From Clitopilus passeckerianus (Eukaryota; Basidiomycota; Agaricomycetes; Agaricales; Entolomataceae), in NCBI GenBank assembly GCA_944990035.1, contig CALYLX010000098.1, forward strand, positions 372,001-436,000: a stretch of DNA of 64,000 nt. The letters are read 5' to 3'. Made by a program: the position numbers and the translations under genes. The stretch's first letter is position 1. Every line of letters starts with the position of its first letter. The notes under the pieces are model-generated. The model made no database searches. It saw only the letters and a program-made list of their open reading frames with translations, and was not told the origin of the DNA. Positions 1 to 64,000 of this stretch are shown one piece after another.

Positions 1-2660
1 GGGGAAAAGGTGATAAACAACCTTACGGACGAACTCGACGGCATGAAAACGTGAGTATTTCTTCGATTGCACTCTCAACCAGCCTCTAACACCGCAGTTC
101 TGCGCAGTTGTTTGGTGTCAATCACCCACCGATTGGAAAAGATTAGCAAGCAGAACAAGTTTCTCCTGGCACTGTTTCCTCAACCGAGCCAGAAGTTAAT
201 CGATCAATGTGCTACAGAATTCCAGGACAGCATTCAACGTTTCCAGGTAATTAGCGCTCAGGTCCGTTGTCCTACCATGAGGCTAATCAGGTCCCACAGG
301 TCCTCAGAGGCATCCACGCTGCACAGGATTTGACCAACATTCAAGCCCAGATTGCGGCCATATATGGCATCGCCAACAAGGGTGTTCAGGAGCTGACTGG
401 CGAGGTCCGAGACGTCAAAGAAATTGTTGGGAGGGTGGAGGACTCGGTGGCGGAGTTGAAGTCAATGATGAAGTTCAAAGCACCAACTCATTCAGTGATC
501 ATCGAGGCTACCATGCCAGATCCTCCCGAATTCTTCTTCGGGCGCGATGAGATCGTCACCAAGATCGCTAGCCAGCTCGCAAGTGGGGACGCCAAAAAGA
601 CGAGAGTCTGTATTCTTGGGCCCGGCGGTGCAGGGAAAACATCAACAGCAATTACCATTATGAACCACCCTGCGGTGACAGCTCGGTTCGCGGAACATCA
701 CCGATATTGGATGCCTTGCATTGGCGCCAATTCACCCGGTGCTTTCCTGCTTCATCTCGCCGAGCAGCTTCGGGCGACAGGTCAGCCAGATAATCCCCTC
801 AGCGCCATCCTCTCCGCACTTCAGGAGTCCCATGAGCCCCGAGTCATACTTCTCGACAACTTCGAGACAGTATGGCGTCCTGGAGAAGGCTCACAAGAAG
901 AGGTCAAGAAGATTCTCCGCTCCCTCAACTCTCTCCCCCACCTTGCCATCCTCATGACTATGAGATCATCCTTCCCTCCAATCGAGTCCTGGACCTCAGA
1001 GAATCTGCTAGAGGTCGCCTCTGAGGATTCCCGCAGGATATACACAGCCATTGATCCAAGTGCAGAAGGTCACCCCGACCTTGGCAAGCTCCTTGACACC
1101 CTAGGTCATCTTCCCTATGCTGTCACATTAATGGCCACCAGAGGGAAGCGCTCCTGCTTCGATCCAAAACGTCTGTTGGACGAATGGGAGCGACGTGGAC
1201 CAGCAGTACTGTCCCGAGGCCTGGATGGCATGGACCACTCCATCGAGCTCTCAATCGAGGACCCCATGCTGCAACAAACACCAGATGCGAAGAAGCTCCT
1301 TCAAGTACTTTCGCTCTTACCTGCTGGTTTGTACAACAGTGACCTCTCCCTTTGGGCGGCCTCATTCGACTCCGATGCCATCGACATTCTACGCGACACC
1401 GCCCTTGTGGCTACCAGACCCGTGGAAGTGCGGGGAGAAAAGAAGTTGCACATCTTCGTATTGCCAGTCGTGCAGTCGTACATGCGTCACGGACGCATCG
1501 AGGAAGCCGTTCGCCAGGAGGTCTATCGAGCCTGTTTCGCTTTCCTATCCAAGCACAAGGTCCTTGGTGCGGGCCCAAACAACCCCGACTTCAAAGACAA
1601 TGTTCCAGCAATTACAGCACAAGAGACCAATATTCATGCACTGGTCACCCACTTCTCACAACATGCGGGTGATGCGCATTTCGTCGACCCAACACTGCTT
1701 TCTTCTCAGTTGGATGGCCTCATAGCGTTCGCGTGGTACCAGGCTTGGACTCGCCCCCAACCAGACATAGGGGAGCTCGTCGTCAACTTCGCTCGCAAGA
1801 CCAGAGACAAAGGCAGGGAGGCGGAAGCTTTGTTCTGCCTGGCGCACACCCTCTACAAAATCCAGCGGTTTGAAGACGCACGTCGAGCCTACGCGGAGGT
1901 CGCTAAGCTCTATCGCTCCCTCGATAATCACCTCCTTGCATGTCGATCCGAGATCTCTGTGATACAGTGCATGCAGAGCCTTGGTGGCAGCTTCCCAGAG
2001 CTCGAGAAGCTAATCAACGAGGCATACCAACGTTACGGTGGCGACCAGTATGGACAGGAAGCACATGCATGGTTGGATCTTGTCAAGGCCAACACTTCAC
2101 GCATTAAGGGCGGTGTGGACAATGCTGAAGCCCTGAAGCTTTACCGCAATGCCCAGAACGCCTTCTCCGAGCTTGGTTGCCGCAGAGAGGCAGCTGTATG
2201 TCAACAGTCTGTCTCGAAGTGCCTTGCCCACGAAGGAAATTATGCCGAGGCAATCAAGGAATGGGACGCCGCAGCACGTATATTTGAGGAGATCGGATTA
2301 CCTTCGGGGATCTTCCGCATTTCCAAAGTGCGCTACCTCAAAGCGTCTGGACAATGGGGCGAGGAGTTGACAGAAGCTCTCAAGGCTGCTTTGGAGCATT
2401 CCCAGGTGTTTGGATCTCCCATGAACGTCGCGCAGGCATTGGACGAGTTCGCCGAAGTGTATCTCCGTGCCCAGGATTGGGCTGCAGCTCGATTTGCCTA
2501 CGAAGGGGCCCTCGTACAGTGTAGGCGGGGAACGGGGTACACACTCGCGAAGATTGAACGACGTTGCATTAACAATCTCAAGTTCATTGACTCCAAGAAG
2601 GGATCCAAGACCAATGACACAAAGGACGAGATCAAGCTTATGACACCGTCACGATTCTGA
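1..2660 (+). CDS. NLR-type STAND NTPase with TPR C-terminus, paralogue 1 (5' end outside window)
   Basis: Signal-transducing NTPase of the fungal NLR class. Visible exons are 1-50, 108-246 and 300-2660, matching exons 3-5 of the paralogue at 9635-12910; the middle exon is 139 nt in both. The last exon shows a P-loop GPGGAGKTSTA, a Walker B-like strand RVILLDNFETVW, an ILMTMRSSFPP segment where NB-ARC proteins carry their R-bearing sensor, and a GLPL-like LGHLPYAVTLMA. The C-terminal third is helical with TPR-like repeats (EAEALFCLAHTLYKIQRFEDA and following). The N-terminal part before the P-loop is helical. I place intron 2 at 247-299, using a cag acceptor and homology with paralogue 2, so the ATG at 267 is intronic and not a start. 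It is convergent with the HET gene. Known of the family: ligand sensing by the repeats and oligomerisation of the NTPase. Target and ligand are unknown. The start lies beyond the window edge. Confidence 0.85.
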
Positions 2661-2925
2661 TTTCTTTTCATGTACAACTCATATATACATTGCATGCACC
2701 CTTAGTAGTTCTGGACATTATCAATCATCCTGCAACCATCTCATATATATTTATCGATTACAACACGCTCATCTTTCACCCGTCGATACAAGTACATAAT
2801 ACATCGGTTCATCAGCCACAAAATCGGAGTCACTTTATTTACTACTTGAGACACCTTATGGAACTACCTTGGGTGATGATAAGCCTCTTTAAGTTAGGAG
2901 ACAAGCGGGGACCTCACCAGGTTCT

Positions 2926-5900
2926 TTACGCTATAATGATTTCCGTCAAGACGTCTGAGGACCATTCTCCCAGGAAGACAGGGGAACCAGGCACTCTGCG
3001 ATAGCGCGACTCGTCATTCTCGTATCTGATTAGCAAGACCGCAAGAGCTGCCGTCTGCGAGCTGGCCAGGACAGCAACCTTGAAAGTGACAGCCTGTCCC
3101 TCCAGACTCTTGTCCCCTCCAAGATCACTTGGATCGGCGACGTATGTCCATTTTCCCGTCCTACGTGCTTGGGCAGCTGGTTCGTCGCCGCGAACTGCTA
3201 CATTCATTGCAGCCTTCGCAATATTGTACTCGTCTTTGGATGCCGAACGCATGGGTTCTTTCCTAGTTCCGATGTCAAATACAAATGACACTTTGCCATC
3301 TCTACGAGGCTGAACTGTGGGGAGGATGTCGTGAATGGGCAAGGAGATTCGCAACCCGAAGTTGGTCAAAAAGGATGGGGATCGGCCCTTGGTGTTATAT
3401 CGTCTAAGGTCGTACTCGAGGATGGTGAAATTGTCCGGAGATGCAGCCAGGACACTGTTATATGGTGAGGCCGTGCCATTCCATAGGAATAGGCCTTGAT
3501 CTCCTGTCCGTTTGATCATTTCTTCCTGGAATCGGAAGAAAGCTATTTTGCCTTCTCCGTATGCGATGGGAAGACTGATATCAAAAATACCGATAAGGCA
3601 GTAGGCCATATCCTCAATACGCGTGGTGCTTCTCTTGGACGCCCAGCTAAGCCTCTCGCGAATGTTTCGCATGCCTGGGACAAAGCTGATCAACTCTGCC
3701 ACAGAGACACCAGTAATGCGGGAAACGGTTTGCATGAGAGGGGTCCGCTCCTGAGTAACTGTCTTGTCATTCTGTTGATCGGATACCGCTTTCCATTGCG
3801 AATTGTAGAATTTGAGCGCTTTCGGTGCAAGCAACTCTTGGAGTGTCCATCCTCGTGAGAACCAAGGATCGCGGTGAAGGTCGGATACGTATGTGGTTCG
3901 GCTGAGGTGTACAATGCAGACCTTGGAGGTCCGGTACCAGCGGAACATAGAGCGTACGGACTCTTCCAGCTCTGCGCTACTGGTTTTGTCGATGCATCCG
4001 GTATCCAACCAAGCGAGCTCGCATCCCTGTCGAAGGGAGAGCTCGCAGAAGTTGATCAATTTAATTAGGCCCACGCAATTCTTGATATATGGCCGTAACT
4101 TCTTCAACTCCTCCAAGCGGTTCTCCCCCTCCGCTGGCTTCGTTTCGGCGCTGTACTTGTGTATAGCCTCTATGACAGAATAACTTCGCTGCCAGGCTTT
4201 GGTTTTGACTTCATTGATGTACCTGCTGATTCCCTCGGCGGTGAAGCTGGCCAGCTTCTCGACATCCTGCAATGTCAGTTCATCGTCGGACCATCGGTGA
4301 GAAAGAATGGCAAATCCGGTTTTCTCCTCTACCCAGTTCTCAATTTCGTCCATCTTGCCCGTATATTTCTGGAAATTGTTGAGGAATTTGTTGTGGATTT
4401 CCGTGTCGAGGTGGTTCATGATGCCATACATGTCTGTCAACTTCAGGTCAGGGAGGTGGAGGACATGTAGGGGAAGTCGGAGTCGTAGATTCTTATTGAT
4501 CATTTGACTGATATCTGGGGACATATTGAGAACATGCAGGAATTCCTCCTTTGTGAAGAACGCACCGCCGCGGAACCTACAGGAACAGGTCAGTAGCCAG
4601 GAACCGGGTGGAAGTGTGGATGGTACTCACAGCTCGCGTTCATTTGTCTACAACCAAACGTAAAAAAATGGTTTTATAACGTTGGAAAAGCTGACTTACT
4701 TGCTACAAAATTGTGAGTACTTTGCGAAGAGTCGTGATAGAACGAACATACCATCTAGATACAGGGAAGTGTCGACAAAAGTATAAAGTTCACAAGATGA
4801 CAAGAACACACCTCCTGTAGTACGTGTCAGAAAGGTCAGGAGGGCATAATGGGAACAGCACTCACACTCTGTCGGCCATCAATTTAGATGAATTATTTGG
4901 AGACATCTCGGTCGAAAGTTGGTGGAGCCACATACCCGCTACATCGCCGTCAATTATCTACGCATGCGTGGATTTGCAGGGAACACTCACGAACTGAAGA
5001 AGCCGGTCAGGCCGCCTAGTCTCGACTTGGGATCAGAAGCAATCACGCACATACTGGCAAGCATGAGTTCGTCAGATATTATGGTCATTTTCGTCTGGTT
5101 CAACGGAAACGTACATCCTAGAGAGGCAAACGGGAATTGGTCTTGGTTAGCAACTGGCGTGTTTCGATAACCCAGGACATACTTCCTGCGATAGACGGGA
5201 CAACGATCAGAATAATGGGTTTGAATTTCCGTGAAAGTGCCTTACCACCTAGCCGATGCGACATATCCTCACATCAGTTTTATGTGGTGATCAACACGAC
5301 ACTGCATCCAGAACGCACAAACTGATAGGTGGTTAGCATAAGAATTCTATGGGTAGAGGACCAAACTCACGTTCTACGCAAATCAGCGTGTAGCCTTGTC
5401 TTAGGACGAGCCAAAGAACCACGTACTTGCTACAAATAGGATACGTTGATTATTGTCCTTCGGAGAGCAGAAAACAGCAACTCACAATCTAATTCCGACA
5501 TGAGACCTATCTTCAACATCACCCAAAGATGACGACGTACCAATTGCATACGCTTGGCAAGGCTGATTCAGAGAGCAATGAGACCGAAAGAATTCTTATG
5601 CATACCCTCTATATTCCAGGGTTAGAACTGAAGGTAAACAGGCGCAGAAGGTGCTTACTTGCTGAAAAAAGGCAATACATCCCCATCGTCAATTTCCGAG
5701 GACATTTCACGTTGAATAGCAAGGCTCACTCCCTACGAAGGTGTCACAAGTGCTCATAAGAGAAAATTGTGAAGCACGAACAGTTTCCTAACGGCGCGAG
5801 GGCGAAGCTTTTGTTATCTGTTCCTTCATAAATCTCCTACAAAAGCTTACATTCGGCTGAGAACGTATTGTTGAGTCGTAGGAACCGCCTGAGTCGAAAC

Positions 5901-8900
5901 ACCTTTACTCACAATCTGCACGGACGCCATATAGTGTCGTGACGGACGGCAAAGATCAACTACTCACGTTTTCAGGCTAGAAGTCGAATTTTTTCATCAG
6001 TTTCAGTTAACAATCGATAAGGCGGAACTCACAATCTGTAGTAAAATATTTGCACTCAAACTTCAGGTCAGAGAGGAAGATGATGGAACCAACATGCTGC
6101 GTGATTTCAGTCAGACAATGAACGTCGGGTTTTCAGGAGGGGTCAACTTACTTTCTGCCGGAAATTCACAAGCGTCAACCGTCAATTCCTTTGGCTTGAA
6201 TGTACAGTTACTGCATACCAGCTGATCGGATGGGGTAAGTACTTGATTCTGCCGATTTTATCAGATGATTTACTTTCTAATTCCCAAAAAGATTTGCCTA
6301 TCAGAAAGGGTGCGGAAGAGCTAATTCTAGGAAAAACTGACCTCCTGTCATAAATGGTTGAGTAAACGAAAGAAATATGACACGCAGAAGGACATACCGG
6401 GCGTTGACGAAGCTAAGCAAAGCCTCGTTAGAGTCCTGCATGGCTCAAAAGGTGGCGGTTCACGTACGAACTAGTTCCATTAGCTTCCGACGAAGAGAAC
6501 ATAATCGGATGCTCACTTTCTAGTTTTTAGGGCGTCTTAGATCAAACCTAGACATGGCAGTTCGAAACTACGTACAAGCTTAAATGCCGACTTATGAATG
6601 AAAACTCATCAAAGTCTATTGGTTAACTCACCATCTGGATTTCAAGGTGTGTCACAATGGACGCAGTTTCAGAAGGAAGCACGCACGGTCTAAATAGAGT
6701 TCAGTTCACCAATTCCTCAAGCCTAACTTCAGAACAGCGCTTACAGTCTGTGGATTAGCGGTAAGAAGGCCGAGAGCGGTAGGATAGGGCAGCTATTGCG
6801 TACCTTCTGAAGACGGAGCAAACATATTGTGAGTATTCTATAGATAGAAAAAAAAACGGAGGGATAGTCTACTCACGAACTAGAGATTCCAGTGTGAATG
6901 ATAGGTCAACCATCAGTACCATGAATGGAGGAACGTACGTCCTGTATTGAGGCATTAAGGTGAGAGATGTGCAAAAGATATTAGGAAGGACCTACATCCT
7001 GTCAAGAAGGGGGCATTGTCATGTCCTGAGCCACGTGAAGACGAGCTTGGCCGGAACTTACATTCTATAACCGGGCCAATGAGCCAAAAGGAAGTTGGTT
7101 TCCTAGTGTATTGGAAAATACTCACGAACTAAGCGGCCGCAAAGGAAGAAATCACCCTTCTGCTACTAAGAGTGTTCTTCATAACGTACCTCCTGGTTGG
7201 GGGGAGTACTCGTTACATGTCTGTATTCGGTTGACATTTTGCAAATAACGCACCTCCTGAGATAGGATGAAAGAGGGTGTAAATATGAATAGTGACTCTT
7301 GAGTATGTTGGAATCAGGCTTACGCTCTGTATTTGCTCAGTTATCGCGGGCGGAGGACTTAGGAGCACAGAGAACTTGCCAACTATTGCCAGAAGTCATG
7401 GTTTCTCAGAAAGTCATCGAGGCTTTATGCACATGGGGCTCACCATCTATGAGATAAGGCATTAGATGTTGAACCTTGTCATATGATGTAACCAACTGAC
7501 CGTCTACAAAGTCAGGAAAGTTCCCCTATTAGGTCCTGTACGTTGACAGTGTTCTGGCCACGTACATCCTATTGTATGTTTGGCTCAGAAGGTAAATTGA
7601 CGAAACAGAAGTTCAAACATACAAACTAAAGCCGATAATAGGTTCAAAATCAGAACTCGTATAACAAGGTCCTTGAGGCTCACTTACGCTCTGGAAAGTG
7701 TCAGAATCATTGTTAAATGAAGCAATCGGATGATGAACCACCTTCTTCGTCTATAAACATGTCGTTTGTTTTGACTCAATTCGGTGAAAATGGCACTAGG
7801 ACTTACGAATCCTTGAGACTATGAAGTCGATTAGGGCTCTAGTCCACGAGTACGAGTTGCGCTAAGGTACTTACCAGAGTCTATCGTAAAATCAACATGA
7901 GTGAGCAGACACTTAGATTCAATTCCTCGAAAAATTACCTCTAGAACCCTTCGCATCTACGTTCTTGATGAGCTCAGGTCCGATGTAAGCAAGTTGACGA
8001 GACTCACAAACTGTCATCAGCCGTGAAATCAGTAGTTGCTCTAGCTTGTTGTGGGGAAACACTTACTCTCTGGACACGAAAGAGGGATATCAAAGTCAGT
8101 AGCGGGACGATCTGGGAAATGCTCTCACAGCCTGAAGAGGTCCAGATGGTCAGCGAATGAACATCGGTCATAACTGAAGGACGTACTTTTTCCTGCGAGT
8201 GTACGGCGTCTGTTGAGTTTCTCCTCATTCGTTAAGAGTCTTGGTTACCTTCTGTTGCAGAAAAATATGTGAGGGTGATCTCAGACAATAAGAACGTATG
8301 AAGAACTTACGGTCTGGGAGAGAAAGGCACAGGTGCAAGTATTTAGATGACATATTCGGGAGATGGCGAAGAATAGTACCTCATCCTGCAAGGGTCTTGA
8401 GGATTCTGGCTAAATACAACCTTACGATGGTTCTTACCTCCTAAACTGTTGTTAGAACCCGTGAATGACGATTTTACTGGTTACTCACGGGCTATATAGG
8501 GTCAAGCTCTGCTTGAACCGTTCCACATGGAGTATAGGTGCTTACCGACTACAAAAGGTTGATCAATTCAGAAAACGCTAGATCACAAGGGGCATCGTAC
8601 TTACGAGCTATGAATACGGGCGGATTTGAGATGAGAAGTAACAGGAGAGTATGGAGGGTGCTTACAGTCTAGAAGATCGACAGGGCGTTAAGAAATGAAG
8701 TGCTGGAGAGCCAGAGTTCAGAGGTCCATAATACCTGGAAATGGGTATGCTACAAGAGGGTAGCAAGTCAGACAAGCATATCATGAAAGCCTCTCATCTT
8801 TCAAAGTACGTACCCACTGCAAAGGCAAACCAGTGGTGCATCAGTAGGCCGAATCAAGACATCAAAGGCTAGACACTTACGAAGTCTACAGCCTGCAGAT

Positions 8901-9087
8901 CTGAGTTGAGTTGGAGTTCCCAGTCTCATCGACTCAATAACTTACAAGATCTCCAATCTGGAATATGTAGTTCGTATAGAATCACATCTCCGTCAAGTTC
9001 GCGACTTACATGGTCGGCCTGTATACGTGCAACGCGTCAGATTGACTTCAGATAAACGCGCAGGGTGAAAGGCTTGGTGATTACCAT
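2926..9087 (-). CDS. HET-domain (heterokaryon incompatibility-type) protein encoded by about 74 exons, 56 of them single codons
   Basis: The large 3' exon (4576-2926) encodes a HET-domain protein: ILSHRWSDDELTLQDV, then LAWLDTGCIDK with SMFRWYRTSKVCIVHLS, then DPWFSRGWTLQELLAP, the three conserved HET blocks in order, followed by RLSWASKRSTTRIEDMAYCL. HET domains trigger incompatibility-type cell death in filamentous fungi. Upstream, a 17-nt exon (4647-4631) joins in phase 2 to give TNEREL-FRGG. Before it lie 71 tiny in-frame exons and a start exon whose ATG (9087-9085) abuts the first donor. The predicted protein is about 663 residues: roughly 108 from the small exons, then about 90 more before the HET domain. 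The N-terminal region is charged and probably helical; I recognise no domain. The reading begins M-ADH-IGDL-AVDF and has no stop. The start is supported by an A-rich context and by the splice chain ending there. Exon coordinates are in the array entry. The ORF-only start at 4524 would lose about 131 residues. RNA evidence is needed for individual junctions. Confidence 0.88.
4577..9084 (-). other. Array of 73 short introns separating codon-sized microexons of the HET gene
   Basis: Exons in transcript order (plus-strand coordinates): 9085-9087 (ATG), 9010-9018, 8946-8957, 8881-8892, 8814-8816, 8735-8749, 8666-8668, 8605-8607, 8546-8548, 8489-8491, 8438-8440, 8380-8385, 8311-8313, 8249-8251, 8187-8192, 8129-8131, 8067-8069, 8008-8010, 7939-7956, 7875-7880, 7807-7818, 7742-7750, 7688-7690, 7623-7625, 7566-7568, 7501-7503, 7444-7446, 7380-7382, 7324-7326, 7254-7256, 7190-7192, 7126-7128, 7062-7064, 6996-6998, 6939-6941, 6877-6879, 6804-6806, 6745-6747, 6687-6689, 6632-6634, 6576-6578, 6517-6519, 6468-6470, 6398-6412, 6342-6344, 6274-6276, 6219-6221, 6152-6154, 6094-6096, 6033-6035, 5968-5976, 5913-5915, 5851-5856, 5782-5787, 5730-5732, 5659-5661, 5606-5608, 5541-5552, 5486-5488, 5427-5429, 5371-5373, 5319-5321, 5246-5248, 5183-5185, 5115-5117, 5051-5053, 4991-4993, 4936-4938, 4866-4868, 4812-4814, 4752-4754, 4700-4702, 4631-4647, then 4576. 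Introns are 46-70 nt. Donors are mostly GTNNGT, acceptors TAG or CAG, with CTGAC/TTGAC-like branch sites visible in several. Exceptions: a GC donor at 7379-7374 and AAG acceptors before the exons at 6576 and 5541. Least certain exons: 5541-5552, 5782-5787, 6094-6096, 6576-6578, 7742-7750, 7939-7956. Confidence 0.88.
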
Positions 9088-9634
9088 TTTTGGGTGCCTT
9101 TAGAACGTCCAGAGTTCAGGATTTAGGCAGTTTTATCATAGGAGCTAGAGAAACGCCCACAAAGTTCAGATCGCTTCCTCTTCTTCGAGAATCAAAGCTG
9201 TTAAGGTTAGGAAAGTGTAACAACGATAGCAACGAGTCTCGAGCGCTCAGGGCCATTCAATGGCATTGCAGTGTTGGTTTTGTTTGGTCGTGCTTGGAAT
9301 TGATCAGCGCCGAGCGTGGCCGGCATGTCGGCGTTGTCGAATTTTGGAAATTTGAAAACAATGGCAGCAATCTACAGCCTGTCGTCCACATTACTTCACG
9401 TTAAACAGGTTTTTAAAAGCTCTGTTGAGAGCCACTTCTAGCTTCAACTCACCTCCATTTTCTGGAACCGGAGTACTAGGCGCTTATGGTGGAGATAGCG
9501 TCTCAATTGGGTTTCGATGGCGTTTAGCGCCGAATCAAGAAACGAGGTTCAGGTGGGACTTGAGGCTTGAGCTTTCCCTCAAGGTACCCTAAGGGCACCC
9601 AGCTTCGTTTACGACTATAGCCTCCTCGGATCCT
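9088..9634. promoter_or_regulatory. Shared divergent promoter region between the HET gene and NLR paralogue 2
   Basis: The HET gene starts leftwards at 9087 and NLR paralogue 2 starts rightwards at 9635, so these 547 bases must hold the 5' UTRs and promoters of both. I see no clear TATA box. A short open frame across 9090-9404 has no recognisable product and I do not call it a gene. Confidence 0.5.
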
Positions 9635-12600
9635 ATGTCTGACTCACCTTTACACTGGCTTTCTGCAAAGTTTTCGCGTACGGGCAAGAAGGTGTGACGC
9701 AAATCAACCATCAGGTGCCCAGTTGCTGACGCAGACTCACCAGCAGGGAAAGCACCAACATCAACGATCCCATTCTGCTGTAGACTCTGTGCGATCGTTC
9801 GATACAGCTTCTGTATCCTCTGAACGAACACGCACCTCGCACAACGACAGCGATGCTGCAACCGTGGTCGGAGAAGCAGTGGGCTCATCAAGTGCCGTTG
9901 CAATTGCGATTGCCATGCAAGCTATCGCACAAGTAGAAGCCATTTCTGAAGGCGTTCCTGGCGATAGTGAATATGTGCTGGAGGCGACGAAAAGAACGAT
10001 TAATATCCTAAAGGGCGCTGCTGGCCTCGTTCCAATTCCTCTTATGAGGGAAGTCCTGAACATAGGTGTTTCCATCATTTCAACTTGCGAGGTTAGTCAA
10101 TGTTGCATCACTCTTGAATCCATGCTTATATGTAACTTTAAGGCTCTGAACGAGGTCCAAGAACGAGTCCAAGAACTCAAGAATCGAATCACGGAGTTTC
10201 TGCTCGTTATTGCCAAAATAGGCACTGACTCTGCGAACGATGAATCGAAATTTCCCCTTCTCATGGAAGAGCTCGGAGGCCTCAAAGAGTATGTCAATCT
10301 TGTTCGTGATTAAGACTTCTTCCTTACAAGTCGTTCTGCAGTTGCTTAACCACGATTACCGACCGCCTGGACAGGATTAATCAGCAAAACAGCATCCTCC
10401 TGGCCTTCCTCCCTCAGCCCAATCACAAGATCATCGACCAGTGTGTTGATGATTTCCAGCATGGCATTGATCGATTTCAGGTGTGTGAAGCCCGAACAAA
10501 GTTTGAATCACAAACTAATAATCCTCGTCACATTTAGACTTTGCGCAGTATACACGACTCTCAGGATCTCACCAGGATCCAGACCCAGCTGGAGAAGCTG
10601 TACGGCCTGACCAAAGAAGTAGACCAGGAAGTACGAGCTATCAAAGGCGAGGTTCAGGGCGTCAAGTCGGCTGTTGGACGGGTAGAAACCTCGGTGGAGG
10701 AGCTGAGAGCTATGATGAGATCAAAGGCACACAGACATTCTATCGTGGTTGAAGCGGCCATGCCTGAAGTTCCCAACTACTTTTTCGGCCGCGATGCCGT
10801 CATTACAAGGATTGCCGAAGATATCACCAGCGGAGACAAGTCTCGGACACGAGTGTGCATCCTCGGCCCAGGAGGGATGGGAAAGACATCCACTGCTGTT
10901 GCAGTGATGCAGCATCCGAAAGTGAAGGAGATGTACGCCGAGCAACACCGATTTTGGGTCCCATGCCTCAGTGCCAATTCCCCCGGCGCTTTCCTGGCCC
11001 ACCTTGCAGAACAACTCCGCGTTACTGGACAGCAAGATCATCCCCTCCGAGCCATTCTAGATTCCCTTCGGGAATCTGACGAGCCCAGAATCATCCTACT
11101 CGACAACTTCGAAACTACGTGGCATCCTACGGAGGGCAGCCAAGAGGACGTTAGGAAGATCCTTCGTTCATTGAATGCCCTACCCCACGTCGCGATTCTT
11201 GTTACAATGCGGTCCGGGTTCCCGCCCCTCGATAGCTGGACTTCCGAACCTCTCTTGGAAGTATCCCTTGAGGACTCACGCCGGATATACGCAGCTATAG
11301 ATCCAAATGCCCAGGACCATCAGGAGCTCGACACGCTTCTCAAAGCTCTTGGCTATCTACCCTACGCTGTGACCCTCATGGCGACCCGGGGCAAGAGATC
11401 CATGTTCGACCCAGGCCGCCTTCTGGAGGAATGGAACAGAAGAGGCACGGCCATGCTTTCGAACCGACAGGAAGGGATGGACCGGTCGATCCAGATGTCG
11501 ATTGAGGATCCGTTCTTCCAACAAACTCCCGGCACGTTGGAACTTCTGCAAGTTCTTTCCCTCCTTCCCGCCGGTGTTTATGGCTCCGACCTCCAGCTTT
11601 GGGCGTTGCCATTTTCCTCCGACACCGTTGATATCCTTTGCGATACGGCTCTGCTAGTAAGAAGGAACGTCGAGGTGAATGGCGAGAGGAAGGTGCATAT
11701 GATCGTCCTTCCGGTGGTGCAGACGTATATGCGCCATTGGAATATTCCAGATCGTGTCCGGAAGGAGGTCTATCGTCTTTGCTTCAATCACCTTTGCGAT
11801 CATCCGGTATCGTTTGAAGGCCCCAACAGCCCGAACTTCAAGGGCAATGTCGCACAGTTGACCCTCCAAGAATCCAACATCCAAGCCCTGGCCACCGACT
11901 TCATCCAGGAATCCGTCGCAAGACACATCATCGATCCCCTATCGCTACCTTATCAGCTCGACGCCCTTATCATCTTCAGCTGGTATCAGCATTTCAGGCG
12001 TCCGCATGCAGAGTTTCCACAGCGTGTGGTAGAGCTAGCTCGGAGAGTCAAAGAACCGAGACGTGAGGCAGAAGCACTCTTCTGCCTCGCCCAGACCCTT
12101 TACAAGGTCCAACTTTTTGAGGATTCGCGTACAGCCTTCCAGCAGGCCGCGAAGTTGTTCTTATCCCTTGACAACCATGTCCTCGCATGTCGATCCGAGC
12201 TCGGTGAAATCAAATGCCTACAGAGCGCCGGAATAAAGTTCCCCGACCTTGACCAACATCTAAAAGGCGCTTATTCACGTTGGGAGGACTCAAAATACGG
12301 GAAAGAGATTCCAGCCTGGCTGGCTCTCATCAAGGCCAACACATCTCGGATCCAAGGCGGCGTCAGTAACGAAGAAGCTCTGGAACTCTTCCAAGAAGCA
12401 CAGCAGACGTTCACGAGCATTGGGAAAACGCAGGAAGCCGCTATCTGTCTTCAATCGGCTTCCAAGTGCTTCGGCAAGATGGGGAACTATCCGAAAGCAC
12501 TGGCGGCTTATGACGAAGCAGCAGAAATGTTCGAACGCATTGGGTTTCCCTCCGGGATCTTCCGCATCTCAAAAGTTCGCTATCTGAAGGGATGTGGTAT

Positions 12601-12910
12601 ATGGGGCCAAGAGCTGTCGGATGCTCTCAAGGCTGCCTTGGAGCATTCACAGGAGTATGGTTCTCCGATGAACGTGGCGCAGGCTTTGGAGGAGTTTGCC
12701 GAGGTTTACATTCACAAGGAGGACTGGTCGGCCGCGAGACTAGCCTACGAGGGTGCTGTGGAACAATGCAGTAGGGGGTCTGGATACGCACTGGCGAAGA
12801 TTGAAACTAGGTGCCGAAGCAACCTGAAATTCATCGATATGAAGGAGGGAGGCTCCAATGGCGCCGATGATGGCAGGCCAAAGCTTCTGCAAACACCCTC
12901 CCGGTTCTGA
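9635..12910 (+). CDS. NLR-type STAND NTPase with MLKL/HeLo-like helical N-terminus and TPR C-terminus, paralogue 2
   Basis: Complete five-exon gene: 9635-9691, 9735-10091, 10143-10288, 10342-10480, 10538-12910; joined, 1,023 residues in frame. The start is the ATG at 9635 (MSDSPLHWLSAKFSRTGKK), spliced by a 43-nt intron to THQQGK; the open frame from 9723 begins with TTG and is not a start. Residues about 40-225 form a helical region (a VAIAIAMQAIAQVEAI segment, then NILKGAAGLVPIPLMREVLN, then amphipathic coils). This resembles the MLKL-NTD/four-helix type N-termini common on mushroom NLRs, where such domains execute membrane-directed cell death; that assignment is by resemblance only. Then come FFGRD, P-loop GPGGMGKTSTA, Walker B-like RIILLDNFETTW, a GLPL-like LGYLPYAVTLMA and TPR-like helices. 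It is strongly similar to paralogue 1 throughout and diverges from the HET gene promoter. The ligand is unknown. Confidence 0.87.
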
Positions 12911-13907
12911 GTAAGCTTTTACGACCTGACCCTTCCTACTCAACCTTACACCTTCACTTTAGGCTTGCACTCCCTTGGTTCCAGACCTCTTTCATCTGTC
13001 ACCATGCCCACCTGAGCGTTTAGGTCGAGTGTTTGGGTCATTCTGAGTGACATTCAGATCACATGATGTGACTCCACGCGATTTAACCTGCTCCCTCGTC
13101 ACGACATTTGGCAACCTTGACCGCACCCACTGATTATCTCAGGCAAAACCAAGTCGAGTTATGGTACCCTATTGGATAATGATTCCTTATGCATCCTCTA
13201 CTCATATGTCGGGATTCTGAAAATGGCCGCTACTTATCCCCAGTGCCGTTGTAGCATATTGTGGTTGAATTCCACAAGATTTTACGAAGTATTCTTGCTC
13301 AATATCTTTGGCCTCAAGGTGTTTTGTATCCTGAATTACAAAACCCCTGTGACTTATGCCGTTTGCACAGGCTATGAACCAATACATTTGAGATCCACGT
13401 GGACAGCACGCGGCATTCATTGTGGATTCGGTGGCACTAGATGCGATGCGAGACCCAGGTATTTGTGGTCATACAAGTCACAAGTGCATGGCGACCGTCA
13501 TCCCCGGATGAAGAAAATATTGGTGAACGAAGTATTTCACCTTGCTCTTCATCTTATCTGATAACGGCTGATAACTGTGATAGTGAGGAATTTTACAACT
13601 TTCATGATCTGAGCTTTTGCAGAAGCTCTCTCTTCTATCCTCGAGCCAATACCTTCTCGGCTCCCATGTTCCCATGTTCACACGTATCAGATAAGATTCA
13701 ATTCATTAGTCAATCTGTATCACTTGCGAAGCCCGCACATTGTCAAATCGTATCACTCTGCGAGCCCGTGCTTGCGTAGGCAAAACAAGGGTTGTAATTC
13801 GAAGTCTGGTATAAAGATGGGCCAAGCAGGTTGGGCGCTGCCACAAAACACACTTTTTCTACCCCTCTTTCGATAGGCTCTCCACAACTTCACGAGCGCT
13901 TGCAAAC
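12911..13907. other. Intergenic, no gene recognised
   Basis: About 1 kb between NLR paralogue 2 and the first PPOX-like gene. The longest open frame (13172-13561) has low-complexity hydrophobic content, no recognisable domain and no paralogue in the window. I see nothing else in it. Confidence 0.5.
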
Positions 13908-14927
13908 ATGGGCAAATTCTACGACGAAATTCCCAAAAGTCTTCTACCATGGATAAACGAGCAAAAGGTTTTCTGGGTTGCTACTGCTCCTCTCGCGGAG
14001 GAAGGGCTTGTGAATGTCTCTCCGAAAGGTGTCGATGGAACCTTCCATATCATTGATGCCAATAAGGTCTGGTATGAAGACCTCACGGGCAGTGGTGTGT
14101 CCCCAACTTCTCGGCGGCATCATTTTTACGGTCGCTGAACGGCTGGTAAACCCATAGGTGTCTCTACTGTGGCTCATATACGTGTGAGAATGCGAGAATC
14201 ACAATTTTATTCAACGCATTTGAAGGTCCTCCGAGAATTCTCAGGCTCTTTGGGAAAGGTGAGCCTCTTGGTCATCCTTGAGCCAGAAACTACTCTAACT
14301 ATACATGGAGGGACGATATATGAGTTTGGTTCTCCGGAGTACGCCTCCCTCATATCACCTGAAGAATGCAATACTGGCTCTCGCGCGGTCATAATGATTG
14401 ACGTATTCAAAGTCGGGACTGTACGTATTTCAGTCGGTCTCCTTCATTCACCGGCTCTAACCCATGACCGATAGTCTTGTGGCTTCGGTGTTCCCTTTTA
14501 TACCTATAGAGCTCCTCGAAACAAACTCCTATCGATGCTGAGGATGTTCGAAAAGGGCGACATCGAAGGCCGGAACGGGAAAGAAAGCTCCTCTCGCAAT
14601 CTGGATCCGCAAATCGAGCGAATGCTAAGGCGGGGTCTGAAGAACTACTGGCGAACATCGAATAATGTCAACCTGGATGGCTTACCAGCGTTGCTTACAG
14701 CCCCCGATTCAGAGGAGAAATTTCGCAAACCAGTAGGAGAACTTGCAAAGGATGACGAAAGAGCCGGATTATGCGAAGCGGGAGGAACCACAAAAGCCAA
14801 GCCTTTGAGAGTTGCAGCCATGAATGGATTACCGCGTTCAGATTTAATCATCACTTTCCTTGCTGGAGCACTTCTTCATGCCATCTACGTCCGATTTCTT
14901 CGAAGTTTCCAATCGGTAGTTTATTAG
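13908..14927 (+). pseudogene. PPOX-like (pyridoxamine 5'-phosphate oxidase family) FMN-binding protein, copy 1, with a 2-nt frameshift
   Basis: Exons by comparison with the two other copies: 13908-14094, 14158-14258, 14311-14420, 14475-14927. The N-terminal block (INEQKVFWVATAPLAEEG, VSPKGVDGTFH, WYEDLTGSG) is the split-barrel start of the family. Exon 2 is 101 nt where both paralogues have 99: after codons for VAHIR there is an extra GT (near 14181-14184), and the expected ENxRITILFNAFEGPPRI frame resumes only two bases later. Without correction the protein would be scrambled after about 70 residues. All later exons keep the paralogues' frame, including DVFKVGT-SCGFGVPFY and a C-terminal hydrophobic segment (LIITFLAGALLHAIYVRFL) that may anchor it in a membrane. 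Either a young pseudogene or a sequence error. It is convergent with copy 2. Confidence 0.75.
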
Positions 14928-15948
14928 CTTTACTTCGGCTGGTACCCAGAGACTTACCGTACTTGCAAATCATGCTAATGTTCTAGCTGCTCTGAGTTCA
15001 TCAGACGCATCGTTGTGGATTTGCCAATGTCCGCGACCTCGGTTACGCGTGGGGTACGGAGATGCCTCGCGGATGAACATTCTAAAGTGTTAGTGACACC
15101 CGTTGGTTCCGCCGCCCGCACCCTGCCACAGGAAGTGCAACCTATGGCAACGGTGGCCAACCATACCGACAACGGAGATCAAGACGTTCCCCAAGATGAT
15201 GAATCACGATCATCCCGAAATTTAGGATCTTGTTCCATCTTCATCAGCTTGAGCTTACTTCGTGCAGCCTCTGGATCGCCATTTGTTCCTCCGTACCAGA
15301 ATAAGCTTCAGTATGATCTGCCAAATATCACATCTATCACTTCGGAGAACGTCAAAAAATCTATCGGGACGTGCAATGACGCCTCGAAGTTGAACAGGGT
15401 TGAGCCACAAGGCCTGCTCCGAGCTCGTTGTGGTTGAGCAGGTCATACTCTACCGGGTACCCGCTCCCTCGATCCGGCCTTAAGGTCCGCGGATCCAAAC
15501 GCATCTATTAACGCATCACACAGCCATGCAGCTTGACCAACAGTGCGAGCCACAGGATCCACTGCGTTCAGCCCCCATCGCACCGCGTCCTTGCGGGGAA
15601 CTATTGAGAGAGCTTCTCTGGCTGAGGTACATTGAACCTAACCCGAAACGTCGGGACTCGCCGCGGCTGCCGCCTCCTGAGTTGCCGTGGCTATAGGCTC
15701 TGCCTGAACCTTTGAGGGCCTGTGGCGGCATGCATGAATAAAGTAGCTCAGGAACTCGGACGCGGCGCATGAGCGGCAGAGGCGGAACTCTGGATTCTAA
15801 ACCTGGTGGCACCATGCAATAGAGTCGATAACATAATTTTATTGAATAAAAATACAAGATTATTGATGTTGGTAGGAGACTACGTAGAGTAGATTATAGT
15901 CCATGTATTAAGCTACGGTGATGTCAGATAACCATCGTTCAGAAGCGA
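14928..15948. other. Intergenic between convergent PPOX-like copies
   Basis: About 1 kb between the 3' ends of two convergent paralogues. Open frames at 15015-15437 (+) and 15516-15857 (-) show no recognisable domain and no matching copy elsewhere in the window. GC-rich, SG- and R-rich translations suggest chance frames. Confidence 0.45.
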
Positions 15949-17026
15949 TCAAGCTGGTAGCAAAGTATGTGCAGCGATACTACTAAGGCGCCCGCACACG
16001 AGGGTCATGAATACACCGAAGAAGAATGGGAGTAGTGACCTGGGTTCAAATAGTGTGCCATCGCGGAACACAGACGATGAGATCATATCTCCCTTCGTCG
16101 AGGTGTTACCCTGCAGATGCTGGGGGGCGTTGACGTTTCCTGTGATTTCGTAGATCGATTTCTTCGCCACCGGCTTTGATTTGAACACCTGGAAAGACAG
16201 GTGCGCCCCACTGAGTCCTGGCATGTCGTCCAAAGACTTGGTGTTCCTCTCCTCCCACCAGCGTTTCATTCCAATGGAGGGCATTGGCGGGCGCGGTGTC
16301 GAGCTGACGGCCGAAGAAACTCCAGCGACATCAGTGTTCTCCTGTTTGGGTTGATATTCTGTAGGTGTGAGCTCTGCCATGCGGTCGTGCGCTTCCTTCT
16401 TCGCGGCCCATTCCAGAAGCTGGGTTCGGTGGCCCTTGTATTCATAGAGCGGGACAGAATAACCACAGGTCTGATCCGAAAACATGTAAGAATAGGTCGA
16501 AAGAAAAGGCGGGGTGAGACTTACAGTGGCGACTTTGAAAACGTCCAAGAAAATCACGGCGCGCGATCCCGGGTGTCTCTTGCCTTCTGGTAGGAGGGAG
16601 TTATACTCCGGGCTGCCAAATTCGAAGACTGAACCTGATAGCCAATGTTAGATCTACGTGGTCAATCATCGAGTGATCGGAATGCACATACCTCTGCCGT
16701 AGAGTCTTGCGATTCGGGGAGGGCCTTCGAAGGCGTTGAGCAGTATCGTGACTCGCCCGTTTTCGCGGATGTGTGAGATAGTTTCGACACCTTCGAAGAA
16801 CAATGAGTACAATGCTCGGGCCGACGTAGAAAAGCGTCTAACCTGAGCCTGATAGATCCTCATACCAGACCTGGTGAGCGTTATGGACGTGGAACGTGCC
16901 CTCGACACCCTTAGGTGAGATGTTGACAAGACCGTCAGCGCTCAAGGGCGCAGAGGCAACCCAGAAAGTTTGTTGTTTCTCGATCCAAGCAACCAAGAAA
17001 TCAGGTATTTCGCCGAACAATTGCAT
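15949..17026 (-). CDS. PPOX-like (pyridoxamine 5'-phosphate oxidase family) FMN-binding protein, copy 2
   Basis: Four exons, 17026-16843, 16790-16692, 16634-16525 and 16470-15949, joining in frame to 304 residues. The start is the ATG at 17026 (MQLFGEIPDFLVAWIEKQ), equivalent to the starts of both other copies; an upstream in-frame ATG at 17080 would add 18 residues. Conserved blocks: FWVASAPLSADG, VSPKG-like NISPKGVEGTFH, WYEDLSGSG, HIRENGRVTILLNAFEGPPRIARLYG, FEFGSPEY, GSRAVIFLDVFKVAT and CGYSVPLYEYKGHR. The C-terminus ends with a hydrophobic stretch (LLPFFFGVFMTLVCG), as in the other copies. Known of the family: FMN-dependent split-barrel proteins; the substrate of these fungal members is not established. 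The acceptor before exon 2 is AAG (cttcgaag), which is unusual but fixed by frame and homology. Confidence 0.85.
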
Positions 17027-19676
17027 GTTGAAGAGATAGAGAGAAGGGTAGGAGATAGATAAGGTATATCCTGGCCTCAACGGAGCGAAGTAAGAGATCC
17101 AAGAAGGAGGAGAGCAGAAAGTTCAATGACTCGATAGCAGGTTGAGGGGATGGAAGGTGGAATTCATCAGGGATTATATAGCCAAAAAGCTCGGCTGGTC
17201 TTGAATAGGGAGGTATGAGGACGTCCTTCATCTCGGAGATGAGGCCACCCGACCTTGCAGCCCATCACCAGGAGACAACCTATCGGGCATAGGCCCGATC
17301 TGACATCCCCACAACAGGTGATCTTTTAGTTTTCCCGATGGAATTGGGTGCGCTTATTGACATTTATGGGGATTTCCTGAGGGCGCAACATAATAAGCGA
17401 ACTTGTGATGTAACGTGTTCAATGGTCCCTGGGACCTTGACGTATCACAGCCATTGAATAAGACGGCCAAGTGAGGCGTGCCCTTCCGACTCCTCCGGCT
17501 GTCATGGAATCCTGTGTGCGATATGGGTCAACAGGATTTAAGGATGCATCAAACATCCTGATGCGATGAAACGAGCACAAGTGAGAGCAAAATACGGTCC
17601 GAACCTTTCTTACTCAGCTATTCGGCAATTATAATACGTATTGCAAAGTTTTTCAGTAACGCCATTGAGCGTGAGTGTAGAATTAAAAGATGCCGCAAAT
17701 TGACGCCCCTTATGCCGGCGGCAAGTCCAGAATGGACGCAGGCACGAACAGCCACAGAAAGTCATGCCGCTCATAAGCGAGCTACGCGATTGAACGAATC
17801 CTGGGCGAATCGGTTTGGTTCAATACAACGAGGCGGGCGTATGTGCTTTTCGAAGAGGCAGGAAAGGAGAAGTTTAGATCAATGATATAGTTCCTTCCTT
17901 CTTAAAAGATCTAACGAATTACAGGATCACTTGCTGTGTGTTCAAGTCAAATTTCGCCACCCTTAAGAATTGCTATGGATATTATGAAAGTGTTGTAAGA
18001 AAAATCGAAGGATTCGTCGCGTACCACTGTAAGACCCCTCAGCGTGGTATCCCCCACCTCCCGAATATTTTACTATCCAAGCAAACCGAGGACTTGGTAT
18101 GTCCATACTCCAGACTTGGCTAAAACTCTCACTGACCGCCATGTGCGCTCCAAATCAAAGATCCTTGGGGGGAAGATCTCTCGGTGAGGCAAGGGTCCTG
18201 AACAGCGTGACACTAGTTGCACCATCTGCCATTTGACCTCTTAGTTCAGCCGTGCATCTCCGGCTGCAGACCGAACGAACCGTGCCCGTAAGCACACCCG
18301 AACTCACCACCAGCATGATTTGGCGCCACCAAACCTTTTTTTCGCCTTCAGAATGCCACAGCCGGATTCAGCAGCCCGTTCGCGGGGCATGTGTGGGCAC
18401 ATGCAACGTCTGGCAGTTCCCTTAGCCTGGATCCATACAATAATAATCAATTGAAACGTAGGCGATGTGTCTAGAACAGTTGCTCACCGCGGTTGAAGCC
18501 ATCGTCCCGTTCATAAATGAGGCTCAGGGTCATTGACTCGTGCCCAATCCAATGCATCGTGCTACTGTAAATTCTACCTTTCTAGATCGTTCCCCTTTGC
18601 TTGGAATCCCTGTGAGATTATTAAACTATTGCACATTCCCCCGCTGCAGTGTCCCTCGGTTAATAGCTGCGTCGAGTAAAAGGAAGTACTCGTACTCTGC
18701 CTGATATCAAGTGCGAACCCAGCCAAATCCCTTGTAGTTCCGTATATCTTCTGTACCTTGTGTGTGGGCACTAGGACTAGCCGCCAAATTTTAGGCCGCC
18801 GGGATAACGAAGAGTTGGGTCAAAGCCCCTGTGTGGCCCCCTTCTCAGGTCTGTACCTACCGCAGTCTCGGACAATTAATAGTACAATTCCGTATTCAGG
18901 TGTCCTTGTCACTGCTTACGTCCAGCAGTCATCGCCTGTTAAAGTGGGTGGACCGAGTCTGATGGTTTCCAAAGTAAGCTCGACCGTCTTTCTCACCGGT
19001 GTTTCATGGATATCCTGCTATTAATTCTGAAATGAGCTCTGTAAGTTCAGGGAGCGCCGACGGCCTGAAACCGCTTGTTGCGTATATGGAGGATTAAATC
19101 ACCCACGATATTTAATCGAAGTGCGACATGCAGTCCACAGATGATGACGCTAGTGTTCAAGTTACCAAGTCAAGACCGTTTCTGCGTCAATCAATTTATT
19201 CACCTGGGTTCCATGTGCTTCTCGACAGCTTCCTAGCCTCGCAGAAGGTAATCCTTCGGCCCAATGCGATTGTAGCTTACTGATGTTCGTTGCCACATTC
19301 TGAGATCAGTAGCGTGCTGAGAGAAAACGCACGAAATCGGAAAAATAGTTGCAAAATACGATTCTTTGGCTTCAAAGATACCCTACACGCGGATCCGAAC
19401 CGTCCTATGACCAGTCGCCTAATGCAGCATATCCGGTTATGACCCCGATTCGGCCTCGACGCGATTCTCAGAGTGACGTTCGCCACGGATAATTGGATGC
19501 TGAGCATACCCACCTGCAATACCGGCGTATCGGTTTGACGTCTTGGTCCTGCCTACCACCGTCCCCAAAGAGTTTGTCGATGATGATCAGGCAGAAGGCC
19601 AAAGAAATTCGAATTATTCATGATTAAGTATGCTTCTCAAATGTATACATCATAGAATTAGGCCGCTGGTAATATG
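17027..19676. other. 2.6-kb gene-poor region
   Basis: Between PPOX copy 2 and the 3' end of DNA2. The first 200-300 bases upstream of 17026 are expected to hold the PPOX promoter. The rest contains only short frames without recognisable domains (17700-17885, 18758-19024, 19277-19519). No transposon ends, tRNA or tandem repeat were evident by eye. Confidence 0.5.
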
Positions 19677-22600
19677 TTACAAGTTTCCGTTGACGAGGTC
19701 CTTCAGAACTGGCCGCCTGTTGATCATAGCCATGGGTGGACTAAGACCCTTTGCTTTCTTGACGGCCCTCTCTGACTCATGATCATCGCTGTTGAGCGAT
19801 GCAGAAGGGCGTTTGCTGGGCGTTGAGGGTGGCCTTATGATATGTGGATGAAGCATGTGAGCCCGTGTCGGGAGCGGCAGGACCCAGCTGCGCTCGTCCA
19901 TAAGGCGGAAAAACTCCGACAGCACGGGTGCTTCTTGAAGCGTCTTCCTTGAGCCAATCAGGACGAGCTTGGAGCGTGCACGAGTGAAGGAGACGTTCAT
20001 CCTACGCCAATCCTTAACAAGATCACCCGTCTATAGCGGAAGTTGATTAGAGGGTTTGATGAGTAAAGTGATAGGGAAGTGACGTACATGCCCTGCTTCG
20101 TTAGACCGAACCATGGAGATGATTATGCAGTCCTTGTCCCGTCCTTGACTACGATCCGCGGTCAGAATCTCAATCCCTTTGCGATCCTGAAGGAGATGCG
20201 ATAGTAGTTTGACCTGTTGTTTGTACAGGGAGATGATGCCGACTTGGTCTTGACGGACGCCACAGTTCAGCAACGAATTGACAAGTTGATAGACCAGTTG
20301 TGCTTCTGTCTCGTTTTGAACGAGATCACCAACGCGAGAATCGTGTGCTGGAAGTGCGTCGGTGTCTATGAAAACAGCGCGGCAGCTGTCGTCATGTGTC
20401 AGATTAGTATGGCATCCGAGTAAAAGAAATACGGCAAACAATCTTACCTTTCAGACAAAATTGATTTGATCCAACACTTATCTGGCGAACACGTTGCACC
20501 CTCATGGATTGCGTTGAGATAGCTTGGGTCAGGAAGTCGCAGAGTCCGCTGGGCAACCTCTTCCGTACCACAGCGAAGGCGGTTACCGTAGATGAGTGCG
20601 TTAGAGAGTGTCATAATGTCGGCGTTCATTCGGTATTGATATGCGAGGTCAACCACAGCTTGAGGGTGCGCGTCTGATAAACGACGGAAGAGGGATACAT
20701 CCAATCCACCTTTGCGAGCCGCCGGATGGCGAACCTGAAATGTCAACGCCGTTAGCAGGTAGTTAAAGCCGGCGATGACCATATACGACTTACCAATGGC
20801 GGAAGCTGGAAATGATCTCCAACTAGCACAAAGGTATCGGCGAAGCGAAGGGGACCGAGACATGTTGGTAATGTAATTTGTGAAGCTTCGTCAACAATGC
20901 AGTAATCAAACTTGCGTCGCTCGAATAGTGCGCTAGGATGATGGATTTAGATTTCCCCACCGGGGACTAAATGGATGTAACGTACTGATCAACAGAAAGG
21001 CACGTCGTGGCCACAACAGGAGGATCCATCAGCTGATGCTCGAGTTGTTCCAGCGTCGTCGCTTGCTCAGACGCCCGGATTGTGAATTTATGGACATCTG
21101 GGTGAATCTATTGTGGGATCAGCATGAGGAACGAACTCCAGCGCATTCAAAACGGACCTTGTCGATGTTCCCAAGTCGGAGGATTCCAAACTTCACATGA
21201 GTCAGTTTCGCAAGAATAGTATCAACGGCAGAATGGGTATAAGATGTCAACAGAACCGTCTTCCCCATTGCGACAAGTATCTTGATGATTGCAGCGATTA
21301 CCGTCGTCTTCCCGGTCCCAGGCATCCCCAGAATGAGTGTATAATCTTGGGCAGAGAGGGCTTTAGTGATTGCCTGTCTTTGATTCACATTCAGTCGGGC
21401 GAGTTCTGCGGAGTAGACAGGGGTGGTTGGTTCGGGGGTTTCCACGAAACGTGGCGGTCTCAAGTCCACGACAAGTTCGAGACGGCGCGTGTCACCACTT
21501 GCATAGAACAGCTGTGCGAGATTGTCACGGATCCTACCCATGCCACCAAAAAGTTCATCTTTATCAAGCCGAAAGATGACTTGGGAATGAGGCGGCTGAG
21601 TGGGTCCTTGCTTGATGACTCGTCTGCGAATGGCCTCCAAGTCAACCTTGTGATCGACCCCAACAATAACACCGGTAGGCGTGAGATCCACGACAAAGCC
21701 ACGCGCCAGAGCAAGGAGGTTTGGCTCAACCGAAATAGTGATTGCATCCCCTGAATTGATGTGTCCATTCAAGAGGGAATTCACGGGGATACCAGTTTGG
21801 GACGAGGCCCGTCGAAATCGATATGTGAAGCTGTGGATCTTGTTTTGTGCGGTATGCGTCGGTGAAGGGCGAAATGAAGTATCCAGTATCATGGATGCGA
21901 AACATCGGCCCTTGGCCTCACGTTCATTTGCTCCCATCGTCCACAACTCCTTTTTGAACCGCACGAGATCCTGTTCTTCCAAAGAGATGAGGGATTCCCA
22001 TCTCTTGAAGAAGTCCGATTGGCTGGGTGTGAGATGTGCCGTCTTCAGTTCGTAGATATCGGCGATGGGAGAAGACGTGTCCACCACCCCGTCGACAGCC
22101 TGGCAAAAAGATCAATGACGGTGAGAGTAAAAATATCTCCATAACTTACCTTGCGGTACAGCATGCATGTATCGAGAGCATAGCAACGTTTGCAAGCCCT
22201 TTCATCATCGATTGTGGGGGGTAAGAAAGGTTCCGAAGCAGCAGGCTCCGAAGTATTTTTCAGCCGAATGTTGGAGTATTCATATCGCCTCATCATATAG
22301 CAGGCCATTTCGTTCCGTGCTATCATCAAGCCGCGTAGTTCATTGCGACCGCGTGGAACTCGAACCACCTCTTCGCTCTGAGTGTAGTAAAGCAGGCCAT
22401 CTTCAACCTCCGTTTGGTAGCGTTCGGCTGCAAGAAGCGTGTACAGCATCGTTTGAGCCCTATGATCCATGGCCGCCATCGCGCGGCCAGTCTTGATCTC
22501 GAACGGCTTGGGACCTCGCGAAAGGACATTGCGAGTCGGAAATTTTGGATCTGGGTCAGAGATGACAGCCTCTACTGTCACATCTAGCTTTCCCTTGAGG

Positions 22601-23789
22601 CCGTAAGTGGGAGACCAGATATCTTCTTCAACATCCAGCAGCTCGGGGATGGCAAGAAGGGAGTTATTCTGGTTTCTTGTTGAACGTGTGTTGGATAGGT
22701 ACGCATGAGCCTGACGCGTGAGAAATCGTGAGTATGGGCCGATCATCTTCCGAAACTCCTTAGATCTCACCTTGGGGGTGTCTGCGAGATATTTGTCTGC
22801 AAATGCCAGTAGACCCTTCGCCCGCTCGCTGAGCTCGTGTTTGGCCTCGGGAATGGTCACATTAATGCGAACTAGCCAATGGAGGCCCTTCACGAGAACT
22901 TCATCAATCTTCTTCTCAACCCATTCTACATGCCATTTACGCTCCAGAAGACAGGCTTGCATGACCTCATGCAGCAGGTGGCCCCAAACCAGAGCCGGGG
23001 TGGTGTCACTGGAGGACCGTACGAGATTGGAGAGCAGGGGTTTGCGCCGGCATAGCGGCGCATTTGAAAGTGCAGTCGCTGTGAGTAGGAGGTCGGGGTG
23101 AAGGATGAGTAGGTTGGATTTAGCCGTGATATCTATGGTCCGGGTCAACGAGGAAGTGGAGGGTGTCGCCAATGTAAAGTTTCCGATAATGTTCACGGTA
23201 TCTCCGATTCGAACATCCGAGGCCAGCCAGTCATCCTTCAAAACGACTATGGCATGCTCGTCACTACGAGCGACTTGAACTGTAAGACGCTGGAACAAGG
23301 TGAGATTATCTCTTTGGAGACTCTGGGTATGATCTCACCTTCTCGTAAGGCAAAGAACTTATGGCTTTAACGATGCATCGTGTACATGTATCTGGCGTAT
23401 AGGTTGGCGCAACTGGTGTCCTTTCAGCCTGCAGCGGACCGTAAGCTCAACGTTTAGTATTTGTATTTGTACCATGCTCTTACCTTGACCTTCTTTACTG
23501 GGGACTTCCTAGGAGAACCTTGATCAGAAAGCATGTCATCCCAGTCCCAATTTTCTGCCCCGTCCAAGAGGCGGGTTATATCCAAGTTTTCTTTTCCAGT
23601 CTTGGGCGTACACGTACGCAAGCGCAGTGGCGACAACGCTGATTTCACAGGTGTTTTAAATACAAGCTTCTGCTTCTGCGGCGAAGGGTCCGGTGTTGGG
23701 ACCGCGTTCCAGAACGACTCGTCAAGGCCAGACAAGAGGTCAGCCATGAAAGCTGCCTCGTCTTGCTTTGTAGACGCCTTCGAAGACAT
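19677..23789 (-). CDS. DNA2: Dna2 ATP-dependent DNA helicase/nuclease
   Basis: Acts in Okazaki-fragment maturation and DNA-end resection in the nucleus. Nine exons: 23789-23484, 23428-23339, 23289-22150, 22099-21158, 21107-20986, 20932-20794, 20734-20448, 20395-20098, 20030-19677. They join in frame to 1,225 residues, a usual length for fungal Dna2. Order of features: basic N-terminal tail; OB-like region ([21 protein letters not shown]); RecB-type nuclease with [26 protein letters not shown] and FEIKTGR; Fe-S cysteines ending [10 protein letters not shown]; then a superfamily-1 helicase with GMPGTGKTT (Walker A), CIVDEASQ (Walker B), [31 protein letters not shown] and [15 protein letters not shown]. 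All catalytic motifs are present, so it appears functional. The C-terminal tail is basic ([20 protein letters not shown]) and may hold a nuclear-localisation signal. The start is the first ATG of the N-terminal exon. Confidence 0.96.
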
Positions 23790-26533
23790 GAGGCTGTAGG
23801 TGCTGATAGCTTGTTATCGTATAGAACGTTTCAAGCTCTTCTTCCCGGGTACTGTGTCGGTGGTGTCGCTGTCGAAGTCGTTGAGGTCAACGCGGTCAAG
23901 CGCGTACATGCTGTTAAACACGAAAAGCAGTCACGTGCCACGCGTTTTCGGACAGATTCGTCGGGATTCGGAATTTTGCGAAGACGCAGCATGGTACTCA
24001 GTGCTTTCACTTTGCTCCTCTGTCCAATATGCCATGCACCTTGAATGGAACGTCCACATCCAAATCAACCTTAATGTGGCCCTCTATCAATATCATCTCC
24101 CCGTTCTCTTGACCTATATTTGTTACCAAACCAAGGTATCATGAATGATCTGTTACAGAGGAAAGGTCGTCTTCCTGATACCAGTACAAATGTAATGCTC
24201 GCACAAGCTTTCAAGGACTTCTAGAACTCTTAGAAAGACGGGAACACAGCTTACTCTCCTTGAGACTGATACTATTCTCCACACAAGCGTCGGATAATCT
24301 AGCCAATCCAACGTCAGTTTACCTTCTTGACAGAGGAATCGGTCGAACCACCTGGTTCGCAGCACCAGACCGAGCTTCGATTAACTTTCATTACAATCAA
24401 ATCAGTAGGAGAAATTTTCGTACTAATAAATCTTCCCCAGTGATATTTTCGGAATGTCGGGTGAGCTTCCCGAATAGATAAGGGTCGCTCAAAACTTCCC
24501 GCACCTCCTGCAATTTGCCACCAGCCTGTGGGATTGAACTCAACATTTACTCACAGGTGACTTCTGCGGGAACAAACGAAGTACCGGCACAGGAACAGAA
24601 ACCATTTCACTGATAACGAGCTCACAGCTCTCCTGGGTCTCCTCGAATCAGAATCCATCTTCTGACAGCGTAGGTTGATCATCTTGAAGATGAACAATCG
24701 ACGTTCAGAACTATCCTCTCATGTCGACGACATCTGGTACAGGTGACTGTCGTTTTCTTTCACGGGTTAGTCAATGGCGCTCGCAGTGGAAACCGGATGG
24801 TGCCATGCTGAGATGTACCATGATTGTTCCTTCCGATGCTCGGGCATGTGGTGCAAGGGCTGGTTTCCAACCATGAACGTAAATCCCCTCGACCCTACGG
24901 TCCCTACCGTTGCCGCCCCCCTCAATAGAATTAACGCTTCTGCCGTAGGATCAGAATGAAGGCGACGGGCTCTTCTGCTGCCCTGTTGGGCCGTAGGCTG
25001 AATAGTCCCGCTCGCGAATGCGCCCCACCGCATTGTCCACCCCTTAGATCTAATCGAACCGCCCACCCGCGCCAAGACCGACGGTACCGGCCATCTCTCA
25101 TCCAGGGAATCGTGACCAACGTGGCATGGTACATCGTTAGTTCAGAAAGGGACGCCTCTGTATGAGCAAGGGCTGTCACGAGGGATGGCTTCATAGATAT
25201 ACCCTCTGAAGTCATTTGCCCAAATTTGGACCAGAAATCTCCGGCTTTGGGGTGCGAGTCAGAATGGGGCTTATTTTCAATAGGATCGACTGAGATGACT
25301 GCGAGTGTGTTTCAAAATCACGAATGAGCTGTCGAAAACCTAGGGATCATGGCTGTGGGATCAATCAGAGACTGACGTGAACCAAAGATGGTGAGGATTC
25401 ACCTGACAAGTCCACAAGTGAATCCTTGATGCATAGCTAACGCAAAGGCCAGTTCATCTGCAATATATTGGCATTTACTGGCAGGTAAGGAGCACTTCAC
25501 CTGACCTTTGAGGAGTTTTGTTGGAAAGTCATCCTCAGACTGGCTTGGCAGATGTTCACGGCGTCATGCTCCCATCTCCTGTCTTTCCTCGCCCTTTCTT
25601 TTCCAAGCAAGTTCAAAGAATTGTATGATTGAGCCACAACTTGAACAAGTTTTAATCTTAAGGATGGCCAAAGTTTTACAACAATGCCAGCAGGAGCCTT
25701 TCCAAGTTGCTAATCACTGCGGCGAGAAGATCGCCTGCTCTCAGAAACAGATCCACAGAAAGCTGAGCCGGCCAGAGCAAGAAAGGTTCCTCAGAGTAGA
25801 GCCTTCGCGACGAGATTCAAAACGAGAACTTGAAAGTTGATTCTTGGGATTTCGATGGTTAGGACGCTCGAAGCTTGGGACAACGATCGCAAATAGGTTC
25901 ATTGCGGCGGTGACCATGCTCTTCCTTGTTGCGGATTTCAACTTCGTTATTTCCAGCGATCAGAGAAAAGTTTGGGAGCATAGGGTCGTTTCCAGCTGGA
26001 TTCCCAAGTCGGCTCCATGCCTGGGCCTTTCCAATGCAGGCAGAAGACCTTGGCCATTGGGCCATTGCAGCACAGCATGTGTCAAGCCGCTTATTCTTCG
26101 GGGAAACTTCATCCCGACCACCATGATCTCACCGGAACTCGTTCGCTGCAAATTATTGCGAGCTTTGCTCTCAAACTTAAAGAGACACGCAACTCGAGCG
26201 GCACCGCTGACGGCAATCCACTAGTTTGAATTCCACAGATTTCCGAAAGTGCTGCTCTAAAGCCAAGCTGTTGCGGATCTTGAAAGCCGCCTGAATAACA
26301 GGGTGAATGCTATTGGATACTGTTTGTAAGCTGAGCACGCAACCCTCAAGTTAGATGATAAAGCTACGAACATGATTCGACTCTCCAATCCACGGTCCCG
26401 TGTCCGTCGTTGCTTGCTAACTATCAACTCTGTGTTAACGTAGTATAAAAGCTATCACGTTCTCTGCCTGGGCCTCTCATCGTCTCAATTACCCTACTAT
26501 CTCTTGTGATCTATCTTAGTCTATATATCTGAA
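23790..26533. other. 2.7-kb gene-poor region between DNA2 and the oxygenase genes
   Basis: This holds the promoters of DNA2 (left end) and of the first CmcJ/AsaB-like gene (right end). Frames at 24767-25075 (-), 25508-25840 (+) and 25844-26224 (+) have no recognisable domain and no paralogue here; I see no splice structure joining them. Possibly old mobile-element remnants, but nothing supports a specific class. Confidence 0.45.
26444..26450 (+). promoter_or_regulatory. TATA box of first CmcJ/AsaB-like gene
   Basis: TATAAAA lies 84 bases before the ATG at 26534, with pyrimidine-rich sequence between. The downstream paralogue has a similar box at a similar distance. Confidence 0.55.
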
Positions 26534-27488
26534 ATGGCCATCGAACCAGCACCGAAGTATACTAATGCGACCATCCGCTTCTCGGTGCCTCCCTCCGATG
26601 GCACTCGGGCATACCACGAAATCAACGCCAATTCCGTGACTGGGGAACGAGTTACGAACGTGGCAGTCGACGATCACCCAGCTACGATCGAGAACGCCCG
26701 CGAAACTGGGGGAGGGAAGCTGGACGTGAACGGATTCGAATTGTTCCACAAGCCGAGCAAGCATACCGCCTTTACGGACGACAAGGAAATTGAGGAAGAG
26801 TATTACCCGGAGAGCATTGAGTACATCAAGGAGATCACAGGCGCGAGCCGTGTCGTTATCTTCGATCACAGTGAGCCGTATTCCACCACGACCTTGTACC
26901 TCCTGCAGAAGCTGACTCCATCGACAGCCATTCGTCGTCGTAGGCCCGGAGAGGTTGACGACTCTCCTCAGAAACGCCAGCCTGTCCCTTTGGCCCACGT
27001 CGACCAAACAACTAAATCCTCCATTGCTCGCGTGCACAGGCACCTTCCCGCTTCTGATGCACCTGAGCTTCTCAAGAAACGGTTCCAACTCATCAACCTC
27101 TGGCGCCCTATCAGCCATCCTGCACTCGACTGGCCCCTAGCTCTGTGCGATTTCAAGAGCGTGGACGTGGAGAAGGATACCTTCCCTGTCGCCCTGATTT
27201 ACCCTGATCGAGAGGGCGAGACGATGGGGATCCGGTACAATCCTAACCTCAAGTTCAAGTATTTCCATGGAATGACGCCAGAGGAGTTCGTGCTCATCAA
27301 ATGGTGGGTGGAAATGTGACTATCGGACGATTTGCCAGTCCTGACGCCACCATTTCAGCTTTGATTCACTCCAGGATGGAAGTGTTTCCTTGTTCACACC
27401 TCACACAGGATTCGAGGATCCCAACACGCCCCCAGGCGCACCCTTGAGGGAGTCCATTGAACTTCGTGCTCTTGTCTTCTACGACTAA
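26534..27488 (+). CDS. CmcJ/AsaB/GA4-desaturase-family oxygenase-like protein, copy 1
   Basis: Exons 26534-26870, 26928-27303 and 27359-27488 give 280 residues in frame. Conserved family features: FELFHKPSKHT with FTDDKEIEEEYYPE, RVVIFDHTIRRRRPG across intron 1, HVDQT (the probable metal-binding H-x-D) followed by RVHRHLP, LINLWRPI with PLALCD, and C-terminal FTPHTGFEDP, then APLRESIELRALVFYD. The family includes fungal and bacterial enzymes of secondary metabolism (cephamycin CmcJ, AsaB, gibberellin GA4 desaturase), so a non-haem iron oxygenase or desaturase is likely; the substrate is unknown. Intron 1 is 57 nt and stop-free, so its retention would insert 19 residues next to the conserved arginine cluster. 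A tandem paralogue lies 390 bp downstream. No other biosynthetic gene lies beside the pair. Confidence 0.85.
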
Positions 27489-27814
27489 AGAAGTACTTCT
27501 GTTTTCTACTGGATATGCTCTTGTATTATTACTTGTATAGCCCGAAACTCTGTATCTTGACACTATGCATCATGGAATAACATTGATTGTCTAATTCACC
27601 TGTCGCTTCCTTGTTCACGATTGCCCGTGTTAGATGGAACTTAGTACTGTACCCAGGTTCCTCAGCAAGCGAGGCTATCGTGATCATGGTCTTACCAATC
27701 ACTACATAGGCTTATGAAGCCACCGCCATTGCACCATCGTCTTTGTTATACATATGCCTTCTTTGAAGAACATAAGGAGCTACTACAGCATGGCGCCATC
27801 CAAATGACCTACTC

Positions 27815-27822
27815 TATATAAG
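27815..27822 (+). promoter_or_regulatory. TATA box of second CmcJ/AsaB-like gene
   Basis: TATATAAG lies 57 bases before the ATG at 27879, inside the 390-bp spacer (27489-27878) that otherwise shows nothing but the terminator region of copy 1. Confidence 0.5.
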
Positions 27823-27878
27823 CTGTCATAGCACTGGAGTTTGGACAGTAAATCCCACGAATTGTCCAATCTGAAATC

Positions 27879-28849
27879 ATGGTTGCTGTACCTCCTGAGG
27901 AGCCTCGATCCACTACCGCCGTTCTGGTCTTCTCTGAGCCTCCACCAAACGGTGAAGCGGCCTATATCTATGTCAACGCCAACCCTACGACTGGGGAAAG
28001 AGAACGGAACTCAACCACCGCTAAGCATCAAGTGACCATCTCGAATGCTCGCTTTGCACAGGAGGAGCCGACGCTGGACACCACTGGGTTCCAGCTGTTG
28101 AACCGCCCAGCCAAACACACGAAGTTCACAGACGACAAGGAGATAGAGACGGAATACTACCAGGAGAGTATTGACCTGCTGAAGGACGTCACTGGAGCAA
28201 GCAGGGTTGTTATCTTCGACCATAGTAAGTCCTAGAGCCATCCAACCTTCTATTCCAACTCATAACATCCTATTCCAGCCATTCGAAGACGCCGCCCTGG
28301 AGAAGTAGACGACTCGCCTCAGAAACGTCAACCTGTAGCAAACGCCCACGTCGACCAGACCACTAAATCCTCCATTGCCCGTGTCAATCGCCACCTCCCC
28401 GCTTCTGATGCCCCAGAGCTTCTCAAGAAGCGTTTCCAGATCATCAACCTCTGGCGACCAATCAACCACCCAGCATTAGATTGGCCTCTGGCACTGTGCG
28501 ACTACAGGAGCGTGGACAAGGAGAAGGATTCGTTCCCTGTCGCGTTGATTTATCCCAAGGAGCTGAGGGAGCCTGGCGAGACCATGGGTATCAACTTCAG
28601 TGAAGGGCAGAAGTGGTGGTATTGGAGGGGCGTGAAACCAGAGGAGGCCGTTTTGATCAAATGGTATGAGATCTCTCGAGATACATCTGCTGCGAACTAA
28701 TTCCTATCTGCCTCAGCTTTGATTCAATCCAGGATGGAAGCGTTGCCATATTCACTCCCCACACTGGGTTTGAGGATCCCAGCACGCCTGCTGGTGCACC
28801 TTTCCGGGAGTCAATCGAGCTTCGTGCTCTTGTCTTCTACGATGAGTAG
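27879..28849 (+). CDS. CmcJ/AsaB/GA4-desaturase-family oxygenase-like protein, copy 2
   Basis: Exons 27879-28224, 28279-28663 and 28717-28849 give 287 residues; intron positions and phases equal those of copy 1. Shared blocks: FTDDKEIETEYYQE, RVVIFDHTIRRRRPG, AHVDQTTKSSIARVNRHLP, INLWRPINHPALDW, FTPHTGFEDPSTPAGAPF and IELRALVFYDE. The H-x-D and downstream arginine are kept, so it looks functional. Its last intron and exon lie inside a 1.3-kb segment that is duplicated at 31853-33196, leaving an orphan copy of exon 3 there. Function as for copy 1: probable iron-dependent oxygenase or desaturase of unknown substrate. Confidence 0.85.
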
Positions 28850-30025
28850 TCGTGAAGAATGTAATATAATGCCCAGCTACGTATTAGCATCAGAATCTAT
28901 CCTGCCGCGAAATTTCTTGTATAATAATAAATATATTTCGTGGTCTTTTGCTTCCAGTTCACCTGAGTCGAAGGGATAGCCAAGACCTTCCCATCCAGGG
29001 GGAAGGTCGGGATAACTGTAAATATGTAACGCGGTATTATGATACGAAGCACAGGTATGCTACTTGAGATACTCCAGTCATAAATACACAATAAATACCA
29101 AACTGTCCAATACGATTCCATCAGTTGCATCAAGCAATGAGAGGGCAATGCTCGCAACAACCAAATACGCGTCACAAAGGCTCCAACGAGTCCTTCAGGG
29201 AGAACCTGCTTCTGGAGAACGAGATACCAAAGGATCTGATACAGTTGCAGCCCAAAGCTGCGGATGAGTTTTGGCCATGACGGCGGATTCAAGTCTTGGT
29301 TGCACCGCTAGATGAGGAAAAGTCAGTATCAGATGAAGGACCGACAATTTATAGCACCCATACCTGAAGATATACCACGACCGACTTTCGTGTTTGCGGC
29401 GACACCAAGTCAAACAACCCTACCGAGGTTCTCTGAACCCCCAGATATTCCAGCCCATTGTTCGCAATGAACGACCGGTAGGCCTTTTGCTTGTTCCGAA
29501 CAACCGCCAAATATCGTCTCTCAGGTTGGCCCGAGTGGCAGCCTCTGCTAGGTGATGTTGGAATGCATCGTCGGCCTCCTGCAGACCCCAAGAGTCAAGG
29601 ATAGGTGAGTGTCCACCAGCGGCAGACATCTGCAATGGCAAATGCCTTAGGTAGGACCGTGCCAGGCGAGAATGTGCAGCTTCAGTGGCGAGAGAAAATC
29701 TTGCAGACCGCGTAGGCTTGGTCGGGAAGTCGAGGAGAAACCTGTGGGCGGGCCGAATTTGTCGACTTCCTGGATCATTGGGGGTTGCTGGTGAGGTCGT
29801 AATGAGGGGGGTGACGCTCTGAAGATACCACTCCAGCTCTGCTTCTTCAAAGAGGAGCAGGTTGCTGAAGTGGCTGAGGCTGGAAGACTTTGAGTTTGCC
29901 ATTTGGGTGATATCCAAATCAGCCTCTGCACTTGGCCCAGTGGGTGATTGACCGGGATGAGCTCGCGCTATCCAGTATGCCACAACGTCTAAAAGGACAT
30001 CCTGGGTCTGCTGCGGCAGCGAGGA
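28689..30025. repeat. Segmental duplication, block A
   Basis: About 1.34 kb that matches 31853-33196 almost colinearly, with scattered substitutions and small indels. It starts at gctgcgaactaattcctatct inside the last intron of oxygenase copy 2 and ends at ctgctgcggcagcgagga. It carries oxygenase exon 3 and the 3' part of a NACHT gene. Confidence 0.88.
29152..30025 (-). pseudogene. 3' fragment of a NACHT-domain NTPase gene (block A copy)
   Basis: This matches the last ~290 residues of the intact NACHT gene at 32322-34522 (SSLPQQTQDVLLDV, LEWYLQSV, RQIRPAHRFLLDF, MSAAGGHSPIL). It lacks the whole NTPase part: homology stops abruptly at 30025, where foreign sequence begins. A frameshift near 29510 changes the expected frame (ANLRDD, then DIWRLFGTSKRP in place of AVLRNKQRAYK), and the stop codon of the intact copy is not conserved. 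It is a non-functional duplicate. Confidence 0.85.
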
Positions 30026-30171
30026 ACGGGCTGGGCAGGAACTCCGTGATCGCGCCGAACGGCCTCCCAGCAAAGCTGCCTGAGTGCGTACCCGGGAAGG
30101 AACATCAGATGCGAAGTGGAGAGGAAGCTTGTGACTTCTTCCCCAAGGGAGGCGGCGGTGAGCGTAGCCAG

Positions 30172-31050
30172 CTAGCAGAGCTGGATTAGCTTGAGAGCTG
30201 CAGTGGAGGGGAAATGAGGCGTCAGCAGCCAGCCGGCAAGTGGCTGCGTGTAGCTTTTGACGACTGCAAGGTCCGGGAAACCGGGAGGAACATTGCTGGC
30301 AATCTTCTCCTGGGTCTTGGAAAGGCAGTTTGACGCATTCGTGGAAAGTTTGTGAACGAGAAATGCCCGTGCACCAGCGTCAGATTGGCCGCGGATGCCA
30401 CTGACCAAGTCTCTTCCAAGTCCCGTCTTGGCCACCTGAGCCTGAGTGACGCCGTTCTGGAAGATAAGTTCAGCACTGCAAACGACCAAAGAAAAGCTGC
30501 AGCAACTCACGCAATAATCACCTCCAACTAAAAGAGCAATGAGGATGAAATCGTCCTGGTTTAGGCCCAGCTTAGCCTCAACTGCAGGCAGCTCGTAAAC
30601 CTCAATGGATTCACATCCATCGTTGGCGCGAGGAACGCTGAAGATTTGCGAGGAACGCAACCTGAGCAGCCTGCCGGTTGCGACTCACAATCGGATGATT
30701 GTCTCAATGCCGCGGATGAAAGCGTCAGAATCTTCGATGACGGCACCACCAATGACCCCAATTCTGCGCATCCGGGCAAGCTCCACCTCAGCCTCACCAG
30801 CTGCCTAGTAACGAAGGCGTCAGAAACGGTTTTTCTAGCATGCAGCAAAAGGTAGAAAACTCACCGCGACCCAGCTGAAACCAAACGCAGATGCCAGCTC
30901 CTTGAGATCCCCAGTGAGCCAGTGCTCCTCTCCGCTAATTCTGACGCCTCTCTTCTCAACGGGACGGCCAGGTCCATCAAAAACAAGCACCACCGCAGCT
31001 GGAACCTTGTAAAGATTCACTACCCGCGCAAAGTTGCATGATTGTTCGTG
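30172..31050 (-). pseudogene. XPG/PIN-domain-like structure-specific nuclease, 5'-decayed fragment
   Basis: Four exon-like pieces join in frame: about 31050-30865, 30804-30689, 30637-30511 and 30456-30172. They carry the XPG N-region core VVLVFDGPGRP, the XPG I-region AAGEAEVELARM with VIEDSDAF, and LLVGGDYC followed by GVTQAQVAKTGLGRDL, the usual order in Rad2/XPG family nucleases (GEN1/Yen1-like). PIN-domain-like genes of this sort are numerous in mushroom genomes. The expected beginning with the first catalytic aspartate is missing: upstream, around 31590-31640, a distantly similar frame appears to carry a stop. The fragment fills the 1.8-kb insert between duplication blocks A and B. Catalytic acidic residues of the I-region remain, but without the N-terminal part it should be inactive. 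Confidence 0.72.
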
Positions 31051-31852
31051 GTCTCAACGCCTGTTCTCCTGTTGACAACCAGCTGCGTGCATCCACCCAC
31101 TAAATAAGCATAAACCGCTCAGCGCAGTCACGAGTAGACATCTGGAACCAGGCATGCACTCCTGCTCCCATTGGCATTCTAGACAAACCATTTCTCTAGC
31201 ATGAACTGATAATCTGTCGTAGTTTGAGCAGCAGGTTTAACAATCTAAGAGTGACACATTAGCTCTTGCCCTATTTTGCAGTTGGTACCAAAACTTGCCT
31301 CCCATAGTCCTCTAACTCCCATTGTAGTGCGGATTGCAGAGAGGTGCAGCAACTAGTGCTACATGTAGTGGTTCTAGGTGAAGATTGAGGGGGGAGAGTT
31401 TGAGACTGCAGAATAGAGTCAGCATTTGGAATGACACAAACTAAGACATTGGTGACCAACCCTCAAACTGCTCAGTGAAGATACGCCTCCAGTAAAAAGC
31501 AGAGAAATGGTAAAGCACATGCATGGGTCCTTTGGCATCCAGAAGAGGCAGACATGAGAGCAGTGCCTTGGAGGAAGCAGAGCAGTGAGCTGGCACTCAA
31601 ACAGATGCGTGCAAAACTATTGCCAGCTCATCCCCCTCCCTAAACCCCGGAACAGTTACCAAGGGTTGGTAGAGTTGAGAAGCAGCAGCGTTGGTTGCAC
31701 TGGCTACTGCAGTGTGGTCTCAAAATCGTGCTACCTAAGGGCAGAGCAGCTGGAGAAAGTGCCGAGGCAGCAGAGGAGCCATTTCACGACGCGTCGCGAC
31801 ACGGTCAACCTTGGTCATGTGACCTTCCCAAAAGGGAAAGACGCGCATTACG
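31051..31852. other. Remainder of the insert between duplicated blocks
   Basis: No intact gene. Possible decayed 5' part of the nuclease fragment on the minus strand; frames at 31585-31863 and 31271-31459 have no recognisable domain. No inverted terminal repeats were recognised at the insert edges (30026 and 31852). Confidence 0.4.
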
Positions 31853-33196
31853 CTGCGAACTAATTCCTATCTACCTTAGCTTTGATTCAATCCAGGATGG
31901 GAGCATTGCCATATTCACTCCCCACACTGGGTTTGAGGATCCCAGCACGCCTGCTGGTGCACCTTTCCGGGAGTCAATCGAGCTTCGTGCTCTTGTCTTC
32001 TACGATGAGTAGTCGTGAAGAATTCAATATAAAGCCCAACTATGTATTAGCATCAGAATCTATCCTGTCGCGAAATTTCTTGTATAATAATAAATATATT
32101 TCGTGGTCTTTTGCTTCCAGTTCGCCTGAGTCGAAGGGATAGCCAAGACCTTCCCATCCAAGGGGAAGGGTCAGGATAACGGTAAATACTAGTACGTAAT
32201 ACAGTATTACGATACGAAACACAGGTATGCTACTTGAGATACTCCAGTCATAAATACATAATAAATACCAAACTATCCAATACGATTCCACTGGTTACAT
32301 CAAGCAATGAGAGAGTAATGATTACAACAACAAAATACGCGTTACAAAGGCTCCGACGAGTCCTTCGGGGAGAACCTGCTTCTGGAGAACGAGATACAAA
32401 AGGATTTGATATAGTTGCAGCCCGAAGCTGCGGAAGAGTTTTGGCCACGGCGGTGGATTCAAGTCTTGGTTGCACCGCTAGATGGGGAAAAGTCAGCATC
32501 AGATGAAGGAGGGACAATTCATAGCAGCCGAACCTGAAGATACACCACGACCGACTTTCGTGTTTGCGGCGACACCAAGTCGAATAATCTAGCTGAGGTT
32601 CTCTGAACCCCCAGATATTCCAGCCCATTATTCACGATGAACGCCTTGTAGGCCCTTTGCTTGTTCCGAAGCACCGCCAAAATGGTGTCTCTCAGATCGG
32701 TCTGAGTTGCAGCTTCTCCAAGGTGATACTGGAATGCATCGTCGGCCTCCTGCAGACTCCAGGGGCCTAGGATAGGGGAGTGTCCACCAGCAGCGGACAT
32801 CTGCAATGCCAAATGCCTCAGGTAGCACCGCGCCAGGCGACCGTGGGCGTCTTCAGTGGTCAGAGAAAACGGTCCAGACCGCGAAGGATTGGTCAGGAAG
32901 TCGAGGAGAAACCTGTGGGCGGGCCGAATTTGTCGACTTCCTGGACCATTGGGGATTGCCGGTGAGCTCCTAACGAGCGAGTTGACGCTCTGAAGATACC
33001 ACTCCAGCTCTGCTTCGTCGAAGAGGAGCAGTTTTCTGAAATGGCTGAGGCTGGAAGATCTTGAATTCGACTTCTGGGTGATATCCGAATCAGCTTCTGC
33101 ACTTGGTCCAAGGGCTGATTGACCGAGATGAGCCCGCGCTATCCAGAATGCGAGAACATCCAACAGGACATCCTGAGTATGCTGCGGCAGCGAGGA
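31853..33196. repeat. Segmental duplication, block B
   Basis: Partner of 28689-30025. Here the NACHT gene continues intact beyond the block at 33196, whereas in block A the oxygenase gene continues intact beyond its left end. Thus each block is intact on its outer side and truncated on the side facing the 1.8-kb insert. Confidence 0.88.
31880..32012 (+). pseudogene. Orphan third exon of a CmcJ/AsaB-like gene
   Basis: Nearly identical to exon 3 of oxygenase copy 2 (28717-28849) with its acceptor changed from ctcag to cttag, ending in the same VFYDE stop. No upstream exons are present, so it cannot be expressed as this enzyme. It overlaps no other coding sequence. Confidence 0.85.
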
Positions 33197-34522
33197 CAGG
33201 ATATAGGTGTACAACCCATCCAATGCAGGGGTTAGGCCGTCCGGAACGCGTTCGCAGTTCTCAGGATCGAGCTTGAGAATCGCATCCAGACTGGGCCTCG
33301 GATTGCTACCAGGAGTGTTGAGGTACTTCATCACGACTGCAGGGTATGCAAAGGATCCTTGCGACCGAGTCACGAGAGTCTGTATGGCCTGTGATGGGGG
33401 CCAGAACGTGTTGTTGAGCCACGAATACGACGTCTTGATCGACATAAACTCCGAACGCAGGAACACCTCGATATCCTCGTCGTTGTTTCGTTGTTTATCA
33501 AGGTCCAGGTGGATGGCGGAGGAATTAAGTAGGTGTCGAGCAAATGCTTCTTCAATCTGGAGGCCACCCCGACTGGTTAACAGGAACTTGAGCGGTAGTT
33601 GGTGTTCTGTGATGGTCTGGCCTAGAACATCCAGAAGCTCCCGCCGATGATCCACTCTGACGAGCTCGTCGACTCCATCCAAAATAATGATCTTGGGGGC
33701 GATGGAGAATGAATGTTGTGTGGGGAGGTCTTCGAGCGGATGAGCAACGAGGCTCTGAACCTGATCCGATAGAGACCTGCTGAATATTTCCGGGTCTGCC
33801 TCGATGGTTTTGCCAACATGGCTGCTATATCCCGGGAAGCGACGTGCAAGCTGGCTGGCGATTGTGACAACAGCAGATGTCGTTTCGTCAAGTCCAGGGG
33901 TAATTTGGGAGAAGAACAGGGTTGCACCAAGTTTTCCTTGCTCGTCCCACTGCTCGGCAATGGTTTGGGCTATAGTAGACTTTCCGGTTCCCGGCCCTCC
34001 TGATAACCAGAAGATCGGTGACGAAATATTCGAAATGGGTCCTTTGGACCAATCATGGAGTTGTTCCAATACGGAGAGGCAGGTATTGGGGTGACAACGT
34101 GGTGCATTGAGGCGTTCTGCAGAATCATGCGATGCGCCTGCGACAGCACGCTTTTCAAGAATTGATAATCCTTCTGCGTGGCAAATAATGAGGAAGGGCT
34201 ACAGTAGCAGGGCGAGAGAAGGAACCTTACCGAAACTTTGCCGTTCAGCATGACTTGGAGTATCAAACTGCTGTCCTCGGAAGGACAACACCACCCATAT
34301 GCCTAAGACGACACCTATTAGAAGGAGGTGAATGCGGCCATCACCTAAAAGTGAGCTTGAGTTAGTACATTTGAGCACATGTTGGAACCTGGACATACCG
34401 AGCCTCTTCAGTGTCTTCACAAGCTGCTTTCTGCGAATATCACCAAAGGTGTGGCAGCGTGGTGATTGAGGACGCTGGTCATCCACAGGTGGGAGAGGTT
34501 TATTCGCAGAAGCAGGTGGCAT
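32322..34522 (-). CDS. NACHT-domain STAND NTPase with an N-terminal membrane segment
   Basis: Exons 34522-34399, 34344-34231, 34173-32534 and 32477-32322 give 677 residues in frame. The N-terminus is basic (DIRRKQLVKTLKRLG), followed by a hydrophobic membrane segment (IHLLLIGVVLGIWVVLSF). The linker has RLNAPRCHPNTCLSVLEQL, typical of mushroom NACHT proteins just before the NTPase. Then come GGPGTGKST (Walker A), KIIILDGVDEL (Walker B) and LKFLLTSRGG (sensor-like). The rest is helical without recognisable WD40 or ankyrin repeats, and a short hydrophobic stretch (LQLYQILLYLVL) lies near the C-terminus in exon 4. The 3' half lies in duplication block B. STAND proteins of this type act as sensors in fungal non-self response; the ligand is unknown. 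The last intron (gttcgg ... ccatctag) is inferred from frame and from block A. Confidence 0.82.
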
Positions 34523-34982
34523 ACGAGGAGAGGAAAGGGCTTCTCCGGATACGGTGAGTGCTGCGTCGCAATATGTGTTACTTTATAGCAGCATGAGGCT
34601 TCAACATGACTTCTGGGTCTTGCAAACACACGGTTGGAGTTTGAAGGAGTGTGAAGAGTCTTCCGCCCAGTATAGCAGTCGCGTTCCATTCATAACAGGA
34701 CACGCTAGTTTATGAGAAAACTGTGATTGTGATAGTCAGTCCCACCAACGATTATCGACATTTCCAGTGTCATACCTTCTCCATTTCGATGTATCACTCG
34801 CAGAGATACGTAGTAGCCCCTCGATAGCCCTACTTTCACCATTTATTTAAGTGATATGCCCAAGATTCCCATCTTAGGTGCAACATTGCAAGAGTGTGCT
34901 AATCGCGTGCCGATCATGTTATAGAAAAACGTTTCGCCATCGGCACCCAGGCGGATTGACCGTTAATTCTAAGACAAGATTA

Positions 34983-35587
34983 TCACTGCATACTTTGGTT
35001 TCTTCGGTGCCCTGCGTTGCATACGTTGTGGCAAAAATCGTAGTAGCCTGAGGTCTCAAGGCAGGTTCGAACTTCTAGGAATTCGAGGGCGGTTCGCCGG
35101 TCGTCTTTGGGCTTATTTGCACATCTTTGTTTCAAGGGCTTATGCATAATATTAAGCGGACCGAGCCGCCGCACAGCGGCCGACCACCATCTCCAGCAAG
35201 TCCAAAAGCATTTTGCAGTGTTCAAGGGTCTTCCTCTGGCTTTGCGTTGAAAACAGATACCATGGAAAGGCACTAACCAACTCCCAAGCCGTCGAAAGCT
35301 CCTGGACCTGGATAAGAGTCGGCAGGCGCTGCAGTAAACCGTCAATACTTGTGTTTGAGTCAACCTCGAGTTGAAAGCCAAATCCTCGTTGATTTCATTT
35401 TCAATTGAGCAACAAGCAACAAGCTGATCCATGAGACGTGTAAGTCAAGCATCGAATCTACACTGAATACCTCGGAAAGGAACTGGATTGACAATGACAC
35501 CCCGTAGGGAAACATGTTTCCAATGCCAAGAGTGACTTGGCGACTTGGTAGTCGTCTTGTCAAGACACTCGATTCCGCAGGGCGCAA
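34983..35587 (-). pseudogene. Unidentified decayed coding remnant
   Basis: Within the 1.2-kb gap between the NACHT gene and the first membrane protein gene, coherent helical peptides appear in changing minus-strand frames: LMDQLVACCSIENEINEDLAF, then GLLQRLPTLIQVQELSTAW with WELVSAFPWYLFSTQSQR and HCKMLLDLLEMVVG. The frame changes around 35380 lack obvious introns. The composition is reminiscent of the C-terminal half of fungal transcription factors, but I cannot assign a family. The rest of the gap (34523-34982, 35588-35723) shows only expected promoter sequence. Confidence 0.3.
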
Positions 35588-35723
35588 ATCCCCCTTATTT
35601 CCAAGCTGTACTTGAGCTTTGAGGCTCTACAGATCTCAGCTCCGAATTTAGTGGCGTTGCAACTACATGCAAGTGGCTTAGGGCGCCTGCCAAACAGAAA
35701 CCCGCTGGCCTTTACATCCCACC

Positions 35724-37859
35724 ATGGTTGTAGTGTCTTCTGTTCTCAAAGTCAATGAGGTCGCCTTCATTGTTCGCGTCGCCATTCAAATTCTGGCTTT
35801 TGGCGGGACATTCCTCCTCACCCTGATCATTCTTGGAGCTGCACCACGAATTGCCCCAATCGAGACACATGATATCCTCAATAGAATTGTTGGTCAAGCC
35901 ACATACACGACCTCCTCGTTGTTATGGCTAGTGCGACGCCTCAGGACCCCAAAGTCCAAACAACCACCCTCCCTCTACCTAGGAATCGCAATATTCCTCT
36001 TCCTCGCGTACACGCTATTCGTCAGCCTGTCTGACATCGGCGTCCTAGGATTCTACGAATGCCATGTCCCCTTCCCCGATACCTCTGGGTATCCAGCATC
36101 TGTTGCATCGGACCAGGACGCTCTCAGCGTCGTCCAGTCAAACCTCCTCTCCAAAAGTGACCCAACCACTATACGCTCATTTAGATGTAACGCGGCGGCT
36201 GTTCGCACCTTTGGTACAAGCATACCTCAATCCGTCTGTCAGTCTTGGCAGAATTCAACGTTTGGTGAATCAGCAGCATTCAGAGATCTCAATGCCACCG
36301 ACAGCGACGTTTTCATGCCTCGACAAATGACCCATTTCGATCGTAAGGACGGACTATACACCAACTCCTTCGTTCGGCGGATAGAGGGAGCCAGGGTGAC
36401 TGCTCCCATTCTGAAGAATGGCCTTGCAATAGAGCCACACAAGACTGGGGTCCGGGTCGTTGCTGGTGTCCCGCATCTCGCACCCAACCAGACTGTCGTC
36501 ATACCCAAAACCATTGCTATCGAGGCAGATGTGGGGTGTATGTCTCTGGGCATTCCGTCCCTGCGCAACTTCGGTGGCAAGTTCAACGGGATGGAGGACG
36601 TTGCCTTCTACACGAATGGGACCTGGAGAAAATACGCAGGACCTGACTACCTTTACAACGTGCTCGAGAAGAGCGTGGATGAAGTACGGCAGCTTTTACG
36701 ACCTCTCTTCAATGAATCCGATGTCAACGCTGACGGTATCATCAACAACTACAACGCGACATTCTTGAACATGTACACTCTTTACGACAGTGTATCGGGG
36801 TACTACCTCCCTGGATCGGTGATCGATGGACTCCACATCCTTGATAACTGCACACAACGGCTTCACGAACAACTTGGAGTGGTTCCTCCCCCAATCACAG
36901 GAACAACAACATCTGCATTCAGACGGCCCGACGCATGTGGCTTTCTCCAGATTGGCGGCTCCGTTATGAACGGGACCGTCTACCAAGCTCTGGTCAAACA
37001 GATGTGCGCGACCGCCACCCAAGTGAACATGGTTGAAGCTACGATCCGAACGGATACCAATGGAACAATGTCCATGTCCCTCAATCGCCTTCCCAGCACT
37101 CTGAATATCGTTGATGCGAATTTCTGGGAAGTTGTCCATGACCTCGACGGTAGAACAGGATTAGGGGAACTCGACGGAATCCTGCGCTACACCTTGTCCG
37201 ACACCCCAGACGGTCCTACAACACATTTCGTCTACCAAGAGGCTTGGGAGGGCATGGTCGGCGGCGGAAACACCTTTGTCCATGGCCTCGGCAGCCCAGG
37301 ACTTGCAATCTCCCAGCTCGGTTCAAGGATGATTTACCTCAAAGACCGTTACGATAGCGAGCTGCTCCTGGGGACTCTCGACAGCAGCTACTATGTCGGG
37401 AACTTCACGGTGGACAGGCTAACACGGTGGGCGGGGGAGATGGGGGCTTCGTGGATATTGGGGAGCGTCGGGTATAACGGATGGGCAGCGAGGAATCTAC
37501 CTGAACTGACGATTGTCAGTACGGGCGGCAAACCGGCGACGTGTTTCCGTGGCGTTTACGGTCTGGCATTGCTGCCTCTTTTCCTGGTGGCAGCCATAAC
37601 GGTGGCGTGGATGCTTGCTATACTATTCAGGTCCTCGTTCTCGAGGGTCGGTGAGGTGAAGGAGCTTTATGCAGGCGTAGAGCCGTACAGGAGCATGGTT
37701 TCTACCGAGCCTCTGCCTTCGGGAACTCTACTTCTTTGGGAGAAAGAAATGGAGCCTCATTTGCAGGTGGTCTATCAAGGCCAGGTGGTAGAAGGCCACG
37801 GAGGGGAAACCTTGGCCGAGTATATGAAGGACAAACCCCTAGAATTCACTAAATCATAA
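35724..37859 (+). CDS. Large predicted membrane glycoprotein of unknown function, copy 1
   Basis: Intronless, 711 residues, starting in a CACCATGG context. Two hydrophobic segments near the N-terminus (about residues 12-40, with VAIQILAFGGTFLLTLIIL, and about 86-108, with LGIAIFLFLAYTLFVSL), then a long cysteine-containing region with many N-glycosylation sites (QNST, LNAT, PNQT, YNAT, MNGT, TNGT, VGNFT), then a C-terminal membrane segment (LALLPLFLVAAITVAWMLAIL) and a cytosolic tail of about 70 residues. I recognise no domain. A tandem paralogue (38312-40432) shares length, TM layout and blocks such as EADVGCMS, RLPSTLN, LGSPGLA/GSPGH and TRWAGEMGAS. Function unknown; a cell-surface role is inferred only from topology. 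Confidence 0.85.
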   Translation: MVVVSSVLKVNEVAFIVRVAIQILAFGGTFLLTLIILGAAPRIAPIETHDILNRIVGQATYTTSSLLWLVRRLRTPKSKQPPSLYLGIAIFLFLAYTLFVSLSDIGVLGFYECHVPFPDTSGYPASVASDQDALSVVQSNLLSKSDPTTIRSFRCNAAAVRTFGTSIPQSVCQSWQNSTFGESAAFRDLNATDSDVFMPRQMTHFDRKDGLYTNSFVRRIEGARVTAPILKNGLAIEPHKTGVRVVAGVPHLAPNQTVVIPKTIAIEADVGCMSLGIPSLRNFGGKFNGMEDVAFYTNGTWRKYAGPDYLYNVLEKSVDEVRQLLRPLFNESDVNADGIINNYNATFLNMYTLYDSVSGYYLPGSVIDGLHILDNCTQRLHEQLGVVPPPITGTTTSAFRRPDACGFLQIGGSVMNGTVYQALVKQMCATATQVNMVEATIRTDTNGTMSMSLNRLPSTLNIVDANFWEVVHDLDGRTGLGELDGILRYTLSDTPDGPTTHFVYQEAWEGMVGGGNTFVHGLGSPGLAISQLGSRMIYLKDRYDSELLLGTLDSSYYVGNFTVDRLTRWAGEMGASWILGSVGYNGWAARNLPELTIVSTGGKPATCFRGVYGLALLPLFLVAAITVAWMLAILFRSSFSRVGEVKELYAGVEPYRSMVSTEPLPSGTLLLWEKEMEPHLQVVYQGQVVEGHGGETLAEYMKDKPLEFTKS

Positions 37860-38311
37860 TTACTAGATTTTATTTCTTTTGGGTCTGCGTTATATCTCTT
37901 GTTCTCGCAATACCATATATCGACGAAATCTTCCATGAGCACATTTCGTTGACTTTGTAAGTTCTCCGCCTCTGTCGGGAGAGTGTCCAGCGTGGGATCA
38001 TGATTTGGTGTTGCCACGCCTTGGCGCTTTATGCCAATCTGCCACGACTGGAATGGTTGCGACACTTGCCACGGGCACGTTGCGCCAACGACGTCCCTGC
38101 CAGAAGTTCTTACCTTCACAATCGTCAACCATATATCCCGAAAGAGTTAACAGCGGTGGCGCTAAAGCTTCACTGATGTGTACTTCGATGAGCGTCCGTT
38201 CGTCATGTTGCCAAGACGTCCCAATGGTCCGGTATCGATACTTGGTCGCGAAGCCAGAAGAATCCAACTTCCACGCCCACATTTCCGGGTGGTGGTGCGC
38301 GAGAGGGCACC
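37860..38311. other. Intergenic between tandem membrane-protein genes
   Basis: 452 bases that should contain the 3' UTR of copy 1 and the promoter of copy 2. Short frames on both strands have no recognisable content. Confidence 0.5.
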
Positions 38312-40432
38312 ATGCTTGTATCTTCGACACTTAGCATTGGTCAAGCCACCTTCATTCTTCGTATACTCATCCAAGGCCTCTTTTTTGGCGGACTCTTTCC
38401 GCCGGGTTATATCATCTTCGCTCATGCCCCTCGCATCGGAGCTGCGCAGACGCACGATGTGTTGAATCGCCTCGCAGGCCAAATAACCACGACAGTATCC
38501 TCAGCAAAGTGGTTGTTCTGGCGCACAGCCGGGAAGAGCAAGGGACACCCACCATCCCATGGGCTCACGCTCGCAATCGCTCTCTTCCTATTTTACGCCA
38601 TTTTCGTCAGCATAAGCGACATTGGCTTTATTGGATTCCATTCGTGCACCATTCCCTACCCTGACCGCATTGACTTTCCTGCATCGGTCAAATCAGACCA
38701 GGACGCACTGGAGACAATCCAGTCAATCCTAGTCAATCCTATCGATCTTCCACTGGGGAAACATTTTCGGTGCGACAGCTCTGAGGTGTTCACCGAGGGA
38801 CCCAATGTCACACTCACAGCTTGCAATGCATGGAAAAACTCCACATACGATGACCCTACGGCATTCCGCGACCTGAACACCACCGACTCCGACTCCCTCA
38901 TGCCCCGACGTCTGCTAGTACCAGATAAGAAAGAAGGCTTCTATATGAACTACATTGTTCGTCACATTGAAGGGGCGCGAACCACTATACCGACGATTGC
39001 GAACGGTATATCCGTCGTGCCACACGCTTCAGGCGTCCGTGCTGTCTTTGGAGTCCCCAAACTCTCTGCCAACGAGAGCGTCTACCTTCCAAAGACCCTC
39101 GCCGTTGAGGCTGATGTCGGTTGCATGTCAACTGGTATCCTTTCGGAGAAGGATATGCTCCTCGTTTTGACGGGTGAAACGACCTTTCTTAATGTCTCTG
39201 CCAGTGAGGGCTGGCGTACCTATAGCGGGCCGGACTACCTTCGTGATGCCTTGACACGCAGTGTTGATAAGCTGCGAGAGTATGTCAAACCTATGTTTAC
39301 TGAAACATCCACGGATGGGTCGCTGTACACCCTCAATACCACATTTACGAACATTTTCAACCCCTATGACAGTGTCTCCAACTATCACTTCCCCTCGCTT
39401 CTCCCCGACGAATATGAAGACTCGGTCCTTGGAAATTGCAGCCAAGATATTATGCGCCAACTAGGCATTCCAACCCCTCCGAAGGCTAGGAAAGCCTATC
39501 CATCCTATTGCAACCTGTTGCAAGTTAGTGCTTCATTGATCAATACGACCATTAAATCGGGTTTACGGAAGCTCATCTGTGCCACAACTACCAACCTCAC
39601 CATGGTCTCCGCCACCCTCCGAGCAGATTCGAATGGAACAATATCGATGGATATAACTCGCCTTCCGAGCACCCTAAACACCGTCTACGCAGACTACTGG
39701 CAACTTCGAACAAATGTCTCCGGCTTCGACCCCGGAACTCTCGTCTACGATTGGTCAGACGAGGTTCTCCGCTACACCCTTTCCGACGACCCAAACGGCC
39801 AGGTCACGCACCCAATCCTCCAGGATGCCGTCGGCATAGATTCCAACAGCATGGTTGGGGGAGCGGGCAGCCCAGGCCATGTTTTCTCTAAGCTTGGGAA
39901 TCGGATGCTCAAGGTCGGCCTCTCAACAGAAACCCAACTTGGGCTCCTCAACAATGAATTCTACAGCGGTAACTTGTCCCCTGCCAGGGTGACGCGTTGG
40001 GCGGGAGAAATGGGAGCATCATTTCTGTTAGGGAGCTTGGCGTACAATGGATGGGTTGCCAGGAATAGTCCCGCGCTTACGGTTATCAGCTCAGGTGGGA
40101 AGCCTGCAGCATGCTTCAAACCACCGTACGGGCTTGCTTTTCTGCCCCTGCTACTTGCAGCAACGATTATCCTGATTTGGACCATCGTGACTCTCGTCAA
40201 GGCGCCATTGAAGCTGCACAATCAGCTGAAGGAGATGTATGGGGGTCTGGCACCATGCCGAGGTGCAATTGTACCAACAGCATTGTTGCCAGACTCTGCA
40301 CTAATTTGGGAGAAAGGTACAAGGGTACATTTGCAGGCCTTACAGGATGATGATGAAGAAGTGGTGGGAGATGCTCGGGTTGAGACTCTTGTAGAATTCG
40401 TAGAAAATAGTGAATCTAAATTTTTAACGTAG
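38312..40432 (+). CDS. Large predicted membrane glycoprotein of unknown function, copy 2
   Basis: Intronless, 706 residues, start CACCATGC. Same layout as copy 1: N-terminal hydrophobic segments (ILIQGLFFGGLFPPGYIIF, then LAIALFLFYAIFVSI), a long predicted lumenal or extracellular region with N-glycosylation sites (PNVT, KNST, LNTT, ANES, LNVS, TNLT, SNGT) and conserved cysteines, a C-terminal membrane segment (LAFLPLLLAATIILIWTIVTL) and a short tail. Blocks shared with copy 1 include HDVLNRLAGQ, SDIGFIGFHSC, HIEGARTT, EADVGCMSTG, RLPSTLNT, RYTLSD and TRWAGEMGAS. Both copies keep an open frame over 2.1 kb despite wide sequence divergence, which indicates both are under purifying selection. 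Family unknown. Confidence 0.85.
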   Translation: MLVSSTLSIGQATFILRILIQGLFFGGLFPPGYIIFAHAPRIGAAQTHDVLNRLAGQITTTVSSAKWLFWRTAGKSKGHPPSHGLTLAIALFLFYAIFVSISDIGFIGFHSCTIPYPDRIDFPASVKSDQDALETIQSILVNPIDLPLGKHFRCDSSEVFTEGPNVTLTACNAWKNSTYDDPTAFRDLNTTDSDSLMPRRLLVPDKKEGFYMNYIVRHIEGARTTIPTIANGISVVPHASGVRAVFGVPKLSANESVYLPKTLAVEADVGCMSTGILSEKDMLLVLTGETTFLNVSASEGWRTYSGPDYLRDALTRSVDKLREYVKPMFTETSTDGSLYTLNTTFTNIFNPYDSVSNYHFPSLLPDEYEDSVLGNCSQDIMRQLGIPTPPKARKAYPSYCNLLQVSASLINTTIKSGLRKLICATTTNLTMVSATLRADSNGTISMDITRLPSTLNTVYADYWQLRTNVSGFDPGTLVYDWSDEVLRYTLSDDPNGQVTHPILQDAVGIDSNSMVGGAGSPGHVFSKLGNRMLKVGLSTETQLGLLNNEFYSGNLSPARVTRWAGEMGASFLLGSLAYNGWVARNSPALTVISSGGKPAACFKPPYGLAFLPLLLAATIILIWTIVTLVKAPLKLHNQLKEMYGGLAPCRGAIVPTALLPDSALIWEKGTRVHLQALQDDDEEVVGDARVETLVEFVENSESKFLT

Positions 40433-41144
40433 TAGTACTGGACTATACGAAGGAACCTCTTTTCTGCAGATTTACTTAATGTGCCGCACCTTCTCAAAAA
40501 ATTTTGTTCAAAGTAAGTTCAAAGCTGGCCGCCAAGTTGCCACACCAGCCCGCTGCTGAGTGAGGTCTGAAAACATTCCCACGGTCTTCCGAGAGCAACC
40601 ACCACCATTGTACACACGCTCTTGACCTCCATAACGACATGGCTTCATCAAATGCTGTTCAATTCTCGCTCAAAAATAATCAGAGCCCATTTTTATCATG
40701 GAAATTCTATATGGCAGGCAACAAGCTGAACATTTGCTGGCTCGGAAGCCCAGAGTTCTCCGAGTTACCACCAGTTTGGGATTGAATTCGGCATTCAACG
40801 GGTCAAAGATGGCGGAGGTCTCGTTAGGCTGATTGGGGATTGTTGTCACCGTTGGGCGCCTATGATCACAGAACGGGCGTGACTGCGCCCTAGAATCGAT
40901 ATCAGCCTGATCTAGAACGTGCTTGACAACGAGGAAGCAGTCGTCGGAGCCCCTTTGTCTTTGGGCTTCCAATCGCTATCTTTTCGCCATCTTTCATCTG
41001 AACCCATTCCTGCCCAACCTGGAGGTGTACCTTTAAGGACAGGTCAGTCGTCTCATACATCAAAGTTACCTTCGACCTAATGATGATATCCCGTCACAGA
41101 AGCACACGCGGACGCATATCTTAACCCCCAATCGAACGAACATC
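40433..41144. other. Intergenic, with one small doubtful ORF
   Basis: 712 bases before the first ankyrin gene. A 48-codon frame starting ATGGCTTCATCAAATG at 40639 and ending at 40785 has no paralogue here and no recognisable motif; I do not call it a gene. The last part should be the promoter of the ankyrin gene. Confidence 0.4.
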
Positions 41145-44100
41145 ATGAGCAATCCTCTACACGACGCAATCGGTAAAGGGGATACCGCTGCGGTCCAGAA
41201 ACTGCTTTCATCGGGAACGGATGTCAATACGAAGGCCGCAGGAGGTATCACTCCCCTGATAGCTGCTTGCACAGGTGGACATAGCTCCATTGTCGATTTG
41301 CTGTTGAAGCAGGAGTTTGTCGACATCACCTGGAAGAGTGACAACGGAAATACCGCCCTTTATGCTGCAGTCATCAATGGCCACGAGTCCATCTTCCGGA
41401 CTCTCCTCACGCGGATTAGGTTGGAGACTATCGACATCAACGCCCGCCATATCAGCGGATACACGCTCCTCATAGGTGCAGCCGACAAGGGGTACCTGGC
41501 AATGGTGGAAACCATGCTCAAGTGGGACAAAATCGACATCTACGCACGGACCAACGCTGGCGGTAGTGCTCTTTACCTTTCCGCACTAAATGGCCACACA
41601 GATACTTTCCGAGTTCTGTGGAAGCGTGGTGGAAAGAGTATTGATGTTAACGCCCAGTATATCGACAAATATACCCTCCTTACGGCAGCCGCATCCAAAG
41701 GCCACGAAGAGATCGTTAAGATGATCCTCGAGCGGAAGGACATCAATTTCGAGCTGAAAACCAAATCTGGCAGCACCGCATATTATCTCGCTGCCAATTA
41801 TGGCCACGCCGGTATCCTTGAGCTGCTCCTCAATCGCCTCGGGGAGGATGCCAACATGAACGTCAGGTACTACAACAATCACACTATGCTTACGGCTGCC
41901 GTCACAAACAAGCACGAAGCCGTCGTGAAGATACTGTTGGAACGCAAGGGTGTTGACCTCACGGTCAAAGTGAACAACAAAGCCCCCATCTATACCGCTG
42001 CCACGGGCGGGGATGTCAAGATCTTCAGGCCGCTCCTGAAAGCCCTTGGCAAATCCCTTGACATCAATGCCCAATATCTCAACAACCATACGCTCCTCAC
42101 CTCCGCTGCAGAAAATGGCCACGAGGATATTGTCAAGCTCTTGTTAGAGCGCGACGACATTGACATCAATGCGAAAACGGTGTCAGGCGGCATCGCCCTC
42201 TATTTCTCGGCATTGAAAGGTCATACTTCGATCTTCCAGACTTTGCTCAAACATCATGGGGACGCGCTCGACATTAACGCTACCTACATCGACAAGTTCT
42301 CCCTCCTTGCCATTGCTACCTCCAAAGGCAATACCCCCATTGCCACACTCATCCTAGACCGGAAGGACATTAACATCAGCGTCAAGAATAAGGATGGGTC
42401 TACCCCCATGATCCTCGCAGCGTCCAATGGCCGCGACGTTATCCTCCGCCTGTTCTTCGAACGTTTCGGGGACGTCATTGATGTCAATCATCAGAACAAT
42501 ACTGGCCAGACGATGCTCATCGTAGCAGCTCAGAATGGGCATGAGGGCTGCGTCCGCATCCTCCTAGGGAGAAAGGACCTAGACATTGAGAAGAAGACCA
42601 ACGGTGGAAGCAACGCCATCTACTCAGCATGCCTTAATGGCTCGGCTGAAATCTACCGCCTTTTCCTACAGCGATACCACGACGACAAAATCAAGCTCGA
42701 CATGAATGCCCGCTATTTCAACGGGTATACACTTCTGTCAGCTGCTGTGCAGAAGGGTCATGAACCCCTTGCCCTGGAGATTATGCAGGACAAGTCGGTC
42801 GATCCTGGCGTCAAGAACACTAGCCATGGAACTGCCCTCTATTCCGCCGCTCTGAATGGCTGGATTGGCCTATTCCGTGCCATCCTCCAACGCCTGGGAA
42901 GCAAACTAAGTATAAATGACACCTACAACGACCAAACTACCCTTCTCACCGCTGCTGCATCTCGTGGACATGGCCCCATCGTGGACCTCATTCTGCAACG
43001 TTCAGACGTTGACCTGGAGATCAAGAACAAGTCGGGGAACACCGCCCTATACATGGCAGCTCTGAACGGTCATGATAACATCGTTCGTACCCTGTTGGGG
43101 AAGTCGAAAGTCAGCATCAACACTAGATACAACCTCGGTCAAACTGTGTTGATTGTCGCAGCAGACAAGGGTCACGAATCGACCGTCAGGTTGCTCCTTC
43201 AACAAAAGGGTATTAACCTGGAGGAGAAAACCAACGCAGGGGCCACCGCTCTCTACAACTCGGCCAAAGGAGGCTACAGCACCATTTTCCAGCTCCTCCT
43301 GTCGATGTCAAGCGTTGACATTAACACCTCATATGTTGACGGCAACACCCTCCTTTCCATCGCCTGCCTGAATGGGCACGATAACATTGTCAAGATTCTC
43401 CTTGATCGCGATGATGTCGACATTACCCAAAAGAACAAATTTGGATTCACTCCATTATATGCTGCAGCAATGCACAGTCATGCTGATGTCTTCTGGCGGG
43501 TTGTTGATGGGTTGACCGGTCGGAACGCGGATCTTGCGTCAAGAACGCTGCAATGCCACCGCTTACTCTTGGCGGCAGCGTCGCAAGGCCTTGAACCGGT
43601 TGTAAGGATGTTCTTGACCCCCATGAACGGCATTACGGTCAACCTTAACACTCGAGATTCGGCCGAAAAGACACCCCTCATTATCGCATCTTCCAAGGGC
43701 TTTGATTCCATTGTTCGTCTACTCAGCGAAGCAAACAAGGTTGACCTTAACGCTCAGGACAAGGATGGTTTCACACCCCTTCTTTCTGCCGTCAGGAGTG
43801 GTAACGAGACCACTGTTAAACTCATCCTCCAACGCCCCAACGTGAAGCACGGACTCAAGAATCGCGCGGGCGAAACAGCCCTCTATCTCGCATCAAAAGC
43901 TGGTCGCGACGACATCCTCAAGCACATCCTTCGACGAGAGCAGGTCGAGATCAATGCCCGCTTTGCAGGTGGATTCACCTCACTTTCTTCTGCCGCTGAG
44001 GCTGGTCACTCTCGTGTTGTCGAGACAATTCTCCAGCAGAAAGGAGTTGATATTGGCGTCAGAAATGATAAAGGGCAAACAGCTCTTCATTTAGCAGCTG

Positions 44101-45407
44101 CAGGCGGCCATTTCGAGATTGTCCAGCAACTATTGCGGCGAGAGGATCAGGCCATCAGCTTGAACACCCAAGATGCAGATGGCTTCACTCCACTTGCACT
44201 TGCCATCGCTGCCCGCAACGAGGACATTGTCAGCGCCCTTTTGAGCCGAGCGGAGGTTGATGTCAGTGTAGCGAACAACGCCAACAAAACATATCTTCAC
44301 CAAGCAGTCGAGGCCAACCTCAAAGAGGCTGTTGAACTCTTACTCCAGAACGAGGCGACCGACATCAATGCAATAGACAACGAATGCACCACCCCGCTCG
44401 CCATCGCCGCGGCCGAAGGACATGACGAGATCGTCAGAATTCTCATGAAACGCACAAACCTCGACCTGAAGACCAGGAACACGACCAACGAAAGTGCACT
44501 CTACCTCGCTGCAAAACATGGACACGAAACCATCTTCCACCTCCTCGCTCAACGGCTTGGTCGTGACCTGGACATTAATTCGAGATATGTCAAAGGATAC
44601 ACCGTCCTTCTTGCAGCAGCCCTTGGTGGCCATGAACCCATTGTAGAAAGCATCCTTAAACTACCAGGCGTCGATTTCAAGCTGCGGGCGACGGATGGCC
44701 AGACACCTATCTATGCTGCAGCAAGCAATGGGCTGCTTGGAATCTTCAAACTCCTCCTTCAGCGATACGGGGAAACTATCAACATCAACGCTGGGTACCA
44801 CGGTGGGAACACCCTTCTCGCGGTCGCAGCTGAAAACGGACACACATCTATAGTTGAAAGCCTTCTGCGGCATCCCAAGATCGAATTGAACCCAACGAAC
44901 AACTTCGGAGAGACACCCCTGTATCAAGCAGCTGCAAATGGTCATGACCCTATATTCCGCCTCCTACGCCGAACCGAACCACTCGTCAGTATCAACGAGA
45001 AATATCAAAGCGGAAACACGGTCCTCTTAGCAGCCTGTGCTGAGGGTCACGAGTCCGTACTCAAGACGATCCTCCTTGAGGAGGAGGTGGATCTGGAGAG
45101 TAGGAACGAGGGTGGGGAATCTGCGCTCTATTTGGCTGCAGCCGGCGGACATGAGGAGGTGGTGAAAACGCTTCTGGAACGGAAGGTGGAGGTAGAGGCG
45201 AGGACCAGTGAGGGACATACACCGTTGTCGATTGCGCTGCTGAATGGGCATGAAGCCGTTGCCAACCTGTTATTGCGGCAGGAGGATGTGGACCCCGATT
45301 ATCAGACAAGCGATTACTTTTATGAATTCTTTGCCGCACTCCAATCTTTCCTACACCCTTTCATGCATAGCGATTCAACCTCTTCGCCTGCTCTACGCAG
45401 CGTTTGA
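41145..45407 (+). CDS. Giant ankyrin-repeat protein, copy 1
   Basis: Single 1,420-residue open frame without introns, composed almost wholly of about 40 ankyrin repeats of 33-36 residues (for example NGHEAVANLLLRQEDVD and GETPLYQAAANGHDPIFRL). It begins MSNPLHDAIGKGDTAAVQKLL and ends with a non-ankyrin tail YFYEFFAALQSFLHPFM that is conserved in copy 2. Many repeats alternate between a VDI/EIKNKSGxTALY type and a DINARYxxGxTLLxxAA type, which suggests expansion in two-repeat units. No catalytic, NTPase or membrane domain is visible. Ankyrin arrays bind proteins, so this is probably a scaffold or recognition protein; the partner is unknown. It is convergent with copy 2 across a HIT-domain gene. 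Confidence 0.92.
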   Translation: MSNPLHDAIGKGDTAAVQKLLSSGTDVNTKAAGGITPLIAACTGGHSSIVDLLLKQEFVDITWKSDNGNTALYAAVINGHESIFRTLLTRIRLETIDINARHISGYTLLIGAADKGYLAMVETMLKWDKIDIYARTNAGGSALYLSALNGHTDTFRVLWKRGGKSIDVNAQYIDKYTLLTAAASKGHEEIVKMILERKDINFELKTKSGSTAYYLAANYGHAGILELLLNRLGEDANMNVRYYNNHTMLTAAVTNKHEAVVKILLERKGVDLTVKVNNKAPIYTAATGGDVKIFRPLLKALGKSLDINAQYLNNHTLLTSAAENGHEDIVKLLLERDDIDINAKTVSGGIALYFSALKGHTSIFQTLLKHHGDALDINATYIDKFSLLAIATSKGNTPIATLILDRKDINISVKNKDGSTPMILAASNGRDVILRLFFERFGDVIDVNHQNNTGQTMLIVAAQNGHEGCVRILLGRKDLDIEKKTNGGSNAIYSACLNGSAEIYRLFLQRYHDDKIKLDMNARYFNGYTLLSAAVQKGHEPLALEIMQDKSVDPGVKNTSHGTALYSAALNGWIGLFRAILQRLGSKLSINDTYNDQTTLLTAAASRGHGPIVDLILQRSDVDLEIKNKSGNTALYMAALNGHDNIVRTLLGKSKVSINTRYNLGQTVLIVAADKGHESTVRLLLQQKGINLEEKTNAGATALYNSAKGGYSTIFQLLLSMSSVDINTSYVDGNTLLSIACLNGHDNIVKILLDRDDVDITQKNKFGFTPLYAAAMHSHADVFWRVVDGLTGRNADLASRTLQCHRLLLAAASQGLEPVVRMFLTPMNGITVNLNTRDSAEKTPLIIASSKGFDSIVRLLSEANKVDLNAQDKDGFTPLLSAVRSGNETTVKLILQRPNVKHGLKNRAGETALYLASKAGRDDILKHILRREQVEINARFAGGFTSLSSAAEAGHSRVVETILQQKGVDIGVRNDKGQTALHLAAAGGHFEIVQQLLRREDQAISLNTQDADGFTPLALAIAARNEDIVSALLSRAEVDVSVANNANKTYLHQAVEANLKEAVELLLQNEATDINAIDNECTTPLAIAAAEGHDEIVRILMKRTNLDLKTRNTTNESALYLAAKHGHETIFHLLAQRLGRDLDINSRYVKGYTVLLAAALGGHEPIVESILKLPGVDFKLRATDGQTPIYAAASNGLLGIFKLLLQRYGETININAGYHGGNTLLAVAAENGHTSIVESLLRHPKIELNPTNNFGETPLYQAAANGHDPIFRLLRRTEPLVSINEKYQSGNTVLLAACAEGHESVLKTILLEEEVDLESRNEGGESALYLAAAGGHEEVVKTLLERKVEVEARTSEGHTPLSIALLNGHEAVANLLLRQEDVDPDYQTSDYFYEFFAALQSFLHPFMHSDSTSSPALRSV

Positions 45408-45659
45408 TTTACCTTGGTTTCCGATGGTTCAGTTTCAGGGCTTCGTTGGCATCAGCATCTGTGTACTAATAATTTCATTCCCTTCCCCTCATTGTACTAC
45501 TTCAATAACCCTCTTATGGAATCAAGATTGATCACAGACATACAAAACAAAATATATTCCTTTGGACAAATACAAAGCCATACTATTTTGAGATGATCTC
45601 CTCGGTACCGTAATATTCATACGCCATGAACCTGGATTTATCACCAACTGCAGCTACCT

Positions 45660-46718
45660 CTATATCTCGTCTCTCAGCACTTCCAAGACAACACTTGCCG
45701 GAATTGTTTTCCAGTCATGAACGCCTGTACTGAACCTTCTGAATTCGTCCGGAAGGGGAAGAACATGCATGTGCAGATGCCCCACACTGGCATGAGGTGC
45801 GGGGTGAAAACCAAAGAAAAAATCATCTGGCGACAGATGTCCAAGTCTCTCCGAGAACGCATGGGCAGATTCCTGAGCTGCCTGGATGATCTCTCTCGCG
45901 ACACCCATTCTCTGTTGAAATGATGATGGGTCTTTGGAGAAAGTTTGGTGGATGGCTGCGATACGTTGGTCCAGGCCAAACTGGATTCTTGCCTGGACTT
46001 TCTCGACGGCGTCGGGTTTCTGCCAGAATGACTTAAAGTGGCCAATCATCTCTTCAATGATGGCTGGTCCATTTAGAGCAACGATGTTGTAGACTTCAAC
46101 AGCAGGTTTAGCAAGAGTTCGCCCGTAATGAAATGAGCGCTACGCACCCCGCTCTCGAGGTATTATCAGCAAGTGCAGATATGCCATCCCAGCCCTCGCA
46201 CTAGTATCTTGACCATTCGGATCACAAGAAGGGGAGTAAAGACGAGTGTCATGAGCAGCACTATTTGCAATGATGTACGAGTCCTTAGTTGCGGAAAGTA
46301 TGAAGTCCTCCGGAAAGTGCCTATCATAATCCTTGCACCCACGTAGTCAGAATGAAGTACTTGGTTTCAAAGATCGACGCGTCTACCGTGAAGAAAGTCT
46401 CCGATTTGTTGAAAGGTACCATCCCATCTGTGAGCGCCTTGCCAACGAGTGGAGGAGGAATCAGGCCCTTCCTGACCATTAAGATAAATACTGCTGGTTT
46501 TATGCTTTTTAAATTTATGCAACCTACAGCTTGGAGTAGTTCCAGTCGTTGTCCCCTGCTATGAACGCTTTCAGGTCATCGGAGCATTGAGGGTCGTTTC
46601 TGAAGCTCTGCAAACACTCGATGAAGAGCTTTTTTAGTTTCCCATATGCAGGTTCTTCCAAGAACGACTTCAGAGGTGCCAGAGATGGTGAAGTCTCCAA
46701 TGCAGATGGTGTAGACAT
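45660..46718 (-). CDS. HIT-domain hydrolase-like protein (scavenger-decapping / nucleotide-binding type)
   Basis: Exons 46718-46528, 46471-46387, 46331-46148 and 46093-45660 give 297 residues in frame. The histidine triad is HASVGHLHMHVLPLP near the C-terminus, matching the HxHxH signature. Upstream blocks are VPFNKSETFFT, RHFPEDFILSATKDSYIIANSAA, MAYLHLLIIPRER and VYNIVALNGPAIIEEM. The HIT superfamily hydrolyses or binds nucleotide phosphoanhydrides (for example m7GpppN caps and diadenosine polyphosphates); the precise substrate cannot be told. The acceptors of introns 2 and 3 are AAG (gtgcaag, gttgaag), set by frame and by the otherwise unavoidable TAG near 46140. It lies alone between two convergent ankyrin genes. 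The spacers on both sides (45408-45659 and 46719-46956) show no other gene. Confidence 0.83.
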
Positions 46719-46956
46719 TCAAACCTTATCAAGAAGAACGTGGCGATAAACCTGCCTACTGTGGTGGCTGTAGAATCATGATAACAGAGCGGATCCAATG
46801 CACAGAATCGGAGGTAGAACTTGATCTGATCAACCAAGGAAGAGCTGACTGTTACTTCGCAGACATCCTTATTGCCTACTAATTACGAGTGCAATAAGTA
46901 GCAAGTATGATATCTATCACTATGTTACATGAATAGTGGTATAAGGTGTGGTATTA

Positions 46957-49900
46957 TTAATTCTGGATGGGCATCGTACGGCCACTTTGCACTTCATTGT
47001 ACATGAAAGGATGGAGGAAAGATTGCATAGCAGGGAAGAACTCGTAGAAGTACTCGCTAACCTCGTCCTCCTTCGTGGAATCCTTTTGATGTAGGAGCAA
47101 ACTTGCAACGGCCTCATGACCGTTCAACGTTGCAATGGACAACGGCGTATGCCCATCAATACTCCTGGGCTCGACTTCAACCTCTCTCTTGAGCAACGTT
47201 GCTACGACAACTTCATGACCACCAGACGCAGCTGCATGGAGTGCTGTCTCCCCGACATCGTTTCTAGCTTCAAGGTCAATGTCTTCCTCTGAGAGAATCT
47301 GCTTGACCATTGCTTCATGTCCACCTGCAGAGGCAGCTATGAGGACTGTGTTCGATCGGGGGTATCTGTCGTTGATGTCGATTTTGCGGCCTTGTTCATG
47401 TGCTCGTAGCAGTGCGAAAACCTTTTCGTGACCGTTGGCAGCCGCGAGGTATAGCGCTGTTTCGCCTTCATCGTTCCCAACTTGTATGTTCGCCATATCC
47501 CGGTCGAAGCCCAGCAATGTCCTGACGATGTATAGGTGCCCATTTGCCGCCGCAGAGGAGAGTAAGGTATTGCCGTTGACGTATTGTGCGTTGATGTCAA
47601 TATTTGCACCGTGCTTCTGCAGAAGCATACCGAATATTGGGACCTGTCCGTTCTTGGCAGCGACATAGACTGGTGCCTGCCCATCCACGGTCCTGATCCC
47701 TACATCCACATCCGTCCTCTCCAGGATTATCTGGACAATGCCCTCATGGTCTCCAAGGGTCGCAGCAAGCAAGACTGTTTGTTCTCCAGCGTATCTGGCG
47801 TTGATATCAAGACCGGGCCCAAGTTGTGTAAGGAGGACCCGAAATATGGACTCGTGCCCGTTCTTGACGGCGAGATAGAACGCTGTCTCGTCCGAGTTAT
47901 TGCTTCCCTCGACATCAATACCCTCTTCCTTGAGTATTGCTTGGACGATTGCTTCGTGCCCTCCAGCACAGGCCAAGCAAAGTGGAGTCATCCCATCCCC
48001 ATCCCTCTCGTTGACCTCTATCCCCTCATTCGACAACAGAAGCCCCGCAACTTCGTCCCGAGCGGATGCTGCAGCCAGATGTAGCGCAGTTCTTCCAGCT
48101 CGATTCTTGACCCGGACGTCAACATCACTCCGCTCCAGAAGTGCTTTCACAATGGCGTCGTGGTGATTGACCACAGCAGTCAAGAGAGGCGTAAGCCCCT
48201 CGTCGTTTTGACTGTTGACGTTGAAGGTGACCTGCTCAATCCTCCTCAACAACAGCTGCACAATCTCCAAGTAACCTCCTGCCGCAGCCAGATGCAGTGG
48301 CGTATCCCCTTTGTCATCTCTGATCCCAGCATCCGTATCCCCCTCCTTCAACAAGGTCTCGACAACCTTGATATGGCCCCCAGCGACTGCCCGTAAAAGA
48401 GCGGTGAAGCCTCCTTGGAAGCGGTCGTTGATGTCGACCTTTGCCCGGGAGATAAGGAGCTTGAGAATATCATCCCTGCCAGCCTTCGCAGCGAGATAAA
48501 GGGCAGTCTCTCCCTCCTTGTTCTTAATCCCAGCATCCACTCCCTGCCTCTGCAGGATGAGCTTGACGCTCGGGGCGTGGCCGTTCTTGACTGCAGCCAT
48601 CAACGGAGTGAGCCCGTCGTTGTCCTGGGCATTCACATTGACCTTGGTTTGCTGCAATAGATCCCGGACGATCGAGTCGTGACCGTTGTTTGAAGCAACC
48701 CCAAGGGGCGTCTGGTTGTGCTCGTTCCTTGTGTTGATGTCGATTGCAACAGCGCCGTGCCCATGCCTGGGTTTCAAGAACATCTTCGTCACTAAATCGT
48801 GCCCTTGGGAAACAGCTGCATGAAGCAGGACATGACACTCTTCCACCTTCGTCATCCCTGAATCGGCTTCCTGTGCTGCGAGTTTGTCGACAAGAATCCA
48901 GAATATCTCGTCGTGGTTATGCATGGCGGCCAGGTACAGTGGGGTGAAACCGAGCTTGTTCTGCACCGTTACGTCCACATCCTCCCTTGCAAGAAGAGTC
49001 CTAACAATGGGTTCGTGTCCGTTGAGACAAGCGATAGACAACAGGCTGTTGCCGTCCGTGTAGCCCGTGTTGATGTCTGCCTGACTCTGGCCGAGCAGGA
49101 AATGGAAGATTGGATCCCAGCCATTCTTCGCTGCGGCATAGAGCGCTGTCCCACCAGTGGTCGTCTTCACCTCCATATCCACTCCTCTCTGCTGCATGAT
49201 CAGCCTGACCAGCGCCTCGTGTCCACTCTCAGCGGCAACGGTGAGGAGGCTTTGACCGAGCGTATAACGAGCGTTGATATTGGCCTTGCTTCGTGGCAGT
49301 AACAGCCTCACAATCGATTCGTACCCGCCCTGTATGGCCAGGAACAACGCCGTTGCGTTAAACTTGGTCTTGATCTCCAGGTCAACGTCGTTCCTCTGCA
49401 GCACCAGCCTAACCACATTTTCATGTCCCCTCGAGGCTGCGGCCGTGAGCAGCGTAAATTGGTCGATGTAGGTGGCATTAATGGCGAGCTTGGTTCCGAG
49501 CCGTTGAGAAATAAGCCGGTAGAGGGTGGCATAACCATTGAGGGCTGTTGCGTAAAGTGCTGTTCCGCCAGTATTGGTTTTTATGTTCAGGTCTACGCCC
49601 TTCCTCCCCATGATTTCCAACGCGAGAGACTCATACCCCTTCTCCACAGCTGCCGAGAACATTGTGTATCCATTGACATATTGTGCGTTAATGTCGAGGT
49701 CCAGGCCATTCTCCTCATACTGCTTCAGCAGGAGCCGATAGATCTCCTCATGCCCATTAACGACAGCCGAATAAAGAGCGGTGCTTCCATTGGAAGTTTT
49801 CGCTTTCAGGTCTACGCCTTTTTGCTTGAGAATAAGGCGAACGCATGCCTCATGCCCGTTGTTTGCAGCAGCAGTCAGCATCGTATGACCGTTGTTGCTC

Positions 49901-51261
49901 TTTCTATTGACGTCGATCTTGTCGCCGAACCGCTCGAAGAAGTGGGAAAGAATCGATTCCGCGCCATTTGATGCTGCGAGGTATGCAGCGAAGGCGCCAT
50001 CCTTGACGGCAACGTTTATGTCGATGTCATCTCTCGTGTCTAGGATGTGCTTGACGATATTTTCGTGGCCGCGGGCTGTAGCTATACTGAGAATGGTGTA
50101 GTCCTCGATGTACCGCTCGTTGATATCGAGGCTCTTCCCGTGTCGTTCAAGGAGGAGTTTGAAAATCTCCTCGAAACCTTTGGCGGCGGAGGCGTAAAGC
50201 GCCGTGCCTCCGGACACGGTCTTGATATTCAAATCAACGTCGTCTCGCTCTAAGAGCTCGCGTACAATTTCTAGGTGTCCACTTTCGGTGGCAGCGGTGA
50301 GGACGGAGTGATTGTTGAAGTACTGGGCATTTATGTCGACATTTTTGCCCAGAGCTTCAAGGAGAAGCTTAAATATCTCTGTACGACCGCCATTGGCAGC
50401 CGAATAGAGTGGTGGGACGCCATTAACAATGAGCGTGAGATCTAGTTCCGGCCTTTCGAGGAGGGTCTTGACGACCGCTGTATGGCCATTGGCCACAGCA
50501 GCGGTCAGCATTGTGTGCTTATTGAAAAATCTGGCGTTGACGTTGACGTTATCGCCCAGCCGCTCCAAGAGCAGCTTGAGGATACCATCATGACCGTAGG
50601 TCGCTGCAAAGTAATATGCAGTATTGCCGGATTTGGCGCGAAGGTTGATGTCGACGTCAGGTCGTTCTAGGACCATTTTGACGATCTCTTCTTGACCTTT
50701 GGAAGAGGCGGCGGCAAGGATGGTGTATTGGTCGATGTATTGGGTGTTAATGTCGATAATTTTTCCACAGCGCTCCCACAGGAGGCGGAACACGTTCGGG
50801 TGTCCGTGGAGCGCAGCGAGGTAGAGTGCACTGGCACCAGCAATGGTCCTAGCGTAAAGGTCAACACCTTTCCAACTTAGGATGGTCTTGACGATTTCCT
50901 CTTTTCCCTCGGAGGTAGCGCCGGTGAGCAGAGTCTGGCCATTGACATGCCTTTCGTTGACGTCCATGCTGTCTAGGTTGAGTTTGGAGAGAAGTAGATT
51001 GAAGACTGCTTCATGCCCTTGGGAAGCAGCGGAATACAATGCCGTGTTGCCATTGTCGCTCTTCCAGTCGACATCAACGTCCTCATTTTGTAGAAGAATT
51101 TCAACAACGGAGGTGTGTCCTTTCAAGGAAGCGAGGATAAGGGGGGTGCTACCGTCCGAGGATTTGGCATTGGGGTCTGCACCAGAAGCAAGAAGTTCCT
51201 GAAGGTTTGACACTTCACCCTTTTCTGCAGCCTCATGAATGGGCGCTTTGGCAGGTGCCAT
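46957..51261 (-). CDS. Giant ankyrin-repeat protein, copy 2
   Basis: Single 1,434-residue open frame, intronless, start ATGGCACCTGCC at 51261. About 41 ankyrin repeats fill the protein, as in copy 1, with the same alternating repeat types (YIDQYTILAAASSKGQEEIV; VNGYTMFSAAVEKGYE). It ends in the tail EYFYEFFPAMQSFLHPFMYN, which corresponds to the tail of copy 1. Copies 1 and 2 align along their full length, so this is a whole-gene inverted duplication and not independent repeat growth. No other domain is visible; a protein-binding role is inferred. Neither copy has a frameshift over more than 4.2 kb, so both are probably functional. Confidence 0.92.
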   Translation of the reverse strand: MAPAKAPIHEAAEKGEVSNLQELLASGADPNAKSSDGSTPLILASLKGHTSVVEILLQNEDVDVDWKSDNGNTALYSAASQGHEAVFNLLLSKLNLDSMDVNERHVNGQTLLTGATSEGKEEIVKTILSWKGVDLYARTIAGASALYLAALHGHPNVFRLLWERCGKIIDINTQYIDQYTILAAASSKGQEEIVKMVLERPDVDINLRAKSGNTAYYFAATYGHDGILKLLLERLGDNVNVNARFFNKHTMLTAAVANGHTAVVKTLLERPELDLTLIVNGVPPLYSAANGGRTEIFKLLLEALGKNVDINAQYFNNHSVLTAATESGHLEIVRELLERDDVDLNIKTVSGGTALYASAAKGFEEIFKLLLERHGKSLDINERYIEDYTILSIATARGHENIVKHILDTRDDIDINVAVKDGAFAAYLAASNGAESILSHFFERFGDKIDVNRKSNNGHTMLTAAANNGHEACVRLILKQKGVDLKAKTSNGSTALYSAVVNGHEEIYRLLLKQYEENGLDLDINAQYVNGYTMFSAAVEKGYESLALEIMGRKGVDLNIKTNTGGTALYATALNGYATLYRLISQRLGTKLAINATYIDQFTLLTAAASRGHENVVRLVLQRNDVDLEIKTKFNATALFLAIQGGYESIVRLLLPRSKANINARYTLGQSLLTVAAESGHEALVRLIMQQRGVDMEVKTTTGGTALYAAAKNGWDPIFHFLLGQSQADINTGYTDGNSLLSIACLNGHEPIVRTLLAREDVDVTVQNKLGFTPLYLAAMHNHDEIFWILVDKLAAQEADSGMTKVEECHVLLHAAVSQGHDLVTKMFLKPRHGHGAVAIDINTRNEHNQTPLGVASNNGHDSIVRDLLQQTKVNVNAQDNDGLTPLMAAVKNGHAPSVKLILQRQGVDAGIKNKEGETALYLAAKAGRDDILKLLISRAKVDINDRFQGGFTALLRAVAGGHIKVVETLLKEGDTDAGIRDDKGDTPLHLAAAGGYLEIVQLLLRRIEQVTFNVNSQNDEGLTPLLTAVVNHHDAIVKALLERSDVDVRVKNRAGRTALHLAAASARDEVAGLLLSNEGIEVNERDGDGMTPLCLACAGGHEAIVQAILKEEGIDVEGSNNSDETAFYLAVKNGHESIFRVLLTQLGPGLDINARYAGEQTVLLAATLGDHEGIVQIILERTDVDVGIRTVDGQAPVYVAAKNGQVPIFGMLLQKHGANIDINAQYVNGNTLLSSAAANGHLYIVRTLLGFDRDMANIQVGNDEGETALYLAAANGHEKVFALLRAHEQGRKIDINDRYPRSNTVLIAASAGGHEAMVKQILSEEDIDLEARNDVGETALHAAASGGHEVVVATLLKREVEVEPRSIDGHTPLSIATLNGHEAVASLLLHQKDSTKEDEVSEYFYEFFPAMQSFLHPFMYNEVQSGRTMPIQN

Positions 51262-52355
51262 ATTTGCCTATCCTTTAGGCCGCTCAAGGTGGAATCGTCG
51301 TCTATTTAATGCACGAAAGTTGTTGAAGATCATTAGGCTCGTTAAACTACCAACGGGAACTGCAAACATACGGGTTATGATTGTATGATCCTCAATCAAC
51401 GGGTCTCTTGATGATTCCCTCTTAACGTTTGGCGCGTCCTGCACGGTCTATAGAGTGTACACCAGGAAAACAGCAGGGTATCTCGCACGCTGACGCCAGA
51501 TGACAAGCCCAGCGCCCATGGCAATGCAATTCACGACGGTCGGTTGAAATTGGAAATTCGGCACTACAGACCACAACAATTGGACAAGCGCCGTTCTTCC
51601 AGAGTCCGACTCCGCAATCACCGGATCACCGGTTTGCCTGATGTCCCGGACTCGACATCTGCAGTCAGAGCCTGAGCTCACTCTGAGCTCTCCTGAAGGT
51701 CTCCTGCTTTGATAATCTTGTTCATTCAGTTTACACGGTTTAAAACGGTGTGTACCCCACCCCGCCGCTCATGCAGCCGGCGCTTATGACCTGATCAGGA
51801 GCTTCAGGAGCCCTGGTTGTCTTTCTTCCGCCGAGCTATTAGCACGGCACACCGCATTGGAACCTCTTGGGAACAACCATACCAGATGTGAGGTATGATA
51901 ACGAGGGAAACTACACGCAACATAGGCATGGCAGCTGGGATGAAAGTCCCCATCCAGTATTTCCGGTCCAACACTTGGTTTGATGCTCCTCGCTTCCAGG
52001 ACCTCCAGCACCAGCAGTATCTGCCGGAATTTCTGAAATACTCAGACCCTACGACTCGACTCTCGCTTTATAATGGAATTCTCATGCCTGCAGCTCCTGC
52101 TTCATCATACTGATTTGCTATGGCCCAGCAAATCTTATCAGATATGGCAACAACATCAAAACCGCAGTTGCCGGATCGCGTACGTTTTTCGCCATAGCAG
52201 AACTCAATGGAGCACGTGTCTGCTTAATTTCTGCTTCTCTCCACCCCCTTCTGGCTTTCGCTCGGATAGGGTAACAAATTGCCGCACTATAAGAAGCGTA
52301 AGGATGCCGGAGAAACACCACCCTCTTACACCCAACTCTTCCCCAGCCGGTCTTA
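51262..52355. other. Intergenic, no gene recognised
   Basis: About 1.1 kb between two divergent genes (ankyrin copy 2 leftwards, PPOX copy 3 rightwards), so both promoters lie here. A TATAATG-like element sits near 52070. Frames such as 51448-51681 and 51895-52113 have no recognisable content. Confidence 0.45.
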
Positions 52356-53353
52356 ATGGTTAAATACTACGACACCATCCCCCGTTCCCTCTTCAAATGG
52401 ATTGACGAGCAGAAGGTCTTCTGGATTGCTACTGCCCCGCTCTCTGAAGACGGCCTGATCAACCTCTCGCCGAAGGGTGTTGACGGCACGTTCCATGTCG
52501 TGGATGAGAGTCGGGTGTGGTACGAAGACCTAACGGGAAGCGGTACGTCAACCTTCCACTTCGACAGCGTTTAGATGCTAATATGCAACTAGGTGTTGCT
52601 ACAATCGCACATGTGCGAGAAAACGGGAGGATCACGGTCCTCTTCAACGCTTTTGAAGGTCCTCCCAGAATTCTGAGGTTGTATGGGAAGGGTGAATATA
52701 TTATGCTCAAATGTACATTGCAGTTCTTTACTCTCTTACAGCCTCGGTATACGAATTCGGAACTCCCGAATACGAACAACTCCTACCCTCCGACAAACGT
52801 ACTTGCGGGTCAAGGTCCATCATCATGATAGACGTCTTCAAAGTCGCAACAGTGAGTCCACCACCCAAACCCTTACCATACCACTGCCTAAACCCCATGT
52901 CTCCAGTCTTGTGGTTTCGGCGTCCCATTCTACACCTACCGAGCACCACGCAATAAGCTCCTTGCCGTCTCCAAAATGTTTGAAAGCGGCGACGTCGACA
53001 AAGGTGTGGAAGTCCCCGTCCCCGACGACGGATCTCTGGACGAATCAGAGACAAGTATCCTCAAAAAGGGGTTGAAGAATTACTGGAGGACTCAAAACGT
53101 GTATAGCGTTGATGGCCTCCCAGCGTTGGAGGGATCATTTGATTCTGACGCGACGTTCTGCCTACCAAAGGAGGATTTCCCTCCGGATGACGAGCGCGTC
53201 GTGTCGCGACTTCCTGATGTTGCTCGTGCGCCTGTGAAGGAGCAGAAGCTAGCAGGAGGTGTTAGGGAGTCAGATGTGAAGGTTGTGCTGGCGTTCTTAG
53301 CAGGGGCTGTCGTCGCCACATCATACCTCAAGTTCCTGAGGAATATGGCGTAG
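52356..53353 (+). CDS. PPOX-like (pyridoxamine 5'-phosphate oxidase family) FMN-binding protein, copy 3
   Basis: Exons 52356-52542, 52593-52691, 52742-52851 and 52907-53353 give 280 residues in frame. Conserved: WIDEQKVFWIATAPLSEDG, NLSPKGVDGTFHV, WYEDLTGSG, VATIAHVRENGRI with LFNAFEGPPRILRLYG, VYEFGTPEY, GSRSIIMIDVFKVAT and SCGFGVPFYTYRAPRNK. The C-terminal half is closer to copy 1 (13908-14927) than to copy 2, including LKNYWRT and SVDGLPALEG, and ends in a hydrophobic anchor-like segment (VVLAFLAGAVVATSYLKFL). It is the intact reference that shows the 2-nt insertion in copy 1. The family binds FMN; the physiological substrate is not known. Confidence 0.88.
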
Positions 53354-53440
53354 TGATTTGCATTCAGGATATGTATTGCACTGTACACTGCTGTTGTATT
53401 ATTTTAAAATCAAAATTATGTGTTACATTCTCGTATCCTT

Positions 53441-54747
53441 CTAAGTTTGATGAACCCGACGAATCTCGCCCTCCTCGTCCTTTGAATTCATTCCAAGAAC
53501 CACAGCTTCCAAAAACGTCTGGGGAGCGTCCCAATGTACCTGAAAAGTATGAGCGCTCGAAATATTGGCCCAATAGACAGCTAACTTACGAAATGATTAC
53601 CGCCTTCAACCTGGATGAAGACCATCCTTCTAACATCCTCCCCTTTCGCTCGGCGTTCCTGATACTGCTGCACAGTCTCCAGGTAGGGCCACCACATGGT
53701 CCAAGGCGTGCGTGTCGCAGAGATATAGGTGATATGTGCCTTAGGGAAAACAGCATCAGGTTTCGAAGCGTTGAGGAACAGAGCATCCGCTGCGCGTTTC
53801 ATGGGTACACCCAGACGTTCTCTGTCTGGCATGTCAGCATATATTCCTCTATTTGGGAGGCAGAAACTACTCACGTCGTGGTCTCCGACCTGGCAGCACC
53901 CTCAACACAAAGATGCGTCTTCCGCTGCTCTGGAGTGAGCGAATCAGTGGTAGCAACTTCTCCACGTTTCCCAAAGGGCAGCTCGTTGACTGATTTGGGA
54001 TTGGGTGGGTTGTCGAAGTACGAGCTGACCCAAATCGCGAAGTTACGGACGACTTCGTCCATTGGCTTCTTTTCCAGGTTCAACCAAGGGAGGTAGATCT
54101 TCTGGAACTCCGCATCTTCTGGGATAGGTGCGCCAATAGCGGTGAAGGGTGGATCTATGATGATGAGCACAATTAGGGTCAAGCTTGCGCGCTAAGGAAG
54201 GTAGTGCGACGTACCGTAGAGAATAACATCCTTGATGTACGGCTCCAAGAAGTCGTGAGGAATCAACTTTCGGTCCAGGAATAATGTTGTTGCGAATGAA
54301 CACCCCATTGACCACCCAATGATAGTGATACCACCGCTGGCACGATCTTCTGTGATCTGGGGTATATTCTCTTTCTTGATGAAGTGTTGGATAAATTGTC
54401 CGAGCTGCGAGCCGAGCCGATCCCAAGCAATGTCTTTTGCAGAATTCCAGTCGTCGAGTTCTTGGTCGGAATATTTTGTAGTGCCGGGATAATCGCGTCG
54501 ACTGAGGGCAATGATTCTGAGATTCATTGCAGGAGCATATTGGTATAGTCGACCAAAGGTTTCTGAAGCAGCTTGTCAGAACCTGGTTACTGATGAATTC
54601 GAGAAGACCAGACGAACCTGTGGTGAATCCCGTTCCATGTGCAATCAAGAGAGTAGTATAATTCTCAGCATTCGGGGCACCGCTGTCGTTATAGAAGTAG
54701 TCGATTCCACCTTCCAGATGTGCGATGTGGGAGGTGTAGAGAGTCAT
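53441..54747 (-). CDS. Alpha/beta-hydrolase fold protein
   Basis: Exons 54747-54618, 54562-54215, 54154-53875, 53821-53590 and 53539-53441 give 362 residues in frame. The start is the ATG at 54747 (MTLYTSHIAHLEGG); the longer frame upstream begins with TTG. LLIAHGTGFTTE is the oxyanion-hole HG strand, IIALSRRDYPGT a typical following strand, and IGWSMGCSF the nucleophile elbow G-x-S-x-G. The C-terminal exons give ITYISATRTPWTMWW, EGGNHFV (with the probable catalytic histidine) and VHWDAPQTFLEAV. No signal peptide is seen. Substrate unknown; related fungal proteins are annotated simply as alpha/beta hydrolases. It is convergent with PPOX copy 3, with only 87 bases between the stop codons. Confidence 0.87.
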
Positions 54748-55940
54748 GGCGGAGGAACTCGTTGAAGATGTGCTGGAAGATGAGACCAAAAAGCTGGGGA
54801 AGGAATAGCCTCTCTATATGTTGCGTCCAAGAACGCTATCACTCGAGTTTCTCAGGATGATCAGTCGAATTAGTCTTTTGTATGGGTTGGCGATGATTCA
54901 GCGCCTGTACACGCGTACTTTCTTGAACTGAGATACATTCTGCGGGGTGCCTGTTCTGGCGCCGATGGTGACACCCCGTTGTTGATATCAGAGGATTTGC
55001 TCCAACGCGCAGCTCCAAGCTGGGGGGCTGAGCGCTGATAATACACCCCACATGTAAGATTTTGCACTTGGACCTGAGGCCAAACACAGGAGGATCGCAG
55101 CACAAGGTGGTCGAGTGTGGTCAACATTTGGCCGGCGGTCGTAAGCACAAGGGAGCTTGAGCGCGACCTAACCTGCCCTAAACCATCAAAATGCCTCTTG
55201 CTTCTGCCCCTCATCATCTCCGACGGCATACTTGCAGCTTACCATGATCTGGGACATCTTTTGCATTGTCTACACAGAAATTTCTGAAGCTTTCAAGAGA
55301 AGAAAAACCGACAATGCCAAGCCTAAGAAGTAACGGTTACCGCCTGCAAGTTTAAGGCGTGCTGCGACCTCCGCCAGTGCTTCACTTGGATTCATTTCGA
55401 CCTTTTCACATGGGCATTATGACATAGAAGGTCAGTGTATCAATTACTTCTGATGTTCGAGCGCTGAATACGATATTTCAGACAGCCTCCACGACGCCCA
55501 TAGATTTTCAGGTCGAGCACTTCGAGCATTCAATTCACTCTTCTCCCGGTTGAGCATCCGATGTGAGGTGCGACAGCATCTGGTTACAGCGCCAACTTTG
55601 CCACAAGGACAGTCTGATGCCTTGTGCGTTCCTGCGCAGATCAGGCGGCGAAACCGCCCTTGTATCCGGAGATGGTCATGGGAGACGGTCATGATTTGCC
55701 ATGCAAAGGAAATACACAGACTCGAGGGCTTCTTGGCTGGCTGCTAGGACAGAATGGAGTACACATATATATCTGGTCCATTACATGCCCGCTATATGCG
55801 GGTAAAATACATTTATGGGACGCCCCTACAATCCTTGATCTTTATAACAAATCTCGACGAACGAAAGCGCAATATCCACAAGATAGGTATCCAAATCAAA
55901 CAGGTAAATTGAAGCGCAAAAATCATCTCACTCTAAAGCT
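54748..55940. other. Intergenic, no gene recognised
   Basis: About 1.2 kb between the hydrolase start and the ATG27 stop codon. Frames at 54870-55229 (-), 55444-55692 (-) and 55624-55977 (+) have no recognisable domain or splice partners. The hydrolase promoter is expected just right of 54748. Confidence 0.45.
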
Positions 55941-57461
55941 TCACCAAAACCGATCGCTCTTCCCCCGACTCCCGTAATCCTTAGCCGTCTGAATGTCCTT
56001 CGCCGACTTCAGGGGGATAAACTCGTCCATCTCCACCCCATCCCAATCCTCAGCCCCTCCAGCTTTATACACCCCTCGCCCATTAACCATCATATCCATA
56101 TCACCCTCATCCATCAATCCCAATGTCAAATCCGAGTCCTCCTGCGCCCACTGCACCAGTCTGCTCTCGCTCGTCCGCCAAGAAACTGGCATATGTGACC
56201 GAATTAGCGTAGGGAGTCGCCACCGGAGGCTCCGGAATAAAGGATGGGAGATTGTGAGCCAGGAAATCGCGAAACGGAGTTTATGCTCTAGACCGGGTAG
56301 TCGTTCGACTATGCCTTCGGAGAAGGAGGACATGTGGGATCGGATGGTAGTTCGTGCTCGGGGCGAGGTGTTGAATGTTATTACTGTCAGTAGCATAATT
56401 CTGTTCATCGGAATTCAGTTGTATTCAAGGTCTGGAATTGCAGCAAGCTTACATGACAGCCAGGAGGGTTATTGCCATCCATGGCCGGAACTTTCTGGGT
56501 GGAGGTGGAGACACGAGATCGGTCTCGTCGTCCTCGTTCTTTTTCTCATCTGGGGTCTCGTCGGCACTTTCCTCGAGAACGGTGAAGGTCCCATGATCAT
56601 GCTGAACTGGGCAACCGTGCCTCGATCGCCACTTGAATGTGTGAACACCTTCGCGCTCCCCCAGGAAGGAGATGCTTGAATCCTGTCGAAAATCAATCAT
56701 TATTTGGAACCAAACCTCCAGACTAGCACTCACCTCAGAATCTTGGTTACATTCAAATTGAATCTCTGCTCGAGCAGGCAGCAATAATCGGAGTGGTGCC
56801 TGGCCTACTACCATCATATCAAACGTGCGTCATTCAGCCCTCCATGACCTCGTTGTGGAAAGGCTAAAGACTCACGTTGATGGGTGTTCAAGTGTTTCTC
56901 CATGACTTCAGAGCCTCCAGGAGTTCTGGATCTTTGTTCTACAACCGAGGTGCCCAGACGACTGGGGCCAGCGATCGGGGTATGCGTAGTGACGGGTGTA
57001 TTTTCGTGCTGGTAATGGTCAAAGCCCTTGGTTTCTAGCGGAGAAATATCAGCATAATTTCGAAGAGATGTCAGGGAGTAGAGATACCTTTCATGCATAT
57101 CCAAGTCCCTCCAGGGCACTGTAGATTTGTGTAAGCTCGCGGTGCGACGGGTAATCTAAGCGAAGCCTCGCACATTGGGATCGGCGTTCGCCCCAAGAAA
57201 CGAGAAGCTATATCGTCGCTGTACCCATTTCCATCGTCCTCTTCCTTCTTCAATTATTTTCCTCTCTCCTTCAACATCTCGAAAACCTCTTTCGAGGACC
57301 AACGGACAAAGATCATATGTCGAGTCGCCTAGATCAAAGCGGCATTCGGAAGCCAAGTCGTTCTTTAGAAAATGGTGACTGAGTGTTCGAGTTGAGCTCG
57401 AAGCCTCAGTGGTTGCATCCACCCCAGAGAGCAGTAAAGCGAAAACGGCCGCAACGATCAT
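55941..57461 (-). CDS. ATG27: Atg27-like type I membrane protein of the autophagy/endosomal pathway
   Basis: Six exons, 57461-57174, 57118-57088 (only 31 nt), 57034-56876, 56807-56734, 56682-56453 and 56400-55941, join in frame to 413 residues. The protein has a signal peptide (MIVAAVFALLLSGVDA), the Atg27 lumenal features ECRFDLGDSTYDLCPL and CPGGTWICMK, AEIQFECNQDSE, and HTFKWRSRHGC before the membrane. A single membrane span is assembled across an intron (WMAITLLAVIIMLLTVITF). The cytosolic tail is longer than usual (about 145 residues, with acidic DEGDMDMM). Yeast Atg27 is a type I protein cycling between Golgi, endosome and vacuole that helps Atg9 traffic; the mannose-6-phosphate-receptor-like lumenal fold is known for the family. 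The assignment rests on cysteine spacing and topology. Confidence 0.82.
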
Positions 57462-58071
57462 GCTATGCGCAGCAGAGAAGTGGGGGGATTGATTAAAAGG
57501 GTCAGCTCATGCAGGCAACATGAAGTGGAGGCTATTCTGCCGAATGAGCCGGGGGTAACTCCGTCCTTTTGGCTGTGATCATGACATCAGTTTAGACAAG
57601 AAACTACCAATAAAGGCATTGATTTCCGCTATGATCTGCCCAAATCCACAGATAGATGCTCTTTTAGCACTGATTATTTCCGAGAATGGTCATCTGCAAA
57701 TGCTTCCGAGCATGTTCCATGGGTATGGCCCAGAGCCCAAGAACCCCACATCAGCGTGCTCGAGCTGGAGAGGCGAGGACCCTCTTCATGTCGACCCTGG
57801 TGGACATTGGCAGATCAAGGCATTGAATGTGGACCGTCCCACGACGGAACTGCCATCTTGGCAAGCTACTAGAGCAAGTACAAGAGATCAATATTTAGAC
57901 AATATAACCAGGGCTTGCGGGAAATTGGCATTGTCGTATTCGTTTTGTATCATGCTGTGATAAGGGTCTTAGGTATCAATCTTTATGCATTGTATATACG
58001 AATTGGGTGCTACAAGAGAGAGAAAGGGCGATATACGGTCGTAATAATTCCCTACGAGTAGACAGAAGATA
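57462..58071. other. Intergenic, no gene recognised
   Basis: 610 bases between the ATG27 start and the stop of the MYND gene. A 113-codon plus-strand frame at 57619-57960 has no recognisable domain. The ATG27 promoter lies at the left end. Confidence 0.45.
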
Positions 58072-59232
58072 TCACAGGTCAGGAAGAGGATACGGATTCT
58101 TCAACAGCCGTTCGTATGCTTTCTTCGGCTTGACCTTGAACATCAAGTCCTGCGCAAAATAGGTATAAAGACGTCCTTGAATGCAAGCCTTATGAAGCTG
58201 GAGGGGATTGGCGTCTCCACGAAGGGCGAAGAACCCCTTGTAAAGATCGAAGAGCAGTTTTTGTTCCTCCTCTGTTTTGCAATTATAGAACCCATAGTCG
58301 ACGATCACCGAGTTAACAGGCCTAATTGTAGTATCCTCTGGTCCGTGAATGATTCTGAGCTCGATATATTGCTTCAAGTCCCAAACTGACTTGTTGCCCA
58401 TATCATCGGAGAGAATGTCGATGATGAAGGGGTCTGTGATCTTGATATTTTTTTGCCTAAAGAGAGATAGAAGAGAGTTTGATTTGTAGGCGTTGAGGAA
58501 CTGTTGGAAGGTGCATTGTTTGATTAACATGGTGTATGATTGAGATAGTTCCATTTCGGCTTCTTGGGAGTCGCAAGCACAGAAGGCAAAAGAGATCCAT
58601 TGGCCAACGTCGGGGCCAGGGCGGAATTGGGACAGGAGCATTGTGTAGAGTGAGAGGCAGTCGCCTTCCTCAGCAGAGACCGAATCCATGTATTGACGAA
58701 TTTCGTCCGTGGAAGCCGCGGGGGACCGGCCAATGAAACACCAGGTGCGACGAACCATTTCATCCACCGAATCGTGCCTTTCTTGCCTTCCCTCTTCCCC
58801 TGCCCCTTTAAATACTCGCTGGTTCTGAAGAAACCACGAATAATATTGTCCTCTCGAAGCCTCGGGAAGGGTTTCAAACCGCTTCTTGATATTCTCAACC
58901 AGTGTACCATTCATCCTCCACTTGTGTACCGTATGGGGTTTCACCCCCAAGTAGTGTGGTTTGAGCAGACCAACGTATAGGCCAAGTAGCATCTCCGGCT
59001 GGGTTGTATTTGAGAGCCCATAGTCGTTCCGTGTCTGGGGGTGCTCAGGCAAGAGGTTTTCATGTACAGCGAGCGCAAGGTAATCCGCTGTCGTTACTGG
59101 CCTGGAGTTGCAGTCAAAGAGATGCCGGACCCAGTCGGATCGTTGACACTCTTCATTGCAGTACCAGGCCTTTTTGCATGAACACTGTTTTTATGCAGGG
59201 TCGTGGCATAAACTACATTCGTGATCAGGCAT
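58072..59232 (-). pseudogene. MYND zinc-finger protein with an in-frame stop inside the finger
   Basis: The frame opens with an ATG at 59232 and reads MPDHECSLCHDPA, then TAA (59193-59191), then KQCSCKKAWYCNEECQ with DWVRHLFDCN. Cysteines before and after the stop together form a complete MYND finger, so the stop interrupts the domain at codon 14. The frame continues openly to 58072 (386 codons plus the final stop), and the remainder (TWCFIGRSPA, LSQFRPGPDVGQW) looks like the usual mushroom MYND protein body. No intron could remove the stop: the only internal GT-AG pair spans 32 nt. Either a recently disrupted gene, a readthrough case, or a sequence error. There is no ATG near the beginning of the downstream frame. 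MYND fingers mediate protein-protein contacts. Confidence 0.7.
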
Positions 59233-59919
59233 GATCCTGGTACCGGCACGGTGAGCTAACATGATCGTTCTAGGGGAAGGCAATCCATACGCACGCAGCA
59301 CGGAAAGATGACTATGTTAGTTGTAGTGGAGGGTGTGAAGAGGGGTTTTGGGCGCCTGGGACCGATTGGATAAGATCGAATTAGCGCTGACTGGCCCATT
59401 CACACGCCTAAACTAGTGAACAAAATCGAAGGCCTCCTGTATTTGCATCGGCAGTCTTTCGCTACCTATCTGTATAGTGCTCCTTTTAAGCCCATAATGA
59501 GGATGATTGTTCAATGGGAGTATGTCGAACCATCGACACTTCGTAATTACGACCCCCCTATTTGACTTGAACATGAGTATGGCAGCATATGCACATAGAA
59601 GGTACGATGCATTCAGCCTGGTAGCCTATGCAAACAGGCAGGCAGGCCAAAGGTTCAAAGCACGAGAACGCCAACATACGTTTATTGCGCATCTGTAATA
59701 CTAGTATAAGTCACTGCCGCCCGAACATTCGCGCCATTCTACAGTCTATCAATAGGTCCCGGTCAGCGTCCTCGTCTTTTGCATAAGTTTGGTCAGAATG
59801 ACGAAGCATAAGAATTCTCTAGGACAACTTGGCCCATCTGCCCTCTGGGACAGACCCTCGCTTTGAACATTGTGCAAAGATCACGGCACTTAGTACAATT
59901 TTATAAGTAATTTACCATT
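59233..59919. other. Intergenic, no gene recognised
   Basis: 687 bases between the MYND gene start and the stop of the F-box-like gene. One 63-codon frame at 59507-59698 has no recognisable content. Confidence 0.45.
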
Positions 59920-61678
59920 CTACATGGTTCCATTAATTGCCGTCTCTGAGTCTCCCTTTATCAGCGCCTCGAGCTCGCCCCATGGCCCCAACTGCCTAAC
60001 GTCTCTTTCTGGTTTGATCTGACGCAACCGAGGAAACAGGTGCTTTAGACAGTAGAAAGTACCCTGCGCATCAACCAAAGGTCCCGATACACCCAGAGAG
60101 GTGATTGCGGTGTTATGCACTCCCTCGTCGAGAAGACTAAGGTCGAATGGCTTCCAGGTAGCAGTGAGAGAGAGTGAATGAAGAGAGGGGCATTTCATAA
60201 CAAAAGGAATGAGCCCAGCAAGTGTAGGCTTTGGGGAAGTCGGTAATCCAAAGAAGCGTAGTTCACGGAGGCGGGGCCAACTTGTTGCAGCCTTGCAAAA
60301 CCATGCGTCGCCGAGTCGGCCGAAGAATATGCCTCGCAGGGTGAGCTTCTGCAACGAAGTCAGCGAGTGAAGCTGGCCGAACGTTGCTTGTATTGCCTTA
60401 TCATCGTCTCTGTATTCCGTGAGTCGGGGACCGGCGGCTAACGACGATGCTGGGGAAGCCAAAAGAGATAGAGAAGTAAGGGTGTGGGTAAGCGCAGGGT
60501 TGCTGAACATGCTTGCGATGGTGTTCATCACCAGCTCAGACAGATGATTTGGTGTCTCGTCAATGGTCAAAGAGAGGGATCGAAAGGGACAGTGAAGAGA
60601 CTCAAAAGTAGTCTGTGCAGCTTCCCAGTCCACAATCCATGCTCTTAATACCTCTAGCTGGTTAAACAACCTGTTGGTCGAGGCAAGCAGTCGTCCTGTT
60701 TCCCTATTGATTATTGGACCCCTATTCAGGTCTAGCTCGCGGAGATGGCGAAGTCCTCCGAGGTGAATAACGATGCGGTTCAGCAGCTTGTCGCTGGTAA
60801 CTGCAAGATCTCGCAGATTCGGTAGGTTCGTGATCATCCGAGTGAATTGCTCTACATCGTCATCGTGATTGTTATTCTCGTCCTCATCCTCATCCTCCTC
60901 TGACGGAATTTCACTTGCTAAATGAAGCACCCGCAGCTGGCTACAATGGCGGACAACCAAATCGCAGAACTCCTTCTTGTCAAAGTGAAAGGAGTTTCCA
61001 GAAAATTGCAGATGGGTAATCTTGATAGCGTTGTTGGCGAAGTATGGCAATGAATACGTCAGATTGGCGTAGCAGTCGAGTTCGACCTCCAAAACGGATG
61101 GGAGTAGTGTGTAGGGGCATAGTTCGCATAATCGTTGGATCGCTGGGCTGTCATGGGTGGAAGAATAGAAGGAACTGTCGCCACTTCCGGGAAGGCGTAC
61201 CCGAAGAATCCTCCAGTTATAATGACAAAGTCTGGTCCAATCGGCTGGGACTGGATCTCGCAAGAGCCACTACGTATGAAGTCGTTTAGATGTGGAGAGA
61301 TAGGAAGAGGCCATGTCCCTGAACTCACAGTGGTTGTCGAACTAAAGGCGCCACCGGGTTTTTCCTCCCAAACGTCTCCCGGAAGAACCTTGAAGAGGGG
61401 AATGAGTCCGTCCAACTCTCTCCACAGAATATTTAGAGCGGCTTCTGGAAATGGGCAAGAAAAGAGAATATCGAGTCGCAACATCAACAAAGAAATATCA
61501 GGCCATTAAGAGTTAGCGCACCTGTAAAACTGCGAGTGGTAACTGCTAGGTCAACCCAGGTATGTGTCGGCGAGTATCCTTGGCCCGTGCAAAGCTCTTC
61601 GAAAACGAGATCAACAATTTCTGGAATCTTCAGGCAGTGGTCTACGGATCCAGTTGGCAATAAATGGCTGGCAGCCAT
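59920..61678 (-). CDS. F-box-like / leucine-rich protein, intact copy
   Basis: Exons 61678-61522, 61444-61329 and 61269-59920 give 540 residues in frame. The N-terminus (HCLKIPEIVDLVFEEL, then LAVTTRSFTGAALNILWREL) has the pattern of basidiomycete F-box-like motifs: I-P-E-I followed by a helix, then L-A-x-T, then a helix ending LW. The middle and C-terminal parts hold irregular leucine-rich segments (LPNLRDLAVTSDKLLNRI, LRHLRELDLN, LTSLQKLTLRGIFF, CPSLHSLSLTATWKPFDL). An acidic run (SEEDEDEDENNNHDDD) lies near residue 230. Known of the class: substrate adaptors of SCF ubiquitin ligases, greatly expanded in mushrooms; the target is unknown. A damaged paralogue lies directly upstream on the same strand. 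Confidence 0.8.
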
Positions 61679-62067
61679 GTCAGTTGTAGGACGGCCGTGA
61701 GGGCGTCTTTATGCCCAGCTACGACCGACCGTACTTAATACATATGTGTCAGGAAGTACATGGCGACCCACCACGATGACAATAGAAAAGATTTCTAGGC
61801 TGTCGTAGCGTGAGACCTCATCAATTATGGATGGATTATGATGAGAATAGTGACGCCATGCTAAAGTCAAGGCCAGAGGTTTGGGGTTACCTGAAAATAA
61901 GCCCTGTAAAGAATTGCTGCCGCTCCAGAGTCCCTAAGAGGTCGGAAAATACGGGTCGACGCCCACACTGAAACTGGACAACAGTAAAAATCGTCAAATA
62001 GCTTTATTAACATGCCGCTATCATATTGGTTTACAGATCGTACATATGTACCTTGGGGAGACTGCCA
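61679..62067. other. Intergenic between tandem F-box-like copies
   Basis: 389 bases containing the expected promoter of the intact F-box-like gene and the 3' flank of its damaged paralogue. I see no further gene. Confidence 0.5.
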
Positions 62068-63846
62068 CTAAGATTGTAGTAGGGCCTGAAGCTCCCTCCA
62101 CTGAGCCCGGTCAACATGTCCACCGTAAGGCTGGCATATGAACCGTAACCGAGGGAACAGCTGCTTTAGACGGCGACAAGAACCCTCAGGATCGACCAAC
62201 GTTCCTCCCGTTTCTTGCAAAGAGAGGATTGCTTTGTTGCATACCCCCTTGGGTAAAAAGTCAAGGTCGAATGGTTCCCACATAGCTGCGATATGCAATC
62301 GTTGAAGTTGTCGACATTTTTGCGCAAGAGGAATGAAGCCAGCTAGAGTGGCTCGTGGAAGGGTATACGCCCCTCCAAGAGTAATCTCTCGGAGGTGTGG
62401 CCAGCTTTCGGCGGCTCTAGACAGCCATGCATCGTTGAATCGGCCGAAAAACACTCCCCCTAACTCGAGCGTTTCAAGGGCTCTCATCGCGAATAATGGG
62501 GTAAAGGTTTCCTGTATCGCGGCGTCCTCAGCATCATTTTCTAGCCTATCGTGGGCTGGAGTGGGCGATGTATGGAGGATGAAGCAGGTTAGGGTTCTAC
62601 TGAGCGTCGGATGGCTGAAGAGGCTTCTCATGGTGTCTATAATTTGCTCCGAGAAGTAGTCGGGTGTTTCACTGACGAGGTTGAGCGATTGGAAGGGGCA
62701 ATAAAGGGATTCGAAAGTGATAGAGGCAGCGTCCCAGTTTTGAACCACAAATGCACCCGTTGTAGTTCTGGGAACCTTCCGTCAATTGTGGTGAAACGGC
62801 GTCCTGCCGCAGCGGTAACAGTAGGTCGTTTGGCTATGTGGATTTCTCTGAGGGCAGGTAGTGTGCCTAGGTGAGAGGCAATGCTGTCGAGTAGGGTAGC
62901 ACTGTTCAGAGTAATCCGCCGCAAGTGACGGAGTTGTAGGATCATCTGAGTGAAGAGTTTCAACTCAACCTCAGGCGATCCGTCATCTTCAAACTCCAAT
63001 GCTTGAAGCCTGGAGCAATAGCGCGTAATGTGTTGCAAAATTCTGTTTGGATCCAGAGAAAGAGGATGCAGAGAATTCCAGATGCGTGACGGGTGTTTGA
63101 TCTGGTCGAAAATACGGTTGAACGCAGGTGATTTGGGCGTTAAGCAGAGAGTGCGATATGAGAGACTGAGGGAAGGAAGCCGCCGGGGCACGTTTCTACA
63201 AGTTTGTGTATCGCTGAATCATGGACTGGCGTGCGGCGAACCTCGTCGATCAGCCGTAACCGGGGAATCTTCTGGTTGTAGTAGCAGAACCTAACCCAGT
63301 CAGTTTGACTCGGTTTTTTCAGGAGGAACTTGATGTTTCGCTCAGCCCACGAACGTTTGAAGAAATAGAAGAAGCTTACAATAAAGCTTCCTTCACCCCT
63401 AGGTTTCTTTGATTTAGCTTCCTTCCAAAGGCGGTCCGGCAACACCTTGACGAGAAAGCCAAGGCTAACTATGTCTCTCCATAAGGTATCCAGGGCGGGT
63501 TCTGCAAGACAAGGACAGCACGTCAGAAGGAATGCAAATAATGAATTCCTCACGTACCAGTAAAAACGCGATTGGCGACAGCCAAGTCAATGAGCATTGA
63601 TTTCCGCCTGGAACGTTCCCATGCGGTGCGACGTTCTAGTTTATATAGTTCTTCTGCTATGAGGCCGACAACTTCAGGGATTTTCAAACATCGGTGGGTC
63701 CATGTAGTAGATGAAGAGATGCTTGATCTGTTCGGAGCTGAGTCCTGCATGAATCCTGTTGCGAAAGGGTGTGAAGCTGTAGGCGTTGGAGACGCTGAAG
63801 TCTTCCTTTTCAGCCTAGGGGAGAGCCATTCCCGCATACGGTCCAT
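62068..63846 (-). pseudogene. F-box-like / leucine-rich protein, frameshifted copy
   Basis: Gene structure as in the intact neighbour: exon 1 63846-63558 (start MDRMREWLSPRLKRK; F-box-like HRCLKIPEVVGLIAEEL and LAVANRVFTG), exon 2 63501-63380 (EPALDTLWRDI), exon 3 63328-62068. Intron 2 ends in AAG. Exon 3 begins FLLKKPSQTDWVRFC in frame but then changes frame three times relative to the paralogue: after LPSVSHIALS near 63142, after THLEFSASSF near 63065, and after RVHLWF near 62738, where NWDAASITFESLYCPF continues in another frame. No introns can explain these changes. The 3' part (TLELGGVFFGRFNDAW, MWEPFDLDFL, LFPRLRFI) is still clearly homologous. It is a pseudogene of moderate age. Confidence 0.82.
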
Positions 63847-64000
63847 GGCAGCAGCTATTTGGAAGCTGTTCGACCAACACAACCGAAGAATTGGATGAGA
63901 TGGCACTCTAGTGTGTGAACCTTTCAGGGTTACGGCATTGAATTGGTGTTCTCGGACGACGGAGGCAAGTCGGCTTGGCCTGCTCTCGCGTTGTGCATGA

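Follow-up and report, generated by a model that had tools for sequence, protein, structure and literature searches.

A HET-domain gene of Clitopilus passeckerianus with a predicted N-terminus spliced largely from single-codon exons, and a family of related arrays

In a 64,000-nt stretch of Clitopilus passeckerianus DNA (GCA_944990035.1, contig CALYLX010000098.1, positions 372,001–436,000; hereafter the window) we found a HET-family gene, locus C98, in which the N-terminal 117 codons are interrupted, according to our refined model, by 74 small introns. The same array design lies upstream of 21 of the 24 HET-family loci in this genome. The single codons of these arrays are very probably translated, and in three presumed allele pairs the amino acids that they encode are under strong purifying selection. 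The focal gene can be described as a micro-exon gene in the general sense, its predicted coding nature being backed by selection.

The best model of the array runs on the minus strand from 9087 to 4515 and comprises 74 introns and 73 internal exons (Table 1). The introns measure 46–70 nt (median 56), 72 of the 74 lie in phase 0, the donor reads GTNNGT in 51 and GC in one, and the acceptors are TAG (37), CAG (35), or AAG (2). Fifty-six internal exons are 3 nt long, five are 6, three are 9, four are 12, and two are 15 nt, with one each of 11, 17, and 18 nt. Starting at the ATG, the path stays open across the whole array and on into the HET exon, and it gives a spliced product of 646 amino acids, including the decoded peptide MQLIQNFVEDYFR, whose final ten residues each come from their own exon in the model. 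For introns 1–72 the phase and the openness are partly built in, because the seed parse permitted only stop-free exons in multiples of three; the CTT exon (6578–6576) and the last two introns were placed by hand, with the presumed allele and the paralogues as a guide. The array is tested independently by two means, frame-blind counting and comparison of alleles. This model superseded an alternative parse, which had 69 introns and contained odd exons.

Table 1. Features of the focal locus and its neighbors (positions in the window)
Feature	Position	Strand	Basis
Start codon ATG, first donor immediately after	9085..9087	-	Refined model
Array, 74 introns and 73 internal exons of 3–18 nt (56 single-codon)	4515..9084	-	Splice-motif counts, frame-blind parse, refined model, allelic exon vs intron divergence
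21 single-codon exons in a row, AGC (7690–7688) to TTC (6470–6468), after introns 22–42	6468..7690	-	Refined model
14 single-codon exons in a row, ATT to CAA, after introns 58–71	4700..5488	-	Refined model
17-nt exon ending the array	4631..4647	-	Refined model; a 16-nt exon precedes the last intron in the C155a and C106a models
Intron 73, phase 2	4577..4630	-	Refined model
11-nt exon	4566..4576	-	Refined model
Intron 74, phase 1, contains false HET start ATG at 4524	4515..4565	-	Refined model; 51 nt in both alleles; phase-1 intron at matching codon in the C155a and C106a models
HET exon including stop codon	2926..4514	-	Pfam HET PF06985, E 3.4e-8; homologues
NLR-type ORF, nSTAND1/NACHT plus TPR	10541..12910	+	Domain search
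NLR-type ORF, nSTAND1 plus TPR, sub-threshold NACHT, convergent with HET	267..2660	+	Domain search

Much of this had been proposed in the first-pass annotation. Its array of 73 introns was borne out by the frame-blind parse and the motif counts, but the count was one short, the intron at 4565–4515 having been missed; its 56 single-codon exons and intron range of 46–70 nt recur unchanged in the refined model. The stop-free path that it traced from the ATG into the HET exon is indeed open, but its last junction had to be moved, with the HET exon now beginning at 4514. The earlier junction leaves an in-frame TAG in the presumed allele C101 and an unexplained ATG, both of which intron 74 takes out, in agreement with the phase-1 intron of the paralogue models. 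Judged by a Pfam profile match above the cut-off, the gene is a member of the HET-domain (PF06985) family, scoring 34.4 bits against a cut-off of 22.5, with the best stretch covering only profile positions 41–89 of 146. At least 2633 database relatives were found at E ≤ 0.001 among the 8000 candidates scored, and the 120 listed carry PF06985.

On the minus strand between 4577 and 9087 the motif YAG-N3-GTNNGY occurs 49 times, whereas its frequency in the remainder of the window predicts 0.45, and a parser blind to reading frame returned 73 introns and 53 exons of 3 nt, the length being divisible by three in 65 of 72 internal exons. Dinucleotide shuffles, made 30 times for each of two regions, yielded no more than five introns and one 3-nt exon, the opposite strands of the two regions gave one and two introns only, and elsewhere in the window (9101–64000 on both strands, 1–9100 on the plus strand) chains reached at most five introns.

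The recurrence of the array within the gene family, like the tandem repeats of the paralogues described below, lay beyond the reach of the earlier reading of this DNA. The 21 arrayed loci hold from 11 to 92 single-codon exons each, the largest array having up to 97 introns and 92 such exons in one gene, and C155a having about 97 introns; the C157c array may be longer than parsed, because only 38 bases separate its start from the edge of the sequence piece analyzed. The array is absent at three of the 24 loci (C13, C113, and C26). Frame-blind parsing of 23 loci yielded 911 single-codon exons, with 956 of 1002 internal exons in multiples of three, and in 14 of the 23 an ATG forms the three bases preceding the first donor. 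A phase-aware parser, which returns open paths only, also connected an ATG, by way of the array, to the HET exon in C155a and C36b, and gave no open path into the HET exon in C36a; in its models of eight other loci, C98 included, small exons of odd length compensate each other. From this parser we used only the models of C155a and C36b and, in C106a, the final junction.

Three decoded N-termini gave no Pfam match above the cut-off, and a search of viral contigs found nothing. The N-terminus of C155b, without a Pfam match, holds a glycine-rich stretch that we take to recall amyloid motifs. A helical 3.5-residue periodicity of codon order, which would speak for translation, was reached by none of 1000 permutations in C36b and, in windows, by 3 of 300 in C155a; it was absent in the other nine arrays tested, with C34b below nearly all its permutations. 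Among 16 arrays tested, identical codons stand next to each other more often than expected only in C157b and C155b, and less often in C155a, and therefore follow no general rule. Two decoded N-termini, searched for orthologues with fewer introns, gave zero protein matches; annotation pipelines would readily overlook such N-termini.

The arrays of several paralogues are minisatellites, their unit of 69 or 53 bp being made up of one intron and one codon. C36b has 40 tandem copies with 89% matches and C34b has 50 with 88%, so that the head-to-tail, near-identical units of a coding minisatellite are present in both; they are absent in the focal array, where a tandem repeat search found nothing. 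In the 69-bp unit of C36b (35 of 46 units used) the exon positions are the most variable, at 0.64, 0.61, and 0.57 compared with an intron mean of 0.064. Similarity among introns is graded, both within arrays and to the unit consensuses: those of C98 are no more alike than shuffled sequence (0.538 compared with 0.535) and barely resemble the consensuses (mean z ≤0.46). These observations suggest that the arrays arose by tandem amplification and that their introns decayed afterwards, for C98 by analogy, because its introns retain no residual similarity.

The near-identical introns, diverse codons, and weak codon-intron linkage of the young arrays would also fit an invasion by introners or reverse splicing, in which an ordinary exon came first and mobile intron copies entered at nearly every codon boundary; introner-like elements are known in fungi (excerpt of PMC4457414). 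Such an invasion would require insertion at almost all boundaries, nearly always in phase 0. The linkage, weak as it is, reaches significance on at least one side in five of six arrays tested (not C36a), as expected if codon and intron were copied together, and the presumed alleles C36b and C34b differ in their number of single-codon units (46 and 56). Two unit families, moreover, were found only in the HET clusters C34/C36 and C155/C106 among the best candidates scored. We consider an invasion rather unlikely.

The codons were also compared between allele pairs, which throughout are presumed. Eleven pairs were compared and five used, three conserved and two diversified; six were set aside for poor alignment, doubtful allelism, or, in C157c/C97b, no difference. 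Across the three conserved pairs, 132 single codons carry six synonymous and no amino acid changes, where 27.2 would be expected at the intron rate. The focal pair C98/C101 differs at 2 of 333 exon positions and 242 of 3522 intron positions (2 of 279 and 249 of 3541 by the frame-blind parse). Because none of the 911 single codons is a stop and none of the 132 changes its amino acid, the first-pass proposal that the array codes for the N-terminus codon by codon is very probably right.

This selection also bears on the possibility that the array is a throttle, in which some 74 splicing events keep a self-killing protein rare or tied to healthy splicing and the peptide matters little. Retained alone, 71 of the 74 introns would yield a premature stop, and by simple arithmetic an efficiency of 97% per intron would leave ∼10% of transcripts fully spliced. 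A pure throttle, however, would have no need of strong purifying selection on amino acids, array size varies as widely as the 11–92 single-codon exons given above, and three family members do without such an array. As a sole account we find it unlikely, although a throttle may act jointly with translation of the codons.

A noncoding 5′ array, or one long composite intron, with splice sites used stepwise or unused and a protein starting at the HET exon, appears very improbable on the same grounds, stops being absent from all 911 single-codon exons and amino acid changes from the three conserved pairs. An ORF finder does put the HET start at ATG 4524, and among the 120 listed relatives 33 start where the HET exon does and 60 start deeper within it, with 12 reaching at least 10 residues upstream of the query start. 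This ATG, however, sits within a typical intron, and the corresponding HET exon start in C106a lacks an ATG. Chance or an assembly artefact is ruled out for practical purposes, with shuffled sequence topping out at five introns and the same design present at 21 loci, on several contigs, and in both members of presumed allele pairs.

Clean diversification of the codons was seen in only two presumed pairs, with differences at 12 of 33 exon positions compared with 54 of 517 intron positions in C106e/C155c, and at 68 of 168 compared with 289 of 2724 in C36b/C34b. Codons differing so much more than their introns suggest a hypervariable N-terminus. In C157c/C97b, where exon and intron rates are equal, and in C106c/C155d the swapped codons lie in more diverged flanks, and exchange of whole units can therefore explain some pairs; no such flanks surround the swapped codons of C106e/C155c or C36b/C34b.

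The explanation that we favor, and consider probable as a whole, is a HET N-terminus spliced and translated codon by codon, as the selection indicates, in a family whose arrays grow by tandem amplification of the 69- or 53-bp unit and provide a variable segment. Each unit gained or lost would add or remove one amino acid in frame. Young arrays would still resemble minisatellites; in older ones, as the graded series suggests, codons would be kept by purifying selection while the introns drift, C98 being an end-state in which no two introns are alike. In young or changing arrays whole codons would be exchanged with the introns around them left in place, most probably via short conversions between units with near-identical splice-site flanks, and selection for new N-termini would favor such exchange. 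The introns would be removed singly, and splicing by intron definition is plausible. The weakest step is the role of the N-terminus, which may serve a HET cell-death protein as its variable part for sensing or for binding a partner, the gene lying next to NLR genes in what would be a cluster for non-self recognition; nSTAND1-TPR ORFs flank the focal gene on both sides, the adjacency that characterizes fungal NLR-effector gene pairs. Since almost all exons consist of complete codons, skipping of an exon would stay in frame and could give protein variants from a single gene. Whether all this amounts to a "spliced codon array", a gene architecture of a new kind in which an intron-plus-codon minisatellite is edited codon by codon in frame, by unequal exchange and short conversions, into an evolvable recognition segment on a cell-death protein, possibly with in-frame skipping variants, is to our minds evenly poised.

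If transcripts confirm the model, the spliceosome handles tens of successive 3-nt exons accurately, a test of the limits of exon and intron recognition. The arrays would, if the explanation is true, directly exemplify intron gain on a large scale through tandem duplication, a single genome containing arrays of graded age; repeat dynamics would let a self-recognition gene change one amino acid at a time; and the N-termini of a whole gene family may be missing from fungal annotations. Among the matches listed in open PMC text, titles and abstract openings hold no description of consecutive single-codon exons; an earlier description may exist outside that collection.

Known systems share parts of this design, as far as excerpts of the papers cited describe them. 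Schistosome MEGs have 10–20 very short exons, mostly of 15 bp (6–81 bp in the text of the paper, 3–81 bp in its abstract), and introns of 0.1–5 kb (PMC10526429), and like the HET arrays consist of many tiny exons, mostly multiples of three, that are hard to annotate automatically. The HET arrays differ in having up to 92 single-codon exons, introns of ∼50–66 nt, and in some paralogues a tandem repeat; C98, with introns of 46–70 nt and exons mostly of 3 nt, lacks the long introns and mostly 15-bp exons that, along with a secreted product, mark the MEG superfamily. A 1-nt exon in Arabidopsis APC11 (PMC4674806), another in Fusarium CYP621A (PMC12940212), and the Xlr2 microexon in Trichoderma (PMC11121469) demonstrate that exons as short as 1 nt can be included by spliceosomes, but each is a single tiny exon in an otherwise ordinary gene, whereas the HET arrays have dozens consecutively. 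Stwintrons (spliceosomal twin introns) are likewise packed fungal introns excised in successive reactions, but they are nested, whereas the introns of the HET arrays lie side by side with a codon between them (PMC9024468). Introner-like elements in fungi are also near-identical, multiplied introns that in time become indistinguishable from ordinary ones, but they spread to unrelated genes (PMC4457414), whereas a single gene family is where we found the tandem arrays; in Zymoseptoria, other intron duplication, within-gene tandem duplication included, makes up <1% of single intron gains (cited in PMC4457414). The Podospora HNWD genes (het-d/het-e) are non-self recognition genes that also carry tandem repeats, homogenized within the gene, hypervariable at some sites, and, similar to the HET arrays, different in number between alleles (PMC12222747). 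Their repeat, however, codes for a WD40 unit, whereas that of the HET arrays codes for one amino acid and is ∼95% intron.

On the minus strand of the window, introns stand nearly back to back over the stretch 9087-4515. In 4577-9087 the pattern YAG-NNN-GTNNGY matches 49 times on this strand, against 0.45 matches expected at the rate seen in the rest of the window, and twice on the opposite strand. A frame-blind parser, which uses dynamic programming to score donor, branch-like motif and acceptor, resolved the interval into 73 introns and 53 exons of 3 nt, with an internal exon length that is a multiple of three in 65 of 72 cases. The same parser, applied to dinucleotide shuffles (30 for each of two regions), never returned more than 5 introns or more than one 3-nt exon, and intron chains elsewhere in the window (9101 to the end on both strands, 1-9100 on the plus strand) did not exceed 5 introns.

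The refined model of this HET gene (locus C98; loci are named by contig and letter) predicts a product of 646 amino acids and contains 74 introns that span 46-70 nt each (total 4221 nt, median length 56), with 56 of 73 internal exons being 3 nt long and 72 of the introns being in phase 0. Because the parse behind introns 1-72 was limited to stop-free whole-codon exons, it partly presupposes their phase and open frame; manual placement was used for the CTT exon and for introns 73 and 74. The 73-intron chain of the first-pass annotation is borne out by the frame-blind parse, although intron 74 had been missed. The ATG at 4524, taken by an ORF finder as the HET start, falls inside this intron, the 51-nt counterpart of which in the other allele (C101) holds a TAG that would break that allele if left unspliced. 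In models of the paralogues C155a and C106a, too, the HET exon is preceded at the corresponding codon by an intron in phase 1. NLR-type genes abound in the window, with a NACHT/NPHP3_N-type ORF and two nSTAND1-TPR ORFs, and its two ankyrin-repeat ORFs converge.

Features of the focal HET gene and other ORFs in the window
Feature	Position	Strand	Source
Start codon ATG	9087-9085	-	refined model
Array: 74 introns and 73 internal exons	9084-4515	-	refined model
Intron 74, phase 1	4565-4515	-	refined model
HET exon	4514-2926	-	refined model
NACHT/NPHP3_N-type ORF	32519-34069	-	ORF in window
Uninterrupted ORF, 1420 aa, very many ankyrin repeats	41145-45407	+	ORF in window
Uninterrupted ORF, 1434 aa, very many ankyrin repeats	46957-51261	-	ORF in window

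Using the HET exon of the focal gene as query, we found at least 26 matching places in the 64.8-Mb assembly, grouped as 24 loci because two genes each matched in two pieces. Upstream DNA was examined at the focal gene and the 23 other loci, and the frame-blind parser found arrays in 21 of the 24, with 11 to 92 single-codon exons each; the largest, at C155a, comprises 92 single-codon exons among 97 introns. No array was found at C13 and C113 (four introns and one 3-nt exon each) or C26 (one intron). Over 23 loci, internal exon length is a multiple of three in 956 of 1002 cases, and none of the 911 3-nt exons is TAA, TAG or TGA, against ∼43 expected if triplets were equally likely, these exons not being independent as alleles and tandem copies are counted in. 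Presumed allele pairs include C98/C101, C157a/C97a, C36b/C34b, C106a/C155e and C106e/C155c, allelism being presumed where two sequences are similar or where order matches between two contigs, not taken from a proven map.

The decoded N-termini differ in character. The single codons of C36a (L013) are proline- and glycine-rich, as opposed to the charged or helical N-termini elsewhere; the phase-aware model, which returns only open paths, gave none into its HET exon, and this locus may be broken or wrongly modelled. The N-terminus decoded at C155b (L021; array on contig C155, ∼278966-282728) opens with a glycine-rich stretch, DSVIAGGRDITHHIGGTTIINHIG, which we take to resemble amyloid signalling motifs; a Pfam search of this N-terminus gave no match. 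A leader, CTTTCTCRATATG, precedes the first donor in C106d, C106e, C155c and C155d, ending in the start codon with the donor directly after, and is nearly the same in C106c. Named database relatives include those from the Agaricomycetes Cyathus, Galerina and Flammula, which makes a mushroom-forming fungus the probable source of the DNA. Among the 120 HET relatives listed, the protein starts at the HET exon border in 33 and further inside in 60, and 12 have 10 or more residues of upstream extension; in some public relatives such N-termini may likewise have been missed.

Computation supports the architecture, its recurrence across loci and selection on the codons. Between C98 and C101 only 2 of 333 exon positions differ, both third-position and synonymous, compared with 242 of 3522 in intron interiors (2/279 and 249/3541 with the frame-blind parse). 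Donor positions 3-6 differ at 17 of 288, more than the exons, and splicing constraint alone therefore does not account for exon conservation. Across the presumed pairs C98/C101, C157a/C97a and C106a/C155e, the 132 single codons show 6 synonymous and no amino-acid changes, whereas the intron rates of the respective pairs predict 27.2 amino-acid changes (Poisson probability 1.5e-12); two amino-acid changes in C157a/C97a both lie within the 18-nt second exon. Translation is further supported by the occurrence of EFDW, EFIW, EIDW, QFNW or FNW near the start in 10 of 23 loci, the introns of which differ, and by codon order in C36b, which repeats every 3.5 residues as in an amphipathic helix (matched by 0 of 1000 permutations), a rhythm significant in C155a when windowed (3/300) and not significant in the other 9 arrays tested. 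The lack of amino-acid changes and of stops upholds the proposal that the array codes for an N-terminus codon by codon, and we consider it very likely, judging from sequence, that the array is translated.

In two other presumed pairs the codons vary more than the introns. The C36b and C34b arrays are tandem repeats of a 69-bp unit, a 66-nt intron plus codon (40 copies, 89% matches, and 50 copies, 88% matches, respectively). In the C36b array, read as young, no position of the unit varies as much as those of the codon, with heterozygosities of 0.64, 0.61 and 0.57 against a mean of 0.064 for the intron (35 of 46 units used, of modal length and near consensus). C36b and C34b, presumed alleles, have changes at 68 of 168 exon positions, compared with 289 of 2724 in introns (p = 9e-22). 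In C106e/C155c (12 introns each) the corresponding values are 12/33 and 54/517 (p = 1.6e-4), with whole codons replaced, for example GTC by AAA, between flanking introns diverged by 7% and 4%, introns from different units being 23% apart. Two replaced codons are identical to the codon just before and a third to one two units on, a pattern, observed on four codons, that would fit short conversion between units. Codons and neighbouring intron variants show weak but significant linkage, on one or both sides, in 5 of 6 arrays tested, the sixth, C36a, showing no significant linkage. Exons and introns change at equal rates in C157c/C97b, where the flanks of changed codons are more diverged. The clean evidence is drawn from 5 of 11 compared pairs, the other six being left out.

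Mean intron identity within an array falls from 0.80 in C36b and 0.79 in C34b, through 0.72-0.67 in C155b, C155a, C157b and C36a, to 0.57 in C157a and 0.54 in C98, shuffled introns giving 0.53-0.57. Similarity to unit consensuses declines in parallel (best mean z of 10.1 for C157c, 3.1 for C157a and C106a, 0.46 for C98). The commonest unit in C155a and C155b is a 50-nt intron plus codon, and a whole-genome search with the two unit families matched, among the best-scored candidates, only the HET clusters C34/C36 and C155/C106. We read the arrays as being of graded age, with tandem amplification followed by intron drift while codons were kept, and a tandem origin is probable; for C98, where a repeat search shows none, we can only infer it.

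Intron definition is usual for short fungal introns, and the introns would be removed one by one in this way. Computed on the focal model, 71 introns out of 74 would each introduce a premature stop on single retention, and 71 of the 73 internal exons can be skipped in frame; missplicing would therefore silence the gene or give a slightly shorter protein.

Neither consecutive single-codon exons nor an intron-plus-codon minisatellite is described among the open PMC matches listed. Lone 1-nt exons are known in Arabidopsis (PMC4674806) and Fusarium (PMC12940212), and schistosome micro-exon genes have 10-20 small exons with long introns (PMC10526429). HET domains trigger cell death in fungi and are remote relatives of TIR domains (PMC9815663). 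The focal gene is flanked on both sides by NLR-type ORFs. From these neighbours, the cell-death domain and a parallel with Podospora het-d/het-e we tentatively propose a recognition role, in which the array-coded N-terminus might be a variable segment for sensing or partner binding. The closest functional parallel to the HET array is the WD40 repeat region of het-d/het-e, which concerted evolution homogenizes and in which hypervariable sites are under diversifying selection (PMC12222747).
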